From a virus: a DNA stretch of 48,059 bases. Position 1 is the first letter of the stretch. Each line of letters opens with the position of its first letter. Made by a program: the position numbers and the translations under genes. Positions 1-48,059 of the stretch are shown one piece after another. The DNA lies in IMG/VR virus record IMGVR_UViG_3300026097_000033, positions 1 through 48,059 of that record, one strand, 5' to 3'. Below the pieces are notes generated by a model that saw only the letters and a list, made by a program, of their open reading frames with translations, did not search any database and was not told the DNA's origin.

Positions 1-2
1 CT

Positions 3-140
3 GGGTCTTTACAAGTTGGAGACATCGCAAGCATTGGCGAAACATTTACAGGCTACATAGACGACCTACGCATCACCAAAGGTGTCGCCCGATACACCGC
101 TAACTTCACGCCGCCTGCGGCTAAACTACCGAATCTTTAA
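3..140 (+). CDS. Tail protein, LamG/concanavalin-A-like C-terminal end (5' truncated)
   Basis: An open frame enters from the left edge and ends at a TAA 12 bases before the next ATG. The 45 visible residues include [19 protein letters not shown] and end in PPAAKLPNL. This is the typical last beta strands of LamG/laminin-like jelly-roll domains at the C-terminus of phage tail or fibre proteins. Such domains usually bind glycans or serve as adhesion modules on the virion. The following gene is a tail-assembly chaperone, which fits a fibre or tail-tip gene. The start and most of the protein lie outside the window, so the family call rests on the C-terminal motif alone. Confidence 0.75.
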
Positions 141-152
141 GGAGCAATCAAT

Positions 153-641
153 ATGTTTGTAGCAAAAGTAATAGACGGTCAGATTGCCAACACAGGCAAA
201 TTGGCTGACATGTACCCGAATACATCATTCCCTGCGAATGGTGCATCAGACCAGTGGATGGCGAATAACCAAATCAAGATGGTTAAGAAGTGGAGAGAAT
301 ACGACAGAGCCACACAGAAGCTAGTCAACGTCACTCCATACCTTGATGGTGATGAAGTCTATGACGTACAGGTACAAGACCTCACAGCCGAGGAGATTCA
401 GGCTAAGACCGATGCAGAGACAGCAAACAAAGAAGACGCTGTTCGCAAGCAACGTGATCGGTTATTGGCTGACTCAGACTGGGTTACAATCAAGTCACTT
501 GAGTTAGGTGAGCCTGTACCAACAGACTGGGCAACCTATCGTCAAGCACTGAGAGATATTACAGATCACGCCAACTTCCCTGACTTAAGCAGTGGAGACA
601 TGGAAGGTAACAATAGCGACTGGCCTACGAAACCCGAGTAA
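153..641 (+). CDS. Phage tail assembly chaperone (Phage_tail_APC-like)
   Basis: This 162-residue protein is probably a chaperone needed for assembly of tail fibres. The C-terminal 65 residues carry the family pattern: an RDRLLADSDW start, a YRQALRDITDHANFP helix and a final WPTKPE. That matches Phage_tail_APC (pfam16778-like), which is normally encoded directly after the fibre gene it serves. Here it follows a LamG-type tail gene by 12 bases. The start is supported by AAGGAG about 9 bases upstream of the ATG. The N-terminal 90 residues are less conserved-looking, with an acidic linker around residues 75-95. Confidence 0.8.
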   Translation: MFVAKVIDGQIANTGKLADMYPNTSFPANGASDQWMANNQIKMVKKWREYDRATQKLVNVTPYLDGDEVYDVQVQDLTAEEIQAKTDAETANKEDAVRKQRDRLLADSDWVTIKSLELGEPVPTDWATYRQALRDITDHANFPDLSSGDMEGNNSDWPTKPE

Positions 642-645
642 TATA

Positions 646-1263
646 ATGAATCTGACTATCGCCACGGTCTTGCAATGTGGCGGAGAATATGTAGAACGTC
701 ATGTACACGCATTGAGAGATCAATGTAAGAAACACATTCCTTGGGCGGACTTTGTCTGCCTAAGTGATGGCCACCCCGATGAATGCGACAAAACAATACC
801 TCTAGTCAATGATTATCCGGGCTGGTGGTCAAAGATGGAATTGTTTAAGCTCAACGGCCCCATCCTATATATGGACCTAGACACGGTAGTCTACGGCTCC
901 TGTGATCATTGGTTACACCAAATAGAAAACGAACGCTTCGTTATTTTACGCAATATCTCTAGAGACCCTAAAGATCCTAATCCTGCCTTTGGGTCAGGAA
1001 TTATGTACTGGTCAGGAGATATGAGTTGGGTATACGACAAGTATCTTGAGAAGGGTTGCCCTACTGAGTATCGTGGTGGTGATCAGAAGTTCATAGAAGA
1101 TCACTTTGAAGGTGACTTTTCGTATTTCCAAAGCTACACAGACGATATCGTTTCGTACAAACAAAAGATTAGAACCGGTGAATTTCCGTTATGCAATGCT
1201 TCAATTGTGTACTTTCACGGTAGACCAAGACCTTGGGAACAAGAACAAGTAGCATGGCCGTAG
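646..1263 (+). CDS. Glycosyltransferase, DxD-type (GT-A fold like)
   Basis: This 205-residue protein starts MNLTIATVLQ. It has a GT-A type nucleotide-sugar binding pattern: the strand YMDLDTVVYG places D77 and D79 as the DxD metal-binding pair, and GGDQKFI near residue 146 is typical of the acceptor or sugar loop. The C-terminal CNASIVYFHGRPRPW ends with the His-Gly that often closes this fold. A longer in-frame reading begins at a GTG at 592 but lies inside the previous gene and adds an unconvincing N-terminus, so the ATG at 646 is preferred although its ribosome site is weak. It may modify host surface sugars, DNA or virion proteins. The substrate cannot be told. A second, unrelated-looking glycosyltransferase lies at 33.7 kb. 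Confidence 0.75.
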   Translation: MNLTIATVLQCGGEYVERHVHALRDQCKKHIPWADFVCLSDGHPDECDKTIPLVNDYPGWWSKMELFKLNGPILYMDLDTVVYGSCDHWLHQIENERFVILRNISRDPKDPNPAFGSGIMYWSGDMSWVYDKYLEKGCPTEYRGGDQKFIEDHFEGDFSYFQSYTDDIVSYKQKIRTGEFPLCNASIVYFHGRPRPWEQEQVAWP

Positions 1264-1264
1264 T

Positions 1265-1828
1265 ATGAAACTTATATCTCGCAAAGAAGCAAAAGATAAA
1301 GGATTAAAACGATATTTTAATGGTAGCGTTTGTGTTCACGGGCATAGGGACGAGAGATACACAAGTACAGGCCACTGTGTTTCTTGTAGAAAAGCGCAAT
1401 GTGCTGAGGCTAAAAAATCAAATCCTGAAAAATGGAAACAGTATCGCAAAGAATATTACTTAACCAATCGTGATCAAGAAATAACCGCAAATAACCAGTG
1501 GCGATTAAATAATACAGACAGAGTAAAAACTAATCGTGCCCGTTGGCGGAAAGACAACATAGAAAAGACCAGAATATATTTAGCAAATTACAGAGCCGCA
1601 AAGAAAAACGCAGTGCCTTCTTGGCTAACAGACGACGACAAATTTATTATTAACGAAGTGTATAATGCGGCAAAAATTAAAGAGGCTTACACCGGCGTAC
1701 CGCACCATGTTGACCATATTATCCCACTACAACACCCAAAAGTTTGTGGGTTGCACGTATGGTGGAATTTACAAGTGTTAACTGCGAGTGAAAATTTTTC
1801 TAAATCTAATCGCCTTGAGGAAGCATAA
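1265..1828 (+). CDS. HNH endonuclease (free-standing, homing-type)
   Basis: This 187-residue basic protein carries a C-terminal HNH nuclease motif. H148-V-D150-H151-IIPL is followed by H164, the WWNLQ asparagine N168 and an N-x4-N pattern (177-182). Cysteines at 23, 38, 41 and 46 could form a structural zinc site near the N-terminus. The middle is rich in Arg/Lys/Asn repeats (YRKEYY, NRARWRKDN), typical of DNA-binding regions of phage mobile HNH proteins. It sits between a glycosyltransferase and lysis genes in a late operon and shares a TAATG junction with the next gene. This suggests a selfish insertion rather than a packaging HNH, which normally flanks terminase. The target site is unknown. 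Confidence 0.85.
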   Translation: MKLISRKEAKDKGLKRYFNGSVCVHGHRDERYTSTGHCVSCRKAQCAEAKKSNPEKWKQYRKEYYLTNRDQEITANNQWRLNNTDRVKTNRARWRKDNIEKTRIYLANYRAAKKNAVPSWLTDDDKFIINEVYNAAKIKEAYTGVPHHVDHIIPLQHPKVCGLHVWWNLQVLTASENFSKSNRLEEA

Positions 1829-2085
1829 TGGTCGATTTTCAAGTCCTTTTTAACGTAGCAATGGGTTTTATCATGACCCTGTTTGGGTGGTTCTTACGAG
1901 TTTCGTGGGATTCACTTTCAAAACTACAAGAACAAGACAGGGAGTTAGCCGACAAAGTTGCACGTATTGAGGTCTTGGTTGCCGGTGAATACGTAAAAAA
2001 AGAAGACTTTGAGCGTGTCATTGAACGCCTATTCGACAAACTAGATCACATTGAGATTAAGATAGATAATAAGGCCGACAAGTGA
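1828..2085 (+). CDS. Small membrane protein with coiled coil, lysis cassette
   Basis: This 85-residue protein has one predicted membrane segment at about residues 8-25 (FNVAMGFIMTLFGWFLRV). A charged helix from about 30 to 85 follows with heptad-like spacing (LADKVARIEVL, FERVIERLFDKLDHIEIKI). This layout is like XhlA-type accessory lysis proteins or small spanin-like proteins, but no family signature decides it. The start overlaps the HNH stop (TAATG) and its own stop overlaps the next start, so it is translationally coupled. It lies about 0.6 kb upstream of the holin and 1 kb upstream of the endolysin, hence the lysis role is inferred from context. Confidence 0.7.
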   Translation: MVDFQVLFNVAMGFIMTLFGWFLRVSWDSLSKLQEQDRELADKVARIEVLVAGEYVKKEDFERVIERLFDKLDHIEIKIDNKADK

Positions 2086-2531
2086 TCTTTGAAGCCATAG
2101 CGGCCATCAAGATTGCTAACGAGGCGATTGGTGCTATCAAGGAGTTTGCAGGTCACGTAGAGTCTGTAGGTCAGATGGGGCCACAACTCACCAAACTCGC
2201 AGACGCTAAAGAAGAGATTGAGAAGAAAGCCCAAGACGGTGACATGCAAGCCTTCATGGCTCTTGAAGATATTAAGCGGCATGAGGCACAGGTCAAGACC
2301 ATGTTTATCTACAGTGGCCGTCCGGGTCTATGGGATGACTATCAGAAGTTCCTCGCTAACCGTAAGCAACTCCGTGAGAACGAACGTAAGCGAATTGCCG
2401 CTAAGAAGGCACGTAGGAAGCGTCTCATCAAAGACTGGTGCATAGGCATCGCAGTATCCATTGGAGTGCTTAGTGCAATAGGTATTGCAGTATACATCCT
2501 GTATTGGATCATAACGACAAAAGGTAGATAA
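2082..2531 (+). CDS. Hypothetical C-terminally anchored membrane protein, lysis region
   Basis: This 149-residue protein starts at a GTG (2082-2084) that overlaps the previous stop. Residues 1-115 are soluble and helical, with a KANE/AIGAIKEF alanine-rich start and a very basic stretch (KRIAAKKARRKRLIKD, about 103-118). A single strong membrane segment follows at about 119-146 (WCIGIAVSIGVLSAIGIAVY onward), leaving only three residues. It is a tail-anchored topology with the basic patch on the cytoplasmic side. I do not recognise a family. Position between an XhlA-like protein and the holin suggests a part in lysis or in membrane attachment during DNA entry. Confidence 0.7.
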   Translation: MIFEAIAAIKIANEAIGAIKEFAGHVESVGQMGPQLTKLADAKEEIEKKAQDGDMQAFMALEDIKRHEAQVKTMFIYSGRPGLWDDYQKFLANRKQLRENERKRIAAKKARRKRLIKDWCIGIAVSIGVLSAIGIAVYILYWIITTKGR

Positions 2532-2534
2532 CCC

Positions 2535-2714
2535 ATGTGGATGTTATTCGTAATCGTACTACAAGCAGACAGCTACATGGTAGCACCACAGGGTCCGTTT
2601 GCGACAATGGATGAGTGCTTTACTGCACGTGAGTATGTCATGGAGACTGCACCGAAGCCCAAGATTAACTACGAAGCTGTGTGCATACAGACAGATAAGG
2701 CAGGTGGCGTATGA
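2535..2714 (+). CDS. Small protein of 59 residues, possible exported lysis-cassette peptide
   Basis: ATG at 2535 opens a 59-residue frame that ends in an ATGA overlap with the holin start, a strong sign of a real coupled gene. The N-terminus MWMLFVIVLQ is hydrophobic and short. Two cysteines (C28 and C49) could form a disulfide if the protein is exported. The composition, with PQGPFATMDECFTAREYVME, looks protein-like, and I recall similar small proteins in marine phages, but no function can be assigned. The size and position before a holin would suit an outer-membrane spanin subunit, but there is no clear lipobox, so that is speculative. Confidence 0.65.
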   Translation: MWMLFVIVLQADSYMVAPQGPFATMDECFTAREYVMETAPKPKINYEAVCIQTDKAGGV

Positions 2715-3103
2715 TTTGGGGATCAATCGTAAAAGGCATCTTTGGCGGTGCATTCGGTCTAGCAAAAGAATGGTTAGATGGCAAAGTCGAAGAGTCACGT
2801 ATTAAGAAAGACATTAAGCTGGAAGCATTGAAGAATGAAGGTGCGTGGGAACGCATCATGGCTGAAGGCACACATACATCTTGGAAGGACGAGTTTTTTA
2901 CTATCATCCTGTCTATTCCAATTATTCTTGTAGGATATGCAGTTTCTATGAACGAGATGGATATTATTGCACGACTACATGATGCGTTTATTGCACTTGA
3001 GGCACTACCCGATTGGTATAGTTACTTATTGTTTCTTGCCGTATCCGCATCGTTCGGTATGCGATCAGTCGATAAGTTAATGAATTTAAAAGGAAAGCGT
3101 TAA
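2711..3103 (+). CDS. Holin (GTA-type 3TM-like)
   Basis: This 130-residue protein is placed directly before the endolysin and overlaps it by one base (TAATG). It has an amphipathic, glycine-rich N-terminus (IWGSIVKGIFGGAFGLAKEW) and a charged middle. Membrane segments lie at about 62-79 (FFTIILSIPIILVGYAVS) and 102-118 (WYSYLLFLAVSASFGM). The layout and the KDEFFTIILSIP stretch resemble the GTA_holin_3TM family (pfam11351). Holins make holes in the inner membrane so the muramidase can reach the cell wall. Two rather than three obvious segments are seen, the N-terminal amphipathic helix possibly acting as the third. Confidence 0.75.
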   Translation: MIWGSIVKGIFGGAFGLAKEWLDGKVEESRIKKDIKLEALKNEGAWERIMAEGTHTSWKDEFFTIILSIPIILVGYAVSMNEMDIIARLHDAFIALEALPDWYSYLLFLAVSASFGMRSVDKLMNLKGKR

Positions 3104-3591
3104 TGTCTAATAACAATTTTGATATCGCAGTAGAAGTTATTTTAAAACACGAAGGCGGATACGTCAATCACCCAGAAGATCCGGGCGGAGAAACAAACTA
3201 TGGTATCAGTAAAAGAGCGTATCCAGATGTTGATATTGCAAACCTTACCAGAGAAGGTGCAACAGCTATATATAAGCGTGACTACTGGGATAGGATTGCT
3301 GGTGATGATCTACCTTTTGCTGTTGGGATTGTCGTTGTGGATTACGCTGTCAATAGTGGGGTCTCTCGTGCCAGTAAAGCCCTTCAATTAGCCGTAGGAG
3401 CTACTGCTGATGGGGTGGTAGGCCCTATGACAGTAGAGGCTGTTAAAGCGTGTCCTGTAGAGGATGTCGTAAAGCAAGTGACGCATCTTCGCCAGCAGTT
3501 TGTGCGTGGTATTTTAACGTACGATACATTCGGCAAAGGCTGGGAACGGCGCATTGAAGAGACTCGCAACTTTGCAATGGAGCAAATTTAA
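3103..3591 (+). CDS. Endolysin, N-acetylmuramidase (glycoside hydrolase family 108)
   Basis: This 162-residue protein has the GH108 hallmark near the N-terminus. ILKHEGGYVNHPEDPGGETN includes catalytic-type E17 in HEGGY and is followed by YGIS. The C-terminal half has the peptidoglycan-binding-like pattern (VGATADGVVGPMTVEAV) of the PG_binding_3 region common to this family. The length matches single-domain phage muramidases. It has no signal peptide, so release depends on the upstream holin. It lies at the end of the lysis cassette and is followed at once by a large virion gene. Confidence 0.92.
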   Translation: MSNNNFDIAVEVILKHEGGYVNHPEDPGGETNYGISKRAYPDVDIANLTREGATAIYKRDYWDRIAGDDLPFAVGIVVVDYAVNSGVSRASKALQLAVGATADGVVGPMTVEAVKACPVEDVVKQVTHLRQQFVRGILTYDTFGKGWERRIEETRNFAMEQI

Positions 3592-6519
3592 ATGGCATTA
3601 AGCGCAGGTGAACAAAATTTATTGGATCTGGCCCGAAGTCGAGGTCAGACAACCGTATCTAGCTCATTTGTACCTTCCGAGTCGTTAGCTAAAGTCAACG
3701 CAGAGATAGCTAGAAGACAAGAAAGTGCAAATGCGTGGGTTGCCGCCAATCCTAACGCTACTCCAGATCAAATTGCTCAAGTTGCTATAGAGACTGGCAT
3801 AACAGCGCATGAAATTGCTAGGGCTACAGGGGCTACAGATGTAGCTACTATTCAGGCAGGGCTAGACAATTATACAAATACCGGTAGTACGGGACAAATT
3901 GCTGATACGTATACTGGCGGATCTAGTCAGTCTAACTCTGTTGTATTAGACACTTCAGGATCTAATAACACTAATCAATCATCATCCCAGTCTAACTCTG
4001 TTGTATTAGACACTTCAGGATCTAATAACACTAATCAATCATCATCCCAGTCTAGCAATAACCAATCATCATCTCAGTCTAGCAATAACCAATCATCATC
4101 TCAGTCTAGCAATAACCAATCATCATCTCAGTCTAGCAATAACCAAGAAAGTTCTCCTCCCAGCCAAGAAGCGATATCTAAATTAGCAGATCTATACTAT
4201 CTGTCTATGTCGGGAGGTGTGAGTAGCGGCTTGTTACGTAACGCTGTCAGAGATGCGGGTGGTGACCCTAATGATCCTTTTGCGGCTAATAAAATTCTTA
4301 GCGACGCTGGTTACACTCCCGGCAATACTATGGAGTTCTATTCGTCTGCTGGTGCAGAACCTGTAGATCCACAAGCAAAAGCCGCACTTGAGGGCCGTCA
4401 AACAGGTGCTACTAGCCTAGGCAATAATAATTTAGAGCAAATTGCGTATTTACGATCTCAAGGATTTGATCGGGATATTAGTAAGTACGATGCCGACTCT
4501 CAAGCATTTATTGCAGAAAAAGAGCAGGAGTATCTATCAGAAATTACCCCAACTACTCTTGAAGATTTACTTGGTACTTTTTCTGATGAAGAGATGCAAC
4601 GCTACAATGAACTAAATCAATTTTACAATGATATGTTTGGTAGAAATGTTGCATTTACAGGGGCAGAATATTGGATTCGTGGAGGTGGGGCTAACGCTCC
4701 TATAAACGAAACTACACTCGCTAACGCCGCATTAGGTGCAGATTTAGATTACTACACAACAAACGTATTAAATCCTCTCCAATTTCAAGAACTAGTTGGT
4801 AGTTTATCTACTTCTGAACAGCAGAGATACAACGAACTTAATCTTTTATACAATCGCCTATTTGGTAGGGACATTGGTCTTGAAGGTCTACAATACTGGA
4901 TCAGAGGCGATGGCTCTTCTGCACAGATAACTGAAGAGACTTTAATTAACGCCGCACAAGGTGATGATTTAGAGTATTACAATGAATTTGTAAGAGTAGA
5001 CGATACAGAAGATACTGATGGTACTGACGGGGGCGGCTCTCCTAGAGAAGCAACGTCCGGGAATATCGTACCCGGAGTTCCCCAAGTCGGTGAAGTTAAC
5101 GTCATGGATTACATGGGACTGCAGGCAGGAGATCCTACATTACCTACAGGAACTAAGTTAGCAACTCAACTAAAAAAATTAGATGATGAAGCTGAAGGTA
5201 CTAAGCTAGGCGATATTTCTACTACAGATAAGACAAAACTAGATACTGAAACTGATGCCATTCTTTCTTCAGATATTAAAAAAGTAGGTAGTACGGTAGA
5301 GGGTACATATACTGTGCCCGGACAAGTTACCATACCGTCTTCTGAAGGTGTTGTGACAGACATTATTACCGAGAAAGAATTTACAGAGGCGGGTGTACCC
5401 TCGCAGTTTGTCGATCCTGTAACCGGGAAACTAAAGACAGACGAAAACTTGGCTACAATGACTGCTGAGAAGTCGTATACAGATATCAACAAAGAAGCTA
5501 CAGCTTTTACTGAGGCAAAGCAAGAACTAGCGGAGGTTGACCCGTTAGCAACAGTCACTGGTCAGTTAGCTATTCTTCAAGAGCAGTTTGCTGATGGTGA
5601 AATCCCTGTATGGGCTTCTGGTGCGTTTAGGGAGGTCAATGCCTTAATGGCGCAGAGGGGTATCGGTGGCTCTACAATGGCCGCTGAGGCGATTACAAAC
5701 GCTCTCATGCAGTCTGCTATCCCTATTGCACAGCAAGATGCATCATTCTATCAGAACGTAACTTTGCAGAACCTGAGTAACGAACAACAAGCTGAGATGG
5801 CTAAGTTTAATGCTCGTACCTCTGCAATCTTTAACGATCAAGCGGCAGAGAATGCGGCCAAGAATTTGAACACACAGTCTGAGAATGAACTGACTCAATT
5901 CTTCGCAAATCTTGCGACACAGGTTTCCACATCAAATGCTCAGATGAGCAATTCAATGGAGCAGTTTAACGCTACAGCAGAAAATCAAATGACGCAGTTC
6001 TTTGAAGAGTTAGGGTTAACTGCAGAAACATTTAATGCGGATGCGATTAACGAACTGGCTACTTTTGATGCAGAGCAAACTAACATCATTGCTCAGTTCA
6101 ATGCTTCATTAGAAAATCAGCGTGAACAGTTTAATGTACAGAACCAGTTAGCGATTGATGCGTCTAATGTGCAGTGGCGCAGAGATGTTAATACTGCAAA
6201 TACATCTGCAACCAATGCGGCGTTACAGTTTGATGCACAGAACCTGTTAGGCATTCAACAGACAGCCCTTAACAATATCTGGCAACACTATGATACTATT
6301 CTAAATTATACGTATCAGGCAGAGCAGAATGAGATTGACCGGGCATATCAATTGATGCTGACGACAATGTCTCAAGAATTCCAACGGTCGGTGCAAGAAG
6401 ATTCGGACTTGATGGATTTGTTTGGTGATGGAATTAAATCTGCCGCAATGATTGCATCTTCACAGTCTGGTAGAGATTTTATTGCTTCTATTAATCCATT
6501 CTCCAGCGATGATGGCTAA
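3592..6519 (+). CDS. Large virion protein with SNQ repeats and DUF4214-like repeats
   Basis: This 975-residue protein starts one base after the endolysin stop. The regions in order are: a helical N-terminus (1-110); a Ser/Asn/Gln low-complexity block (about 113-190) built from exact DNA repeats; and two copies of a roughly 75-residue unit around 325-390 and 403-466. These share QRYNELN-x2-YN-x2-FGR, YWIRG and TL-x-NAA, which resembles DUF4214. An acidic Thr-rich linker follows, and then a long helical C-terminal region (about 650-960) with many AQFNA/EQFNA-type repeats. It is probably a structural protein of the particle or an ejected internal protein. Exact role unknown. The N-terminal repeats may vary between isolates. 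Confidence 0.75.
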   Translation: MALSAGEQNLLDLARSRGQTTVSSSFVPSESLAKVNAEIARRQESANAWVAANPNATPDQIAQVAIETGITAHEIARATGATDVATIQAGLDNYTNTGSTGQIADTYTGGSSQSNSVVLDTSGSNNTNQSSSQSNSVVLDTSGSNNTNQSSSQSSNNQSSSQSSNNQSSSQSSNNQSSSQSSNNQESSPPSQEAISKLADLYYLSMSGGVSSGLLRNAVRDAGGDPNDPFAANKILSDAGYTPGNTMEFYSSAGAEPVDPQAKAALEGRQTGATSLGNNNLEQIAYLRSQGFDRDISKYDADSQAFIAEKEQEYLSEITPTTLEDLLGTFSDEEMQRYNELNQFYNDMFGRNVAFTGAEYWIRGGGANAPINETTLANAALGADLDYYTTNVLNPLQFQELVGSLSTSEQQRYNELNLLYNRLFGRDIGLEGLQYWIRGDGSSAQITEETLINAAQGDDLEYYNEFVRVDDTEDTDGTDGGGSPREATSGNIVPGVPQVGEVNVMDYMGLQAGDPTLPTGTKLATQLKKLDDEAEGTKLGDISTTDKTKLDTETDAILSSDIKKVGSTVEGTYTVPGQVTIPSSEGVVTDIITEKEFTEAGVPSQFVDPVTGKLKTDENLATMTAEKSYTDINKEATAFTEAKQELAEVDPLATVTGQLAILQEQFADGEIPVWASGAFREVNALMAQRGIGGSTMAAEAITNALMQSAIPIAQQDASFYQNVTLQNLSNEQQAEMAKFNARTSAIFNDQAAENAAKNLNTQSENELTQFFANLATQVSTSNAQMSNSMEQFNATAENQMTQFFEELGLTAETFNADAINELATFDAEQTNIIAQFNASLENQREQFNVQNQLAIDASNVQWRRDVNTANTSATNAALQFDAQNLLGIQQTALNNIWQHYDTILNYTYQAEQNEIDRAYQLMLTTMSQEFQRSVQEDSDLMDLFGDGIKSAAMIASSQSGRDFIASINPFSSDDG
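3928..4155 (+). repeat. In-frame tandem repeats, 60-base x2 and 27-base x3.5
   Basis: Two perfectly identical 60-base units (3928-3987 and 3988-4047) encode QSNSVVLDTSGSNNTNQSSS twice. Three identical 27-base units (4048-4074, 4075-4101, 4102-4128) follow and encode QSSNNQSSS. A fourth copy (4129-4155) diverges after six codons. All units keep the reading frame of the 975-residue virion protein. Perfect identity at synonymous positions points to recent slippage or recombination. Confidence 0.97.
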
Positions 6520-6532
6520 CAAGGACATTTAA

Positions 6533-6712
6533 ATGGGTAATTTATTTCAAGCTTTACGACAGGCAATGTACGAATATAACAGACTAGATAAATTAAGTCC
6601 CCGTAGGAAACAAACTATCATTAATACGTACAGTCGTTTTGAGAATGATTACGAATTTGTAGATCAATTGATCCCTATTGAAGGGCAAGACGAAGAAGTC
6701 GAAAAGGAATAA
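6533..6712 (+). CDS. Small charged protein of 59 residues
   Basis: ATG at 6533 is preceded by AAGGACATTTAA, a good ribosome site, and the frame runs 59 residues to a TAA two bases before the next gene. The sequence is a mixed basic and acidic helix (ALRQAMYEYNRLDKLSPRRK, then YSRFENDYEFVDQL) ending in an acidic tail (GQDEEVEKE). No family is recognised. It fills the gap between two virion genes exactly, in the same direction, so it is likely a real late gene, perhaps an assembly partner of the neighbours. Confidence 0.7.
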   Translation: MGNLFQALRQAMYEYNRLDKLSPRRKQTIINTYSRFENDYEFVDQLIPIEGQDEEVEKE

Positions 6713-6714
6713 CA

Positions 6715-7320
6715 ATGGCACTGACTGAAAAGTTTTTAAGTGGGCCAATCCAAGGGGAGAACCTTACGGTTAATTCTCGTAATTATCCTTGGCACCGCCC
6801 TCCACAATATCCTGAATTTGACTCCGCATTCAAATACTTTGTGGATGAAGTCATTGCGAATGAAAAGAAGATGCGTTCAGGAATGTTTCTTACAATGGGA
6901 GGCGTTCCTGCAACCACTGCAATTACAACTCAATTACTAGATATGGTTAGGACTGGACGGATCTCCCCGGATATGTCTCTACTATTGGCTGGACCTGCTT
7001 ATAAAGTATTTACCCGCATGCTGGACACTGCAGGCATTTCGTATTTGACTGGCTTTGAAAGCCCAGAAGATACGGCAATGTTCTATAAGAAACTGCAAGA
7101 AGAAGGCACCCCTCCCTCCAAAGAAGCACCACTCCCCAAAGAAGTGAAAGAAGAGGCTATCAAGGCCGCAGAAGAAGTCCGCTTACCGAAAGGTGGCTTA
7201 ATGGGCGCACCTTCTGATGATGAAGAAGAGATTGTTGAAATGGACCTTGAATCCGAACCAACCAATCTTGTCGTAACAGAACAGGAAGAAGAAGACGATG
7301 GCAATAGCAAAGGCTCTTAA
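6715..7320 (+). CDS. Hypothetical virion-associated protein with KGGLM motif and acidic tail
   Basis: This 201-residue protein is encoded two bases after the previous gene and overlaps the next by 23 bases. Residues 1-130 appear globular and mostly helical (SAFKYFVDEVIANEKKMRSG, AGPAYKVFTRMLDTAG). From about 135 the protein becomes low complexity: a Lys/Glu/Pro stretch, LPKGGLMGAP near 158, then a strongly acidic tail (DDEEEIVEMDLESE, EQEEEDD). The KGG[L/M] motif recurs in several other virion-module proteins here. No enzymatic motif is visible. A structural or assembly role is inferred from position. Confidence 0.65.
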   Translation: MALTEKFLSGPIQGENLTVNSRNYPWHRPPQYPEFDSAFKYFVDEVIANEKKMRSGMFLTMGGVPATTAITTQLLDMVRTGRISPDMSLLLAGPAYKVFTRMLDTAGISYLTGFESPEDTAMFYKKLQEEGTPPSKEAPLPKEVKEEAIKAAEEVRLPKGGLMGAPSDDEEEIVEMDLESEPTNLVVTEQEEEDDGNSKGS

Positions 7321-9292
7321 ATACGGACTGGCAGGTCTTGCAGGCGGTCTTGAAGGGATTGCTGAGTCTGCTTTAATCCAAGATAAAGAAGAAAAAGAAA
7401 TCACCCGTGATACGGTGAAGGTGGCTATTGCTAAATTAGAAAAAGAGAAAGAGCAAGCCGCTAAAGATTACAAAGCACAGCGTGAAAAGGAAAAGGAGAT
7501 TGACAGTCTTCATGGTCTTTTGATCGGTGAAGATAAGGCAACAGGAAATCCTCGCCTACTCTCTCGTGCAGAAATTGGTCAGTTGTATACTTCTGTAGGC
7601 AAAGAAAACTTAATTAAGTATGCACTTGAAGAGAAACGATTGATTGTGGGAGGTAAGGCTGAACGGATTGATGTTGCAGAGCCTACTCGTATCGGTATAA
7701 AGGATGTCCTGTCAGAAACTGAGAAAGCCATTCCAACAGGTGAAGGCATTGCTAAAGGACAGGCCGAGCGTGTTACGCAGGCAGTCAGTGCAGAGCTAGA
7801 GCGTTTAGGTTATTCGACTGAGGGTACTGTAGTTCCTTCAGCACCTGTGTATTCTGGCGGTGTGTTTGAGATCCGTCAGACAGATGATACAGAAATCAAA
7901 GATGAGACAGTTTACGAAACAGATAATAACGGGGTCCCTCTACGGACCTTATTTCTTAGGACTACTACAAATAAAAAGACTGGAGAAAGAACTCAAAAAT
8001 ATATAGATAGCGTTACCTTTGAGCCAGTTAAACTCAGTAAAGGGGCCAATATATTCGATAACGCCGCAATGGCTAAACAACTAAAGTCTGATCCTGCCAA
8101 TCCAGTCTCTAAGCATGGGTTCTTAGCTATTGCCACGGATGACGGGCTTCAGTTGATTAAAGGTCCGGGAGGTGCGTATCAAGGTGGCGCACGGATGAAG
8201 GATGGAAGTATTCGTGCGAGTGTTGGGGGAGAGTTGGAGACAACGACCTACACACCGCCTGAAGGTGTTGAAGGGTACATTACTGTTGTAGATGCTAATA
8301 CCTTCCAAGATGCGGATTCATGGAAGAGCGTAACAAGAGGTAATAAAGCTCTTACAGGTACACCGGGAATTGAAGAATTCCGTAAATCCCGTGATGAAGC
8401 CTTGATAAGTACACAAAACTTATCTGCGTTGAAAGATAACTCAGACTTCCGTTTAGATATACATGCAACGTACGGGGATGATTTGTACAATGTTTCCGGT
8501 GGCTTTGCATCGGCAGTCTCTGGGGTCAGTCGTGTAGTCGAAGGTGCCGCATCTATTGTGGAACGTGTAATTGCCGCAGAAACTCCAGAAGAGAAAATGC
8601 GTGAATTACGTATGAACGAAAGTGTTCTGCGTCAAGCACTTACCGATAGGGATAACATCCTAGCACAAGTTGCAGGTACAGAAAAAGAAATCGCTACTGC
8701 CCGTGTACTTGACCTTGCGGCGGCTAGTATGATGGCCTACGACAAAGGTAAATCAAAAGATGAAGATCGTCTTACCGATAACGACTTTAATATTTTCTTG
8801 AAAACTGTACTTGGAAAGTCGGCAGATCAGACAGTCAGTCTGATTGAGTCTACATATCGAGAAGCTGTCAACCAGTATGCACCGAAGTATAATCGTGTGC
8901 AGGCTGATTTACGATTTGCTACAAATTCTCTAAGTTCACAGATAGACGATGAAGAACAAGTCACTACGATGATGAGTCCTTACGTTACCGAAGCAAACGA
9001 ATTACCATCTCCAGACACACTCCGTAATGAAATGCAGATGAAGTTGAAAGAGGTACGTGGGGAAGGTGAAGCCGCTGAAGACACAGAAGCTACCCCAACA
9101 GGACCTGCAATTACATTCAGTTCTGCTAAGGCAGGTAATGTGCAGTTAAAGATCCGTGGAGATCAAGTTTCCTTTGAGGTAGACGGTAAGCCTGCTACTA
9201 CTACGATATCGTTAGAAGAAGCCAGAGAGTTAGGCCACTTGAGTGAAACCGACTATCAGAAAGCAAAGGCACAACAACAGGCGAATAAGTAA
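7298..9292 (+). CDS. Putative internal virion/structural protein, 664 residues
   Basis: This protein lies between two other large late genes, overlapping each slightly (23 bases upstream, TAATG downstream). It begins with a small hydrophobic Gly/Ala/Leu stretch (YGLAGLAGGLEGIAESAL), then a long charged coiled coil (about 28-68, KVAIAKLEKEKEQAAKDYKA). Mixed globular segments follow, including a region around 200-330 rich in beta-type strands (GVPLRTLFLRTTTNKKTGE). I recognise no catalytic motif. Size, coiled coil and position match internal or ejection proteins of marine podoviruses, but this is inference from context. Confidence 0.65.
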   Translation: MAIAKALKYGLAGLAGGLEGIAESALIQDKEEKEITRDTVKVAIAKLEKEKEQAAKDYKAQREKEKEIDSLHGLLIGEDKATGNPRLLSRAEIGQLYTSVGKENLIKYALEEKRLIVGGKAERIDVAEPTRIGIKDVLSETEKAIPTGEGIAKGQAERVTQAVSAELERLGYSTEGTVVPSAPVYSGGVFEIRQTDDTEIKDETVYETDNNGVPLRTLFLRTTTNKKTGERTQKYIDSVTFEPVKLSKGANIFDNAAMAKQLKSDPANPVSKHGFLAIATDDGLQLIKGPGGAYQGGARMKDGSIRASVGGELETTTYTPPEGVEGYITVVDANTFQDADSWKSVTRGNKALTGTPGIEEFRKSRDEALISTQNLSALKDNSDFRLDIHATYGDDLYNVSGGFASAVSGVSRVVEGAASIVERVIAAETPEEKMRELRMNESVLRQALTDRDNILAQVAGTEKEIATARVLDLAAASMMAYDKGKSKDEDRLTDNDFNIFLKTVLGKSADQTVSLIESTYREAVNQYAPKYNRVQADLRFATNSLSSQIDDEEQVTTMMSPYVTEANELPSPDTLRNEMQMKLKEVRGEGEAAEDTEATPTGPAITFSSAKAGNVQLKIRGDQVSFEVDGKPATTTISLEEARELGHLSETDYQKAKAQQQANK

Positions 9293-12200
9293 TGTCAATG
9301 ACCCTTGAAGAACTAGAGAATGAGCTTCGTAATGAATCCAGATCACGTTTGGAGAAAGAACTTCAGGAACTTGGGGCGAAGCCTATTGAGACAGAGACTC
9401 CAGATATTGCAGAGACTGCTGTAGAGGAACCTGAAGAGTTAAAGGCTGATATTGAAATAAAGTATGAAGCCGTACCTACCACAATTACAGATCTGTATTA
9501 CAACCCTAACAATCCTCGTACTGATGAGATTCTTGCCAAGGAGACTGCCGCTAAAAGTATTATTGGCAGTGCGACTGCTAGCGATATCGCCCTTCCCGGG
9601 TTTGCTTCTGAAGAAACGCAACAGCAGGTTGATCAGGCGTACCAAGATTTACAAGAGGTCTATGAATACAAGAAGTCTCTTTACGATGAGATCCAAGGGG
9701 ACAACGTCACTGAAATTGGCATAGGTAAGATTGTAACAAATCCTGACGGAACTCGCCAGTTTGTTCCCGGCCCATCTTCTGATAAGACTACACAAACGAT
9801 TGCTAGGACAGTATCTGGCATAGCCCAAGGACTGTTGGGGCTTCCCGCACTTGTCACTGGCAAAGAAGACCTCGACTTTTCTAATATTGTACCGGAAGTA
9901 AACTCTGATTCTGCCGTAGTCAACACGGTGTCTGAAGTTCTTCAACTGGGTGTGGGCGCATTTGGCGGAGTTGGCATTGCGGCTAAAGCTGAGAAGTATG
10001 TAGACTTATTTAAGAACGCACCTAAGGTAAAACAATTCCTGCAAGGATCGGGAGAGTTTTTAGATGAAGTTGATAAGGTAGCAGGAGGATCTGGTAAGGC
10101 TCTTGCTCGCACTGTCGGTAAGGTAACTCCTAAGGGCACTGTATCTTCAGCACTTGGCGCGGCGGCTGTAGCAGACGAAGACATAACAACTTTCTATAAC
10201 GATCCTGACATGACAGTGGCAGACGTTAAGATGCAAGTCGTAAAAGAAAGCATCTTATTCGGCATGATTTTTGGCGGATTATTTGAAGGGGGCAAACAGG
10301 TTGTCGGAATGTCCCCCACATTAAAAGCTGGCGTAGATAATGTTACAAGCGGTGCTGTCGCCTTATTTACAATATTCAGTAGAAAGGGTGCAGACGATAA
10401 AGTAATCAACATGTTAGGCGAGACTTTGTATGAAAACAGTCGTCGTCTATCCAAAGCAGAGACTCCTGATGAAATTGCCAAGATTAACCTAGAGTCATAC
10501 GAAGAAATTAAGAAAGCGTACACTCAGTTATCTGAAGGTGGTGACTTAGAGAAAGTCATGGCTGGCATTGAGCCTTCTCCTGCCGGTGGTCCAAGTCTTG
10601 CTGAAGTTATCGGTGACTCTGCATTACTTCGTTTAGAACAATCCCTGCGCTATTCACAGGGAGGCACAACTGCGAATCAAATCCTACGTAGCAAACTAGG
10701 CGATGCAGACTTTGCACGTTTAAATGAATTAACGTCTCGTGTTAGCCGTGTAAAGGAAGAGTTAGCCCCTGAAGGTCGTGAAGCAGGAGAGCAAGTTAGG
10801 GAAGCCTTAGAGGGTCAAGTGACTCGTGAGATGGCAGAACTGACTGCACAGACTGAAGCTGAACGTAGAGCTATTCAAGAATCCACTCGTCAGGCACGAC
10901 AAGTAGCCCAGACTGAAAAGGAAGCTGTAATTCAGACTGCCGATGAGGCTGTAACTAAGATTGATGAGGTCAAGATACAGACTGCAGACGATGTTTCTCG
11001 TGCATTAGAAAGGTCTCCTGTATCTCAGCGTAATCTTGCAGATCTACAGAATCAGATTAATGATGATGGTACAGTCGCTGTAATCTCTGGTCAGTTAAAG
11101 ACAGACCTTACCACAAAGGACGCATTAGGTACTGCTAAAGATCAAGCATTAAAAACAATCGAGATACCGGGTGAAGAAGCCCAGCGTATTGTCGATGATC
11201 TGATTGGTACATATACGAATCCTAACTTCCTTGTAGATGATGTATCTATTCGTGAGGCAGGAAAAGAAATCTCCCTGCTGATCCGTACCTTTAAGTCTGC
11301 TGATGAAGGCTTGCCTCCCACACCTCCTGCAGGTGGACCTACACCGCCTCCTACTGGTGGTCCTGCTCCTACAATACGTCCTATTGATGCAGAACTAGAA
11401 GCAATCAACATCGAGATTGCCTCCGGGGCGGGAGGAGACTTTACACGGTTACTTGAGCTAACCAAGCAAGCAAAAGACTTAATGGCTCGTGGTGCCAAGC
11501 TACCGCCTAAGACAACCACTTCTGCGGCTCCTCCTGTTGTTGCAGAGGAAGCTGTTGAAGAAGCTGTCGAGTTACCTACAATTACTGCGTACGATTTAGA
11601 AAGTATCGTAATTAACACACAGCAACGTGCGAATAAGTTTGCTGAACGGTCGTTGGCTGAAAGTGATACTCGTGCATATCAGTTGTCTCAAGGACTGCGT
11701 GAATACGCAAATAAATTAGAGAATACACTTGTACAATATGTAGACACTAACCCTGTCGCTAAACAGGCACGTGATGATTTCCGGGTATTCTTCGATGACT
11801 TTAAAGAAAGGTGGCGTTCAGAGACAGGTCGTGACTGGCAGGGTACATTAATTGGATCTCGTACCCGTGTAGATGTTGCAGATGCAGAAGATAAGATTCT
11901 ATCTGTATTAACAAACCCTAAAGCATCTGGAAAAGATCTACAGGTTATCCGTGAGTTTACATCTCAGATGGACGATGAGACCCGTAAAGTGTTTACTCAG
12001 GGTATCGGTAATCGTGTGCTTGCTAAGTTTACAGACCAGAAGGGTGTTATGCCTGCAGAAATAGGCGAAACAAACGTACGTGAAGCGGTTAGACTGTTAG
12101 ACCGTGTTGATACATTCCTTGCTAAGAATACTGAGTTTGAGAAAGCCTTACCGGGCGTATTCACTCAAATGAAGCAGATTCAGACAGACCTTCGTACTAT

Positions 12201-13209
12201 TGTATCTCCAGCCGTTGCCGCACAGAGACAAGCCAAGCAGGTCGCTAAAGAGTCTGGGAAGGCTAAACGTGCCGCTGAAGACAAGCTTAAAGAGACACAA
12301 CGTGAACTAACACAGGCAGAGAAAGAGTCGTTAGCGTCTGTACAACAGCGTTTATCTGATGCACAGTCTGAGTATCGACAGTCTGCCTTGTTTAAACTGA
12401 TTGATCCGGTTAAAGGGTACGACGATCCTGCTACCTATGTAGGCAGTCTCTTGACCAGTAACACTGGGGCTAAACAATACCAGCAGTTGTGGAATGCGGC
12501 AGGTAAGACTGGGGATAAACTTCCTTCAGGTCTGACTGAGACGCAGGAAGCACTGCAAGAGACGACTATCTTTGCGCTACTTAATAAGGTACAGCCTGTA
12601 CAGAGAGAAGAGGTCGGGAAGTTCCCAGATTCATTAAAGCTTCTGGTCGATACCTTTAAAGATCCGAAGACTACACCGGGCAGAATCTTTGAGTTGTCTT
12701 TGAAGAACAATCCACAGTCTCGTGAAGTATTGGAAGGATTGGAGAGATCGCTTGCTTCGTATGTAGCGAAGAGAGAGGCACAAGCATTAGGCGCACAAGG
12801 TTCTTCTACCTTTGAGAAGTCTCAGTTACCTAAGTTGATTGATGATATTCAGATGGTACGCTTTGGTCCTCTGACTCAAGACTTCCGTATTGCACGGTTC
12901 ATAAACAAATTGTTCTTCTTCGTATTTGATAGTGATACTGCAGTAGCTAATTCGTTTGCAAAGATATTGACTGATCCTAAATACTCTAAGGCCGTCTTAG
13001 ATAAAGCGGCACAGATTGCCCAGAATAAGTTAGTAGATCAGGAAGAAGCGTTTAACACATCATTGATATCTGCTTTGTTGGCAACTCGGGGCATCAATAC
13101 TTACTTAGAAGCTGATGACCCCGATGCTGTGCTACAGCGTGATGCAGATCAGTGGGCGATTAGCCAGCAGACTGAAGAAGGTCTGGGTAGTCCGCCAAGT
13201 CCTGAATAA
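9292..13209 (+). CDS. Very large coiled-coil virion protein, probable ejection/internal protein
   Basis: This 1305-residue protein is the last gene of the plus-strand block. It has an acidic start and a Gly/Ala/Val-rich, possibly membrane-interacting region around 165-350 (GIAQGLLGLPALVTG, LGVGAFGGVGIAAKA, FGMIFGGLFEGGKQVVG). A long helical region follows, and then a proline-rich hinge at about 673-695 (PPTPPAGGPTPPPTGG). More coiled coil follows (900-1025, AEDKLKETQRELTQAEKE). No lytic transglycosylase motif was seen. Such giant proteins in podoviruses are commonly stored in the capsid and ejected ahead of DNA. Its end overlaps a convergent minus-strand gene by 50 bases. Confidence 0.7.
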   Translation: MSMTLEELENELRNESRSRLEKELQELGAKPIETETPDIAETAVEEPEELKADIEIKYEAVPTTITDLYYNPNNPRTDEILAKETAAKSIIGSATASDIALPGFASEETQQQVDQAYQDLQEVYEYKKSLYDEIQGDNVTEIGIGKIVTNPDGTRQFVPGPSSDKTTQTIARTVSGIAQGLLGLPALVTGKEDLDFSNIVPEVNSDSAVVNTVSEVLQLGVGAFGGVGIAAKAEKYVDLFKNAPKVKQFLQGSGEFLDEVDKVAGGSGKALARTVGKVTPKGTVSSALGAAAVADEDITTFYNDPDMTVADVKMQVVKESILFGMIFGGLFEGGKQVVGMSPTLKAGVDNVTSGAVALFTIFSRKGADDKVINMLGETLYENSRRLSKAETPDEIAKINLESYEEIKKAYTQLSEGGDLEKVMAGIEPSPAGGPSLAEVIGDSALLRLEQSLRYSQGGTTANQILRSKLGDADFARLNELTSRVSRVKEELAPEGREAGEQVREALEGQVTREMAELTAQTEAERRAIQESTRQARQVAQTEKEAVIQTADEAVTKIDEVKIQTADDVSRALERSPVSQRNLADLQNQINDDGTVAVISGQLKTDLTTKDALGTAKDQALKTIEIPGEEAQRIVDDLIGTYTNPNFLVDDVSIREAGKEISLLIRTFKSADEGLPPTPPAGGPTPPPTGGPAPTIRPIDAELEAINIEIASGAGGDFTRLLELTKQAKDLMARGAKLPPKTTTSAAPPVVAEEAVEEAVELPTITAYDLESIVINTQQRANKFAERSLAESDTRAYQLSQGLREYANKLENTLVQYVDTNPVAKQARDDFRVFFDDFKERWRSETGRDWQGTLIGSRTRVDVADAEDKILSVLTNPKASGKDLQVIREFTSQMDDETRKVFTQGIGNRVLAKFTDQKGVMPAEIGETNVREAVRLLDRVDTFLAKNTEFEKALPGVFTQMKQIQTDLRTIVSPAVAAQRQAKQVAKESGKAKRAAEDKLKETQRELTQAEKESLASVQQRLSDAQSEYRQSALFKLIDPVKGYDDPATYVGSLLTSNTGAKQYQQLWNAAGKTGDKLPSGLTETQEALQETTIFALLNKVQPVQREEVGKFPDSLKLLVDTFKDPKTTPGRIFELSLKNNPQSREVLEGLERSLASYVAKREAQALGAQGSSTFEKSQLPKLIDDIQMVRFGPLTQDFRIARFINKLFFFVFDSDTAVANSFAKILTDPKYSKAVLDKAAQIAQNKLVDQEEAFNTSLISALLATRGINTYLEADDPDAVLQRDADQWAISQQTEEGLGSPPSPE

Positions 13210-13675
13210 GCGTATACGCTACAGACTCCTCTACTTTAAACCACTCTCCCTTACGCTCACTGGCTTCTTTCGATAAGAGAAGGTGAGCTTTTCTTTCATC
13301 CTCATTCTTATTCTCAGATTCAGTGTATGCAAGTATTTCGTAGTCTCGTAGGGGACTGCTTGTCTGGTATGCACTTAACCGGTCAGTTGCATCGACTGCC
13401 CTACCGATCTTAATCCAACCGGGCCATGCAGGATTCTTTATTGCGTATACATGGCCTTTAGTTTGCTTGTTTAACTGTTGATGATTCCAAGCATCCTCAA
13501 AGGTTTTGTAATGCCCGGGTTTGTGCATTGGATGAGTCTTAGGGATATACTTGCCTCCCACGAACATGCGGGAGGTATTCTTTTTACGGTACGCTTCAAA
13601 GTTACGTTTAGAGCCATCAGAAGCCCCTACGTAATACCATGTACCGTCTTCGTGTTTAAAACTACTTGACTTCAT
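13160..13675 (-). CDS. T5orf172/MUG113-type (GIY-YIG-related) protein
   Basis: This 171-residue protein has a C-terminal domain of the T5orf172 type. GHVYAIKNP (74-82) and GWIKIGRAVD (86-95) correspond to the GIY and YIG strands of the nuclease fold, followed by R99, an acidic helix with DERKAHLLL (126-134), and GEWFKV (143-148). The N-terminal 70 residues hold tryptophan/tyrosine-rich strands with basic residues (GTWYYVGASDG, PKTHPMHKPGHYKTFEDAW). Family members are DNA-binding or nuclease proteins common in phages. It is the last gene of the leftward operon and converges with, and overlaps, the 1305-residue gene. It may be a mobile insertion at the module border. Confidence 0.75.
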   Translation of the reverse strand: MKSSSFKHEDGTWYYVGASDGSKRNFEAYRKKNTSRMFVGGKYIPKTHPMHKPGHYKTFEDAWNHQQLNKQTKGHVYAIKNPAWPGWIKIGRAVDATDRLSAYQTSSPLRDYEILAYTESENKNEDERKAHLLLSKEASERKGEWFKVEESVAYTLIQDLADYPDLLQSAG

Positions 13676-13841
13676 ATCCTAAGATCCTTTTGCGGTGTTT
13701 CATGTAAGAGGTGTTAAATCCTCGTTCCCATTCTTTATGCATCAAGGTGGTTGCGTTGAAGGGGCTTTTGGTATAGCCCCTGTAAAACGCTTTAATGCCC
13801 ATCGAGAACGCTTCATTACATTTTTTGCCTAGGTTTCTCAT
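13662..13841 (-). CDS. Small basic protein resembling ribosome modulation factor (tentative)
   Basis: The chosen ATG at 13839-13841 gives 59 residues and follows AAGGAAACGAGG. A longer frame would run back into NrdB and is not preferred. The sequence is basic, with AFSMGIKAFYRGYTKSPFN followed by HKEWERGFNTSYMKH. The G-x3-F/Y-x-G, P-F-N and W-x2-GF spacing is reminiscent of RMF-like proteins, which are short helical proteins that bind and dimerise 70S ribosomes, and of small phage proteins annotated that way. If so, it would act on host translation. The similarity is from memory of a pattern, not an alignment. Confidence 0.55.
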   Translation of the reverse strand: MRNLGKKCNEAFSMGIKAFYRGYTKSPFNATTLMHKEWERGFNTSYMKHRKRILGYEVK

Positions 13842-13860
13842 CCTCGTTTCCTTGGTTGAT

Positions 13861-14814
13861 TTACCAGCCCCAGTCATCTCCTGCGAGAGCGTCTGAGTTA
13901 TAGTCAGTAACTCTACCCTCAAAGAAGTTCTTGTGGCTGTCCCCCGCAATGATCCAGTCTACCCACGGTAATGGGTTTTCTTTTACTTTCCAGTTACCTT
14001 TGAGACCCAGCTGGATAAGCCGCCGGTCTGCGATGTAACGAATGTATTTTTTAACTTCTTCTGACGTAAGGCCCTCGACAGCACCCAGTTCAAATGCCAG
14101 ATCGATAACCTTATCTTCCAGCTTAACAGCATCACGGAACATCTGATAAATATCCGCCTTAAACTCGTCAGTGACAATCCGAGGGTGTTCTTCACAGAAC
14201 TGCCTAAACAACTGAACCATGCCGTCACAGTGCATTGTTTCATCACGAATACTCCACTCTACAATCTCACACATGCCACGCATCTTACCGTAGCGTTGAT
14301 AATTTAATAGCATAATAAATGCACTGAACAGGGACATACCCTCATTCATAGCAGAACGTGCGACAGCCTTAGCAAGACCTGAAAGGCTATGCACATCAAT
14401 GTCCTGCATAAACTCTACCTTCTCTGCCATCTCTTTGTATTCTAAGAATGCAGAGAATTCTTCCTCCGGGAGGCCCAGCGTATCATTCAACAATGCGTAG
14501 GCTCTCTGATGCACAAACTCTCGATTGGCAAATGAAGTCAGCATTGCCCGGATCTCATTATTCTTAAACTTAGGAATATAATATTCTAAATAGTTTGTAC
14601 CGACAGCCACATCTGACTGAGTAAACAAACGAAGAATCTGTGTGATGTGATTACGTTCTACATCTGTGAGCTTCTTAGACTTCCAGTGTGAGACATCTTC
14701 TTGTAGTGAAGCCTCCCACTCTCCCCAATGGATCTTCTCATGTGAGATGGCTTTCTCAACAGCCCAAGGGTACTTAAACGGCTTATAGGTTACGTTTGGT
14801 TCTAGCAGTGCCAT
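13861..14814 (-). CDS. nrdB: Ribonucleotide reductase class I, beta subunit (R2)
   Basis: This 317-residue protein is the radical-generating subunit that works with NrdA to make deoxyribonucleotides. All six expected metal ligands are visible: D68 (TQSDVAVG), E99 and H102 (REFVHQRAY), E158 (MNEGMSLF), and E192 and H195 (RDETMH). The radical tyrosine is Y106, four residues after H102 as in class Ia enzymes. The C-terminus GDDWGW is the likely peptide that docks to NrdA. The start follows AAGGATAAGTA and shares a TAATG overlap with the upstream small gene. NrdA is encoded just upstream, separated by two small overlapping genes. Phage RNRs support genome replication by recycling host ribonucleotides. 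Confidence 0.95.
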   Translation of the reverse strand: MALLEPNVTYKPFKYPWAVEKAISHEKIHWGEWEASLQEDVSHWKSKKLTDVERNHITQILRLFTQSDVAVGTNYLEYYIPKFKNNEIRAMLTSFANREFVHQRAYALLNDTLGLPEEEFSAFLEYKEMAEKVEFMQDIDVHSLSGLAKAVARSAMNEGMSLFSAFIMLLNYQRYGKMRGMCEIVEWSIRDETMHCDGMVQLFRQFCEEHPRIVTDEFKADIYQMFRDAVKLEDKVIDLAFELGAVEGLTSEEVKKYIRYIADRRLIQLGLKGNWKVKENPLPWVDWIIAGDSHKNFFEGRVTDYNSDALAGDDWGW

Positions 14815-15011
14815 TACTTATCCTTTTCTTCTTTTGTTTTAGAGTAAACAGTTTCCAACGCTTCATTGTACAAATGTCGAGCAGTAGCCAGATCTGTCAT
14901 CAATTGTATGATCGCATCGTGTGCGTCGTTTAAGATCCGGGCAAAGTCCGGGTCCATGTCCTTTACTCGCTCTAGTCGTCTAGCAACTTTAATAACATCT
15001 TCATGATTCAT
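14814..15011 (-). CDS. Small helical protein between nrdA and nrdB
   Basis: This 65-residue protein starts MNHEDVIKVARRLERVKD and is predicted helical throughout, ending in a Lys/Glu tail (SKTKEEKDK). Its start overlaps the end of the preceding small gene by 11 bases and its stop overlaps the nrdB start (TAATG). That makes it translationally coupled within the RNR operon. No domain is recognised. A role tied to nucleotide metabolism is possible from position only. Confidence 0.65.
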   Translation of the reverse strand: MNHEDVIKVARRLERVKDMDPDFARILNDAHDAIIQLMTDLATARHLYNEALETVYSKTKEEKDK

Positions 15012-15150
15012 TTGAAGTCTCCCGCAGTTTAAGTTCTAACTTAATTGCTTTGTATTCTAACGCCCTGCCCTTTTCCATCAGGCCACGGGAATACGCACGT
15101 AACATTTTTAGGTAAGTCTTTTGCAATTTGCGTGTGACTTTTTCGTACAT
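15001..15150 (-). CDS. Small basic helical protein (49 residues) after nrdA
   Basis: ATG at 15148-15150 opens 49 residues ending in a TGA that overlaps the next start. It begins two bases after the nrdA stop, with GAGGGG upstream serving as the ribosome site inside the nrdA end. The sequence (TRKLQKTYLKMLRAYSRGLM, then KGRALEYKAIKLELKLRE) is basic and helical. No family is recognised. Perfect fit into the operon with overlap on the downstream side supports a real gene. Confidence 0.6.
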   Translation of the reverse strand: MYEKVTRKLQKTYLKMLRAYSRGLMEKGRALEYKAIKLELKLRETSNES

Positions 15151-15152
15151 AA

Positions 15153-16925
15153 TTACCCCTCACACGCTATGCAAACTTCTTCAGCTTCATCCGATACAAA
15201 ATCTTTCAATGCATCTCTTTTGATCTTTGTACCGACTTTATCTGCAGATACTCCAGCGTTCGTCCTGTAGTAATACAGACCTTTCAATCCAAGCTTCCAA
15301 GCAAGGATATGTACGTCCTTTACGAATCCTTTATCTTCACCTGAAGGGAAGAATAAGTTCACAGACTGTCCTTGACAGATAAACTCCTGTCTCTTAGCCG
15401 CGTGTTCAACAACCATGGCTTGGTCCAATTCAAAGGCTGTTCTGAAAACTTCCTTCTCATCCTCCGTGAGGAAATCCAGATGCTGGACAGAGCCTTCGTT
15501 CGCAATAATGTTGTTCCACGTTTCTTGGTTGTTCTTCGCATACTTCTTTAACACCTTCACTAATTGCTTGTTCTTTGTAAGGTGAGAACCTGCCCTAGTA
15601 CGATGGGTGTAAGCATTAGACTTAATAGGCTCAATAGAAGCACTACAATTACAGATAACGGAATTGTTAGCGTTGGGTGCAATCGCAATAAGGTGTGCAT
15701 TACGCATACCCGTACCTTCCATATCAGGAGCCTCACCCCGTTCTCTGGCCAGTTCCCTGCTTTCCTCAACAGCCTTTTCTTTAATGTGCTTAAAGAGTTT
15801 GATGTTTTCACTGGTAGCTCTCCAGTCACTCCACGGGATACCTTTCTGTTGTAGATACCCGTGGAATCCCATAGCACCTAAGCCGATTGATCTTTCTCTT
15901 TGAGCAGAGAATACTGCTTTTCCAAGTTCTGGTGGAGCATGTCTGATAAAGAATTCAAGTACGTTGTCGAGGAGTCGGACCAAGTCTTGAACCATTCGGG
16001 TGTCTCGCCACTCATCGTATCGCTCAAGGTTGACTGAGGAAAGACAGCAGACGGCTGTTCGATTTTCGTCTGTCGGGAGATGGATCTCGTTACAGAGATT
16101 AGACCCCATAACACGTAATCCAAGCTTTCTTTGAGTTTCTGGCAACTTACGGTTGGCTGTGTCGATAAAGTTGATGTAAGGAACGCCAGTTCTTGACCGA
16201 GTTTTAAGTATTGCTTGCCACAACTTTCTAGCGTCGACGATATCTCTGCAAGATCCGTCATGAGGGTCTCTAAGTTCCCACTGTCTGTCTTCTTCGTTTT
16301 CATAATTCAATAACTCCATGAAATCATCTGTTACATTAACTGCAGGAAATGAATTAGGACACTTCCTTGCATCGTCCCCTCCAGTGGGAAGTCTTAAATT
16401 AATAAACTCCTCAATGTCCGGGTGGCTTATGTCCATATAAGCCGCATAGCTACCACGGCGGGTAGTACCTTGATGGAATGCCAGAATGTCTGAATCCATC
16501 GATTTTAAGAACGGGATAGCTCCCGGAGATTTATTTGAGACAGCACGGACATCTGACCAATGACCTCCGATTCCTCCTCCACTTACAGAGAGAAACGCAG
16601 TCTCAGATTTGTGCTGTACAATGCCACGTACCGTATCTGGTACATAGGATAAGAAACAACTGATCGGTAGCCCACGTACTGCCTCACCTTCTTTAGGCGC
16701 ATTACTTAGTACAGGGCTAGAAAACATGAACCACTGTTTAGATACATAATCATAAATTCTCTGTGCAAAATCTATGTCACCTTCACAGTATGCTACTGCC
16801 GCCCGAGCAAACGCCTCTTGAGGAGAGTTTTCTTCAGGACGCATGTAGAATTCACGCATCAATTTATAGCCCTGTTCTGTAAGCAACTCATCCCGCGACA
16901 GGTCTATTTTTATTTGATCAGCCAT
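15153..16925 (-). CDS. nrdA: Ribonucleotide reductase class I, alpha subunit (R1), lacking ATP cone
   Basis: This 590-residue catalytic subunit reduces ribonucleotides. Visible signatures are the first active-site cysteine in LPISCFLSYVP, the thiyl-radical cysteine in GSNLCNEI, the partner cysteine region CCLSSVNLE, and the C-terminal redox pair CIACEG. LIAIAPNANNS corresponds to the PTA(T)NS-type loop. It is shorter than the roughly 760 residues of E. coli NrdA and starts almost directly in the catalytic barrel, so the N-terminal ATP-cone that lets dATP switch the enzyme off is absent. The start follows AAGGAACAAACGA. It lies in the leftward operon with nrdB close downstream. No glutaredoxin or thioredoxin gene was seen nearby, so host reductants are presumably used. 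Confidence 0.95.
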   Translation of the reverse strand: MADQIKIDLSRDELLTEQGYKLMREFYMRPEENSPQEAFARAAVAYCEGDIDFAQRIYDYVSKQWFMFSSPVLSNAPKEGEAVRGLPISCFLSYVPDTVRGIVQHKSETAFLSVSGGGIGGHWSDVRAVSNKSPGAIPFLKSMDSDILAFHQGTTRRGSYAAYMDISHPDIEEFINLRLPTGGDDARKCPNSFPAVNVTDDFMELLNYENEEDRQWELRDPHDGSCRDIVDARKLWQAILKTRSRTGVPYINFIDTANRKLPETQRKLGLRVMGSNLCNEIHLPTDENRTAVCCLSSVNLERYDEWRDTRMVQDLVRLLDNVLEFFIRHAPPELGKAVFSAQRERSIGLGAMGFHGYLQQKGIPWSDWRATSENIKLFKHIKEKAVEESRELARERGEAPDMEGTGMRNAHLIAIAPNANNSVICNCSASIEPIKSNAYTHRTRAGSHLTKNKQLVKVLKKYAKNNQETWNNIIANEGSVQHLDFLTEDEKEVFRTAFELDQAMVVEHAAKRQEFICQGQSVNLFFPSGEDKGFVKDVHILAWKLGLKGLYYYRTNAGVSADKVGTKIKRDALKDFVSDEAEEVCIACEG

Positions 16926-17115
16926 TCGTTTGTTCCTTATGGATATTCACCATCTTGTTTATAATATGCCGCAGTTCTTTAGCGGCTCGTTGTTCTTCCG
17001 GGCTGATGTTATCCATGTCGGCTTCGATCATGGCAAGCATCTCGTTGGCAAAACCTAAAAGTTTTAGCAACTGCCCTTCAGGTAAACGAAAATCAATCTT
17101 CTGGCTGGTATTCAT
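16918..17115 (-). CDS. Small helical protein upstream of nrdA
   Basis: This 65-residue protein (start after GAGGCAACT) overlaps the nrdA start by eight bases and the end of the DUF3310 gene by 23. The middle (EGQLLKLLGFANEMLAMIEA) and end (EQRAAKELRHIINKMVNIHK) form two helices, likely a helical hairpin. Nothing points to a catalytic function. It could be a small regulatory or adaptor protein. No family recognised. Confidence 0.65.
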   Translation of the reverse strand: MNTSQKIDFRLPEGQLLKLLGFANEMLAMIEADMDNISPEEQRAAKELRHIINKMVNIHKEQTNG

Positions 17116-17482
17116 AGTTGCCTCGTTCTTTCATACGATTGAGTAACTCTTCCAGATACCAGATACTTTTCTGGTAATCCTCCCGCCCATTCTTGAACGG
17201 GGCACGGGTTACGTATTCCCATGCAGTAATCCAATCGTGTGCATCTTCATAAGGCAATACGATGCCGTCCCGCTGAAGCTTTTGGAGTAAAGCTTCCCGC
17301 ACATCTTTGACTTCAAGTCCCGGCTTTAGCAGATAGTGGGGAGGAGCATTGACCATGTCCACTGGGGTAGCCCGATTATTTTCGTCGAGCGTTACAGTTA
17401 TAGTCTCATCCGTATCCAAGTCAACCAAATCTATCGTTGTTAGATCATCTACTGTGGGAGGAAAGTCATTCCAGTTTGTCAT
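17093..17482 (-). CDS. DUF3310 (SaV-like) protein
   Basis: This 129-residue protein begins at the ATG at 17480-17482, preceded by AAAGGAGAAGCGTG and overlapping the upstream stop (TGATG). The C-terminal half has the DUF3310 pattern: PPHYLLKPGLEVKDV, then W-x2-WEYVTRAPFKNGREDYQKS and a closing WYLEELL. These proteins are widespread in phages next to nucleotide-metabolism and replication genes and are sometimes labelled nucleotide kinase, but no P-loop is present here. The N-terminal 35 residues are acidic (VDDLTTIDLVDLDTDETI). Its function is unknown; position beside NrdA supports a replication-linked role. Confidence 0.8.
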   Translation of the reverse strand: MTNWNDFPPTVDDLTTIDLVDLDTDETITVTLDENNRATPVDMVNAPPHYLLKPGLEVKDVREALLQKLQRDGIVLPYEDAHDWITAWEYVTRAPFKNGREDYQKSIWYLEELLNRMKERGNYEYQPED

Positions 17483-17835
17483 CACGCTTCTCCTTTCGGG
17501 GTTGCCTGCATCAACTTCTGATCTTCTTCAGACAGTTCTTCCATAAAATCAAAGAGTTGTGCGCTTTTCTCAGATTGTACATCAAATTCACCAGACGCAA
17601 TTGCGGCCTGACCAATTTCCATTACGTGTTCTGCATACTCTCTGCCGCAGGTAACAAGCCCTGCAAACAAACTCATCAGCATCAACTTACCCTGAGCTTC
17701 ATCTGATAGCTCTGCTTCATCGATGTCTTCTTCTTTAATCGGGTCCATGTCAAACCCGTAGTTAAAGTTCAGAGAGTTATCATCTGCCAGTGAGAGTTTA
17801 ATAAAGGATTCATTTCTATTTAGTTCCAGTTTCAT
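17482..17835 (-). CDS. Hypothetical acidic protein, 117 residues
   Basis: The start lies within the end of the resolvase gene (20-base overlap) and is preceded by GAGG nine bases upstream. Its stop overlaps the DUF3310 start. The protein is acidic with a beta-type N-terminus (KLELNRNESFIKLSLADDNS) and a helical core (GKLMLMSLFAGLVTCGREYA). The tail is charged (FDFMEELSEEDQKLMQ). No known motif. Tight coupling to both neighbours indicates a real gene of the replication operon. Confidence 0.65.
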   Translation of the reverse strand: MKLELNRNESFIKLSLADDNSLNFNYGFDMDPIKEEDIDEAELSDEAQGKLMLMSLFAGLVTCGREYAEHVMEIGQAAIASGEFDVQSEKSAQLFDFMEELSEEDQKLMQATPKGEA

Positions 17836-18226
17836 TGAACCATTCCTCTGGGATTAATTTGTCTGCGTATAAGAATCCATTCTTCTCGCACCAATTTGCG
17901 TACGATGTTTTAGATCCTTTACGAATTTTAGATCGAGAGTTAGAGAAGACGAACCGGATGTCCAGTTCATCTCCATGTTGCTCCTTGATCCACAAATGTT
18001 TCTTGCGGTCTTCTAAAGTAAAACGCCCTTTTGTTTCAACCACAATACCATTAGGCAACACAAAATCAGGAGTATACGTTCTAGGACAAGCGGGTTGTGT
18101 AAAAGCAATTCGTGAAGATGGATCTTCATACTTAACACGCATTCCTCGCTTTTTGATTTGAGCCGCGACAGTATGCTCCAAGCCCGATCTGTAGCCGTGT
18201 TTTTTAGCCGCACTACTAAACCCCAT
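17816..18226 (-). CDS. Endonuclease I, Holliday-junction resolvase (T7 gp3 family)
   Basis: This 136-residue protein closely follows the T7 endonuclease I pattern. With the start at 18226, the catalytic residues fall at E17 (SGLE), E34 (KYED), D54 (TYTPDF), E64 and K66 (VETKG). That is within three residues of T7 positions 20, 35, 55, 65 and 67. RKKHLWIKEQH, IRFVFSNSRSKIRKGS and FLYADKLIPEEWF are also family-typical. The start is chosen because TGAGGAATCAA precedes it; an in-frame ATG 21 bases earlier is weaker. The enzyme resolves branched DNA before packaging and can degrade host DNA. It lies directly after the exonuclease gene. Confidence 0.95.
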   Translation of the reverse strand: MGFSSAAKKHGYRSGLEHTVAAQIKKRGMRVKYEDPSSRIAFTQPACPRTYTPDFVLPNGIVVETKGRFTLEDRKKHLWIKEQHGDELDIRFVFSNSRSKIRKGSKTSYANWCEKNGFLYADKLIPEEWFNETGTK

Positions 18227-19106
18227 TTGATTCCTCAGAAGGTTCATTATACACAGTATAATACTTCCATGGCTTCACACGTGCCTTACTGGCTGTAGAA
18301 GGTTTGTAGACAAGCTCAGGCCAGCAGTCATGCTTAAACTCACAGTATCCACAGGTACGACTTAGATGGCGGTTACCTGTCGGCTTACGCTGATAGGTTT
18401 CCTCCACATCACTAAAGCACCTTTCAAACTCAGACTTGTCTGATGTGATCAAGTCATATGTTTCTTTTATAGATCCTAAAGCCTGTTCGTGCCTTTCTAA
18501 TGAACCATCTGCTTCTACAAACTTCCATTCGCCAGTCACCTTGTTGATTGCTATCCAGCCACCAAAAGGTTTGCCTGTTGCTTCTGCATAGCCATACCCT
18601 TGAGATACGTACCCAAAGGTATCGTCTGATGCAACGGTTTCAAAGTCTTTGAACTTATTCTGGAAAGAGTATGGGCTAGTGGACTTCGTGTCCCAGACTT
18701 TATCGTCAATGATTAAGTCATACTCTCCTTTGATTTCTCGCCCATCCAGATCCAGCTGACACTTGCCACTCGCTTCCTGTACGTTGACTCCTGCCGCTTT
18801 CATAATGAACAGAGCAATCACTTCAATGGCATCACCCATCAGCATCTTCATGAGGAAGTCGTAGGACTTTGTTTCCTGTTTCTCAGGATGATGTTTCTGC
18901 ATCCAGAGTTGACAGGTTGGCCTCCCAACATTCGACATGCGGATACTAAAGTCACGCTTTGCTTCTACAAATTGTTTCCGCAATGCCTGCTTGAAGTGTT
19001 CGCCTGCTTCATTAATTAAGTCATCCAGATCCTGCTCAGGCGGTGCATTGACCGCCCTCTGCATGAAGTCCTTGACTAAGATTTCATTCTTGTTTGGAAT
19101 ATCCAT
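18216..19106 (-). CDS. PD-(D/E)XK exonuclease with probable Fe-S cluster (Cas4/RecB-like)
   Basis: This 296-residue protein has a PD-(D/E)XK core: GDAIE at 91-95, D130 in GEYDLIIDD, and D139-x-K141 in VWDTKS. A QGYGYAEATGKP helix (169-180) follows. Four cysteines (C65 in GRPTCQLW, then C252, C255 and C261 in TCGYCEFKHDCW) are arranged as in Cas4 and AddB-type nucleases that bind a 4Fe-4S cluster. It probably acts as a 5'-3' exonuclease in replication or recombination, as in other marine podoviruses. It sits between the putative ssDNA-binding protein and the resolvase, overlapping the resolvase by 11 bases. Confidence 0.88.
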   Translation of the reverse strand: MDIPNKNEILVKDFMQRAVNAPPEQDLDDLINEAGEHFKQALRKQFVEAKRDFSIRMSNVGRPTCQLWMQKHHPEKQETKSYDFLMKMLMGDAIEVIALFIMKAAGVNVQEASGKCQLDLDGREIKGEYDLIIDDKVWDTKSTSPYSFQNKFKDFETVASDDTFGYVSQGYGYAEATGKPFGGWIAINKVTGEWKFVEADGSLERHEQALGSIKETYDLITSDKSEFERCFSDVEETYQRKPTGNRHLSRTCGYCEFKHDCWPELVYKPSTASKARVKPWKYYTVYNEPSEESNGV

Positions 19107-19960
19107 TATTCATTCACAAGAACTGCGTCTTCGCCAATAAAGGCATCAACAACATCCGCTTCTTCTGCAGATGCACTACGTGCCTCGATAGACTCGTTGT
19201 ACTTCGCCCGGACAGAATCGTTGACATTCTTAATCAACGTAAGAATATGCTTCATTGTCTCGACGTTGTCAGGTGACAACTCTGCAGTCTTCTTGAAGTC
19301 AGGCTTGAAGTGGGAGGTGAAATAGATCACACCACCATTCCGCTTACGCTCATTAAACAATGTGCTAGTCACATTCTGGAAAGGAACATTCTGAGCAGAC
19401 GATGGCTCAATGACTTCCTTCGTAAAGTTCATGAACGAAGCACCTTTCGTACGGAACAGGCAAGGAGTCTCTACAACTTCACGCTCTTCACCTTCAGCGT
19501 TTGTTCCCTTGTAAGAAACTAGGCCGTAGATGTAACGGAAGCATGTAATCCCTTGATACTTGCTCTTCTCTTTATCATCCAATGCGTGGAAGTCTTTTCC
19601 TGCAGGACGACCACAGCGCAAGGTACCTGTTTCATCAATGGCTTCATCGCCTACACGGTGAATGATTGTACGATTCACAGTCTTCTGCTCATCCGCATCG
19701 TAGTGCAGATACTGCATGAAATCCCCTAACGCACGGAACTGAACTTCTTTAGCATAGACTTTTTCAATGTCCTTGCCATCCAGTACAAAGGTACCTTTCT
19801 TCAGTTCATTCCCATCGTCATCCTCTTCTTGGTAGTTTGTACGCAGAAGTGGAAGGAGATCTGACTGCTCAGTCTGAGCCTGCTGGGAGGCACCACCTGA
19901 CATCAGGGCTGTAAGTTGACCGACATCTAAGTCGGATACATTTGCTGGTACGTTACTCAT
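19106..19960 (-). CDS. Replication-associated protein, candidate ssDNA-binding protein
   Basis: This 284-residue protein uses the ATG at 19958-19960, ten bases after AAGGA; an ATG nine bases earlier sits too close to that site. It overlaps the 3' end of the polymerase gene. The core (about 60-230) contains beta-type stretches (YQGITCFRYIYGLVSYKG, NGGVIYFTSHFKPD). The C-terminus is acidic (SAEEADVVDAFIGEDAVL), a feature of T7 gp2.5 and bacterial SSB that recruits partners. No classical SSB is otherwise visible among the replication genes. The ssDNA-binding assignment is inference from tail and position, between DNA polymerase and exonuclease. Confidence 0.55.
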   Translation of the reverse strand: MSNVPANVSDLDVGQLTALMSGGASQQAQTEQSDLLPLLRTNYQEEDDDGNELKKGTFVLDGKDIEKVYAKEVQFRALGDFMQYLHYDADEQKTVNRTIIHRVGDEAIDETGTLRCGRPAGKDFHALDDKEKSKYQGITCFRYIYGLVSYKGTNAEGEEREVVETPCLFRTKGASFMNFTKEVIEPSSAQNVPFQNVTSTLFNERKRNGGVIYFTSHFKPDFKKTAELSPDNVETMKHILTLIKNVNDSVRAKYNESIEARSASAEEADVVDAFIGEDAVLVNE

Positions 19961-22100
19961 AAATAACATTTCCTTCTAACCAATTTTCGCCACTCTTTAT
20001 TTCAATGGAGAGAGGCATAACCATCTTATAATCATAACGCAGATAGACTTCATCCGCAACCTTTTCCATGGCTTCCACCAGAATATCTTTACAGACCTCC
20101 TCTTCACCCGGGTACACATCCATCACAATACTGTCATGTACAGTCAGTACACACAGCGACTTAACCTGTTGATCTCTCATAGCTTTTTCGACACGTATGC
20201 AAGCAAGCGGTACAATATCTGCCGTAGCAAATGATTGCACAGGGTAATTTACAATCTGTGTTGCATAGCTTACACGACCGGAACTGCTTCGCTCTACGCC
20301 ATCCCAGTGCAGTTGTCTGCCTGAAGGAAGCGTGACAGTCCCATCTTTCAATACTTGATTCTTTAGCTGGGTGTGCCATGCATCTAACCCGGAGTAGATA
20401 TTGAAATACTGATTGAAATAGTTTCGTACGTGATCCGGCTCTCCTGCACCACTGCCTCCATACAACGGAGCAAAGGTGTAGGCTTTAGCCTTCTGCCGTT
20501 CATCTTTCGTAATCTCACTGGAAGGCTTCTGATTAATAATGGATGCAGTTTGTTTGTGTACATCTTTACCTGTTGTGACATCCTCAAAGATCTGAGCGTC
20601 ACCAGACAACTCTCCTGCCACCCTAAACTCTAGACCTGAAAAGTCTGCTTCCATAATCTTGCCATCAGTAAATCTACTGATCACTGCACGGCGTACTGGG
20701 AATGTACCGCCTCGTGGCTGATTCTGGAAGTTAGGATCAGAAGAAGACAGCCGACCAGTCGCTGTACGGCATTGATTAAAGGTTGTGTGCAGTAGGCCAT
20801 CGCTTCGTGTATTGCGTTGTATGCCCTTCACAAAGGATGTCAGGTAGGTAGATACTGCATTGAGTCTCTGCATCGATTCTAGGAAGGTTACAGCGTCTTC
20901 ATTGCGATTCCTGCGAGCTTGGGCAAGGAGTTTACTGACTACATCTTTTGACGTTACAAAACCATTAGCAGAAACATCCTGTACAGTTGTCGGATTAAGA
21001 TTGAACCCTCCCACTTCAGGAGTAGGCTGGTAGATAATCCCTAAGCCTTTACAGTCACTGCACTTAGGCGGACGCTTAAACGGCGTACCATCTTTCTTTA
21101 GTTTATTTAAAATACCTTTGCCGCTACATCCTGTGCATACTTTAGTTACACATTTCTTTACGGGGGAGGTCATGTCATCAATCGTATCTTTAAACTCGAC
21201 TGCGGACATGCGAGGTCTGTACAAAGGCTTGCCTTGTGGGTTGAGGCCAATGTTGAATCGATCCTTCCACTGGTGCTTGTCCTTTACTCTGCGTGAGTAA
21301 ATAACTTCAGACAGTTGGGCAGGGCTGTTCAGGTTCACCTCGACATCACCCATTACTCTGCGGCAGATATCGTTCATTGTTTTCTGCAAATGTTGCTGTT
21401 CTTCTAGATACTCTTTCTCAATCTTTTCAAGGACTTGCAGATCAATGTTAATGCCGTTTGTCTCCATTGTAAACAGCACACCCATCATCTCATTCATCAT
21501 GATACGTGTCTTAACTAATCCTTGTAAGTCTTTGTTATCATAGTCATTTAACTGTGAGAATAAGACCTCAGCACAGGACACACAGTCGGATGCACCATAC
21601 TCCTGTACAACGGACATGGGCATGGCTTCATAGCCTGTCCCTTTGGAGAATGCTTCAGAGACTAACTCAGACTTTTTAAGATGCACATCTCGACGCTTGG
21701 CAGTCTGATCAAGAGACAGGCTGATCTTCTGACCACGGGCTAAGATGTATTCGCCAATCATTGTGCAGTAGTATCCTTTATTCCGCACGTTGAAGTTAGC
21801 CTGTTCTAACCAAAGTAAATCATACTTCAGGTTATGCCCGACCAGCACATCTGCCTCATCGATCATAGCTTGAATCGTTTGGAAAGATTCCATGCCATTA
21901 TATTCTGGAGGCAATTCATTATGTGCAAAAAATTTGTACACAACATCTTCTGGATCTAGATTATCGTACGCCCAGACTGCCCCCACAGACACAAGATAAT
22001 TGTTTTCATTAAAAGGACTGCCATCGATACGGCCATCCCCATCACGCTGGACTGTATTCTCAACGTCCACAATCAAATACTTTTGACCATCAATCAACAT
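19953..22100 (-). CDS. polA: DNA polymerase family A with 3'-5' exonuclease and DnaJ-type zinc insert
   Basis: The protein has 715 residues from the ATG at 22098-22100, which follows AGGATCTCTCGCT. The exonuclease domain shows D12 and E14 (VDVENT), N90-x3-D94 (GHNLKYD) and Y168-x3-D172 (EYGASD). Residues 315-357 hold a DnaJ central-domain-like zinc finger: C322-TGC-SGKG and C347-SDC-KGLG. Polymerase motif A is ADFSGLEF (D486), motif B is RQKAKAYTFAPLYGG (R535, K539, F543, Y547) and motif C is TVHDS (H655, D656). The position equal to E. coli F762 is Phe. It copies the phage genome and overlaps the helicase gene upstream. The DnaJ-type insert is the known hallmark of HMO-2011-type phages. Confidence 0.95.
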   Translation of the reverse strand: MLIDGQKYLIVDVENTVQRDGDGRIDGSPFNENNYLVSVGAVWAYDNLDPEDVVYKFFAHNELPPEYNGMESFQTIQAMIDEADVLVGHNLKYDLLWLEQANFNVRNKGYYCTMIGEYILARGQKISLSLDQTAKRRDVHLKKSELVSEAFSKGTGYEAMPMSVVQEYGASDCVSCAEVLFSQLNDYDNKDLQGLVKTRIMMNEMMGVLFTMETNGINIDLQVLEKIEKEYLEEQQHLQKTMNDICRRVMGDVEVNLNSPAQLSEVIYSRRVKDKHQWKDRFNIGLNPQGKPLYRPRMSAVEFKDTIDDMTSPVKKCVTKVCTGCSGKGILNKLKKDGTPFKRPPKCSDCKGLGIIYQPTPEVGGFNLNPTTVQDVSANGFVTSKDVVSKLLAQARRNRNEDAVTFLESMQRLNAVSTYLTSFVKGIQRNTRSDGLLHTTFNQCRTATGRLSSSDPNFQNQPRGGTFPVRRAVISRFTDGKIMEADFSGLEFRVAGELSGDAQIFEDVTTGKDVHKQTASIINQKPSSEITKDERQKAKAYTFAPLYGGSGAGEPDHVRNYFNQYFNIYSGLDAWHTQLKNQVLKDGTVTLPSGRQLHWDGVERSSSGRVSYATQIVNYPVQSFATADIVPLACIRVEKAMRDQQVKSLCVLTVHDSIVMDVYPGEEEVCKDILVEAMEKVADEVYLRYDYKMVMPLSIEIKSGENWLEGNVIYE

Positions 22101-23313
22101 AGCGAGAGATCCTAGGTTCAATTAAACACACGACAGTTCCATGCCACCCAGTAATTTTATTCTTACCAACAGTCAGATGTCGAGTAAAGTCTGGCTCTTC
22201 GTCCATGCCAACAGCATGACAGCCAATGCCAATGATCAGGTCAGCTTCCGCAAACTTTCCTGTCTTGCTTCCTTCCATCTCTGTAGGATTGACGACAGTC
22301 TTCCCTTGGGCTTCTGCTGAGGCTTGGCTAACGGCAATAAAGGCGAGATTGTGACGCTTGGCAATTTCTCTTGCTTGCGTGTATATCTCTCGTAGTTTCT
22401 CGTCGGTCCTCTGGAAGTTCCCGTTAACAGCCACTTTATCCAGCTGATCCACAACCAGAATATCAGGAGAATGTCTTTCACAGTAAGCATCGATCTCATC
22501 AATAGAGACTCCCTGTGCATCAAACATATTGACTTTATCTTTAATTTTTTCCCATTCTGTCTTAGCAAATTCCGAATCATGTTCTATCTCTCCACGTGAC
22601 ATGCCAGTCCACGCTGAAATTGCACGAAGCATTGTTCTCTTGGCTGGCTCTTCATTGACCATTGTGTGTACAGAAGCACCCTGTTCAGCAAAGCCTCCCG
22701 GTCCGTAACAGAAAGATACGTGGGAGGCAGTCTTACCCGTCTCAGGTCTAGCGAATATGATGCACAGTTCACCTGCGCTGATACCAGATACACGATTACG
22801 TAATGCACGTAAATTGAACAGCCACCGGCTATCGTCTGCAGTGTCGTCTAATAGAGTGTCCAGTTCAGTTGTACAGTGAGTGATCTGTTCTTGGTAGGAG
22901 ATCGCATCCCCTACCTTCTCTATCAGTTTCTTTAAGGGGAGTAGATCTGTGATCTCCCCATCTTCCATACGCAAGCCAATGTTTGCAATGTCGTTACCTA
23001 CTTTACGTTTGTAAACTTCTGCAAGGACTTCTTCTGCAATTTCTGGGGTCAGAGAATTTCTAGAGACAATCTCCCTGAGGAGCATCTTCACATTCTCTTT
23101 CTTTACTTTATTTAAGGCAGGATGTTTTGCATCGTACAACTCTTCAACATCTTGGACAGTCAGGTCACCCTCAAACTTTTCATGTGCTTCAACAATCGTA
23201 TTGAATAAAGGTTTAAGGTCTGACCCATCAAATATACTGTAATGGATTCTGTGCTTGTTGTTTAAGTAAAAGTCTTTACTCAACAACAGCTGTAGTAATA
23301 AATCGCTCTTCAT
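22090..23313 (-). CDS. Replicative DNA helicase (DnaB/T7 gp4 helicase-like)
   Basis: This 407-residue protein is read from the ATG at 23311-23313, which has an excellent GGGAGGAACA site; a longer in-frame reading overlaps the upstream membrane-protein gene and is rejected. An N-terminal helical DnaB-like region (1-140, MKSDLLLQLLLSKDF) precedes a RecA fold. Walker A is ARPETGKT (188-195), Walker B is ILVVDQ (285-290), and a sensor-like IAVSQAS and GKNKITG segment follow. It should unwind DNA at the fork with the separate primase at 27.3-28.0 kb. T7 joins both functions in one protein, whereas here they are split and 4 kb apart. It overlaps the polymerase gene by 11 bases. Confidence 0.9.
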   Translation of the reverse strand: MKSDLLLQLLLSKDFYLNNKHRIHYSIFDGSDLKPLFNTIVEAHEKFEGDLTVQDVEELYDAKHPALNKVKKENVKMLLREIVSRNSLTPEIAEEVLAEVYKRKVGNDIANIGLRMEDGEITDLLPLKKLIEKVGDAISYQEQITHCTTELDTLLDDTADDSRWLFNLRALRNRVSGISAGELCIIFARPETGKTASHVSFCYGPGGFAEQGASVHTMVNEEPAKRTMLRAISAWTGMSRGEIEHDSEFAKTEWEKIKDKVNMFDAQGVSIDEIDAYCERHSPDILVVDQLDKVAVNGNFQRTDEKLREIYTQAREIAKRHNLAFIAVSQASAEAQGKTVVNPTEMEGSKTGKFAEADLIIGIGCHAVGMDEEPDFTRHLTVGKNKITGWHGTVVCLIEPRISRYVD

Positions 23314-23333
23314 TGTTCCTCCCGCGAAATAGT

Positions 23334-23738
23334 CTAACTGGCCACTAAGTATTGTACCAGATTCATACACACAGCAGTACCACTAATTGCACTGCCTATT
23401 AAAATAGCTCTGTCATTCCAGACACCCCCAACGTAAACCCAGCCTGCACTACTAATTACATAAGCAATCTGTCCATACATAACAAGATGTGCATTGATTA
23501 AGAAGATACCGAAGACAGCAAGAAACATAGACACCCACTTCACGTACCAGTCAATCGTACCTGTGGGTGTAGTTGGCTTGATCTCTTCATACTGTATCTG
23601 GAGATCGTCCAGTTCTTGCTGTAAGCGTTTCTTTTCAGTGGCAAGTTCCATGGCAAGCTTCCCTGCCTTGGACATAGTGCTACCTTTGAATTGCTCTTGG
23701 GTTTCTTCTGAGACTAAATCTTCAGGGTTTGCTGACAT
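23334..23738 (-). CDS. Membrane protein with coiled coil and three TM segments (DUF6552-like)
   Basis: This 134-residue protein has an N-terminal coiled coil (about 20-52, KLAMELATEKKRLQQELDDL) followed by three membrane spans at about 66-82, 88-106 and 110-132. The segment GWVYVGGVWNDRAILIGSAI resembles DUF6552-type phage membrane proteins as I recall them. It lies just upstream of the helicase in the early operon, so it could anchor a replication complex at the membrane or act on the host envelope. Neither is shown by sequence. Its start overlaps the previous gene and has AGAGG nine bases upstream. Confidence 0.65.
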   Translation of the reverse strand: MSANPEDLVSEETQEQFKGSTMSKAGKLAMELATEKKRLQQELDDLQIQYEEIKPTTPTGTIDWYVKWVSMFLAVFGIFLINAHLVMYGQIAYVISSAGWVYVGGVWNDRAILIGSAISGTAVCMNLVQYLVAS

Positions 23739-23916
23739 CGACAGGAACCTCTGTACTGTAATCTTTCATTACTTGCTCGACAGTCAATCCTGTGCATCCA
23801 CAGACAATTGCCCAGAGTATTCCATTACGAACCATCGCATCAGTTTCTTCTGCGGTCAAATCAAAACTGTAGGTTGCGCTACCGTCTTCATGTTCAATAA
23901 TTTTTAATACTTCCAT
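23722..23916 (-). CDS. Hypothetical small protein, 64 residues
   Basis: The ATG at 23914-23916 has a clear AGGAGT site; a longer reading into the intergenic region is not needed. The protein has a beta hairpin-like start (VLKIIEHEDGSATYSFDLTAEE) and a helix (AMVRNGILWAIVCGCTG), a layout of many small phage proteins of unknown function. It ends 17 bases inside the membrane-protein gene. No function assigned. Confidence 0.65.
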   Translation of the reverse strand: MEVLKIIEHEDGSATYSFDLTAEETDAMVRNGILWAIVCGCTGLTVEQVMKDYSTEVPVDVSKP

Positions 23917-23930
23917 TTTAATAACTCCTG

Positions 23931-24173
23931 TTAAGTTAATACATCTACTTCTGCGGTTGTCTGTATCCAGACTTTTGCACCACATGCTAAAGGATCATCA
24001 GGTGAGTATACGACCGCACTAGGTCCATACACATGCACTGCGTATCCCTTTGTATTGCCCTTGCTTGTCTTACAAGTAAAAACAGGCTGGGCATCATCCG
24101 GAGACTTTGCATTGTGGCGGATCATATGCTGATTCACATGGATGCGTTTAATGATCCCTTCTTTAATGTTCAT
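23931..24173 (-). CDS. Hypothetical small beta-rich protein, 80 residues
   Basis: It lies three bases after the 189-residue gene in the same direction. The N-terminus (MNIKEGIIKRIHVNQHMIRH) is basic, followed by alternating strands (QPVFTCKTSKGNTKGYAVHV, then GPSAVVYSPDDPLACGAKVW). A small single-domain fold is likely. The ribosome site is weak. No family recognised. Its place in the operon supports expression with replication genes. Confidence 0.6.
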   Translation of the reverse strand: MNIKEGIIKRIHVNQHMIRHNAKSPDDAQPVFTCKTSKGNTKGYAVHVYGPSAVVYSPDDPLACGAKVWIQTTAEVDVLT

Positions 24174-24176
24174 GCT

Positions 24177-24746
24177 TTAATCCCATAATGCTTCATAGTA
24201 CTTACCGAATAAGCGGAACCCATTGGATATCCGTTCCTGTTCAGCCTCTATCTCTTCTTGAGATTCAAGGCGCATGTATACATCATCCTTGTTCGCCTTG
24301 CAATCAAATGCGTAGATCATTTCATCCATGACCCAGTCCCAACGCTTGAAGAAGTTCTTGTCTGTTGACCCGTCTTTCTGATACGCCGCAAACTCTTCAT
24401 CAGTGGGCAGTAACTCTTCAGGTACATCTTCAAAGTCTACCTCAGGTGCGCCATGCTTTGTATCGACTAACTGCCTTAACATTGGCAAGATAATGGGCGC
24501 AAGAGTATGATCCATGCTCCATGTATCCCACGGGTCAATGCGTATGTATTCGGGTTGTTCGTGACCCTTTATGCGATTTAATGTGTAATCAAGTACCCAC
24601 TGCACAGCATATTCTAGCTTCTCTAAGAATCTTTCATAGCGTGTGTATTCAGTTGGCCAGTTGATGTACCCGTAGCACTCAGTCATGTAGTCTGTGAAGA
24701 TCCTGCACTTGATTGCATGAGGGTACTTACCTATCTTAACTTTCAT
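24177..24746 (-). CDS. Conserved-looking phage protein, 189 residues, function unknown
   Basis: The start is supported by GGAGAAATAAACCG. The protein is rich in Trp, Tyr and acidic residues, with WDTWSMDHTLAPIILPMLRQ at about 72-91, KRWDWVMDEMIYAFDCKA at about 134-151, and a helical tail (AEQERISNGFRLFGKYYEAL). I recall similar proteins in many T4-like and marine phages, annotated only as hypothetical. The HTLAPIILP and WVMDEMIYAF stretches are the most conserved-looking parts. No catalytic motif can be named. Confidence 0.7.
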   Translation of the reverse strand: MKVKIGKYPHAIKCRIFTDYMTECYGYINWPTEYTRYERFLEKLEYAVQWVLDYTLNRIKGHEQPEYIRIDPWDTWSMDHTLAPIILPMLRQLVDTKHGAPEVDFEDVPEELLPTDEEFAAYQKDGSTDKNFFKRWDWVMDEMIYAFDCKANKDDVYMRLESQEEIEAEQERISNGFRLFGKYYEALWD

Positions 24747-24811
24747 CGGTTTATTTCTCCTTCAATTTGGGTACTGTGGGTACCACTATCTGCGTAAAAC
24801 GGTTTATCCAT
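24743..24811 (-). CDS. Possible 22-residue leader peptide (weak)
   Basis: A short frame from ATG 24809-24811 ends in an ATGA overlap with the 189-residue gene. No ribosome site precedes it. The frame stays open for 22 codons further upstream with protein-like sequence (GLPDAVNAAISAVNTQ) but without ATG, GTG or TTG. Either a longer gene with an unusual start exists here or this is leader sequence. Confidence 0.25.
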   Translation of the reverse strand: MDKPFYADSGTHSTQIEGEINR

Positions 24812-24864
24812 CTGTGTATTTACGGCAGATATCGCCGCATTTACAGCATCTGGTAAACCAACTG

Positions 24865-25098
24865 TTAAGTCCTGCTTAATAGTTCCCTGATCTTCGCAAA
24901 CACTTCACGCCTGTCAGACCATCGCTCACCCTTATGCACAAAGAACGCAGTGAACCCGTGGTTAGCCATAAACTTCTCAGTCACTGGCACACTGTTGACA
25001 TGAGTCATATACACCCACGGGTAGTTCGCAACCAGTTCAACATCCACGCCGATTCGTTTCAATCGTTTCACGAAACTTGCAATGAGTCGCCGGTTCAT
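24865..25098 (-). CDS. Hypothetical small protein, 77 residues
   Basis: This basic protein starts MNRRLIASFVKRLKRIGVDV and contains a YPWVYMTHVNSVPV strand region followed by ANHGFTAFFV and a charged C-terminal helix (RREVFAKIRELLSR). The ribosome site GGAG lies in the tail of the tiny upstream gene, and the starts and stops overlap (ATGA). I recall related small proteins in marine phages without function. It looks like a compact alpha/beta domain. Confidence 0.65.
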   Translation of the reverse strand: MNRRLIASFVKRLKRIGVDVELVANYPWVYMTHVNSVPVTEKFMANHGFTAFFVHKGERWSDRREVFAKIRELLSRT

Positions 25099-25184
25099 TG
25101 GTCTTCTCCTTGCAATCGTAAGGATTTCCAGTTTGCATCCTTTTGCTTACTTAAAATCCGCACTACCGTGCGGGAAAAAGTCAT
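25095..25184 (-). CDS. Tiny gene, 29 residues, coupled on both sides
   Basis: ATG at 25182-25184 overlaps the stop of the 166-residue gene (ATGA), and its own TGA overlaps the next ATG (ATGA). AAGGAC lies just upstream. The product (MTFSRTVVRILSKQKDANWK and nine more residues) is basic. The double coupling makes a translated peptide plausible, even if its only job is to keep ribosomes moving through the operon. Confidence 0.5.
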   Translation of the reverse strand: MTFSRTVVRILSKQKDANWKSLRLQGEDQ

Positions 25185-25681
25185 GCGTCCTTGCCCTTCA
25201 ACTTCTTCAACGCAGTCACAACCCGATACACGCCAGCTTTCTTCTTCAAATTCTCCAACGCAGTCACAACCCGATACACGCCAGCTTTCTTCTGCATATC
25301 TTCGTCGGTTGGGTTGAGTAAGTACACTGCCTCTTCAAGTGCTTCTCGCAGTTCGTTAATTTCTTTGGCTGAGAGGTACACGCCACCATACTTCGCCACG
25401 TCCACCTTACACTCATCAGGACGATGCTTCTCTTCCCAGTCTGTTAGCTTCTGTAAGGGATCAGCATCATCATCCACATCCTTGCCATCCTCATACCACT
25501 CAATATCGTAGGGAATCGTATACCCTGCCGCACGTAGAAAGTTATGGAACTCACGTGTGGCTTCATCCCATGTCGTGCCCTCACCGGACAAGGTCATGGT
25601 CATCTCCTGTAGGGGAGAAGGGTCTGACAGTGGGCCAAGTGGCGTGTCCCATGTTTCGGGTGTGTACGTAAGTTTAATCAT
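25181..25681 (-). CDS. Hypothetical protein with C-terminal 16-residue duplication
   Basis: This 166-residue protein is preceded by GAGGAGTAAGAT. The N-terminus has strand-type sequence (MIKLTYTPETWDTPLGP, LQEMTMTLSGEGTTWDEATR) and AAGYTIPYDIEWYEDG. The middle is acidic and helical. The C-terminus holds two tandem copies of KKAGVYRVVTALxxLK, produced by a 48-base DNA duplication. No family is recognised. One copy of the repeat is presumably the ancestral tail. Confidence 0.65.
   Translation of the reverse strand: MIKLTYTPETWDTPLGPLSDPSPLQEMTMTLSGEGTTWDEATREFHNFLRAAGYTIPYDIEWYEDGKDVDDDADPLQKLTDWEEKHRPDECKVDVAKYGGVYLSAKEINELREALEEAVYLLNPTDEDMQKKAGVYRVVTALENLKKKAGVYRVVTALKKLKGKDA
25207..25302 (-). 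repeat. 48-base tandem duplication in a coding sequence
   Basis: Two near-identical 48-base units (about 25207-25254 and 25255-25302) share the 33-base block starting at 25211 and again at 25259 without mismatch. They encode KKAGVYRVVTAL twice. The few differences lie at the unit edges. The unit length is a multiple of three, so the frame is kept. Confidence 0.93.
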
Positions 25682-25697
25682 ATCTTACTCCTCGTGT

Positions 25698-25979
25698 TTA
25701 ATAAAATCCCATCGCCCTGCCGAACCCGAAGGCACTGACGAAAGCGAAGTATACTGTGAGTATCATAACCCACACAAGACCCCTACGCCAATTCGCATAG
25801 GACTGTATTACCACTCCGACAAAGGATATTGGGTATACAATCCGCATGTCAGGGGCACTCGCATTGATTGCTAAGTACATACTTGCAATGACTGCAAGCA
25901 CAAGACCTATCAACTCACACCAGAAAGATATTCTATCGCTCTGGTAACTATTTCTCCAGAACTCAGAGACACTAGGCAT
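25698..25979 (-). CDS. Small membrane protein, about three TM segments
   Basis: This 93-residue protein uses the ATG at 25977-25979, overlapping the upstream stop by eight bases. Membrane-type segments are at about 19-39 (FWCELIGLVLAVIASMYLAI), 46-62 (RIVYPISFVGVVIQSYA) and 68-86 (LVWVMILTVYFAFVSAFGF). The layout resembles small PnuC-like or DUF membrane proteins often found in marine phages, but is too short for a full PnuC transporter. Function unknown. Confidence 0.65.
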   Translation of the reverse strand: MPSVSEFWRNSYQSDRISFWCELIGLVLAVIASMYLAINASAPDMRIVYPISFVGVVIQSYANWRRGLVWVMILTVYFAFVSAFGFGRAMGFY

Positions 25980-26211
25980 TTGTGTACTTCTCAATGGCAT
26001 CTTCTAAGTCATTACAAAACATACATGCAGGGATAGGCTTGTTGGGTGCAGGCTTCAGTTGATCGACTAGCACACGCCACCGATCATACGCCTCGTGGTC
26101 ATCTTCCATGTTAGCTTCATTGGATAGGAACAGTGCCCATACGTAAGCACACTCCCCCGTTAATCCAATACTGTATCCATTCGGACGTTCTACATACGGT
26201 AGCTTACTCAT
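25972..26211 (-). CDS. Hypothetical small protein, 79 residues
   Basis: Starts with an ATGA overlap on the stop of the zinc-ribbon gene. The sequence includes NGYSIGLTGECAYVWALFLS, a hydrophilic helix (EDDHEAYDRWRVLVDQLKP) and CMFCNDLEDAIEKY near the end. C63 and C66 make a CxxC pair, and a further cysteine lies at about 21, so metal binding is possible. No family recognised. Confidence 0.6.
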   Translation of the reverse strand: MSKLPYVERPNGYSIGLTGECAYVWALFLSNEANMEDDHEAYDRWRVLVDQLKPAPNKPIPACMFCNDLEDAIEKYTNA

Positions 26212-26342
26212 CCTTTCTTTTCTCCCTTAGTAATTTTCTTAGCATTGACTTTAAGCCAACACGTTGCACATGAGTAGAACTGTCCTTGTTCAATTAATAC
26301 TGCATTCTCTTTGCAGGTACTACACTTCGGTTGCTTTTCCAT
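26208..26342 (-). CDS. Zinc-ribbon protein, 44 residues
   Basis: The ATG at 26340-26342 follows GGAGTGTTGGTA. The protein has two CxxC knuckles (C7/C10 in KCSTC and C25/C28 in SCATC), giving a minimal four-cysteine zinc ribbon, followed by a basic tail (KVNAKKITKGEKKG). Such small ribbons in phages can bind nucleic acid or act as adaptors. A longer in-frame reading to 26411 overlaps the regulator gene more and lacks a ribosome site. Confidence 0.65.
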   Translation of the reverse strand: MEKQPKCSTCKENAVLIEQGQFYSCATCWLKVNAKKITKGEKKG

Positions 26343-26652
26343 TACCAACACTCCATGGCTTTGTGATTGTCCAGTGACCGAAGGGTACAACACCATGCCA
26401 TTCCTTTTCAAATAATTTCTGAGGTCTTCCCGGAGTGAACCTACCAGTCCTAGGTTGTAACCCTAGCCTGTCTCTGTACTTGGCCACATGTCTTTGTACA
26501 GATCTTTTAGTGACTCCTAACTCTTTTCCTATTTGCTGTGCAGGTACATCCTGTTCCCACAACTCAATCAGCCTTTCCTCCCGCTCATGATTCCACAGTT
26601 TCTTTGTGTCTCGATCCGCTCTGTCTGGATCTGACCAGTACCCATCACTCAT
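26320..26652 (-). CDS. GcrA-like helix-turn-helix regulator
   Basis: This 110-residue protein has a helix-turn-helix at about 19-66: WNHEREERLIELWEQDVPAQ, QIGKELGVTKRSVQRHV and RDRLGLQPR. The pattern W-x2-ERxERLIELW, AxQIGKELG and a final LGL is close to the DNA-binding domain of GcrA, the alphaproteobacterial cell-cycle regulator that works with methylated GANTC sites and sigma70. A phage copy could redirect host transcription or timing. A plain HTH_Myb/SANT-like protein is the alternative. The start follows AGAGG and overlaps the previous stop (ATGA). Confidence 0.65.
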   Translation of the reverse strand: MSDGYWSDPDRADRDTKKLWNHEREERLIELWEQDVPAQQIGKELGVTKRSVQRHVAKYRDRLGLQPRTGRFTPGRPQKLFEKEWHGVVPFGHWTITKPWSVGNGKATEV

Positions 26653-27170
26653 TGACTAACCTCTGACATATGCTGTTTATACAAATCTAATATTGGAAAT
26701 AGCTGATCATGCTTTGCGTATTTCCGCATACCATGACCGTAATTCCTTTCAGCACAAACTTCCATGAATTTTTCTTTGTTTATCCATCCAACAAAATCTA
26801 CAAAGTATTTATCCTCTGTGCTGTGACCGAGAACCCCAATGTCTGCTTTGAAACTATCGAAGCCATCAAAGATCAAATCAGGGTCATCTCTTCGTGAGCA
26901 TTTTACATCGACAGTTAATCCATTCGATAAGACATAGTCTATGCCACCATCCGCACGAACAGTCACTTGAGTAGGTTCTAATTTAAACAACTTAGAAAAA
27001 GCATACTCACCTTTGAAGCCTAAGCCATTAGAACTTTCCCGGCTGTGTCTTTCTTTGGATTCTTCAATGCGAGGCTGTGCCTTCTGTTCTCTACAGATAG
27101 CTACTGTCTCTTCCCCCATACCAGCGCAGTTCTTAACTTCTTCCTCAGATAAAAATACACGGATCTTCAT
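26649..27170 (-). CDS. PD-(D/E)XK nuclease-like protein
   Basis: This 173-residue protein has E55 (GFKGEYAF), D78 (GGIDYVL) and D88-x-K90 (TVDVKCS), spaced as in the PD-(D/E)XK nuclease core with the final Lys in a strand. ADIGVLGHSTEDKYFVDFVG continues the alpha/beta fold as in restriction-endonuclease-like proteins. It may be a small endonuclease for DNA processing or host DNA breakdown. It is the first gene after the internal terminator, so it may need readthrough or its own promoter. The N-terminal 45 residues are highly charged. Confidence 0.7.
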   Translation of the reverse strand: MKIRVFLSEEEVKNCAGMGEETVAICREQKAQPRIEESKERHSRESSNGLGFKGEYAFSKLFKLEPTQVTVRADGGIDYVLSNGLTVDVKCSRRDDPDLIFDGFDSFKADIGVLGHSTEDKYFVDFVGWINKEKFMEVCAERNYGHGMRKYAKHDQLFPILDLYKQHMSEVSQ

Positions 27171-27226
27171 GCGTGTGCCCTTTTGATTGCTAACGAATCT
27201 CTGAGTCTACACCAAACGACAGGCAT

Positions 27227-27250
27227 AAAAAAGCCCCTCCGAAGAGGGGC
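27227..27250 (-). terminator. Rho-independent terminator inside leftward operon
   Basis: On the minus strand, GCCCCTC-TTCG-GAGGGGC is followed by six Ts, a textbook hairpin with a stable UUCG loop. It stands 17 bases after the primase stop and before the nuclease-like gene. It would stop or attenuate transcripts started at the 28.1 kb promoter. Confidence 0.85.
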
Positions 27251-27266
27251 ACAGCTTTGTTGGAGA

Positions 27267-28034
27267 CTAAGCCACGATGTCCTGAACCATTGCGGGAGGG
27301 AAATATTTCAGGTCATCTGGGAGTAATACTACACGACAGTTTACGTATGGGTCAAGCATTTTTTTAATCTTTAATGACTTTTGACTGGCATCTTTATCTA
27401 AGGCAATAGCGATCTCATCAAAGGCCATCAGGTCTTTAATACGTGATTCATGGAAGGTAGTTCCTAAGATAGCAATCCCTGTGTAGCCTGCCTTATCAAC
27501 TGAACATGCGCTCACACAGTCCTCAACTATCACTCCTAACTCTTTGTTTTTATTAGTTATGTACATAATATCTTTGTTGGTATCATAGCGTCGCCACTTA
27601 GGAATCTGGTTGATCAGACTACGACCAACAGCACCAACTAACTGATCCTCTTCATCATGCACTAAGAACACTGCACGATTCTCTCGTATGTCTAACCACA
27701 CATCTTCAGGATCTAAATTATATTGATCTATGTATTCTTCAAGGAGAGGAGATGTCCTACGTACAATCTGATCAGGAAGACTGAATGTTTGTACAGTATT
27801 ATCTTCCACCCACCCTTGGCGGGATAGGGTAATTCTAGTACGAATATCATCCGCTGAGAACTTAGTTCTTTTCTTACCTGAACAGTCACACGATGCTTTG
27901 TAGCAATTCCAAACTAAATTCCCTTGCTTCTTGGAGATGGTGAAGGTATTCCTCCCACCACAGCAAGGACAGTTCGTACGTTCAGTATCGCCCTCAGATA
28001 AATTTACTGAATCTAAAAAGGTTTGCAAATTCAT
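27267..28034 (-). CDS. DNA primase (zinc finger plus Toprim)
   Basis: This 255-residue protein makes RNA primers for replication. The N-terminal zinc site is formed by cysteines 22, 24, 25, 44, 49 and 51 (NCPCCGG, WNCYKASCDC). The Toprim part shows E171 in VIVEDCVSACS and the DxD pair D213 and D215 in IALDKDAS, which bind magnesium. PDDLKYFPPAMVQDI at the C-terminus is typical of phage primases of this type. It is shorter than DnaG and lacks the helicase half found in T7 gp4; the helicase is encoded separately 4 kb downstream. It is the first gene of the leftward operon. Confidence 0.92.
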   Translation of the reverse strand: MNLQTFLDSVNLSEGDTERTNCPCCGGRNTFTISKKQGNLVWNCYKASCDCSGKKRTKFSADDIRTRITLSRQGWVEDNTVQTFSLPDQIVRRTSPLLEEYIDQYNLDPEDVWLDIRENRAVFLVHDEEDQLVGAVGRSLINQIPKWRRYDTNKDIMYITNKNKELGVIVEDCVSACSVDKAGYTGIAILGTTFHESRIKDLMAFDEIAIALDKDASQKSLKIKKMLDPYVNCRVVLLPDDLKYFPPAMVQDIVA

Positions 28035-28301
28035 AATTTTGGAATTTCCTATATGGAATCTATACGTGAGAAATCATGAACTACAAAAAAGTTCCCGTCA
28101 ACCCCTTGTCAGTTACAAAGATCCATGATAGGGTACTGGGTTATGAAAGCCCGGAAAGTATATATTTATATAAAATAAACCTTATAAGTATTCTTATATA
28201 TATGTATTTATATACAGAAATACTTTTAAGGTTTGGTGCTTGTAAAGGTTTTGTTTACATGTTGTTATGTTCTGGCATGTACTAAACGGGAGAAAATAGT
28301 T
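28035..28301. promoter_or_regulatory. Divergent intergenic region with AT-rich block
   Basis: These 267 bases separate the leftward replication genes from the rightward accessory genes. They hold the minus-strand promoter and a strongly AT-rich stretch at about 28158-28216 of TATATA-type repeats. A weak plus-strand promoter-like pair (TTTACA at 28254 and TGTACT at 28278, 18 bases apart) is also present. The AT-rich block next to the primase could be a replication origin, but no iterons were seen. Confidence 0.5.
28073..28101 (-). promoter_or_regulatory. Sigma70-type promoter for the leftward replication operon
   Basis: On the minus strand, TTGACG and CATGAT are separated by 17 bases and end about 38 bases before the primase ATG. 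The -35 matches five of six consensus bases and the -10 four of six. It is the best promoter-like sequence facing the primase. Confidence 0.65.
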
Positions 28302-28517
28302 ATGCGGAATAAAATTTTCTATTTCCATCCAGTAAAAAAGCGCGTATCTGATACGACACTGCTAAACTTCATGCTGTCTTATCGTGTGGACTGTCAGGTT
28401 TCGGATTATGATCGCGGAATGTTTGAAGCCCGGTCAGGTTCAGATAGTGTCTGGGGTAATAGTCCGAGGGATGCATTGCGCGGCCTTTATATTCTGTACA
28501 ATGGAGTGCCGTCTTAA
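28302..28517 (+). CDS. Hypothetical protein, 71 residues, first gene of accessory island
   Basis: The ATG at 28302 follows CGGGAGAAAATAGTT, a leader shared almost exactly with the gene at 28613. An upstream ATG at 28233 gives a poor hydrophobic extension and is rejected. The protein is basic at the start (MRNKIFYFHPVKKRVSDTTL) and has SGSDSVWGNSPRDALRGLYI near the end, a compact alpha/beta look. No family recognised. Its base composition is richer in G and C than the phage core genes. Confidence 0.6.
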   Translation: MRNKIFYFHPVKKRVSDTTLLNFMLSYRVDCQVSDYDRGMFEARSGSDSVWGNSPRDALRGLYILYNGVPS

Positions 28518-28588
28518 TGTTTGGAATTTTATTGTGGCCTTTTATTTGGCGAATGTTTTTAATTTATGTGATTATTGTTTACTTGTAA
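28517..28588 (+). CDS. Tiny membrane peptide, 23 residues
   Basis: A TAATG junction links this frame to the previous gene. The product MFGILLWPFIWRMFLIYVII plus three residues is one membrane helix with a central Arg. Such peptides in phages can act on host membranes or simply be coupled products. Supported by overlap only. Confidence 0.4.
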   Translation: MFGILLWPFIWRMFLIYVIIVYL

Positions 28589-28612
28589 GACTATCAGCGG
28601 GAGAGAATAGTT

Positions 28613-29299
28613 ATGCAGACAAAAACTAGCACAATTTATCAGAAGAGTATCAAAGACCCGGCGGACTATGCGCACAACCTGTTGAAGGTTCCTAGTTCTA
28701 AGAAGCTTGGGGCGGCGGGTAAGCTTGTAAAGAAAGGCCGCTTGAAAGGGGCGGAGGTTTTCACGTTAACATTGACCGAGCGGGAAACGTGCCCGGAATC
28801 GTGCGGACACTGGTCCGACTGCTACGGAAACAATATGCCATTCGCGCATCGATTCAAGGCCGGTCCTGAATTGGAATCACGCCTAGAAAAAGAGGTTGCG
28901 GAAAAGTGTTACAAGGCCGCAATGAAAGGCCGAAAGGTTCTAGTCCGCTTGCATGTACTAGGCGACTTCTATTCTGATTCGTACGTGCGACTCTGGGATA
29001 ATCTGATGGCCCGATTCGATAACCTGAATGTCTGGGGCTATACCCATGTGACCGAGCAGGATAACTATCTGGTCTATCATTTATTGCATCGCATGCGAAT
29101 CGAATTCGGTAGTCGCTGGGCCGTGCGCTGGTCTGATCAACCGGGCTGGGAATTCTCAGCAAACAGTGAAGACATACAGAAACCAGAAAAGGGAAAGGCT
29201 ATTGTATGCCCAGAACAGGAAGGGAAAACGCTAGCCTGTACCACTTGCGCCCTGTGCTGGGAAAAAGACAATGTGCAGATAATTTTCAAAACCCATTGA
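28613..29299 (+). CDS. GP88/DUF7227-like cysteine-rich protein
   Basis: This 228-residue protein has a cysteine cluster CPESCGHWSDCYG (residues 60-72), a central VRLHVLGDFYSD and WGYTHVTEQDN core, and a C-terminal cluster VCPEQEG plus CTTCALCW. The pattern matches proteins called GP88 in mycobacteriophages and DUF7227 in alphaproteobacterial plasmids and phages, as I recall them. The cysteines suggest metal or iron-sulfur binding, and the core may be a TIM-barrel-like fold. The reaction is not known. The leader CGGGAGAGAATAGTT repeats that of the first island gene. A promoter for the next gene overlaps its stop. Confidence 0.65.
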   Translation: MQTKTSTIYQKSIKDPADYAHNLLKVPSSKKLGAAGKLVKKGRLKGAEVFTLTLTERETCPESCGHWSDCYGNNMPFAHRFKAGPELESRLEKEVAEKCYKAAMKGRKVLVRLHVLGDFYSDSYVRLWDNLMARFDNLNVWGYTHVTEQDNYLVYHLLHRMRIEFGSRWAVRWSDQPGWEFSANSEDIQKPEKGKAIVCPEQEGKTLACTTCALCWEKDNVQIIFKTH

Positions 29300-29325
29300 C
29301 GGGGCTTTTATTTCTGTAGTTTAAT
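29296..29325 (+). promoter_or_regulatory. Sigma70-type promoter for the DUF932 gene
   Basis: TTGACG and TTTAAT lie 18 bases apart, each matching five of six consensus bases. They start in the stop codon of the previous gene and end 42 bases before the DUF932 ATG. Confidence 0.6.
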
Positions 29326-29366
29326 CGCGACTAGGCAATACCGCCTATTACTTGGAGACTAGCAAA

Positions 29367-30374
29367 ATGAATGCATTTACTGATTTTGGTTCTGTTCTTA
29401 CTGATGCGAATGGCACGGTCACTGTCACGCATGACGATATCACGGACGTTTCACTGTTCGCTGATCAGGGTTCAGTGATCAAGGCCCCACTGTTCGATGC
29501 TCACGGGAGAGAGTTATCTAACTATTTCGGGCTGGCTAATACTGTTACCGGCGAGTTGCTGGACAGTCCGCCAGTGTCGAAAGGTTATAAAATCGTTGAT
29601 CATGCGAAGGCCTTTCAAGCCCAAGCGCAAACGATTCTAGGAAACCCCGAACTACCCCATGGCAATTTTACTGTCGTTGATAAAATTATCAGGGGCGGTA
29701 GGAAAGCAACCCGGGCTATTTATTTCAACGATCTCACATGGGACATTGACGGCAGGGGTCAAGGTATCACTGCCCGGGCTGATCTGATCAATTCAATTGA
29801 TATGTCTAGTGCCTTTCAGATATTCGCTGGGGCTTATCGTGAATATTGCGAGAATACGTGTGTGTTTGGCGGTGCTAAAACCTATCACCAGAAACAAAAA
29901 CACACGCGCAACCTAAGCCCTGAGGCGCTAATTGCGAAGGCTACGCTTTCAATGGCTATGTTCGATCAGCACCGGGAGCAGATGCAAGCTTGGAAGGTTA
30001 TCGACTTGCACCCGTCTCAATGGGTTGAAATCATGGAGCAGACACTCTGTGCCAACACCGGGAAAGGCCGTGCGCTTGCAAACGATAAGGCCGTGAAGGT
30101 TAACGGAAAGCTTTTGGACTATATGGTTCACCGCTTCGAGCAGGAATCTAAGAGTCTGGGCAATACTGCATGGGCAGGCTATAACGCGCTGACTCATTGG
30201 GCTACCCATACGGATGAAAGCTTCGAGCGGGTACGTGAAGACGGGACTGTGGTTGAACTGCAAACCAGCCGTAAAGGTTCTAATCGTGATCTGGTCCAGC
30301 TGGAACGCAATGAGAAGGTTCGGAAGGTTTTAGATTCTGAACAGTGGTTAGCCTTGGAAGGGGTTGCGGCATGA
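29367..30374 (+). CDS. DUF932 plasmid/phage protein
   Basis: This 335-residue protein, from the ATG after GGAGACTAGCAAA, follows the DUF932 (TIGR03299-like) family. VSKGYKIVDHAKAFQAQAQ, the DINSIDMSSAFQIFAGAYRE-like middle, CVFGGAKTYHQKQKHTRN and AGYNALTHWATHTDE are family-like stretches. DUF932 proteins occur on many plasmids and phages of proteobacteria and have no settled function; a link to DNA replication or repair has been guessed from neighbours. It forms its own transcription unit here, with a promoter in front and a terminator behind. Codon choice (frequent GCC, CGC, GGC) differs from the core genes. Confidence 0.8.
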   Translation: MNAFTDFGSVLTDANGTVTVTHDDITDVSLFADQGSVIKAPLFDAHGRELSNYFGLANTVTGELLDSPPVSKGYKIVDHAKAFQAQAQTILGNPELPHGNFTVVDKIIRGGRKATRAIYFNDLTWDIDGRGQGITARADLINSIDMSSAFQIFAGAYREYCENTCVFGGAKTYHQKQKHTRNLSPEALIAKATLSMAMFDQHREQMQAWKVIDLHPSQWVEIMEQTLCANTGKGRALANDKAVKVNGKLLDYMVHRFEQESKSLGNTAWAGYNALTHWATHTDESFERVREDGTVVELQTSRKGSNRDLVQLERNEKVRKVLDSEQWLALEGVAA

Positions 30375-30472
30375 CATTAGATTTATTCACGGTAATTGTT
30401 TATCTAGCCGTATTTTCTGGCTGGTTAGGCATAGGCGGCCTGATCGCATGGTGTCTCGGATATCGTGATTAA
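30371..30472 (+). CDS. Tiny membrane protein, 33 residues
   Basis: ATG at 30371 overlaps the DUF932 stop (ATGA). The product (MTLDLFTVIVYLAVFSGWLG, IGGLIAWCLGYRD) is a single hydrophobic helix with a glycine-rich middle. It ends 22 bases before the terminator stem. No family. The coupling supports translation with the DUF932 gene. Confidence 0.5.
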   Translation: MTLDLFTVIVYLAVFSGWLGIGGLIAWCLGYRD

Positions 30473-30494
30473 GCTTTAAAGGTTCCCTCACTTA

Positions 30495-30520
30495 GCCCCT
30501 CATCGCAGGGGCTTTTTTTT
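30495..30520 (+). terminator. Rho-independent terminator after DUF932 unit
   Basis: GCCCCT-CATCGC-AGGGGC followed by eight Ts. The stem is six GC-rich pairs. It closes the DUF932 transcription unit and has a near twin at 30921. Confidence 0.9.
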
Positions 30521-30574
30521 GTCCTGAATTTCTGCTATGGTCTGGACTCACTTTTATTAACGGAGACTAATATT

Positions 30575-30898
30575 ATGAATAACCAGCAAATCAACACTAT
30601 TTCAGCCCTAGAGAATTTCGCCGGGTATCGCTCGGACATTCTAGAAGTGAAGCAAACCAACACGCTGACCAATGGACGGCCTATCATCAAGGTTCGTTAT
30701 CGGGGCGCAGGCATGAGCCGCTATGAGGTTTTCTTTGAATTGAACGAAAAAGGGAAGCCAGTAAAGGCCAACGGTTATGAGTATATCGGTTGCGTCTTTG
30801 ATATGTCTTTCAAAGAAGCGACAGAACAGGCCCGGGCATTATGTGCGTTGAGTCATTTATTGGTTGATGAATTAAAACTAGCCAGCGAAGCCGCTTAA
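30575..30898 (+). CDS. Hypothetical protein, 107 residues, own transcription unit
   Basis: The gene is flanked by two near-identical terminators, so it is transcribed on its own. The leader ACGGAGACTAATATT shares GGAGACTA with the DUF932 leader. The protein looks like one alpha/beta domain: strands in VKQTNTLTNGRPIIKVRYRG and RYEVFFELNEKGKPV, then a C-terminal helix (FKEATEQARALCALSHLLVD). No family recognised. A small nucleic-acid-binding or inhibitor protein would be possible but is not shown. Confidence 0.65.
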   Translation: MNNQQINTISALENFAGYRSDILEVKQTNTLTNGRPIIKVRYRGAGMSRYEVFFELNEKGKPVKANGYEYIGCVFDMSFKEATEQARALCALSHLLVDELKLASEAA

Positions 30899-30920
30899 AC
30901 CTTACAAGCCCACTCACAAG

Positions 30921-30944
30921 GCCCCTCATTGCAGGGGCTTTTTT
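30921..30944 (+). terminator. Rho-independent terminator after the 107-residue gene
   Basis: GCCCCT-CATTGC-AGGGGC followed by six Ts. Stem and all but one loop base match the terminator at 30495-30512. Confidence 0.9.
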
Positions 30945-31587
30945 ATGCCTGTTTAATACGTAAATCGACGCTGGTCTGATCCGGGTACCCTAGTACCAGC
31001 TGGCTAGTGATCGTCTCATGACGGGCTTGTGAGAGTGTCTGAGAGGGGTGGGGTTATTGAGTAGGCGGTATACATGCTCACAACCAGCCCCGCACGGCCC
31101 CTGAATAATCGTCAGCTGGTGACAAGGGGCGGAGAGTTATTACCCCAGCCTATCCCGGCAGAAGAACCCGACAGAATCCATGCCAAGCTCGGTTTGAATC
31201 CGATTCGCAGGTTAACTATCCAGAAAAAGCTTGGAAAACAAAGACTTAGCAGGGGCCGGGTATGGGCCACCCCCCCACCTGTACGTTATCGTATACAGCA
31301 TGTACAACGGATAGGGTTAGGGGGTGTCAAAATATACAGTAAAATATATCTGTACAGATATTGTGCATGGGTGGAATGTAAAATTTGGGGTGTGAGCTAG
31401 TCACATAGAAATGTTTGTATGAAAAAACACTTGCGGGAGGCTTAACTTTAAAGTATACTTAAAAGTATATTTTATACTTAAACATATAAACAAAAAGAAC
31501 CTATAAACAAACTATAAATATAAAAAACCTTTTCAGTTAACCTTTAAAGCTTTAACTATAAAGTACGTTTTACTCATAGATCTTCTT
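30945..31587. other. Long mostly non-coding stretch between island and late genes
   Basis: The first 400 bases are moderately GC-rich and contain a 108-codon open frame from ATG 31074. Its first 65 residues look somewhat protein-like (LTTSPARPLNNRQLVTRGG) but the rest does not, and no clear ribosome site is seen, so it is not called a gene. From about 31430 the sequence becomes AT-rich with short palindromes. Further copies of GTATAC-type sequences (31292, 31453) and TGTACA (31309, 31353) occur. It probably holds regulatory sites for the rightward late genes or an origin. Confidence 0.5.
31451..31479. repeat. Adjacent AT-rich inverted repeats (operator-like)
   Basis: AAGTATACTT (31451-31460) is a perfect palindrome. 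Three bases later, AAGTATA-TTT-TATACTT (31463-31479) is a perfect inverted repeat using the same half site. Two spaced copies of AAGTATA/TATACTT look like a protein-binding operator. Confidence 0.7.
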
Positions 31588-31616
31588 TTGTAAACATCAT
31601 CTCTTGCATTTATTAT
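31588..31616 (+). promoter_or_regulatory. Sigma70-type promoter facing the late genes
   Basis: TTGTAA and TATTAT are separated by exactly 17 bases. The -10 matches five of six and the -35 four of six consensus bases. It lies about 50 bases before the gene at 31669. Confidence 0.6.
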
Positions 31617-31668
31617 ACGTAACCAATACAATACCTTACGGGAGGGTTTGTAAAAAGGAATGAACTTT

Positions 31669-31959
31669 ATGCCTTATCGTGATGATAAAGCACACTTTTT
31701 TGTACACAAAGACTCAGACTACCTCAAAGAGTTACGTAGACTCTCATCTGTACCGGACTTCCACAGACCCCCCTCAGAACGCTTCTTAAACGCATTCTAC
31801 GGCTCTCTAACGGACGCTAGCACAGACCCTAGTAGGGTACTACCACACAGTGACTTATTTTACGTGAGAGCGGCTTTAGAGGCTAAATTCCCAGATCGTC
31901 TCTTCACCATGCAGGAAATTAAGGAATTAATTTTAGAAATTTATGGTGTTGACTATTGA
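31669..31959 (+). CDS. Hypothetical protein, 96 residues
   Basis: The ATG at 31669 is nine bases after AAGGA; an ATG at 31660 is too close to that site. The protein is charged, with RDDKAHFFVHKDSDYLKELR, a proline/arginine-containing middle (VPDFHRPPSERFLNAFYGSL) and a C-terminal helix (FTMQEIKELILEIYGVDY). No family. It is the first gene after the promoter at 31588 and is followed by the candidate RNA region, so it might be a regulator of the late genes, though nothing in the sequence proves that. Confidence 0.6.
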   Translation: MPYRDDKAHFFVHKDSDYLKELRRLSSVPDFHRPPSERFLNAFYGSLTDASTDPSRVLPHSDLFYVRAALEAKFPDRLFTMQEIKELILEIYGVDY

Positions 31960-31991
31960 CTTTTTGTAAATCAAATGGATAACGGCAACTT

Positions 31992-32076
31992 GCGACGCAT
32001 AATTCTACTTTGGGGAGTGGTCCTTCCGACCTCGGGAGTTGTATGTCTACATAGCTGGTGCAACGCTAGCCGTCGC
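31992..32076 (+). ncRNA. Candidate structured RNA/leader upstream of late genes
   Basis: The 85-base segment is closed by GCGACG (31992-31997) pairing with CGTCGC (32071-32076). Inside are GGTC-CTTCC-GACC (32019-32031), and a stem GTTG-TATG-TCTA-CATA with CAAC re-closing at 32061-32064. It is not a tRNA (no T-arm or CCA). It ends 9 bases before the AAGGA ribosome site of the gene at 32097. A regulatory leader or small RNA is possible. Folding was done by eye. Confidence 0.35.
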
Positions 32077-32096
32077 TTCTCTACAAGGAATACAAT

Positions 32097-32639
32097 GTGT
32101 CTATTACAATTGCGGATGACATCAGAGATTGGTCAATTAACGTGCTAGAAGTTTCAAACCCTGACTTACCGGGAGGCATGTCTGCCTGCCCCTTCGCAAG
32201 GAAGGCGTGGTTAGATGATCAAGTACGTATTGTTGAATGTGAAGATGTCTTAATGCAGACCATATTGGAGTGTGGACACTTCGACCCAGATCAAGCAAGT
32301 CTGGTTATTTGTGCATCTTACAACTTACCAGATGCAACTGAGTTGTACGATTGGACTTCAGCCATGAATGCCTTTGCTTCTAAAGCAGATATTCATGTGA
32401 TGTCTTTCCATCCTGACTTCGGGGCGGAAGAAGCTGAGTTAGACTTTTTGTACTTAAATGAATGGCAATCCTCTCTGGAGGAACCCTACTGTATGATGTT
32501 TATTCAATCGCTGTCTCAAGTCGATGATGCATCATTACTTCTAGAAGATAAGGGTTACTATTCCGTATACCCTGAAGATGAATATCATGAACTTGTAATT
32601 GAAAGAAGGAAACGTCGTAATGGCTATGAAACCTCGTAA
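32097..32639 (+). CDS. Hypothetical protein with MSACPFARKAW motif (180 residues)
   Basis: GTG start at 32097, seven bases after AAGGA. The protein has a small alpha/beta look with GGMSACPFARKAWLDDQVRI near residues 26-45, a motif reminiscent of DUF1415-type proteins (PCPFAxxxW) as I recall them. Strands follow in ASLVICASYNL and DIHVMSFHPDF. The C-terminus is basic (ELVIERRKRRNGYETS) and overlaps the next gene. The function is not known. It is the first gene of the head operon. Confidence 0.65.
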   Translation: MSITIADDIRDWSINVLEVSNPDLPGGMSACPFARKAWLDDQVRIVECEDVLMQTILECGHFDPDQASLVICASYNLPDATELYDWTSAMNAFASKADIHVMSFHPDFGAEEAELDFLYLNEWQSSLEEPYCMMFIQSLSQVDDASLLLEDKGYYSVYPEDEYHELVIERRKRRNGYETS

Positions 32640-32901
32640 GATGACCCGCAAGACCACAATGAAGCGTGGCGGTGGTATGACTGAAAAGAAGAAGACTACT
32701 AAGATGGCGATGGGAGGAATGACTTCCGGTACCATGCGTCCACAATCTGCTAATGCAGGTGCATCTGTACCTCCAAGCCAGAAGTCTACAACTGGCATGA
32801 AGCGTGGTGGCATGGCTAAGAAGACGACCATGATGCGAGGCGGTGCAACCGCTAAAGTTGGCAAGGCCAACGGCGGAATGACCAAAGCGAAGAAGAAGTA
32901 A
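32620..32901 (+). CDS. Basic Met/Lys/Gly-rich protein with GGM repeats
   Basis: This 93-residue protein from ATG 32620 (after AAGGAAACGTCGTA) overlaps the previous gene by 20 bases. It is made of Lys, Met, Gly and Thr with repeated GGM motifs (KRGGGMTEKKK, AMGGMTSG, KRGGMAKKTT, NGGMTKAKKK) and no hydrophobic core, so it is probably disordered. Similar GGM tails occur in the portal-side and scaffold-region proteins downstream. A DNA-condensing, capsid-lining or scaffold-binding role would fit but is inferred. Confidence 0.6.
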   Translation: MAMKPRKMTRKTTMKRGGGMTEKKKTTKMAMGGMTSGTMRPQSANAGASVPPSQKSTTGMKRGGMAKKTTMMRGGATAKVGKANGGMTKAKKK

Positions 32902-32906
32902 TCTAA

Positions 32907-33290
32907 GTGACTATCGCAAGAGACAGCAGAACACGTTCTGAAATAGTAGCAGTTTCTACGGACGATAGTCCCGTTACTATATACACGTGCCCAGCTAATT
33001 GTAAGGCACACATGAACCTGCTGTTTTTTACGAATGCCTCAGCCAATGCCAGTGATGTAAATGTGCAATGGTACAGAGCATCCAAGACCACTTCGTATTT
33101 CATCATTGGCGGTAAGAACCTAGCTCAAGGTGAGTTTGTACAGTTTGATGGTGGGGCATTCATTGTTTTAGAACCGGGTGATTACATCACGATAGAAACG
33201 ACAAATACTGCAGGATCAGGCACACCAGATATGGATGCCTTCTGCACCGTCGAAGAATTCTTCTTACCTGAGCAGTCAGGGGTACGATAA
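32907..33290 (+). CDS. Beta-sandwich protein, possible capsid decoration or head fibre
   Basis: This 127-residue protein starts at GTG 32907. It consists almost wholly of strand-type sequence: PVTIYTCPANCKAHMNLLFF, VNVQWYRASKTTSYFIIGGK and PGDYITIETTNTAGSG, the last typical of phage beta-sandwich structural proteins. There is no enzymatic motif. In marine phages such proteins, encoded with small head genes, often decorate the capsid. The neighbours (GGM protein before, DUF5872-type proteins after) belong to the head module. Confidence 0.6.
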   Translation: MTIARDSRTRSEIVAVSTDDSPVTIYTCPANCKAHMNLLFFTNASANASDVNVQWYRASKTTSYFIIGGKNLAQGEFVQFDGGAFIVLEPGDYITIETTNTAGSGTPDMDAFCTVEEFFLPEQSGVR

Positions 33291-33292
33291 CC

Positions 33293-33484
33293 ATGCCAGC
33301 TAAAAAGAAAGCCAAGAGTCGAGTTAATGAGGCTGGGAACTACACCAAACCAACCATGCGAAAGAACTTATTCAATAAGATCAAAGCGGGAGGTAAAGGC
33401 GGTAAGCCCGGCCAATGGTCAGCACGAAAAGCACAGATGCTTGCCAAAGAATACAAAGCCAAAGGTGGCGGCTACAAATCATGA
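33293..33484 (+). CDS. Small basic protein with AGGKGGxPGQWSARKAQ motif
   Basis: This 63-residue Lys/Gly-rich protein includes KAGGKGGKPGQWSARKAQML and ends KAKGGGYKS. I recall this short conserved motif (KGGxPGxWSARKAQ-x-LAxEYKxKGGGY) in many marine viruses next to DUF5872 proteins. It is probably nucleic-acid or capsid associated, but the function is unknown. The next gene starts by ATGA overlap. Confidence 0.7.
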   Translation: MPAKKKAKSRVNEAGNYTKPTMRKNLFNKIKAGGKGGKPGQWSARKAQMLAKEYKAKGGGYKS

Positions 33485-33726
33485 AGAAGCCCCAGAAAAG
33501 CCTAAAGGATTGGACCAAGCAGAAGTGGCGTACCAAGAGTGGCAAGCCTTCGACTCAAGGGCCAAAAGCCACTGGCGAGCGTTACCTGCCAGAGAAAGCA
33601 ATCAAGAGTCTTTCGGACAAAGAGTATGCCGCTACTACCAGAGCCAAGCGGAAGGCGACTAAGGCTGGCAAGCAAGTCGCCAAGCAACCCAAGAAGATTG
33701 CCAAGAAGACAGCAAAGTATAGGTAA
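33481..33726 (+). CDS. DUF5872-like basic protein
   Basis: This 81-residue protein from the ATG overlapping the previous stop has the DUF5872 pattern: SLKDWTKQKWRTKSGKPS, then TGERYLPEKAIKSLSDKEYA and the basic end KQPKKIAKKTAKYR. The family is widespread in marine phages and giant viruses. Its function is not settled, and its high charge suggests nucleic-acid contact. A longer in-frame reading from 33415 is out of frame with the previous gene and is rejected. Confidence 0.75.
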   Translation: MKKPQKSLKDWTKQKWRTKSGKPSTQGPKATGERYLPEKAIKSLSDKEYAATTRAKRKATKAGKQVAKQPKKIAKKTAKYR

Positions 33727-33728
33727 GC

Positions 33729-34400
33729 ATGCTTAAAGTATTTGTAGGTTACGATCCAAGAGAGGCTGTTGTATATCATGCATGTTGCCAGTCGATCATT
33801 CAGCATGCCAAACAACCTGTTGCGATTATTCCACTTGCATTGAATACCCTACATGAATACAACGAGGTACACAGTGATGGGAGTAATGCATTTATCTACT
33901 CTCGTTTTCTTGTACCCTATCTTTGTAACTTTGAAGGGCAGGCTATCTTTATTGATGGCGACATGATCTGCAAAGAAGATATTGCAGGACTATTTGAACA
34001 CTACAAAGTTGGCTGTGCTGTCCATGTTGCAAAGCATGAATACACAACCAAGCACCCCATTAAATATTTAGGTAATTCCAACGACGACTACCCAAGAAAG
34101 AATTGGTCAAGTGTGATGTTGTGGAATTGCAGTCATCCAGCCAACAAGGTACTAACCCCTGAGTTTGTAGAGAAGCAAACAGGGGATTACCTACATCGTT
34201 TTAAATGGTTGGATGATGGCATTGTCGGTGAGCTACCCCTTGAGTGGAACTGGCTCGTTGAAGAATACGAACACAATGATGATGCAAAGTTATTGCACTA
34301 CACCATCGGCGCACCCTGCTTCGGTGAGTATGCAAACTGTGATCACTCAAGCGATTGGTATGAACATTGTGTTGGCATGCTACAAGGAATGGAAAAGTAA
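33729..34400 (+). CDS. Glycosyltransferase, GT8-like (DxD)
   Basis: This 223-residue protein is a GT-A type transferase. It has a strand start LKVFVGYDPREAVVYHACCQ, the SNAFIYSRFLVPYLCNF acceptor or nucleotide region, and D76-G-D78 in AIFIDGDMICKED as the metal-binding DxD. Late WLDDGIVGELPLEWNW and LLHYTIGAPCF give the C-terminal metal-binding His and product loop. It may glycosylate a virion protein, DNA or host surface. Its place among capsid genes makes virion modification an option. The other glycosyltransferase (0.6-1.3 kb) shares only the fold pattern. Confidence 0.82.
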   Translation: MLKVFVGYDPREAVVYHACCQSIIQHAKQPVAIIPLALNTLHEYNEVHSDGSNAFIYSRFLVPYLCNFEGQAIFIDGDMICKEDIAGLFEHYKVGCAVHVAKHEYTTKHPIKYLGNSNDDYPRKNWSSVMLWNCSHPANKVLTPEFVEKQTGDYLHRFKWLDDGIVGELPLEWNWLVEEYEHNDDAKLLHYTIGAPCFGEYANCDHSSDWYEHCVGMLQGMEK

Positions 34401-34684
34401 TGGCCACAACAAAAGATGTTGAGCGTTTATCTTCTGGGCGTTTGAAGTATCGTGGAGAAACCTTCCCCGGATACAACAAGCCGAAGCGGACCCCTGACGG
34501 TCCTAAAGCCAAAGCTGTGCTTGCTAAGAAAGATGACCAAGTTAAGTTAGTCCGCTTTGGTGACCCAGATATGAAGAACCGCCCAAGTAACCCGGATGCC
34601 CGTAAATCATTCAGGGCACGGCATAAGTGTGATACTGCAAAAGATAAATTCACGGCTCGCTATTGGGCCTGTAAGGACTGGTGA
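34400..34684 (+). CDS. DUF6321-like conserved small protein
   Basis: This 94-residue basic protein starts by TAATG overlap. The pattern SGRLKYRGETFPGYNKPKRT, HAVLAK-type AKAVLAKKDDQVKLVRFG, a Cys-containing RARHKCD and a final RYWACKDW match a family I know as DUF6321, spread through marine phages near terminase. It is mostly strands with basic loops. Role unknown. It lies directly before the small terminase gene, so it may take part in packaging. Confidence 0.7.
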   Translation: MATTKDVERLSSGRLKYRGETFPGYNKPKRTPDGPKAKAVLAKKDDQVKLVRFGDPDMKNRPSNPDARKSFRARHKCDTAKDKFTARYWACKDW

Positions 34685-35085
34685 TGGCGTTGAAAGCTTC
34701 ATATTTAAATCCTAAGAGGGACTACACTGAGAAGCAGTTAGCTTTTCTGGAAGCTTTAGGCTCAACAGCCCAAGGCAATATCCGTATGGCAATGCGGGAG
34801 GCAGGATACTCCGATAGCACCCATCAGAAAGAAGTCATTAACCTACTTCAAGATGAGATGATTGCTATTGCCAATACGATCTTAGCCACTCACTCTGCAC
34901 AGGCCGCTTTTGGTCTTGTCGGTGTATTGGATGAACCAACAGCCATGGGTGCTAAGAATGCCATCACAGCCGCTACACAGGTCCTAGACCGTGTCGGTAT
35001 TGTGAAGAAAGAAAAAGTGGAAGTAAGCACTGATACAGGCGGACTGTTCATCTTACCTCCTAAGAAGGACGATGAGTCTAACTGA
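34684..35085 (+). CDS. terS: Terminase small subunit (putative)
   Basis: This 133-residue protein is read from the ATG after AAGGACTGGTG; a GTG three bases earlier is also possible. A helix-turn-helix-like N-terminus (YTEKQLAFLEALGSTAQGNI, RMAMREAGYSDSTHQKEVIN) would bind the packaging site. A helical oligomerisation region follows (AMGAKNAITAATQVLDRVGI) and then a C-terminal tail (GGLFILPPKKDDESN) that may contact the large subunit. It overlaps the large terminase gene by 14 bases. The call is based on this layout and the neighbour. Confidence 0.75.
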   Translation: MALKASYLNPKRDYTEKQLAFLEALGSTAQGNIRMAMREAGYSDSTHQKEVINLLQDEMIAIANTILATHSAQAAFGLVGVLDEPTAMGAKNAITAATQVLDRVGIVKKEKVEVSTDTGGLFILPPKKDDESN

Positions 35086-37033
35086 CGCTGAAAAGCAACA
35101 AATCAAGGATGCATTGTTTCCTGATTCGTATGAGATGACTGGACGGGGGAGACCCCGTTTTCTATTAGTCTACGATCAAGATCCTGCCAGTAAGAAAGAT
35201 AAACGACGCTACAACTTAAACCATGAGGCGTATGGGCATCTATTGCAGGCTATCTACTCAATGCGTGAAGGTGTCTCCTATCGACAGGTAGCGGACTATC
35301 TATCCACAAATTGCGGTACTAATGTAACCTACGAATCCTGTCGTCGTGTATTTAGCCAGATTGTAGAGATCTTCCCTGAGTGGGCAGACTACCGGGCACA
35401 AGCACACGGTGGTAGCAAAAATAACATCCAATCTAATAATTACAAGGATAAGAAAAAACAAAAAGAGATTAAGCAGAAGTCTACGCTAAAGCGTAAGATT
35501 AACTTACTCAAAAAAGAATACGACACGATTGAAAATAAGAATAACCCGGAGCAATCTCCACAAGAAGAAGAGCAGACCTCTATCTTAGAAAATGCTGAGG
35601 TCATTGGTGGGGGCAATAATAAGAATGCAGACAATGCCCCCGTTATTTTTCAGCCTAACCCCGGGCCTCAAACTGAATTCTTATCCTCGACAGAACGGGA
35701 AGTTTTGTATGGTGGAGCCGCAGGTGGCGGTAAGTCCTACGCATTGATTGCTGACCCAGTTCGTTATTTCAGCAATAAAAACTTTAATGGCATCCTGCTA
35801 CGTCGTACCAACGATGAATTGCGGGAACTGATCTGGAAGACTCAAGAGTTATACCCCCAAGTCTATAAAGGGGCAAAGTGGTCCGAGCGTAAGTCTCAAT
35901 GGAACTTCCCTTCAGGGGCAAGGCTCTGGTTAACCTACCTCGATAGAGACGAAGACGTTCTACGTTACCAAGGTCAGGCATTTAGTTGGATTGGCTTTGA
36001 TGAGTTAACGCAGAACCCTACGCCTTTTGCGTGGGACTACATGCGTTCTCGTCTACGTACAACAGACCCTTCTTTACCTTTGTGTATGCGAGCAACAACC
36101 AACCCGGGAGGTCCGGGCCATGGTTGGGTCAAGAAGATGTTTATCGACCCTGCCCCTGCAAATGATGCGTTCTGTGCAAGGGACTTAGAGACCAACGAAG
36201 AGCTACGCTACCCAGCAACCCATAAGAAAGCGAATGAGCCACTCTTCTTTAGACGCTTTATTCCTGCAACTCTAAAAGACAATCCGTACCTGTTTGATGA
36301 AGGCTCGTACGAAGCCAACCTGCTCTCTCTGCCAGAACAACAAAGACGGCAGTTATTAGAAGGTGACTGGATGATTGCGGAAGGTGCGGCCTTCCCAGAG
36401 TTTAGTGCGTACACGCATGTTGTTGAGCCTTTTGATATACCGCACACATGGCGCAGGTTTAGAAGCTGTGACTTTGGATATACCACCTACTCTGCGGTGT
36501 TGTGGTTTGCAATTGACCCTGCATACGAAACTTTAATTGTATACAGAGAATTGTACGTCAGTAAGAAGACTGCCCGAGAATTAGCCCGGCTAGTCATGCA
36601 AGCTGAAGAAGGCGAGAAGATCAGCTACGGCGTATTGGATAGCTCAACGTGGCATAAGCGTGGTCACACAGGCCCTTCTATTGCAGAAGAGATGATTGCT
36701 GAAGGATGTCGTTGGAGACCTGCGGATCGGACTGCAGGTTCTCGTGTGGCAGGTAAGAACAGGTTACACGAAATCCTTCGTTTTGATGAAGAGATTGAAA
36801 AGCCCGGGATTATTTTCTTTAACGACTGCAGACAAATCATTGCAGATTTACAGGTCATTCCTTCTGACCCTAAAGGTAGTGATGACATCGATGTTCGCTA
36901 TGCAAGTGACCACACATACGACGCACTGCGCTATGGAATCATGTCCCGCCCAAGATCAAAAAGTTTATTTGATTTTGAAGAAAGTTTGGATAAAACGGGG
37001 TGGCAACCGTTCGATAAAGTATTCGGATACTAA
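35072..37033 (+). CDS. terL: Terminase large subunit with N-terminal HTH-like extension
   Basis: This 653-residue DNA-packaging motor has Walker A GGAAGGGKS (214-222) and Walker B WIGFDE (306-311) with the catalytic Glu. The C-terminal nuclease shows D467 (SCDFGY), D523 (GVLDSST) and D613/D617 (DHTYDALRY). Residues 1-190 precede the ATPase and are unusual. They contain an HTH-like segment (GVSYRQVADYLSTNC, 67-81) and a Lys/Gln/Asn-rich probable coiled coil (about 115-165). The ATPase motor pulls DNA into the prohead through the portal and the nuclease cuts it. Start at ATG 35072 inside the terS end. Confidence 0.93.
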   Translation: MSLTDAEKQQIKDALFPDSYEMTGRGRPRFLLVYDQDPASKKDKRRYNLNHEAYGHLLQAIYSMREGVSYRQVADYLSTNCGTNVTYESCRRVFSQIVEIFPEWADYRAQAHGGSKNNIQSNNYKDKKKQKEIKQKSTLKRKINLLKKEYDTIENKNNPEQSPQEEEQTSILENAEVIGGGNNKNADNAPVIFQPNPGPQTEFLSSTEREVLYGGAAGGGKSYALIADPVRYFSNKNFNGILLRRTNDELRELIWKTQELYPQVYKGAKWSERKSQWNFPSGARLWLTYLDRDEDVLRYQGQAFSWIGFDELTQNPTPFAWDYMRSRLRTTDPSLPLCMRATTNPGGPGHGWVKKMFIDPAPANDAFCARDLETNEELRYPATHKKANEPLFFRRFIPATLKDNPYLFDEGSYEANLLSLPEQQRRQLLEGDWMIAEGAAFPEFSAYTHVVEPFDIPHTWRRFRSCDFGYTTYSAVLWFAIDPAYETLIVYRELYVSKKTARELARLVMQAEEGEKISYGVLDSSTWHKRGHTGPSIAEEMIAEGCRWRPADRTAGSRVAGKNRLHEILRFDEEIEKPGIIFFNDCRQIIADLQVIPSDPKGSDDIDVRYASDHTYDALRYGIMSRPRSKSLFDFEESLDKTGWQPFDKVFGY

Positions 37034-37044
37034 TGGATGTATAA

Positions 37045-39156
37045 ATGGCTATTGTAGATAAACCAGAATTTGATCAAGACGAGACTCTGATCCTAGAGGA
37101 TTCAGATGATCAACAAGAAGACGCAATTTACGGTGGCTTTATTGACATCGTTCGTGAGAAATACAACCGGTCTAAAGATAAGCGGCTTTCCGACGAAGAG
37201 CGTTGGCTAAGAGCCTATAAGAATTACAGAGGGGTGTACGATGACACGACGAAGTTCACCGAGACTGAGCGTTCGCAAGTGTTCATTAAGGTCACGAAGA
37301 CGAAAGTTCTCGCGGCGTACAGTCAAATTATCGATGTTCTCTTTGCCGGTAACAAGTTTCCAATCGGTATTGAGCCGACCCAAATTCCTGAAGGCATTAA
37401 AGACACAGTTCATGTTGATGCGGCGGTACCAGACCAACTCCAAGAAATCTACGACGAGCTAAACGTAGGCTATGCAGGGGATAGTACAGAGATCCCTGAA
37501 GGTGCTGTCCGTCCGGGGGACATTAACCCGATCAAAGAACAGGTTGCAGGCATTGAAGAAGACCTTAAAGCAGGTCCCGGCAACACACCCACTGCGGCAA
37601 TCTATGAGCCAGCCCTAGAAGCGGCTAAGTTCATGGAGAAGAAGATCCACGATCAACTCGATGAGTCAGATGCAAGCAAGCATTTACGCTTTGCGGCCTT
37701 TGAGATGGCCCTGTTTGGTACTGGTATTATCAAAGGACCTTTTGCTCACGACGTAGAATACCCGAACTGGGATGAAAACGGGGCATACACTCCGATCATG
37801 CGGACGATGCCTCGCATTGAAGCGGTGTCTATCTGGAACTTCTACCCTGATTCTGACGCAACCAACATGACCGATTCGGAGTATGTCGTCTACCGGCACA
37901 AGATGTCCCGTACTGACATGCGAGAATTGAAGAATCGTCCCTTCTTCCGGGACACTGCAGTTGAGCGGTCTATCGAACAAGGCCCTAATTACAACAATGA
38001 ATACTGGGAAGATGTCATTGACGACACAAGTTACCGTCAAACTGTCTATCGCTGGGAAGTTTTAGAGTATTGGGGCGTTATTGACCGAGAAACTGCCGAA
38101 GATGCAGGTCTGAAGCTCACAAAAGAGCTTAAAAAGTTCGATCAGATCCAAATTAACACTTGGATTTGCGGAGATAACATCTTACGGCTTGTTTTGAACC
38201 CATTTAAGCCTACTCGCATCCCATTTTACGCTACACCGTACGAATTAAACCCATATTCCTTCTTTGGAGTCGGTGTTGGCGAGAATATGGAAGATACACA
38301 GACTTTAATGAACGGATTTATGCGGATGGCAGTCGATAATGCCATGTTATCCGGTAATTTGATCTTTGAAGTGGATGAAACCTCTTTAGTACCGGGTCAG
38401 GACCTCTCTGTCTACCCCGGAAAAGTCTTTCGTCGGCAGGGTGGCGCACCCGGTCAAGCATTATTCTCTACAAAATATCAGAATGTATCCAGTGAGAATA
38501 TGATGTTGTTCGACAAATCGCGTCAGCTTGCTGATGAATCTACTGGTATCCCGTCGTTCTCTCACGGACAGACAGGTGTCACTGGCGTTGGCCGTACAGC
38601 CTCTGGTATTTCCATGCTGATGGGTGCCGCCGCTCAGAACATTAAGACGGTGGTCAAAAATATTGACGACTATCTTCTTGCTCCTTTGGGCAAGGCTATG
38701 TTCGCCTTCAACATGCAGTTTGACTACGACAAGAAAGCGAAAGGAGATCTCTCTGTCAGGGCACAGGGTACAGAATCTCTCATGCGGAATGAGATCCGCT
38801 CACAGCGTCTGATGCAAATGATGCAGTTAGGAGCAAACCCAGCGTTGGCCCCAATGATTAAGTTTGATTACATCATTCGGGAGATTGCCGCTTCACTCGA
38901 CTTGGACGAAGACAAGATTATCAACGATCCAAGAGAAGCCGCAGTGCAAGCAATGCTCATGAAAGAATACCAAGCGGAGATGCAAGCACAGCAACCCCAG
39001 CAAACACCACAGCAGGGACAAGAGGGCACACCTACCCCAGATAATCCTGCAGGTGTAGGGGCGGGTAACATCGGTCCGGGTAATGCACCTGAACCCGGTG
39101 CCCCCGGCTTTTCAGGTAATGCGGGAACACCACCGACTGAGGAACCCCCAGCATAA
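37045..39156 (+). CDS. Portal protein
   Basis: This 703-residue protein lies after terminase and before the scaffold and capsid genes. It has an acidic N-terminus and a ring-forming core with VFIKVTKTKVLAAYSQIIDV, an FYATPYELNPYSFFGVGVGE segment, and HGQTGVTGVGRTASGISMLM in the stem and crown region. A Gln/Pro/Gly-rich tail (AQQPQQTPQQGQEG) follows. The order and these segments match portal proteins of HMO-2011-like and related marine podoviruses. It forms the dodecameric channel for DNA packaging and exit. Start after GGATGTATAA. Confidence 0.85.
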   Translation: MAIVDKPEFDQDETLILEDSDDQQEDAIYGGFIDIVREKYNRSKDKRLSDEERWLRAYKNYRGVYDDTTKFTETERSQVFIKVTKTKVLAAYSQIIDVLFAGNKFPIGIEPTQIPEGIKDTVHVDAAVPDQLQEIYDELNVGYAGDSTEIPEGAVRPGDINPIKEQVAGIEEDLKAGPGNTPTAAIYEPALEAAKFMEKKIHDQLDESDASKHLRFAAFEMALFGTGIIKGPFAHDVEYPNWDENGAYTPIMRTMPRIEAVSIWNFYPDSDATNMTDSEYVVYRHKMSRTDMRELKNRPFFRDTAVERSIEQGPNYNNEYWEDVIDDTSYRQTVYRWEVLEYWGVIDRETAEDAGLKLTKELKKFDQIQINTWICGDNILRLVLNPFKPTRIPFYATPYELNPYSFFGVGVGENMEDTQTLMNGFMRMAVDNAMLSGNLIFEVDETSLVPGQDLSVYPGKVFRRQGGAPGQALFSTKYQNVSSENMMLFDKSRQLADESTGIPSFSHGQTGVTGVGRTASGISMLMGAAAQNIKTVVKNIDDYLLAPLGKAMFAFNMQFDYDKKAKGDLSVRAQGTESLMRNEIRSQRLMQMMQLGANPALAPMIKFDYIIREIAASLDLDEDKIINDPREAAVQAMLMKEYQAEMQAQQPQQTPQQGQEGTPTPDNPAGVGAGNIGPGNAPEPGAPGFSGNAGTPPTEEPPA

Positions 39157-39377
39157 TGTCCCCTGATATCGCAAAGAAACTTTTACCCGTAGTTAATGTC
39201 GAGAAACACAAAAATGCTTTATGGGCATATGCCGTAGAGCGCATTGGCTATTTACATCGCCAGTTAGAGATTGCTACTTCGTACGAAGAAGTCAAAGAGC
39301 TTCAAGGTGGCCTGAAAGAAATGCGTAAGTTCTTGACGTTAAAAGAAGAAGCCCACCAGAAAGCCAAGGAGACATAA
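39156..39377 (+). CDS. Small helical protein after portal
   Basis: This 73-residue protein starts by TAATG overlap with the portal stop and ends directly before the next GTG. Two helices are predicted: VNVEKHKNALWAYAVERIGY and SYEEVKELQGGLKEMRKFLT, giving a probable helical hairpin. No family is recognised. It may be an assembly factor for the portal or a partner of the polyvalent protein downstream. Confidence 0.65.
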   Translation: MSPDIAKKLLPVVNVEKHKNALWAYAVERIGYLHRQLEIATSYEEVKELQGGLKEMRKFLTLKEEAHQKAKET

Positions 39378-42300
39378 GTGGCCGTTAAAGGTTTAGGGAA
39401 AGCATTAGGTGCAGTAAAAGACGAATTTTCAGATAGCGTTGAAAGTTTGGTTAATGCTTTTGGCATTCGTCGGGGACGACCTGAAGGACCTGAATATGTA
39501 ACTCCTCCAGACCCTTCCCCTGAAGAATTAATGGAAGCACAAAAAGAAGCTTCCAAGCCTGTCTCTGAGGGAGGTTTAGGACTACCTCCTGAGAATACCC
39601 CTTTGGATCGTGCCCAAGCGCAGGGCTACAAAATACCTGTATATCATGGTGCTGAAGACGATACGTTACGCTCTGTCGATCCGATGTACGGCAAAGATCC
39701 TAGAACTTCAGGCCGAGGATTCTTTGGAGCTATGGACCCTCCTGAAGTAGCAGAAACATATGCTACACCTAGGTCTGGAGAAAAAGGTGTTGTTTTTCCT
39801 TTATTGATGCGAGACGACGCATTAGCTTCTGTAAAAGACGCTTCTTCACCCGCAAAAATTGGCCGTGTAGATTTTGGAGGCCAGAATTTTGATGATGCTG
39901 AAGATGCTATTCTTACTTTGCCAGACGGTACTGAATTAACTGTAGCAGAGGACTATCGTCTAGGTAGTCTGTCCACCGATGAACTAGTGGACATTGCTAA
40001 AGAGTATGACTTAGACGGCATTGAAGCAATTAATATTATCGACAGAGGCCCTAGAACATACCCCGGAACTAGAGAAGCTTTACAAGAAGCTGATTATGGC
40101 ACTTCTGGTGGTACTGAGGCTATTACTTTTAGCGAGGGACTGCTTCGGGCACCTAACGCCGCATTTAATCCTGCCAAACGAGGTTCTCCAAGCTTAACCG
40201 CCGGTCTATCTGGTACGGCAATTGCCCTAGGACTTGTTGCAACCCCTGAAGAAGCCGAAGCCGCCTACATCCCCCTTAAAGCATTTGCCGAAGGCTCAGA
40301 AGCCGCTCAGGCATTATTCAAGAAAGCACAGAAGCGTATTGCTGAAGGTGCAGATACTCGTCCTAACGGTGAACTGTACAATGAGATGGGAGTGTACCGC
40401 TCTGAGGATGGAGACTTTAAAGTAGACGTTGCAGAACTTCGTGCAAGAGACGTTGAAAAAATGCAGGGACTGCAACAGTTCGCTGAAGATATCGATTTTT
40501 ATTTATCTACCAATATCAGACGAAAAAAGAAGCTTGAGTATCCAATTACTCGCTACCTGCCCGAAGACTCTCCTATATTTGAAAACTTTCCTGAGTTAAA
40601 AGAAGTTAAAGTTAGCCTTCGCCCCCAACCTAAAAATTCTAATTATTTAGGTGAGTATAATCCAAATACAAAAGAAGTCATTGTTTACGCAGACAATGAT
40701 CCTACAATCGACTATTCTCAATTTGAAGACGAACGAGCTAAAAAAATTCTCAACTCGTTTAACACGCTCTTTCACGAATTCCAGCACTACATTCAAGATG
40801 TAAAAAAAGCGGCCAATACGGGCTACAACACAGTTGCGTCGCTAGTAGCTACTAGAGGATTTAGAGAAGACTACAAAGACGCTGTTGACGCTTTAAAAAC
40901 TATGCAACCCGGAGACATAGGATACGATCAGTTTAAAAATAAAGTTGATTCTGTTTTTGGAATGGTGCAAAAGTCCCTTTCTGCAAAACCAAAGTCTAAA
41001 GATGCACCTTCCCCTAGAGACGAGTTTCTTGCCGCTGATTTTGATGAAAAGCTAAAGAAGGTTGAAGATGTATTTAACACCTTTGAAAAGGGAAGTACAG
41101 ATACAGATGAACTTATACAGTCTAGCCAGTTAGGCCACAACATTTACATCCGAGAGTTAGGTGAAGCTGAAGCTCGTTCTACCGGACTTAAAGCATTAAT
41201 ACCTGAAGGATCTGACCGGAAGGCTATCGGGGTTTTTTATCCTACGTCTGACGGAAAACAGATTGCTCTCAGAGCAGAAGATGTTTCTTTATATAATCAA
41301 TTAGACCCTTCTCATGTTCTAGTCCGGGGCGTTCCTGCCTACGAAGATTTTACTGACATGGGAAAACTATACTTCCCAGAATCTGTTATGGGCCAAGAAG
41401 CATTAGAGCCTGAAATTGTTAAACAAGCTAAGAAAAGAAGCGGAGATGGTGGAAAGGGTACTGCCGCTGTCGTAGCAGGAGGTACAGCCGCAGGGTTAGC
41501 ATCTCCTCCCTCAGAGGCTTTTGTTGAGGGAGTAGGGGAAGCTACCGGGCTATTTGAAGACGGCTCTCCTACGCCTTCTCTGTTCGACGTAGAGGGTGTT
41601 TCTGATGAGTTAGGTATCACCAATACATTTTTGCTTGACTTATTAGTTCCACGGACTAAACCGTATGATTTGATCTCCAATATTCCCGGTGTGGGCGAAA
41701 CCATGATGGCCGCAGATGTCGCTCAAGGTTTGGGTAGCCCAGATGCAGAAACTCCAGATGAATTCACAGATACTCCAAGAGATGTCGCAGGTATGCGTCA
41801 AGGTGGCGGTATCGAAACAGAAGCAGGACTAGAAATGGAAGAAAAAAATCCGAATAAGCCAATCCCTAAAAAGGCAGACATCAACAAGGATGGAGAGATC
41901 CAAGGATGGGAAAAGGCACGACACGAAGCCATCCAAGAGACCGAAAAGAAAACTCAGATGGCGATGGGAGGCATGATGGGCATGATGGCAGATCCGTTTG
42001 CACCGTTTCAAGTCACCGTAGACATCGACGAAGAGTCAGGCAACGAAGTGCCTGCAGGTTCTAAAGAAGAAGAAGTCCGTGATGACATTCCTGCTATGTT
42101 ATCTGAAGGTGAATACGTCGTTCCTGCTGATGTTGTTCGCTACCACGGCTTAAAAACTTTTGAAGAATTACGGTGCGAAGCAAAGCATGCGTTAGGCTTG
42201 ATGGCTATGCATGATCGCATTTCCTATGTAGATGATGATACGAAAGAGCCTGTCGATTACGACATTGAAGAGAAAGACCTTCCTAAAGTTGAAAAGGCTG

Positions 42301-43343
42301 AAGTAGAAGTAGTCGAGGCGGCAGAAGGTACTGATGTACAGCCTGCAACTGACCCAACAACTTTCTACCAACTCCAGTATAAGACTGACCCTGTAACTGG
42401 CCAAGTGCGCATCGTTTATGTCGATCCAATGACTGGCCAAGAAGTTAAAGAAGAAGAATACGAACAGGAACGTGCTTCTCGCTTTGCTCCCCAGACTGTA
42501 CTTCAACGTGAAGGTTTGATGGGTACCGAAGAGGAAGAGGCTGAGGAAGAAGAATGCCCTGAAGGATACGTTAAAGATCCTGAAACAGGGGTGTGCACTC
42601 CTCAGACAATTATTGAAGGTAGACAGTTTGTTGATACAGGCGGTGATGGCCCCGACAATGACGAAGGTCCTAGCACGGACCCTAGTCAGGGCATGTCTCA
42701 AGACGAAATAAATGCCGCTTTGGGTGCGGCAGTCGGATACGATCCAATTTCTGCTCCTGAAATTCCGGGTACATTAGGTTTGGTAGCTAAAGCTATAGAA
42801 TTTGGTGTGAACGGAATTAAACAATACAACGCAATGAATGCAGTCCGTAAAGGTGAAAACTTAGGAGTAACTCCTTCAGGTGAGTATGGAGGATGGCGTA
42901 GCAACTTAGGTCCAAATGCAACAGCCGCTGTAGCCGCAACTGAAAATGCGGCGGCGGATGTCGCCTCTGGCAAAACCGGCCTTCAAGGCTCTCAGTTTGG
43001 ATCTGTTGCTGAAGCAAATACCGTTGCCAATAGTGGCTGGGGTTCCGACGCACACTTTGATGCTATTGATAATCAGTTCGGCGGACTTTCTGAAACTCGT
43101 GGCGGCGGTACAGCCACTCCTGAAACTGGACCTACATCTGGTACTTCGCCCGGAAGACCCGGCGGAGAAGCAGGAGAACGTGATGGATCTGACTCTACCG
43201 GATCAGAATCTACTGGGGGAAGTAATCCCGCAGGAGACGTAGACAGCGGTCCGGGCAGTGGCTTTGGGTATGCTAAAGGCGGTATGCCAACTCGCAAAGT
43301 TAAGCCCCGTGTGGCAATGATGAACTATAAAGGAAACAAATAA
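39378..43343 (+). CDS. Polyvalent virion protein: ART-like domain, HExxH metallopeptidase-like domain, GGM/acidic tail
   Basis: This 1321-residue protein starts at GTG 39378. The regions in order are as follows. Residues 84-270 are ADP-ribosyltransferase-like (IPVYHGAEDD, GRGFFGAMDPPEVAETYA, then FNPAKRGSPSLTAGLSG), a pattern of ART-PolyVal domains. At 455-605 there is a zinc-peptidase-like core, LFHEFQHYIQ (H466, E467, H470) and GEAEAR (595-600). A Gly/Ala hydrophobic piece lies at 695-710. An EF-hand-like loop DINKDGEIQGWE is at 834-845, followed by MAMGGMMGMM at 861. DIPAMLSEGEYVVPADVV occupies 903-920. Acidic and Gly-rich tails end in YAKGGMPTRKVK. It may be packaged and delivered with the DNA to act on host targets. 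Catalysis is inferred from motifs. Confidence 0.7.
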   Translation: MAVKGLGKALGAVKDEFSDSVESLVNAFGIRRGRPEGPEYVTPPDPSPEELMEAQKEASKPVSEGGLGLPPENTPLDRAQAQGYKIPVYHGAEDDTLRSVDPMYGKDPRTSGRGFFGAMDPPEVAETYATPRSGEKGVVFPLLMRDDALASVKDASSPAKIGRVDFGGQNFDDAEDAILTLPDGTELTVAEDYRLGSLSTDELVDIAKEYDLDGIEAINIIDRGPRTYPGTREALQEADYGTSGGTEAITFSEGLLRAPNAAFNPAKRGSPSLTAGLSGTAIALGLVATPEEAEAAYIPLKAFAEGSEAAQALFKKAQKRIAEGADTRPNGELYNEMGVYRSEDGDFKVDVAELRARDVEKMQGLQQFAEDIDFYLSTNIRRKKKLEYPITRYLPEDSPIFENFPELKEVKVSLRPQPKNSNYLGEYNPNTKEVIVYADNDPTIDYSQFEDERAKKILNSFNTLFHEFQHYIQDVKKAANTGYNTVASLVATRGFREDYKDAVDALKTMQPGDIGYDQFKNKVDSVFGMVQKSLSAKPKSKDAPSPRDEFLAADFDEKLKKVEDVFNTFEKGSTDTDELIQSSQLGHNIYIRELGEAEARSTGLKALIPEGSDRKAIGVFYPTSDGKQIALRAEDVSLYNQLDPSHVLVRGVPAYEDFTDMGKLYFPESVMGQEALEPEIVKQAKKRSGDGGKGTAAVVAGGTAAGLASPPSEAFVEGVGEATGLFEDGSPTPSLFDVEGVSDELGITNTFLLDLLVPRTKPYDLISNIPGVGETMMAADVAQGLGSPDAETPDEFTDTPRDVAGMRQGGGIETEAGLEMEEKNPNKPIPKKADINKDGEIQGWEKARHEAIQETEKKTQMAMGGMMGMMADPFAPFQVTVDIDEESGNEVPAGSKEEEVRDDIPAMLSEGEYVVPADVVRYHGLKTFEELRCEAKHALGLMAMHDRISYVDDDTKEPVDYDIEEKDLPKVEKAEVEVVEAAEGTDVQPATDPTTFYQLQYKTDPVTGQVRIVYVDPMTGQEVKEEEYEQERASRFAPQTVLQREGLMGTEEEEAEEEECPEGYVKDPETGVCTPQTIIEGRQFVDTGGDGPDNDEGPSTDPSQGMSQDEINAALGAAVGYDPISAPEIPGTLGLVAKAIEFGVNGIKQYNAMNAVRKGENLGVTPSGEYGGWRSNLGPNATAAVAATENAAADVASGKTGLQGSQFGSVAEANTVANSGWGSDAHFDAIDNQFGGLSETRGGGTATPETGPTSGTSPGRPGGEAGERDGSDSTGSESTGGSNPAGDVDSGPGSGFGYAKGGMPTRKVKPRVAMMNYKGNK

Positions 43344-43344
43344 C

Positions 43345-43776
43345 ATGGCACGTACTGAAGAACAAATGAAAAGTGAAATGACCGGCATGGCCGCACCTGA
43401 ACCTGATATGCCAATGGAAGGTGGTATGGATGAGCCTAGTTCATTAACTGTAGATTCTATGGTCTCTAACTTCAATGCAATGGACCCCCAATTACAGGAA
43501 GCGATTAAGCCTCTGTTTTCTGGTGACGGTGTGATTGCAATGAACGAGCTACTGGGTGAACCCCTCGTGTCAGGTTTCGTTTCTCAGATTGATATGGATT
43601 CTCCAGAAGAGCCTGCCGCTCCAGCACCTGCACCTGCAACTCCTGCTACACCACAAGAAGGCATGATGGCCCCTGAAGCTACACCGATGGCAAAGGGCGG
43701 AATGTTGAATTCTCAAATGCAGGATATGGTCCGTCAAGGCATGTCCCCACAACAGATTCGCAATAAGTTGCGATAA
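43345..43776 (+). CDS. Hypothetical Met/Pro-rich protein with KGGM motif
   Basis: This 143-residue protein after AAAGGAAACAAATAAC has an acidic, methionine-rich start (MKSEMTGMAAPEPDMPMEGG). A helical middle (SMVSNFNAMDPQLQEAIKPL) follows, then a Pro/Ala linker (APAPAPATPATP). It ends with MAKGGMLNSQMQDMVRQGMS and QQIRNKLR. The KGGM plus helical end resembles the tail of the preceding 1321-residue protein and the tail of the small protein at 6.7 kb. Probably a structural or assembly protein. No known family. Confidence 0.6.
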   Translation: MARTEEQMKSEMTGMAAPEPDMPMEGGMDEPSSLTVDSMVSNFNAMDPQLQEAIKPLFSGDGVIAMNELLGEPLVSGFVSQIDMDSPEEPAAPAPAPATPATPQEGMMAPEATPMAKGGMLNSQMQDMVRQGMSPQQIRNKLR

Positions 43777-43843
43777 GGCACTGCGCCTCTAAAGCAGACA
43801 CATGGGCCACCCTCAACAGGCCCCCAGCTAAAAGGATAACCCA

Positions 43844-44629
43844 ATGGCTAAATATAAGCGTAGAAATGACGATGATGTCGAAACTAATGCAACCGCTGAA
43901 AACTCAAATGCACAAGCTACTGCAGAAACTTCAGGATCTGAAGAAGAAACTTTTAAAAAGCGTTATGGCGATTTACGCCGCTATATGCAACAAACTGTCG
44001 AAGCTAAAGACAGGGAACTAGAAGATTTAAAACGGCTCGTCCAAGAGAAAGAAAAGGAAGAGTTTACCCTTCCAACATCGGAAGAAGAGATTGAAGAGTG
44101 GGCCAGTAAGTACCCACAGGTTGCTAAGATTGTCGATTCAATTGCACAGAAACGTGCCCGTGAAGCTTCACATGAAGTTGAGCAGAGCATGTCAGATCTC
44201 CGCAAGATGAAGACACAGCTAGAACGAGAGAAAGCAGAGCATGAGCTAAAACGCCTGCACCCTGACTTTGATCAAATCCGTTCTACAAAGCAATTCCACG
44301 ATTGGGTTGGTCAACAGCCATCCTATTTACAGGATGCCCTGTATAAAAATGAGAATGACGCCATTGCCGCCGCACGGGCGATTGACCTGTACAAAGCGGA
44401 CATGGGAATGATTGCTGAAAAGCGTTCTGATTCTGAATTGAAGAAAGAAGCCGCTAAAGCAGTTAAGAAAGGATCTTCCTCTTCACCCTCAGCACGGCCT
44501 GCTGGAGAGTGGAGTGAAAGCCGTGTTGCTTCGTTGAAACCACATGAGTATGAGAAGCATGAGGAAGCAATTATTGAAGCAATGCAAGCTGGTAAGTTCG
44601 TGTACGACATGACAGCCGGTGCAAGATAA
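43844..44629 (+). CDS. Scaffolding protein
   Basis: This 261-residue highly charged helical protein lies directly before the major capsid gene, the standard place for a scaffold. It has a disordered N-terminus (DDDVETNATAENSNAQATAE) and a long coiled coil (RRYMQQTVEAKDRELEDLKR, EVEQSMSDLRKMKTQLEREK). A WVGQQPSYLQDALYKNENDA segment follows, with a C-terminal basic and aromatic helix that could bind the capsid. Scaffolds guide prohead assembly and leave before packaging. Start after AAAAGGATAACCCA. Confidence 0.8.
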   Translation: MAKYKRRNDDDVETNATAENSNAQATAETSGSEEETFKKRYGDLRRYMQQTVEAKDRELEDLKRLVQEKEKEEFTLPTSEEEIEEWASKYPQVAKIVDSIAQKRAREASHEVEQSMSDLRKMKTQLEREKAEHELKRLHPDFDQIRSTKQFHDWVGQQPSYLQDALYKNENDAIAAARAIDLYKADMGMIAEKRSDSELKKEAAKAVKKGSSSSPSARPAGEWSESRVASLKPHEYEKHEEAIIEAMQAGKFVYDMTAGAR

Positions 44630-44883
44630 ATAAAAGTGTTGACTTTTTTAAATAAATACATACACCTTTATTTATTCTCATAATGCGGCCCCTACTCTAG
44701 GACAACCCGCAATAATAACAAGATTACAACCGTGTCAAGAACACCTTGCCTGTAATAAGCCGCTTCTTTATTTTACTTTGGCCGGTAGAATAAAATAAGC
44801 CACCTTATGAATGCAAGCCTCTGAAAGCGGTCAGACGTAATCTATTTAAATATAGACACATGCCTGACTAGGAGGTAACTACC
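44630..44883 (+). promoter_or_regulatory. Intergenic leader before major capsid gene, promoter-like and hairpin
   Basis: The 254 bases hold a promoter-like pair (TTGACT at 44639-44644 and TACACC at 44661-44666, 16 bases apart). TTATTTTA at 44768-44775 pairs with TAAAATAA at 44791-44798 around a GGCC-containing loop. A short stem TCTAT/ATAGA lies near 44845. AGGAGG sits just before the capsid start. A private promoter or RNA-processing leader for high capsid expression is likely. Confidence 0.5.
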
Positions 44884-45960
44884 ATGGCATTTCAAACCGC
44901 CGCTGGTTACGGGAATCTACCAAACGGTAATTTTAGTCCTGTAATTTACAGCCAAAAAGTTCAGAAGGCTTTCCGTAAGTCTTCAATCGTAGAAGCAGTC
45001 ACTAACTCAGACTACTTCGGTGAGATCGCTAACTATGGCGACTCAGTTCGTATCATCAAAGAGCCAGAAATCACAGTTAAAGAATATGCTCGTGGCGTAC
45101 AGATTACACCACAAGATATCGACGACGAAGATTTCACGCTTGTTGTTGATCAAGCTCACTACTTTGCTTTCAAGATGGACGACATCGAAGAAGCACACAG
45201 CCACGTAAACTTCATGGATCTGGCAACAGATCGTGCAGGTTATCGTCTCCGTGACCAGTATGACCAAGAAGTTCTTGGCTATCTGTCTGGTTACACTCAG
45301 TCTGCGATCAACGCCGCCGCTGATACTGCAAACACTACAGTATCTGGTTCTAAGGCTGTTGACACTGCTGGTTCTGACGAACTGCTTGCTACTATGAAGT
45401 TGTTCAAAGCTGACTTCGGTAACATCACTACATCTGATACAGATGACGACGATTACGCAATTCCTGTTGCGGCACGTTTGCCGGGTGCGTCTACGCTCCC
45501 AACAGCAACTGCTTCACCTTTGCAGGTTATTGCTCGTATGGCTCGTTTGTTGGATCAGCAGTTTGTTGATACTGAAGGACGTTGGTTGGTCATTGACCCA
45601 GTATTCATGGAAATCTTGAAGGACGAAGATTCGCGTCTTCTCAATTCAGACTTCGGTGGTGCAGGTCTCCAGAATGGCTTGACCGTGAACAATCTGCATG
45701 GCTTCCGTGTATATGTTTCTAACAACCTGCCTAAGTTGGGTACTGGTGCTGGTACTACAGGTACTGCAAACCAGAAAGCCAATGCTGGTGTGATTGTTGC
45801 TGGTCATGACTCTGCCGTTGCTACTGCACAGCAGATCTCTAAGACTGAAACATACCGTGATCCAGATTCATTCGCTGACATCGTCCGTGGTATGAACCTG
45901 TATGGCCGTAAGATTCTTCGTCCAGAAGCTGTCGCTACTGCCCTTTACAACGCCGCTTAA
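44884..45960 (+). CDS. Major capsid protein (HK97-fold)
   Basis: This 358-residue protein follows the scaffold and has a very strong ribosome site (AGGAGGTAACTACC). The N-terminus (MAFQTAAGYGNLPNGNFSPV) leads into YSQKVQKAFRKSSIVEAVTN, typical of the N-arm and E-loop area of podovirus capsids. IIKEPEITVKEYARG, FTLVVDQAHYFAFKMDDIEE and YRLRDQYDQEVLGYLSGY follow. WLVIDPVFMEILKDEDSRLL and the C-terminal YRDPDSFADIVRGMNLYGRK are consistent with the HK97 A and P domains. It forms the icosahedral shell. Confidence 0.88.
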   Translation: MAFQTAAGYGNLPNGNFSPVIYSQKVQKAFRKSSIVEAVTNSDYFGEIANYGDSVRIIKEPEITVKEYARGVQITPQDIDDEDFTLVVDQAHYFAFKMDDIEEAHSHVNFMDLATDRAGYRLRDQYDQEVLGYLSGYTQSAINAAADTANTTVSGSKAVDTAGSDELLATMKLFKADFGNITTSDTDDDDYAIPVAARLPGASTLPTATASPLQVIARMARLLDQQFVDTEGRWLVIDPVFMEILKDEDSRLLNSDFGGAGLQNGLTVNNLHGFRVYVSNNLPKLGTGAGTTGTANQKANAGVIVAGHDSAVATAQQISKTETYRDPDSFADIVRGMNLYGRKILRPEAVATALYNAA

Positions 45961-45975
45961 TAGGAGGATATTCTC

Positions 45976-46503
45976 ATGGCTATACTTGACTTGACTGCAT
46001 CCTCTACTCTAGGCGTAGGGGCTAACTCGATTGCGGCTTTACCATCAGCACAATCTACTGGTCATCCAATGCGGTTGATCGAAGGTGTCGTAGACTTTGC
46101 TCGTCTTTCTAACGCTGGAAACACTATCGCTAGTGGCGACGTATTCCAAGCATTGGAAATTCCTGCAGGGACTATGGTTCTGTTTGCTGGTGCTGAAGTT
46201 GAAACTGCAGTAAACGGTACAACTCCACTCGTTGACATCGGCTTTGCGGCTGGTGACACAATCATCGATGGTGGTGATGTTTCTTCTGCTGGATTCTTGG
46301 CCGCTGGTACTAACGGTGGACCTAACGATTCAGACGCTGGAACATTCACGCAGTTTGTATCTACAACTGATACGATTGACGTAACACTGTCAGTTACAGG
46401 TAACCCAACTGCTGGTGTTATCCGTGTCTACGCATGTGTTGTTGATTGTAACAGTGCAGGTTCTGCGGAAGGTACCGAAGTAGATCGTGACCAATTGGCC
46501 TAA
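45976..46503 (+). CDS. Capsid decoration-like or head structural protein
   Basis: This 175-residue protein immediately follows the major capsid gene and has an AGGAGGATATTCTC ribosome site. It is low in charge and rich in Gly, Ala, Thr and Val, with strand pattern and no helices (VVDFARLSNAGNTIASGDVF, MVLFAGAEVETAVNGTTPLV, IDVTLSVTGNPTAGVIRVYA). This layout is common among proteins that decorate the shell or form head fibres. The name is inference. A GTG inside its last codons starts the next gene. Confidence 0.7.
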   Translation: MAILDLTASSTLGVGANSIAALPSAQSTGHPMRLIEGVVDFARLSNAGNTIASGDVFQALEIPAGTMVLFAGAEVETAVNGTTPLVDIGFAAGDTIIDGGDVSSAGFLAAGTNGGPNDSDAGTFTQFVSTTDTIDVTLSVTGNPTAGVIRVYACVVDCNSAGSAEGTEVDRDQLA

Positions 46504-46873
46504 TCAGCCAACACAGGAAGGGGGCGAAAGCCCCCGACCTTTAATTTGTAAATACTCTGTTCCGGGCTATACCCACTTTCAACTTGATATCACTGATCTT
46601 GAGTATGGCCCAGACGCAGATGCTCGACGAGACCCAAGTATCGTTGAAGCAATCCATGCAAAAATTGCATCCGAAGGACTAAGGTGGCCTGTCATCGTTA
46701 AGAAAGGTGATAGAACGCCTTATTCTTGTTATATAGGCAACAATCGTGTTGCATACGCTGTCACTCATGGATATAACAGTATTACTGCAATTGAAGTAGC
46801 TACCTCAGTAGATAAACTTCACATTATGCAGTATTGCAAAAGAATTGATGAACATGGATTTGATAGCGAATAA
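46487..46873 (+). CDS. ParB-like (sulfiredoxin-fold) protein 1
   Basis: This 128-residue protein has a ParB/Srx N-terminal-domain pattern. LDITDLEYGPDADARRDPSI leads into VEAIHAKIASEGLRWPVIVK, and then SCYIGNNRVAYAVTHGYNSI, the GxxRxxA-type box, with TAIEVAT after. The only start upstream of the conserved part is GTG 46487, inside the previous gene, and the first 20 codons cover a strong GC hairpin. ParB-like domains in phages bind or cut DNA or bind CTP. The role beside capsid genes is unknown. A paralogue follows. Confidence 0.65.
   Translation: MTNWPNQPTQEGGESPRPLICKYSVPGYTHFQLDITDLEYGPDADARRDPSIVEAIHAKIASEGLRWPVIVKKGDRTPYSCYIGNNRVAYAVTHGYNSITAIEVATSVDKLHIMQYCKRIDEHGFDSE
46519..46534 (+). 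terminator. GC hairpin GGGGGC-GAAA-GCCCCC after capsid genes
   Basis: Six perfect GC pairs around a GAAA tetraloop, 15 bases after the decoration gene stop, followed by a weak U-rich tract (GACCTTTAATTT). It may be a partial terminator or an RNA stabiliser lowering expression of downstream genes. It lies inside the reading frame of the next gene if that gene starts at GTG 46487. Confidence 0.6.
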
Positions 46874-47243
46874 CGAAGTCCCTGACTTCCCATCTCAATT
46901 AATACATATAGATGATATTTATTGGAAGCTCGACGTAGCGTCTGAGATGGACCCCAAATTCCAAAAAGCATTGCACACATCCCTTGCTGAAAACGGGATG
47001 GAATGGCCGATCATTATTTGGCCAATTGATCATTACGCAGTGAACGGGGATTTTCCGAATCCTAAGTTTGCAGATGAATTGAAAGAACGAGCCAAGCCTT
47101 ACGTATGCGGTACAGGAAGTAATCGCTGTAAGTTTGCAAACACAAAAGGTTATGATCGTATTTCTGCAATCATCATGACTACCCAAGATGAAATCAAGAC
47201 AATCCGTAAAACGACTGTCATGCGATACCATAAGGATTTTTAA
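46848..47243 (+). CDS. ParB-like (sulfiredoxin-fold) protein 2
   Basis: This 131-residue protein overlaps the first ParB-like gene. It repeats the same outline: LIHIDDIYWKLDVASEMDPK, FQKALHTSLAENGMEWPIII, then CGTGSNRCKFANTKGYDRIS and AIIMTT. It appears to be a diverged tandem duplicate, since the WPIII/WPVIV strand and the GxNR box line up. The ATG at 46848 is chosen; another ATG six bases later is possible. Function unknown. Position between head and tail genes suggests a part in DNA handling at packaging end or a moron-like role. Confidence 0.62.
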   Translation: MNMDLIANNEVPDFPSQLIHIDDIYWKLDVASEMDPKFQKALHTSLAENGMEWPIIIWPIDHYAVNGDFPNPKFADELKERAKPYVCGTGSNRCKFANTKGYDRISAIIMTTQDEIKTIRKTTVMRYHKDF

Positions 47244-47245
47244 GA

Positions 47246-47959
47246 GTGGCCACATACTTAGCAATTACAAATGAGTTGCTTCGTCGTTTGAATGAAGTCA
47301 CAGTTGCACAGGATGACTTTCTTAACGTACGAAACATTCAAGCTCTCGCTAAAGATGCCGTCAATGCCTCAATCAGAGGCATTTTGCAATCTGCACAGGA
47401 GTGGCCATTCACGCTTACAACTTATACAGAGACGCTGGTTGTAGGTACACAAGAGTATGATTTTCAAGCAGATATGTCTTCTGTAGATTGGGAATCGTTC
47501 TACCTTAAAAGATTAACTTCTGCAAATAACTATCCAACACAGTTAGATGTTTTATCGTACGCAGAATACTTAGATCGTTTCAGGGCAGAAGACGATGTGG
47601 GAGGCACAGGTGCCTATGCCGCACCTATTCGTGTGTACCAGACACAGGAAACTAAGTATGGCCTTAGCCCAATCCCTGATGAGACATACGAATTAGAATA
47701 CAAGTATTGGTCATTTCCTGCAGATCTAACTGCTTTTGACGATACTCCTGTTATCCCTGACCGCTTTAGACATGTGATTATTGATGGTGCTATGGCGTAC
47801 ATGATGCGTTTTAGATCTAACGAACAGAGTGCCATGATCCATCAGAATAACTATAGTGATGGGATTGGTATGATGCGCCGTTTGTTGCTGGATGATCCGA
47901 TTGACGTACGCTCTACCTATATCCTACCTAACTTTTATCAACGGGTGGTTAGCCGCTAA
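47246..47959 (+). CDS. Head-tail adaptor / tail tubular protein A-like
   Basis: This 237-residue protein begins at GTG 47246, nine bases after AAGGA. ATYLAITNELLRRLNEVTVA, ALAKDAVNASIRGILQSAQE and WPFTLTTYTETLVVGTQEYD match tail tubular protein A (T7 gp11)/P22 gp4-like adaptors, which bind under the portal and start the tail. VIPDRFRHVIIDGAMAYMMR near residue 175 is also typical. It is coupled to the next tail gene by TAATG. No other portal-proximal adaptor is visible, which supports the call. Confidence 0.82.
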   Translation: MATYLAITNELLRRLNEVTVAQDDFLNVRNIQALAKDAVNASIRGILQSAQEWPFTLTTYTETLVVGTQEYDFQADMSSVDWESFYLKRLTSANNYPTQLDVLSYAEYLDRFRAEDDVGGTGAYAAPIRVYQTQETKYGLSPIPDETYELEYKYWSFPADLTAFDDTPVIPDRFRHVIIDGAMAYMMRFRSNEQSAMIHQNNYSDGIGMMRRLLLDDPIDVRSTYILPNFYQRVVSR

Positions 47960-48059
47960 TGGCTGATAATCTTGAGATATTCAAAGTCTATTGTGAGGGT
48001 GGCCTTAACACCAACCGTGACCTGCTGTCTCAGGGTGAACAACAACCCGGTAGTGCGAC
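47959..48059 (+). CDS. Tail/stabilisation protein, 5' end only
   Basis: The frame opens by TAATG and reads MADNLEIFKVYCEGGLNTNR, then DLLSQGEQQPGS before running off the right edge. The x-C-x-GGLNTN-x-DLLSQGEQQPGSA-type start is familiar from tail stabilisation proteins of HMO-2011-like and related podoviruses, which follow the adaptor gene. Only 33 complete codons are visible. Confidence 0.7.
   Translation, partial: MADNLEIFKVYCEGGLNTNRDLLSQGEQQPGSA

Follow-up and report, generated by a model that had tools for sequence, protein, structure and literature searches.

Phages of the HMO-2011 type carry, after the portal gene, a gene that consists of a conserved core and interchangeable N-terminal modules. 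In the DNA analysed here (the window, 48,059 nucleotides of IMG/VR virus record IMGVR_UViG_3300026097_000033), the protein encoded at this position, P0001, joins an ADP-ribosyltransferase (ART) domain and a metallopeptidase domain to that core. P0001 is probably a virion-packaged carrier of effectors that would be ejected into the host, where its predicted enzymes would act on their targets.

The slot gene and its neighbourhood

The window belongs to an HMO-2011-type phage and shares with HMO-2011 its TerL (64.5% identical), portal and coat proteins in identical gene order (Table 1). The P0001 frame comprises 1321 codons and a stop, and its GTG start is preceded by AAGGAG at a spacing of 6 nt; a relative, L110, also has a GTG start at the matching position (VAVKSLGK). 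The original prediction had described a frame of this length, and all of the motifs that it quoted are present in the window, namely IPVYHG (aa 86-91), GRGFFGAMDPPEVAETYA (aa 113-130) and FNPAKRGSPSLTAG (aa 263-276), together with HEFQHYIQ (aa 466-473) and GEAEAR (aa 595-600) of the peptidase. Its placing of the gene between a portal and a scaffold agrees with the family matches, which put the portal gene upstream and a scaffold-position gene and the coat gene downstream. At the position of the 73-aa ORF, a small gene is found in several CRP phages too. Since this ORF runs over the portal stop at one end and adjoins the slot gene at the other, portal, ORF and slot gene look like one coupled unit. 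An assembly chimera or artefact was rejected, since L001, another IMG/VR contig, agrees with the window over 14,678 nt (99.99%, 2 mismatches).

Table 1. Features of the slot gene and the surrounding head genes in the window
Feature	Position	Strand	Basis or remark
Portal protein	37045..39156	+	PF23899, phrog_332/1216 (SU10 type); 58.9% identity to HMO-2011
73-aa ORF in the portal-slot interval	39156..39377	+	Overlaps portal stop, abuts slot gene
Slot protein P0001	39378..43343	+	1321 aa: ART, metallopeptidase, core and variable tail
ART domain, ART-PolyVal / HYD type (aa 61-282)	39558..40223	+	Relatives' profile, fold
H90 (YHG), predicted catalytic	39645..39647	+	Kept in 25/26 relatives
Y128 (ETYA), predicted catalytic	39759..39761	+	24/26 relatives; F in the others
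D222 (IIDRGP), predicted third residue	40041..40043	+	D in 18/26, gaps in 4
Zincin-like metallopeptidase region (about aa 291-690)	40248..41447	+	Alignment, hhalign
HEFQH (aa 466-470)	40773..40787	+	Invariant in 13 relatives
GEAEAR (aa 595-600); predicted third zinc ligand E596 or E598	41160..41177	+	Near-invariant
EF-hand-like loop DINKDGEIQGWE (aa 834-845)	41877..41912	+	Directly ahead of core
Conserved core motif region (aa 876-948), EEVRDDIPAMLSEGEYVVPADVVRYHG	42003..42221	+	Alignment; tape-measure-like
Second small ORF	43345-43776		Between P0001 and scaffold-position gene
Scaffold-position protein	43844..44629	+	phrog_13678 (function unknown); 47.4% identity to HMO-2011 positional counterpart
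Major capsid protein	44884..45960	+	phrog_267; 72.3% identity to HMO-2011

The ART and metallopeptidase domains

P0001 is a polyvalent protein, in that at least two unrelated enzymatic domains are held in one polypeptide encoded beside phage late genes. Direct scans of the full-length protein against Pfam, PHROGs and NCBIfam gave no significant match, and the Pfam family PF18760 (ART-PolyVal) aligned to the correct region of the window sequence alone at an E-value of 0.23, below the cut-off. A search of IMG/VR yielded 125 ART relatives. PF18760 matched 23 of the 26 relatives that were aligned (best E 7e-16), and a profile of the relatives, from which window-type sequences had been removed before building, matched the window at aa 61-282 with 116 bits. 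In the alignment of the 26 relatives, the active site of P0001 follows the pattern H-Y-D, which is that of the ARTs of polyvalent proteins (PMC5512222). D222 is, judging from the aligned sequences, the putative catalytic aspartate.

The fold expected in the original prediction was recovered in an AlphaFold2 model of the domain (pLDDT 74, pTM 0.72), whose matches in a Foldseek viral library included PolyVal ARTs (best E 7.5e-11; named PolyVal ARTs at 1.8e-6). Among the top 50 PDB matches of this model, 48 were PARPs, one was a PE-like toxin and one an acetyltransferase, with a best E-value of 0.05 and no single match significant. We regard the domain firmly as an H-Y-D ART of the ART-PolyVal (Tox-ART-HYD2) family, for which NAD-dependent ADP-ribosyl transfer is the predicted activity. 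Sequence profile searches of the PDB with the ART and peptidase domains gave chance matches only, and a scan of GTDB genomes with the ART alignment gave no confirmed relative. Matches of an L006-type ART profile at window aa 271-297 were discarded as an artefact of a shared linker that had been included in that profile.

ARTs of the Alt type use the catalytic residues R-S-E. Because the active site here is H-Y-D instead, an Alt-type ART was rejected, and the comparison with T4 Alt drawn in the original prediction fails at the family level. T4 Alt and P0001 have in common the idea of an ART that accompanies the DNA; they belong to different ART clades, and no sequence relation was found between them.

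The metallopeptidase has relatives at 21 IMG/VR loci. HEFQH never varies across the 13 sequences that were aligned, GE.EAR is near-invariant, and the conservation of H466, E467 and H470, on which the original prediction had staked its peptidase, was accordingly found. By hhalign, the domain matched four HExQH/LPD23-type polyvalent peptidases from other slots (prob 95.8, E 7e-9), and a profile of this type matched the window at E 1e-5. Helices are predicted at HEFQH and GEAEAR, the latter with low confidence (model pLDDT 60.5). When this weak model was compared with the PDB, selecase, IrrE, collagenase and BlaR1 were among the best matches, all at E-values of 0.68 or above. Since the model is poor and no PDB match was significant, the assignment to a family is based on sequence rather than fold. 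A zincin-type metallopeptidase is fairly supported, and peptidase activity is predicted. Because HEFQH, GE.EAR, H90, Y128 and D222 are conserved among relatives, the motifs of the two domains are no chance occurrence.

Profiles and conserved motifs bear out the joining of an ART and an HExxH peptidase in one head-module protein. The pairing had also been put forward as undescribed for this phage group. In general it is not new, since polyvalent proteins with both domains have been described in other phages (Iyer 2017, PMC5512222); for HMO-2011-type phages it possibly is. One published example attaches an ART to the N4-like virion RNA polymerase, which according to that paper always comes fused to metallopeptidase domains (PMC5512222). 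In polyvalent proteins the zincin peptidase is the commonest domain, ARTs are the commonest protein-modifying enzymes, and processing or effector roles have been proposed for the peptidase (PMC5512222). These proteins, which occur in phages and conjugative elements, resemble P0001 in combining an H-Y-D ART and a zincin-like metallopeptidase in a large protein next to late virion genes (PMC5512222). Unlike them, P0001-type modules are borne on a conserved core whose gene keeps a fixed place, and they are swapped between phages whose head genes are nearly identical.

A conserved core with exchangeable modules

Among cultured phages, the protein at the slot position measures 377 aa in CRP-235, 438 aa in CRP-603, 762 aa in HMO-2011, 1292 aa in CRP-3 and 1395 aa in CRP-9, and all five are annotated as hypothetical. 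The two shortest are essentially the core alone, which answers in the affirmative the question, raised with the original prediction, of whether a block had been inserted into an otherwise shorter protein. In CRP-738, a separate cargo gene of 835 aa lies upstream of a core gene of 383 aa. A core motif of the EEVRDDIPAMLSEGEYVVPADVVRYHG type is present in all of the cultured-phage slots examined. Both a portal and the start of a core were present in 74 contigs, where 50 to 1690 codons separate the portal stop from the core; 17 of the 74 held no cargo and 47 had 300 codons or more. The standard deviation of this spacing was 400 codons, against 28 for scaffold to coat and 37 for TerL to portal in the same contigs.

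According to Pfam and profile matches, the slot cargo includes a SleB-type hydrolase, CHAP-like, methyltransferase, DUF7178 and DUF6973-like families, and LPD23-linked peptidases, as well as several other HExxH types and three types of ART. The ART of L010 matched an H-Y-D profile at 1.6e-5, and that of L006 has the pattern ITIYRAV / VTLSKTYA / NEFGY, which we take to be R-S-E. Cargo and core are encoded by separate genes in L002, L006, L016 and others, so that the cargo need not be covalently joined to the core. Because relatives hold different enzymes in the matching place, we read this place as a slot. No paper among those searched assigns an ART, a peptidase or a cargo slot to this position in HMO-2011-type phages, and the slot is apparently undescribed in this group. 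The original prediction had not taken in this wider feature, in which a hypervariable slot for cargo is combined with a conserved core.

Pairs of close relatives record the exchange of modules. The portal proteins of the window and L004 are 99.6% identical, and the ART is absent from L004. Their DNA is 95.7% identical up to position 39408, thirty bases inside the slot gene, is unmatched from there and matches again from 40246. L006 and L010 have portals that are 99.7% identical and ARTs that differ; their DNA is 97.6% identical from the portal through the first part of the cargo, beyond which come the different ARTs and then the peptidase again. The peptidase appears as a constant partner behind a varying module, and in L004, L110 and L118 it is present with no module upstream.

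The same comparisons bear on two other explanations. That the metallopeptidase is a morphogenetic protease maturing scaffold or head proteins, with the ART incidental, is improbable: its gene does adjoin portal and scaffold, and DdrB of phage P1, a protein with a domain of this kind, undergoes processing before it is packaged (PMC5512222), yet many slots of the group lack an HExxH peptidase, and those 17 contigs lack any cargo, with the same portal, scaffold and coat genes. We give still less credence to the idea that the added domains are catalytically dead spacers or structural filling, since H90, Y128 and HEFQH/GEAEAR are kept while the remainder diverges and what takes the place of a module is another enzyme family, not filler, even though the third catalytic position varies in some ART relatives.

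Relatives of the core were found in at least 588 IMG/VR stretches; the sample used was the best 80 of these by similarity and therefore leans toward close relatives. An EF-hand-like pattern was seen in 13 of 88 slot core proteins, in about 11 of them directly ahead of the core. Outside the phage group, sub-threshold matches of the window core in a spread sample were tape-measure proteins in 41 of 45 cases, a count that overstates independence because many records are close relatives, several host genera being represented nonetheless. The reversed core gave two unrelated matches and no tape-measure protein. With the core profile, five tape-measure proteins, a Rhizobium phage hypothetical protein and gp72 of HTVC115P ranked above the other 419 background ORFs. 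The common motif, DxIPAMLSxGEYV..A..V...G, occurred in the tape-measure proteins of phages of Gordonia, Arthrobacter, Rhodococcus, Vibrio and Pseudomonas; the likeness covers only about 30 residues, and the HMO-2011-type phage is short-tailed, without a long tail. In gp72 of Pelagibacter phage HTVC115P the motif takes its tape-measure form, and the gp72 gene lies between portal and capsid, which is the slot position. The motif may link the head cargo of short-tailed phages with tape-measure proteins.

Packaging, delivery and comparison with MuF toxins

Several observations argue indirectly for P0001 as an ejected effector carrier. First, ART relatives lie in head and packaging modules: among their 82 flanking proteins, 23 matched one TerL family and 9, 7 and 2 matched portal families, as raw counts among mostly longer, same-strand proteins picked before annotation. 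The closest ART from another phage type (L126), 48% identical, lies between terminase and portal. Second, the distance from portal to core is variable and the modules are swapped. Third, what matches the core below threshold is almost always a tape-measure protein, and such proteins exit the particle along with the DNA. Fourth, published polyvalent and MuF effectors encoded beside portal or terminase genes have been read as packaged (PMC5512222, PMC9503650, PMC5576092). A search of the literature found no virion proteomics of HMO-2011-type phages.

The slot protein could instead be made late and remain unpackaged in the infected cell, acting there on superinfecting phages or host proteins. A position in the late operon would equally yield an intracellular protein, and in some relatives cargo and core are encoded separately. 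We consider this unlikely, as the modules are fused to a core that keeps its place between portal and scaffold, there is an overlap with the portal gene, the core has a tape-measure-like motif, and ART relatives sit in the head modules of unrelated phages.

If P0001 is a packaged carrier, the C-terminal core would place it in the portal vertex of the head, or close to it, while the particle assembles, and the N-terminal enzyme modules would enter the cell by ejection, either together with the DNA or before it. Early in infection, the H-Y-D ART would then be expected to modify a protein of the host or of a defence system. The metallopeptidase could free the ART from its carrier or attack host proteins, two roles that we hold to be about equally probable. 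It may release or process cargo rather than modify the host, a role which fits its constancy while the preceding module changes, but not the cases of L004, L110 and L118, where nothing precedes it. Such release would not be general, since most cargoes in other slots come without a metallopeptidase. Recombination swaps the modules among phages with near-identical head genes.

Compared to the MuF polymorphic toxins of temperate phages, for which injection has been proposed (PMC5576092), the slot proteins show a working resemblance. In both, the gene directly follows the portal gene, and a conserved head-associated part is combined with swappable domains, some MuF toxin domains being ARTs (PMC5576092). 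The cargo is N-terminal here and C-terminal in MuF proteins, the phages here are short-tailed, and slot cargo may hold several enzymes or sit on a separate gene. Membership of the MuF family was excluded, as no match to the MuF domain (PF04233/PF06152) was found in P0001 or in 22 core proteins. As a probable slot for injected proteins, it would represent a familiar theme in a form that has apparently not been described.

More tentatively, and at somewhat less than an even chance, the gene between portal and scaffold may be a dedicated delivery vehicle, whose tape-measure-like core would carry exchangeable N-terminal enzymes from a short-tailed head into the host. If so, an abundant group of ocean phages would possess a previously undescribed platform for injected effectors, one that has no sequence relation to MuF. 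The changing set of enzymes, if injected, would provide a natural inventory of activities for counter-defence and host takeover in uncultured marine hosts. The exchangeable enzymes include ARTs of at least three types, along with several metallopeptidases, a methyltransferase and peptidoglycan hydrolases.

Modules around the conserved core

In the slot between the portal gene and the scaffold-position gene, a textbook EF-hand-like calcium loop, DINKDGEIQGWE, directly precedes the core (the conserved C-terminal part) of the window protein. Among 88 core proteins from such slots, 13 contain a matching pattern, which in about 11 cases lies no more than 50 residues upstream of the core. The core itself has a motif that also occurs in the tape-measure proteins of many phages with long tails. 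Downstream of the core, HMO-2011 gp49 and the proteins of loci L018, L021, L077, and L104 possess a cysteine-containing C-terminal module with the motifs CYVATAL/CFLTTAA, which is likely of the CFI-box type.

Peptidase and ART variants

Further HExxH-like motifs in the slot (HEARH, HEGRH, HETGH, and HETAH) were observed in loci L012 and L028 and in the N-terminal parts of the L002 and L010 proteins; these apparently represent different peptidase families. In ctTUS972 (MW202573), a single gene, annotated as a DNA repair protein and flanked by tail-adaptor and stabilization genes, encodes two ART-PolyVal domains and one ART resembling that of contig L006.

Neighboring and metabolic genes

CRP-345 encodes a methyltransferase immediately downstream of its slot gene, and CRP-9 encodes one after the coat gene. 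The window also encodes a two-subunit ribonucleotide reductase; the HMO-2011 enzyme has been described among class II viral reductases (PMC9038755). The DNA polymerase of the window contains a weak match to a DnaJ-type zinc finger (E 0.0064).

Coordinates of the features discussed
Feature	Source	Position	Strand
NrdA + NrdB	window	13861-16925	-
Family A DNA polymerase	window	19953-22121	-
EF-hand-like loop	window	41877-41912	
Core motif region (residues 876-948)	window	42003-42221	
Multi-ART gene	ctTUS972	4630-6669	
HExxH-like slot gene	L012	4093-6522	
Methyltransferase	CRP-345	9662-10366
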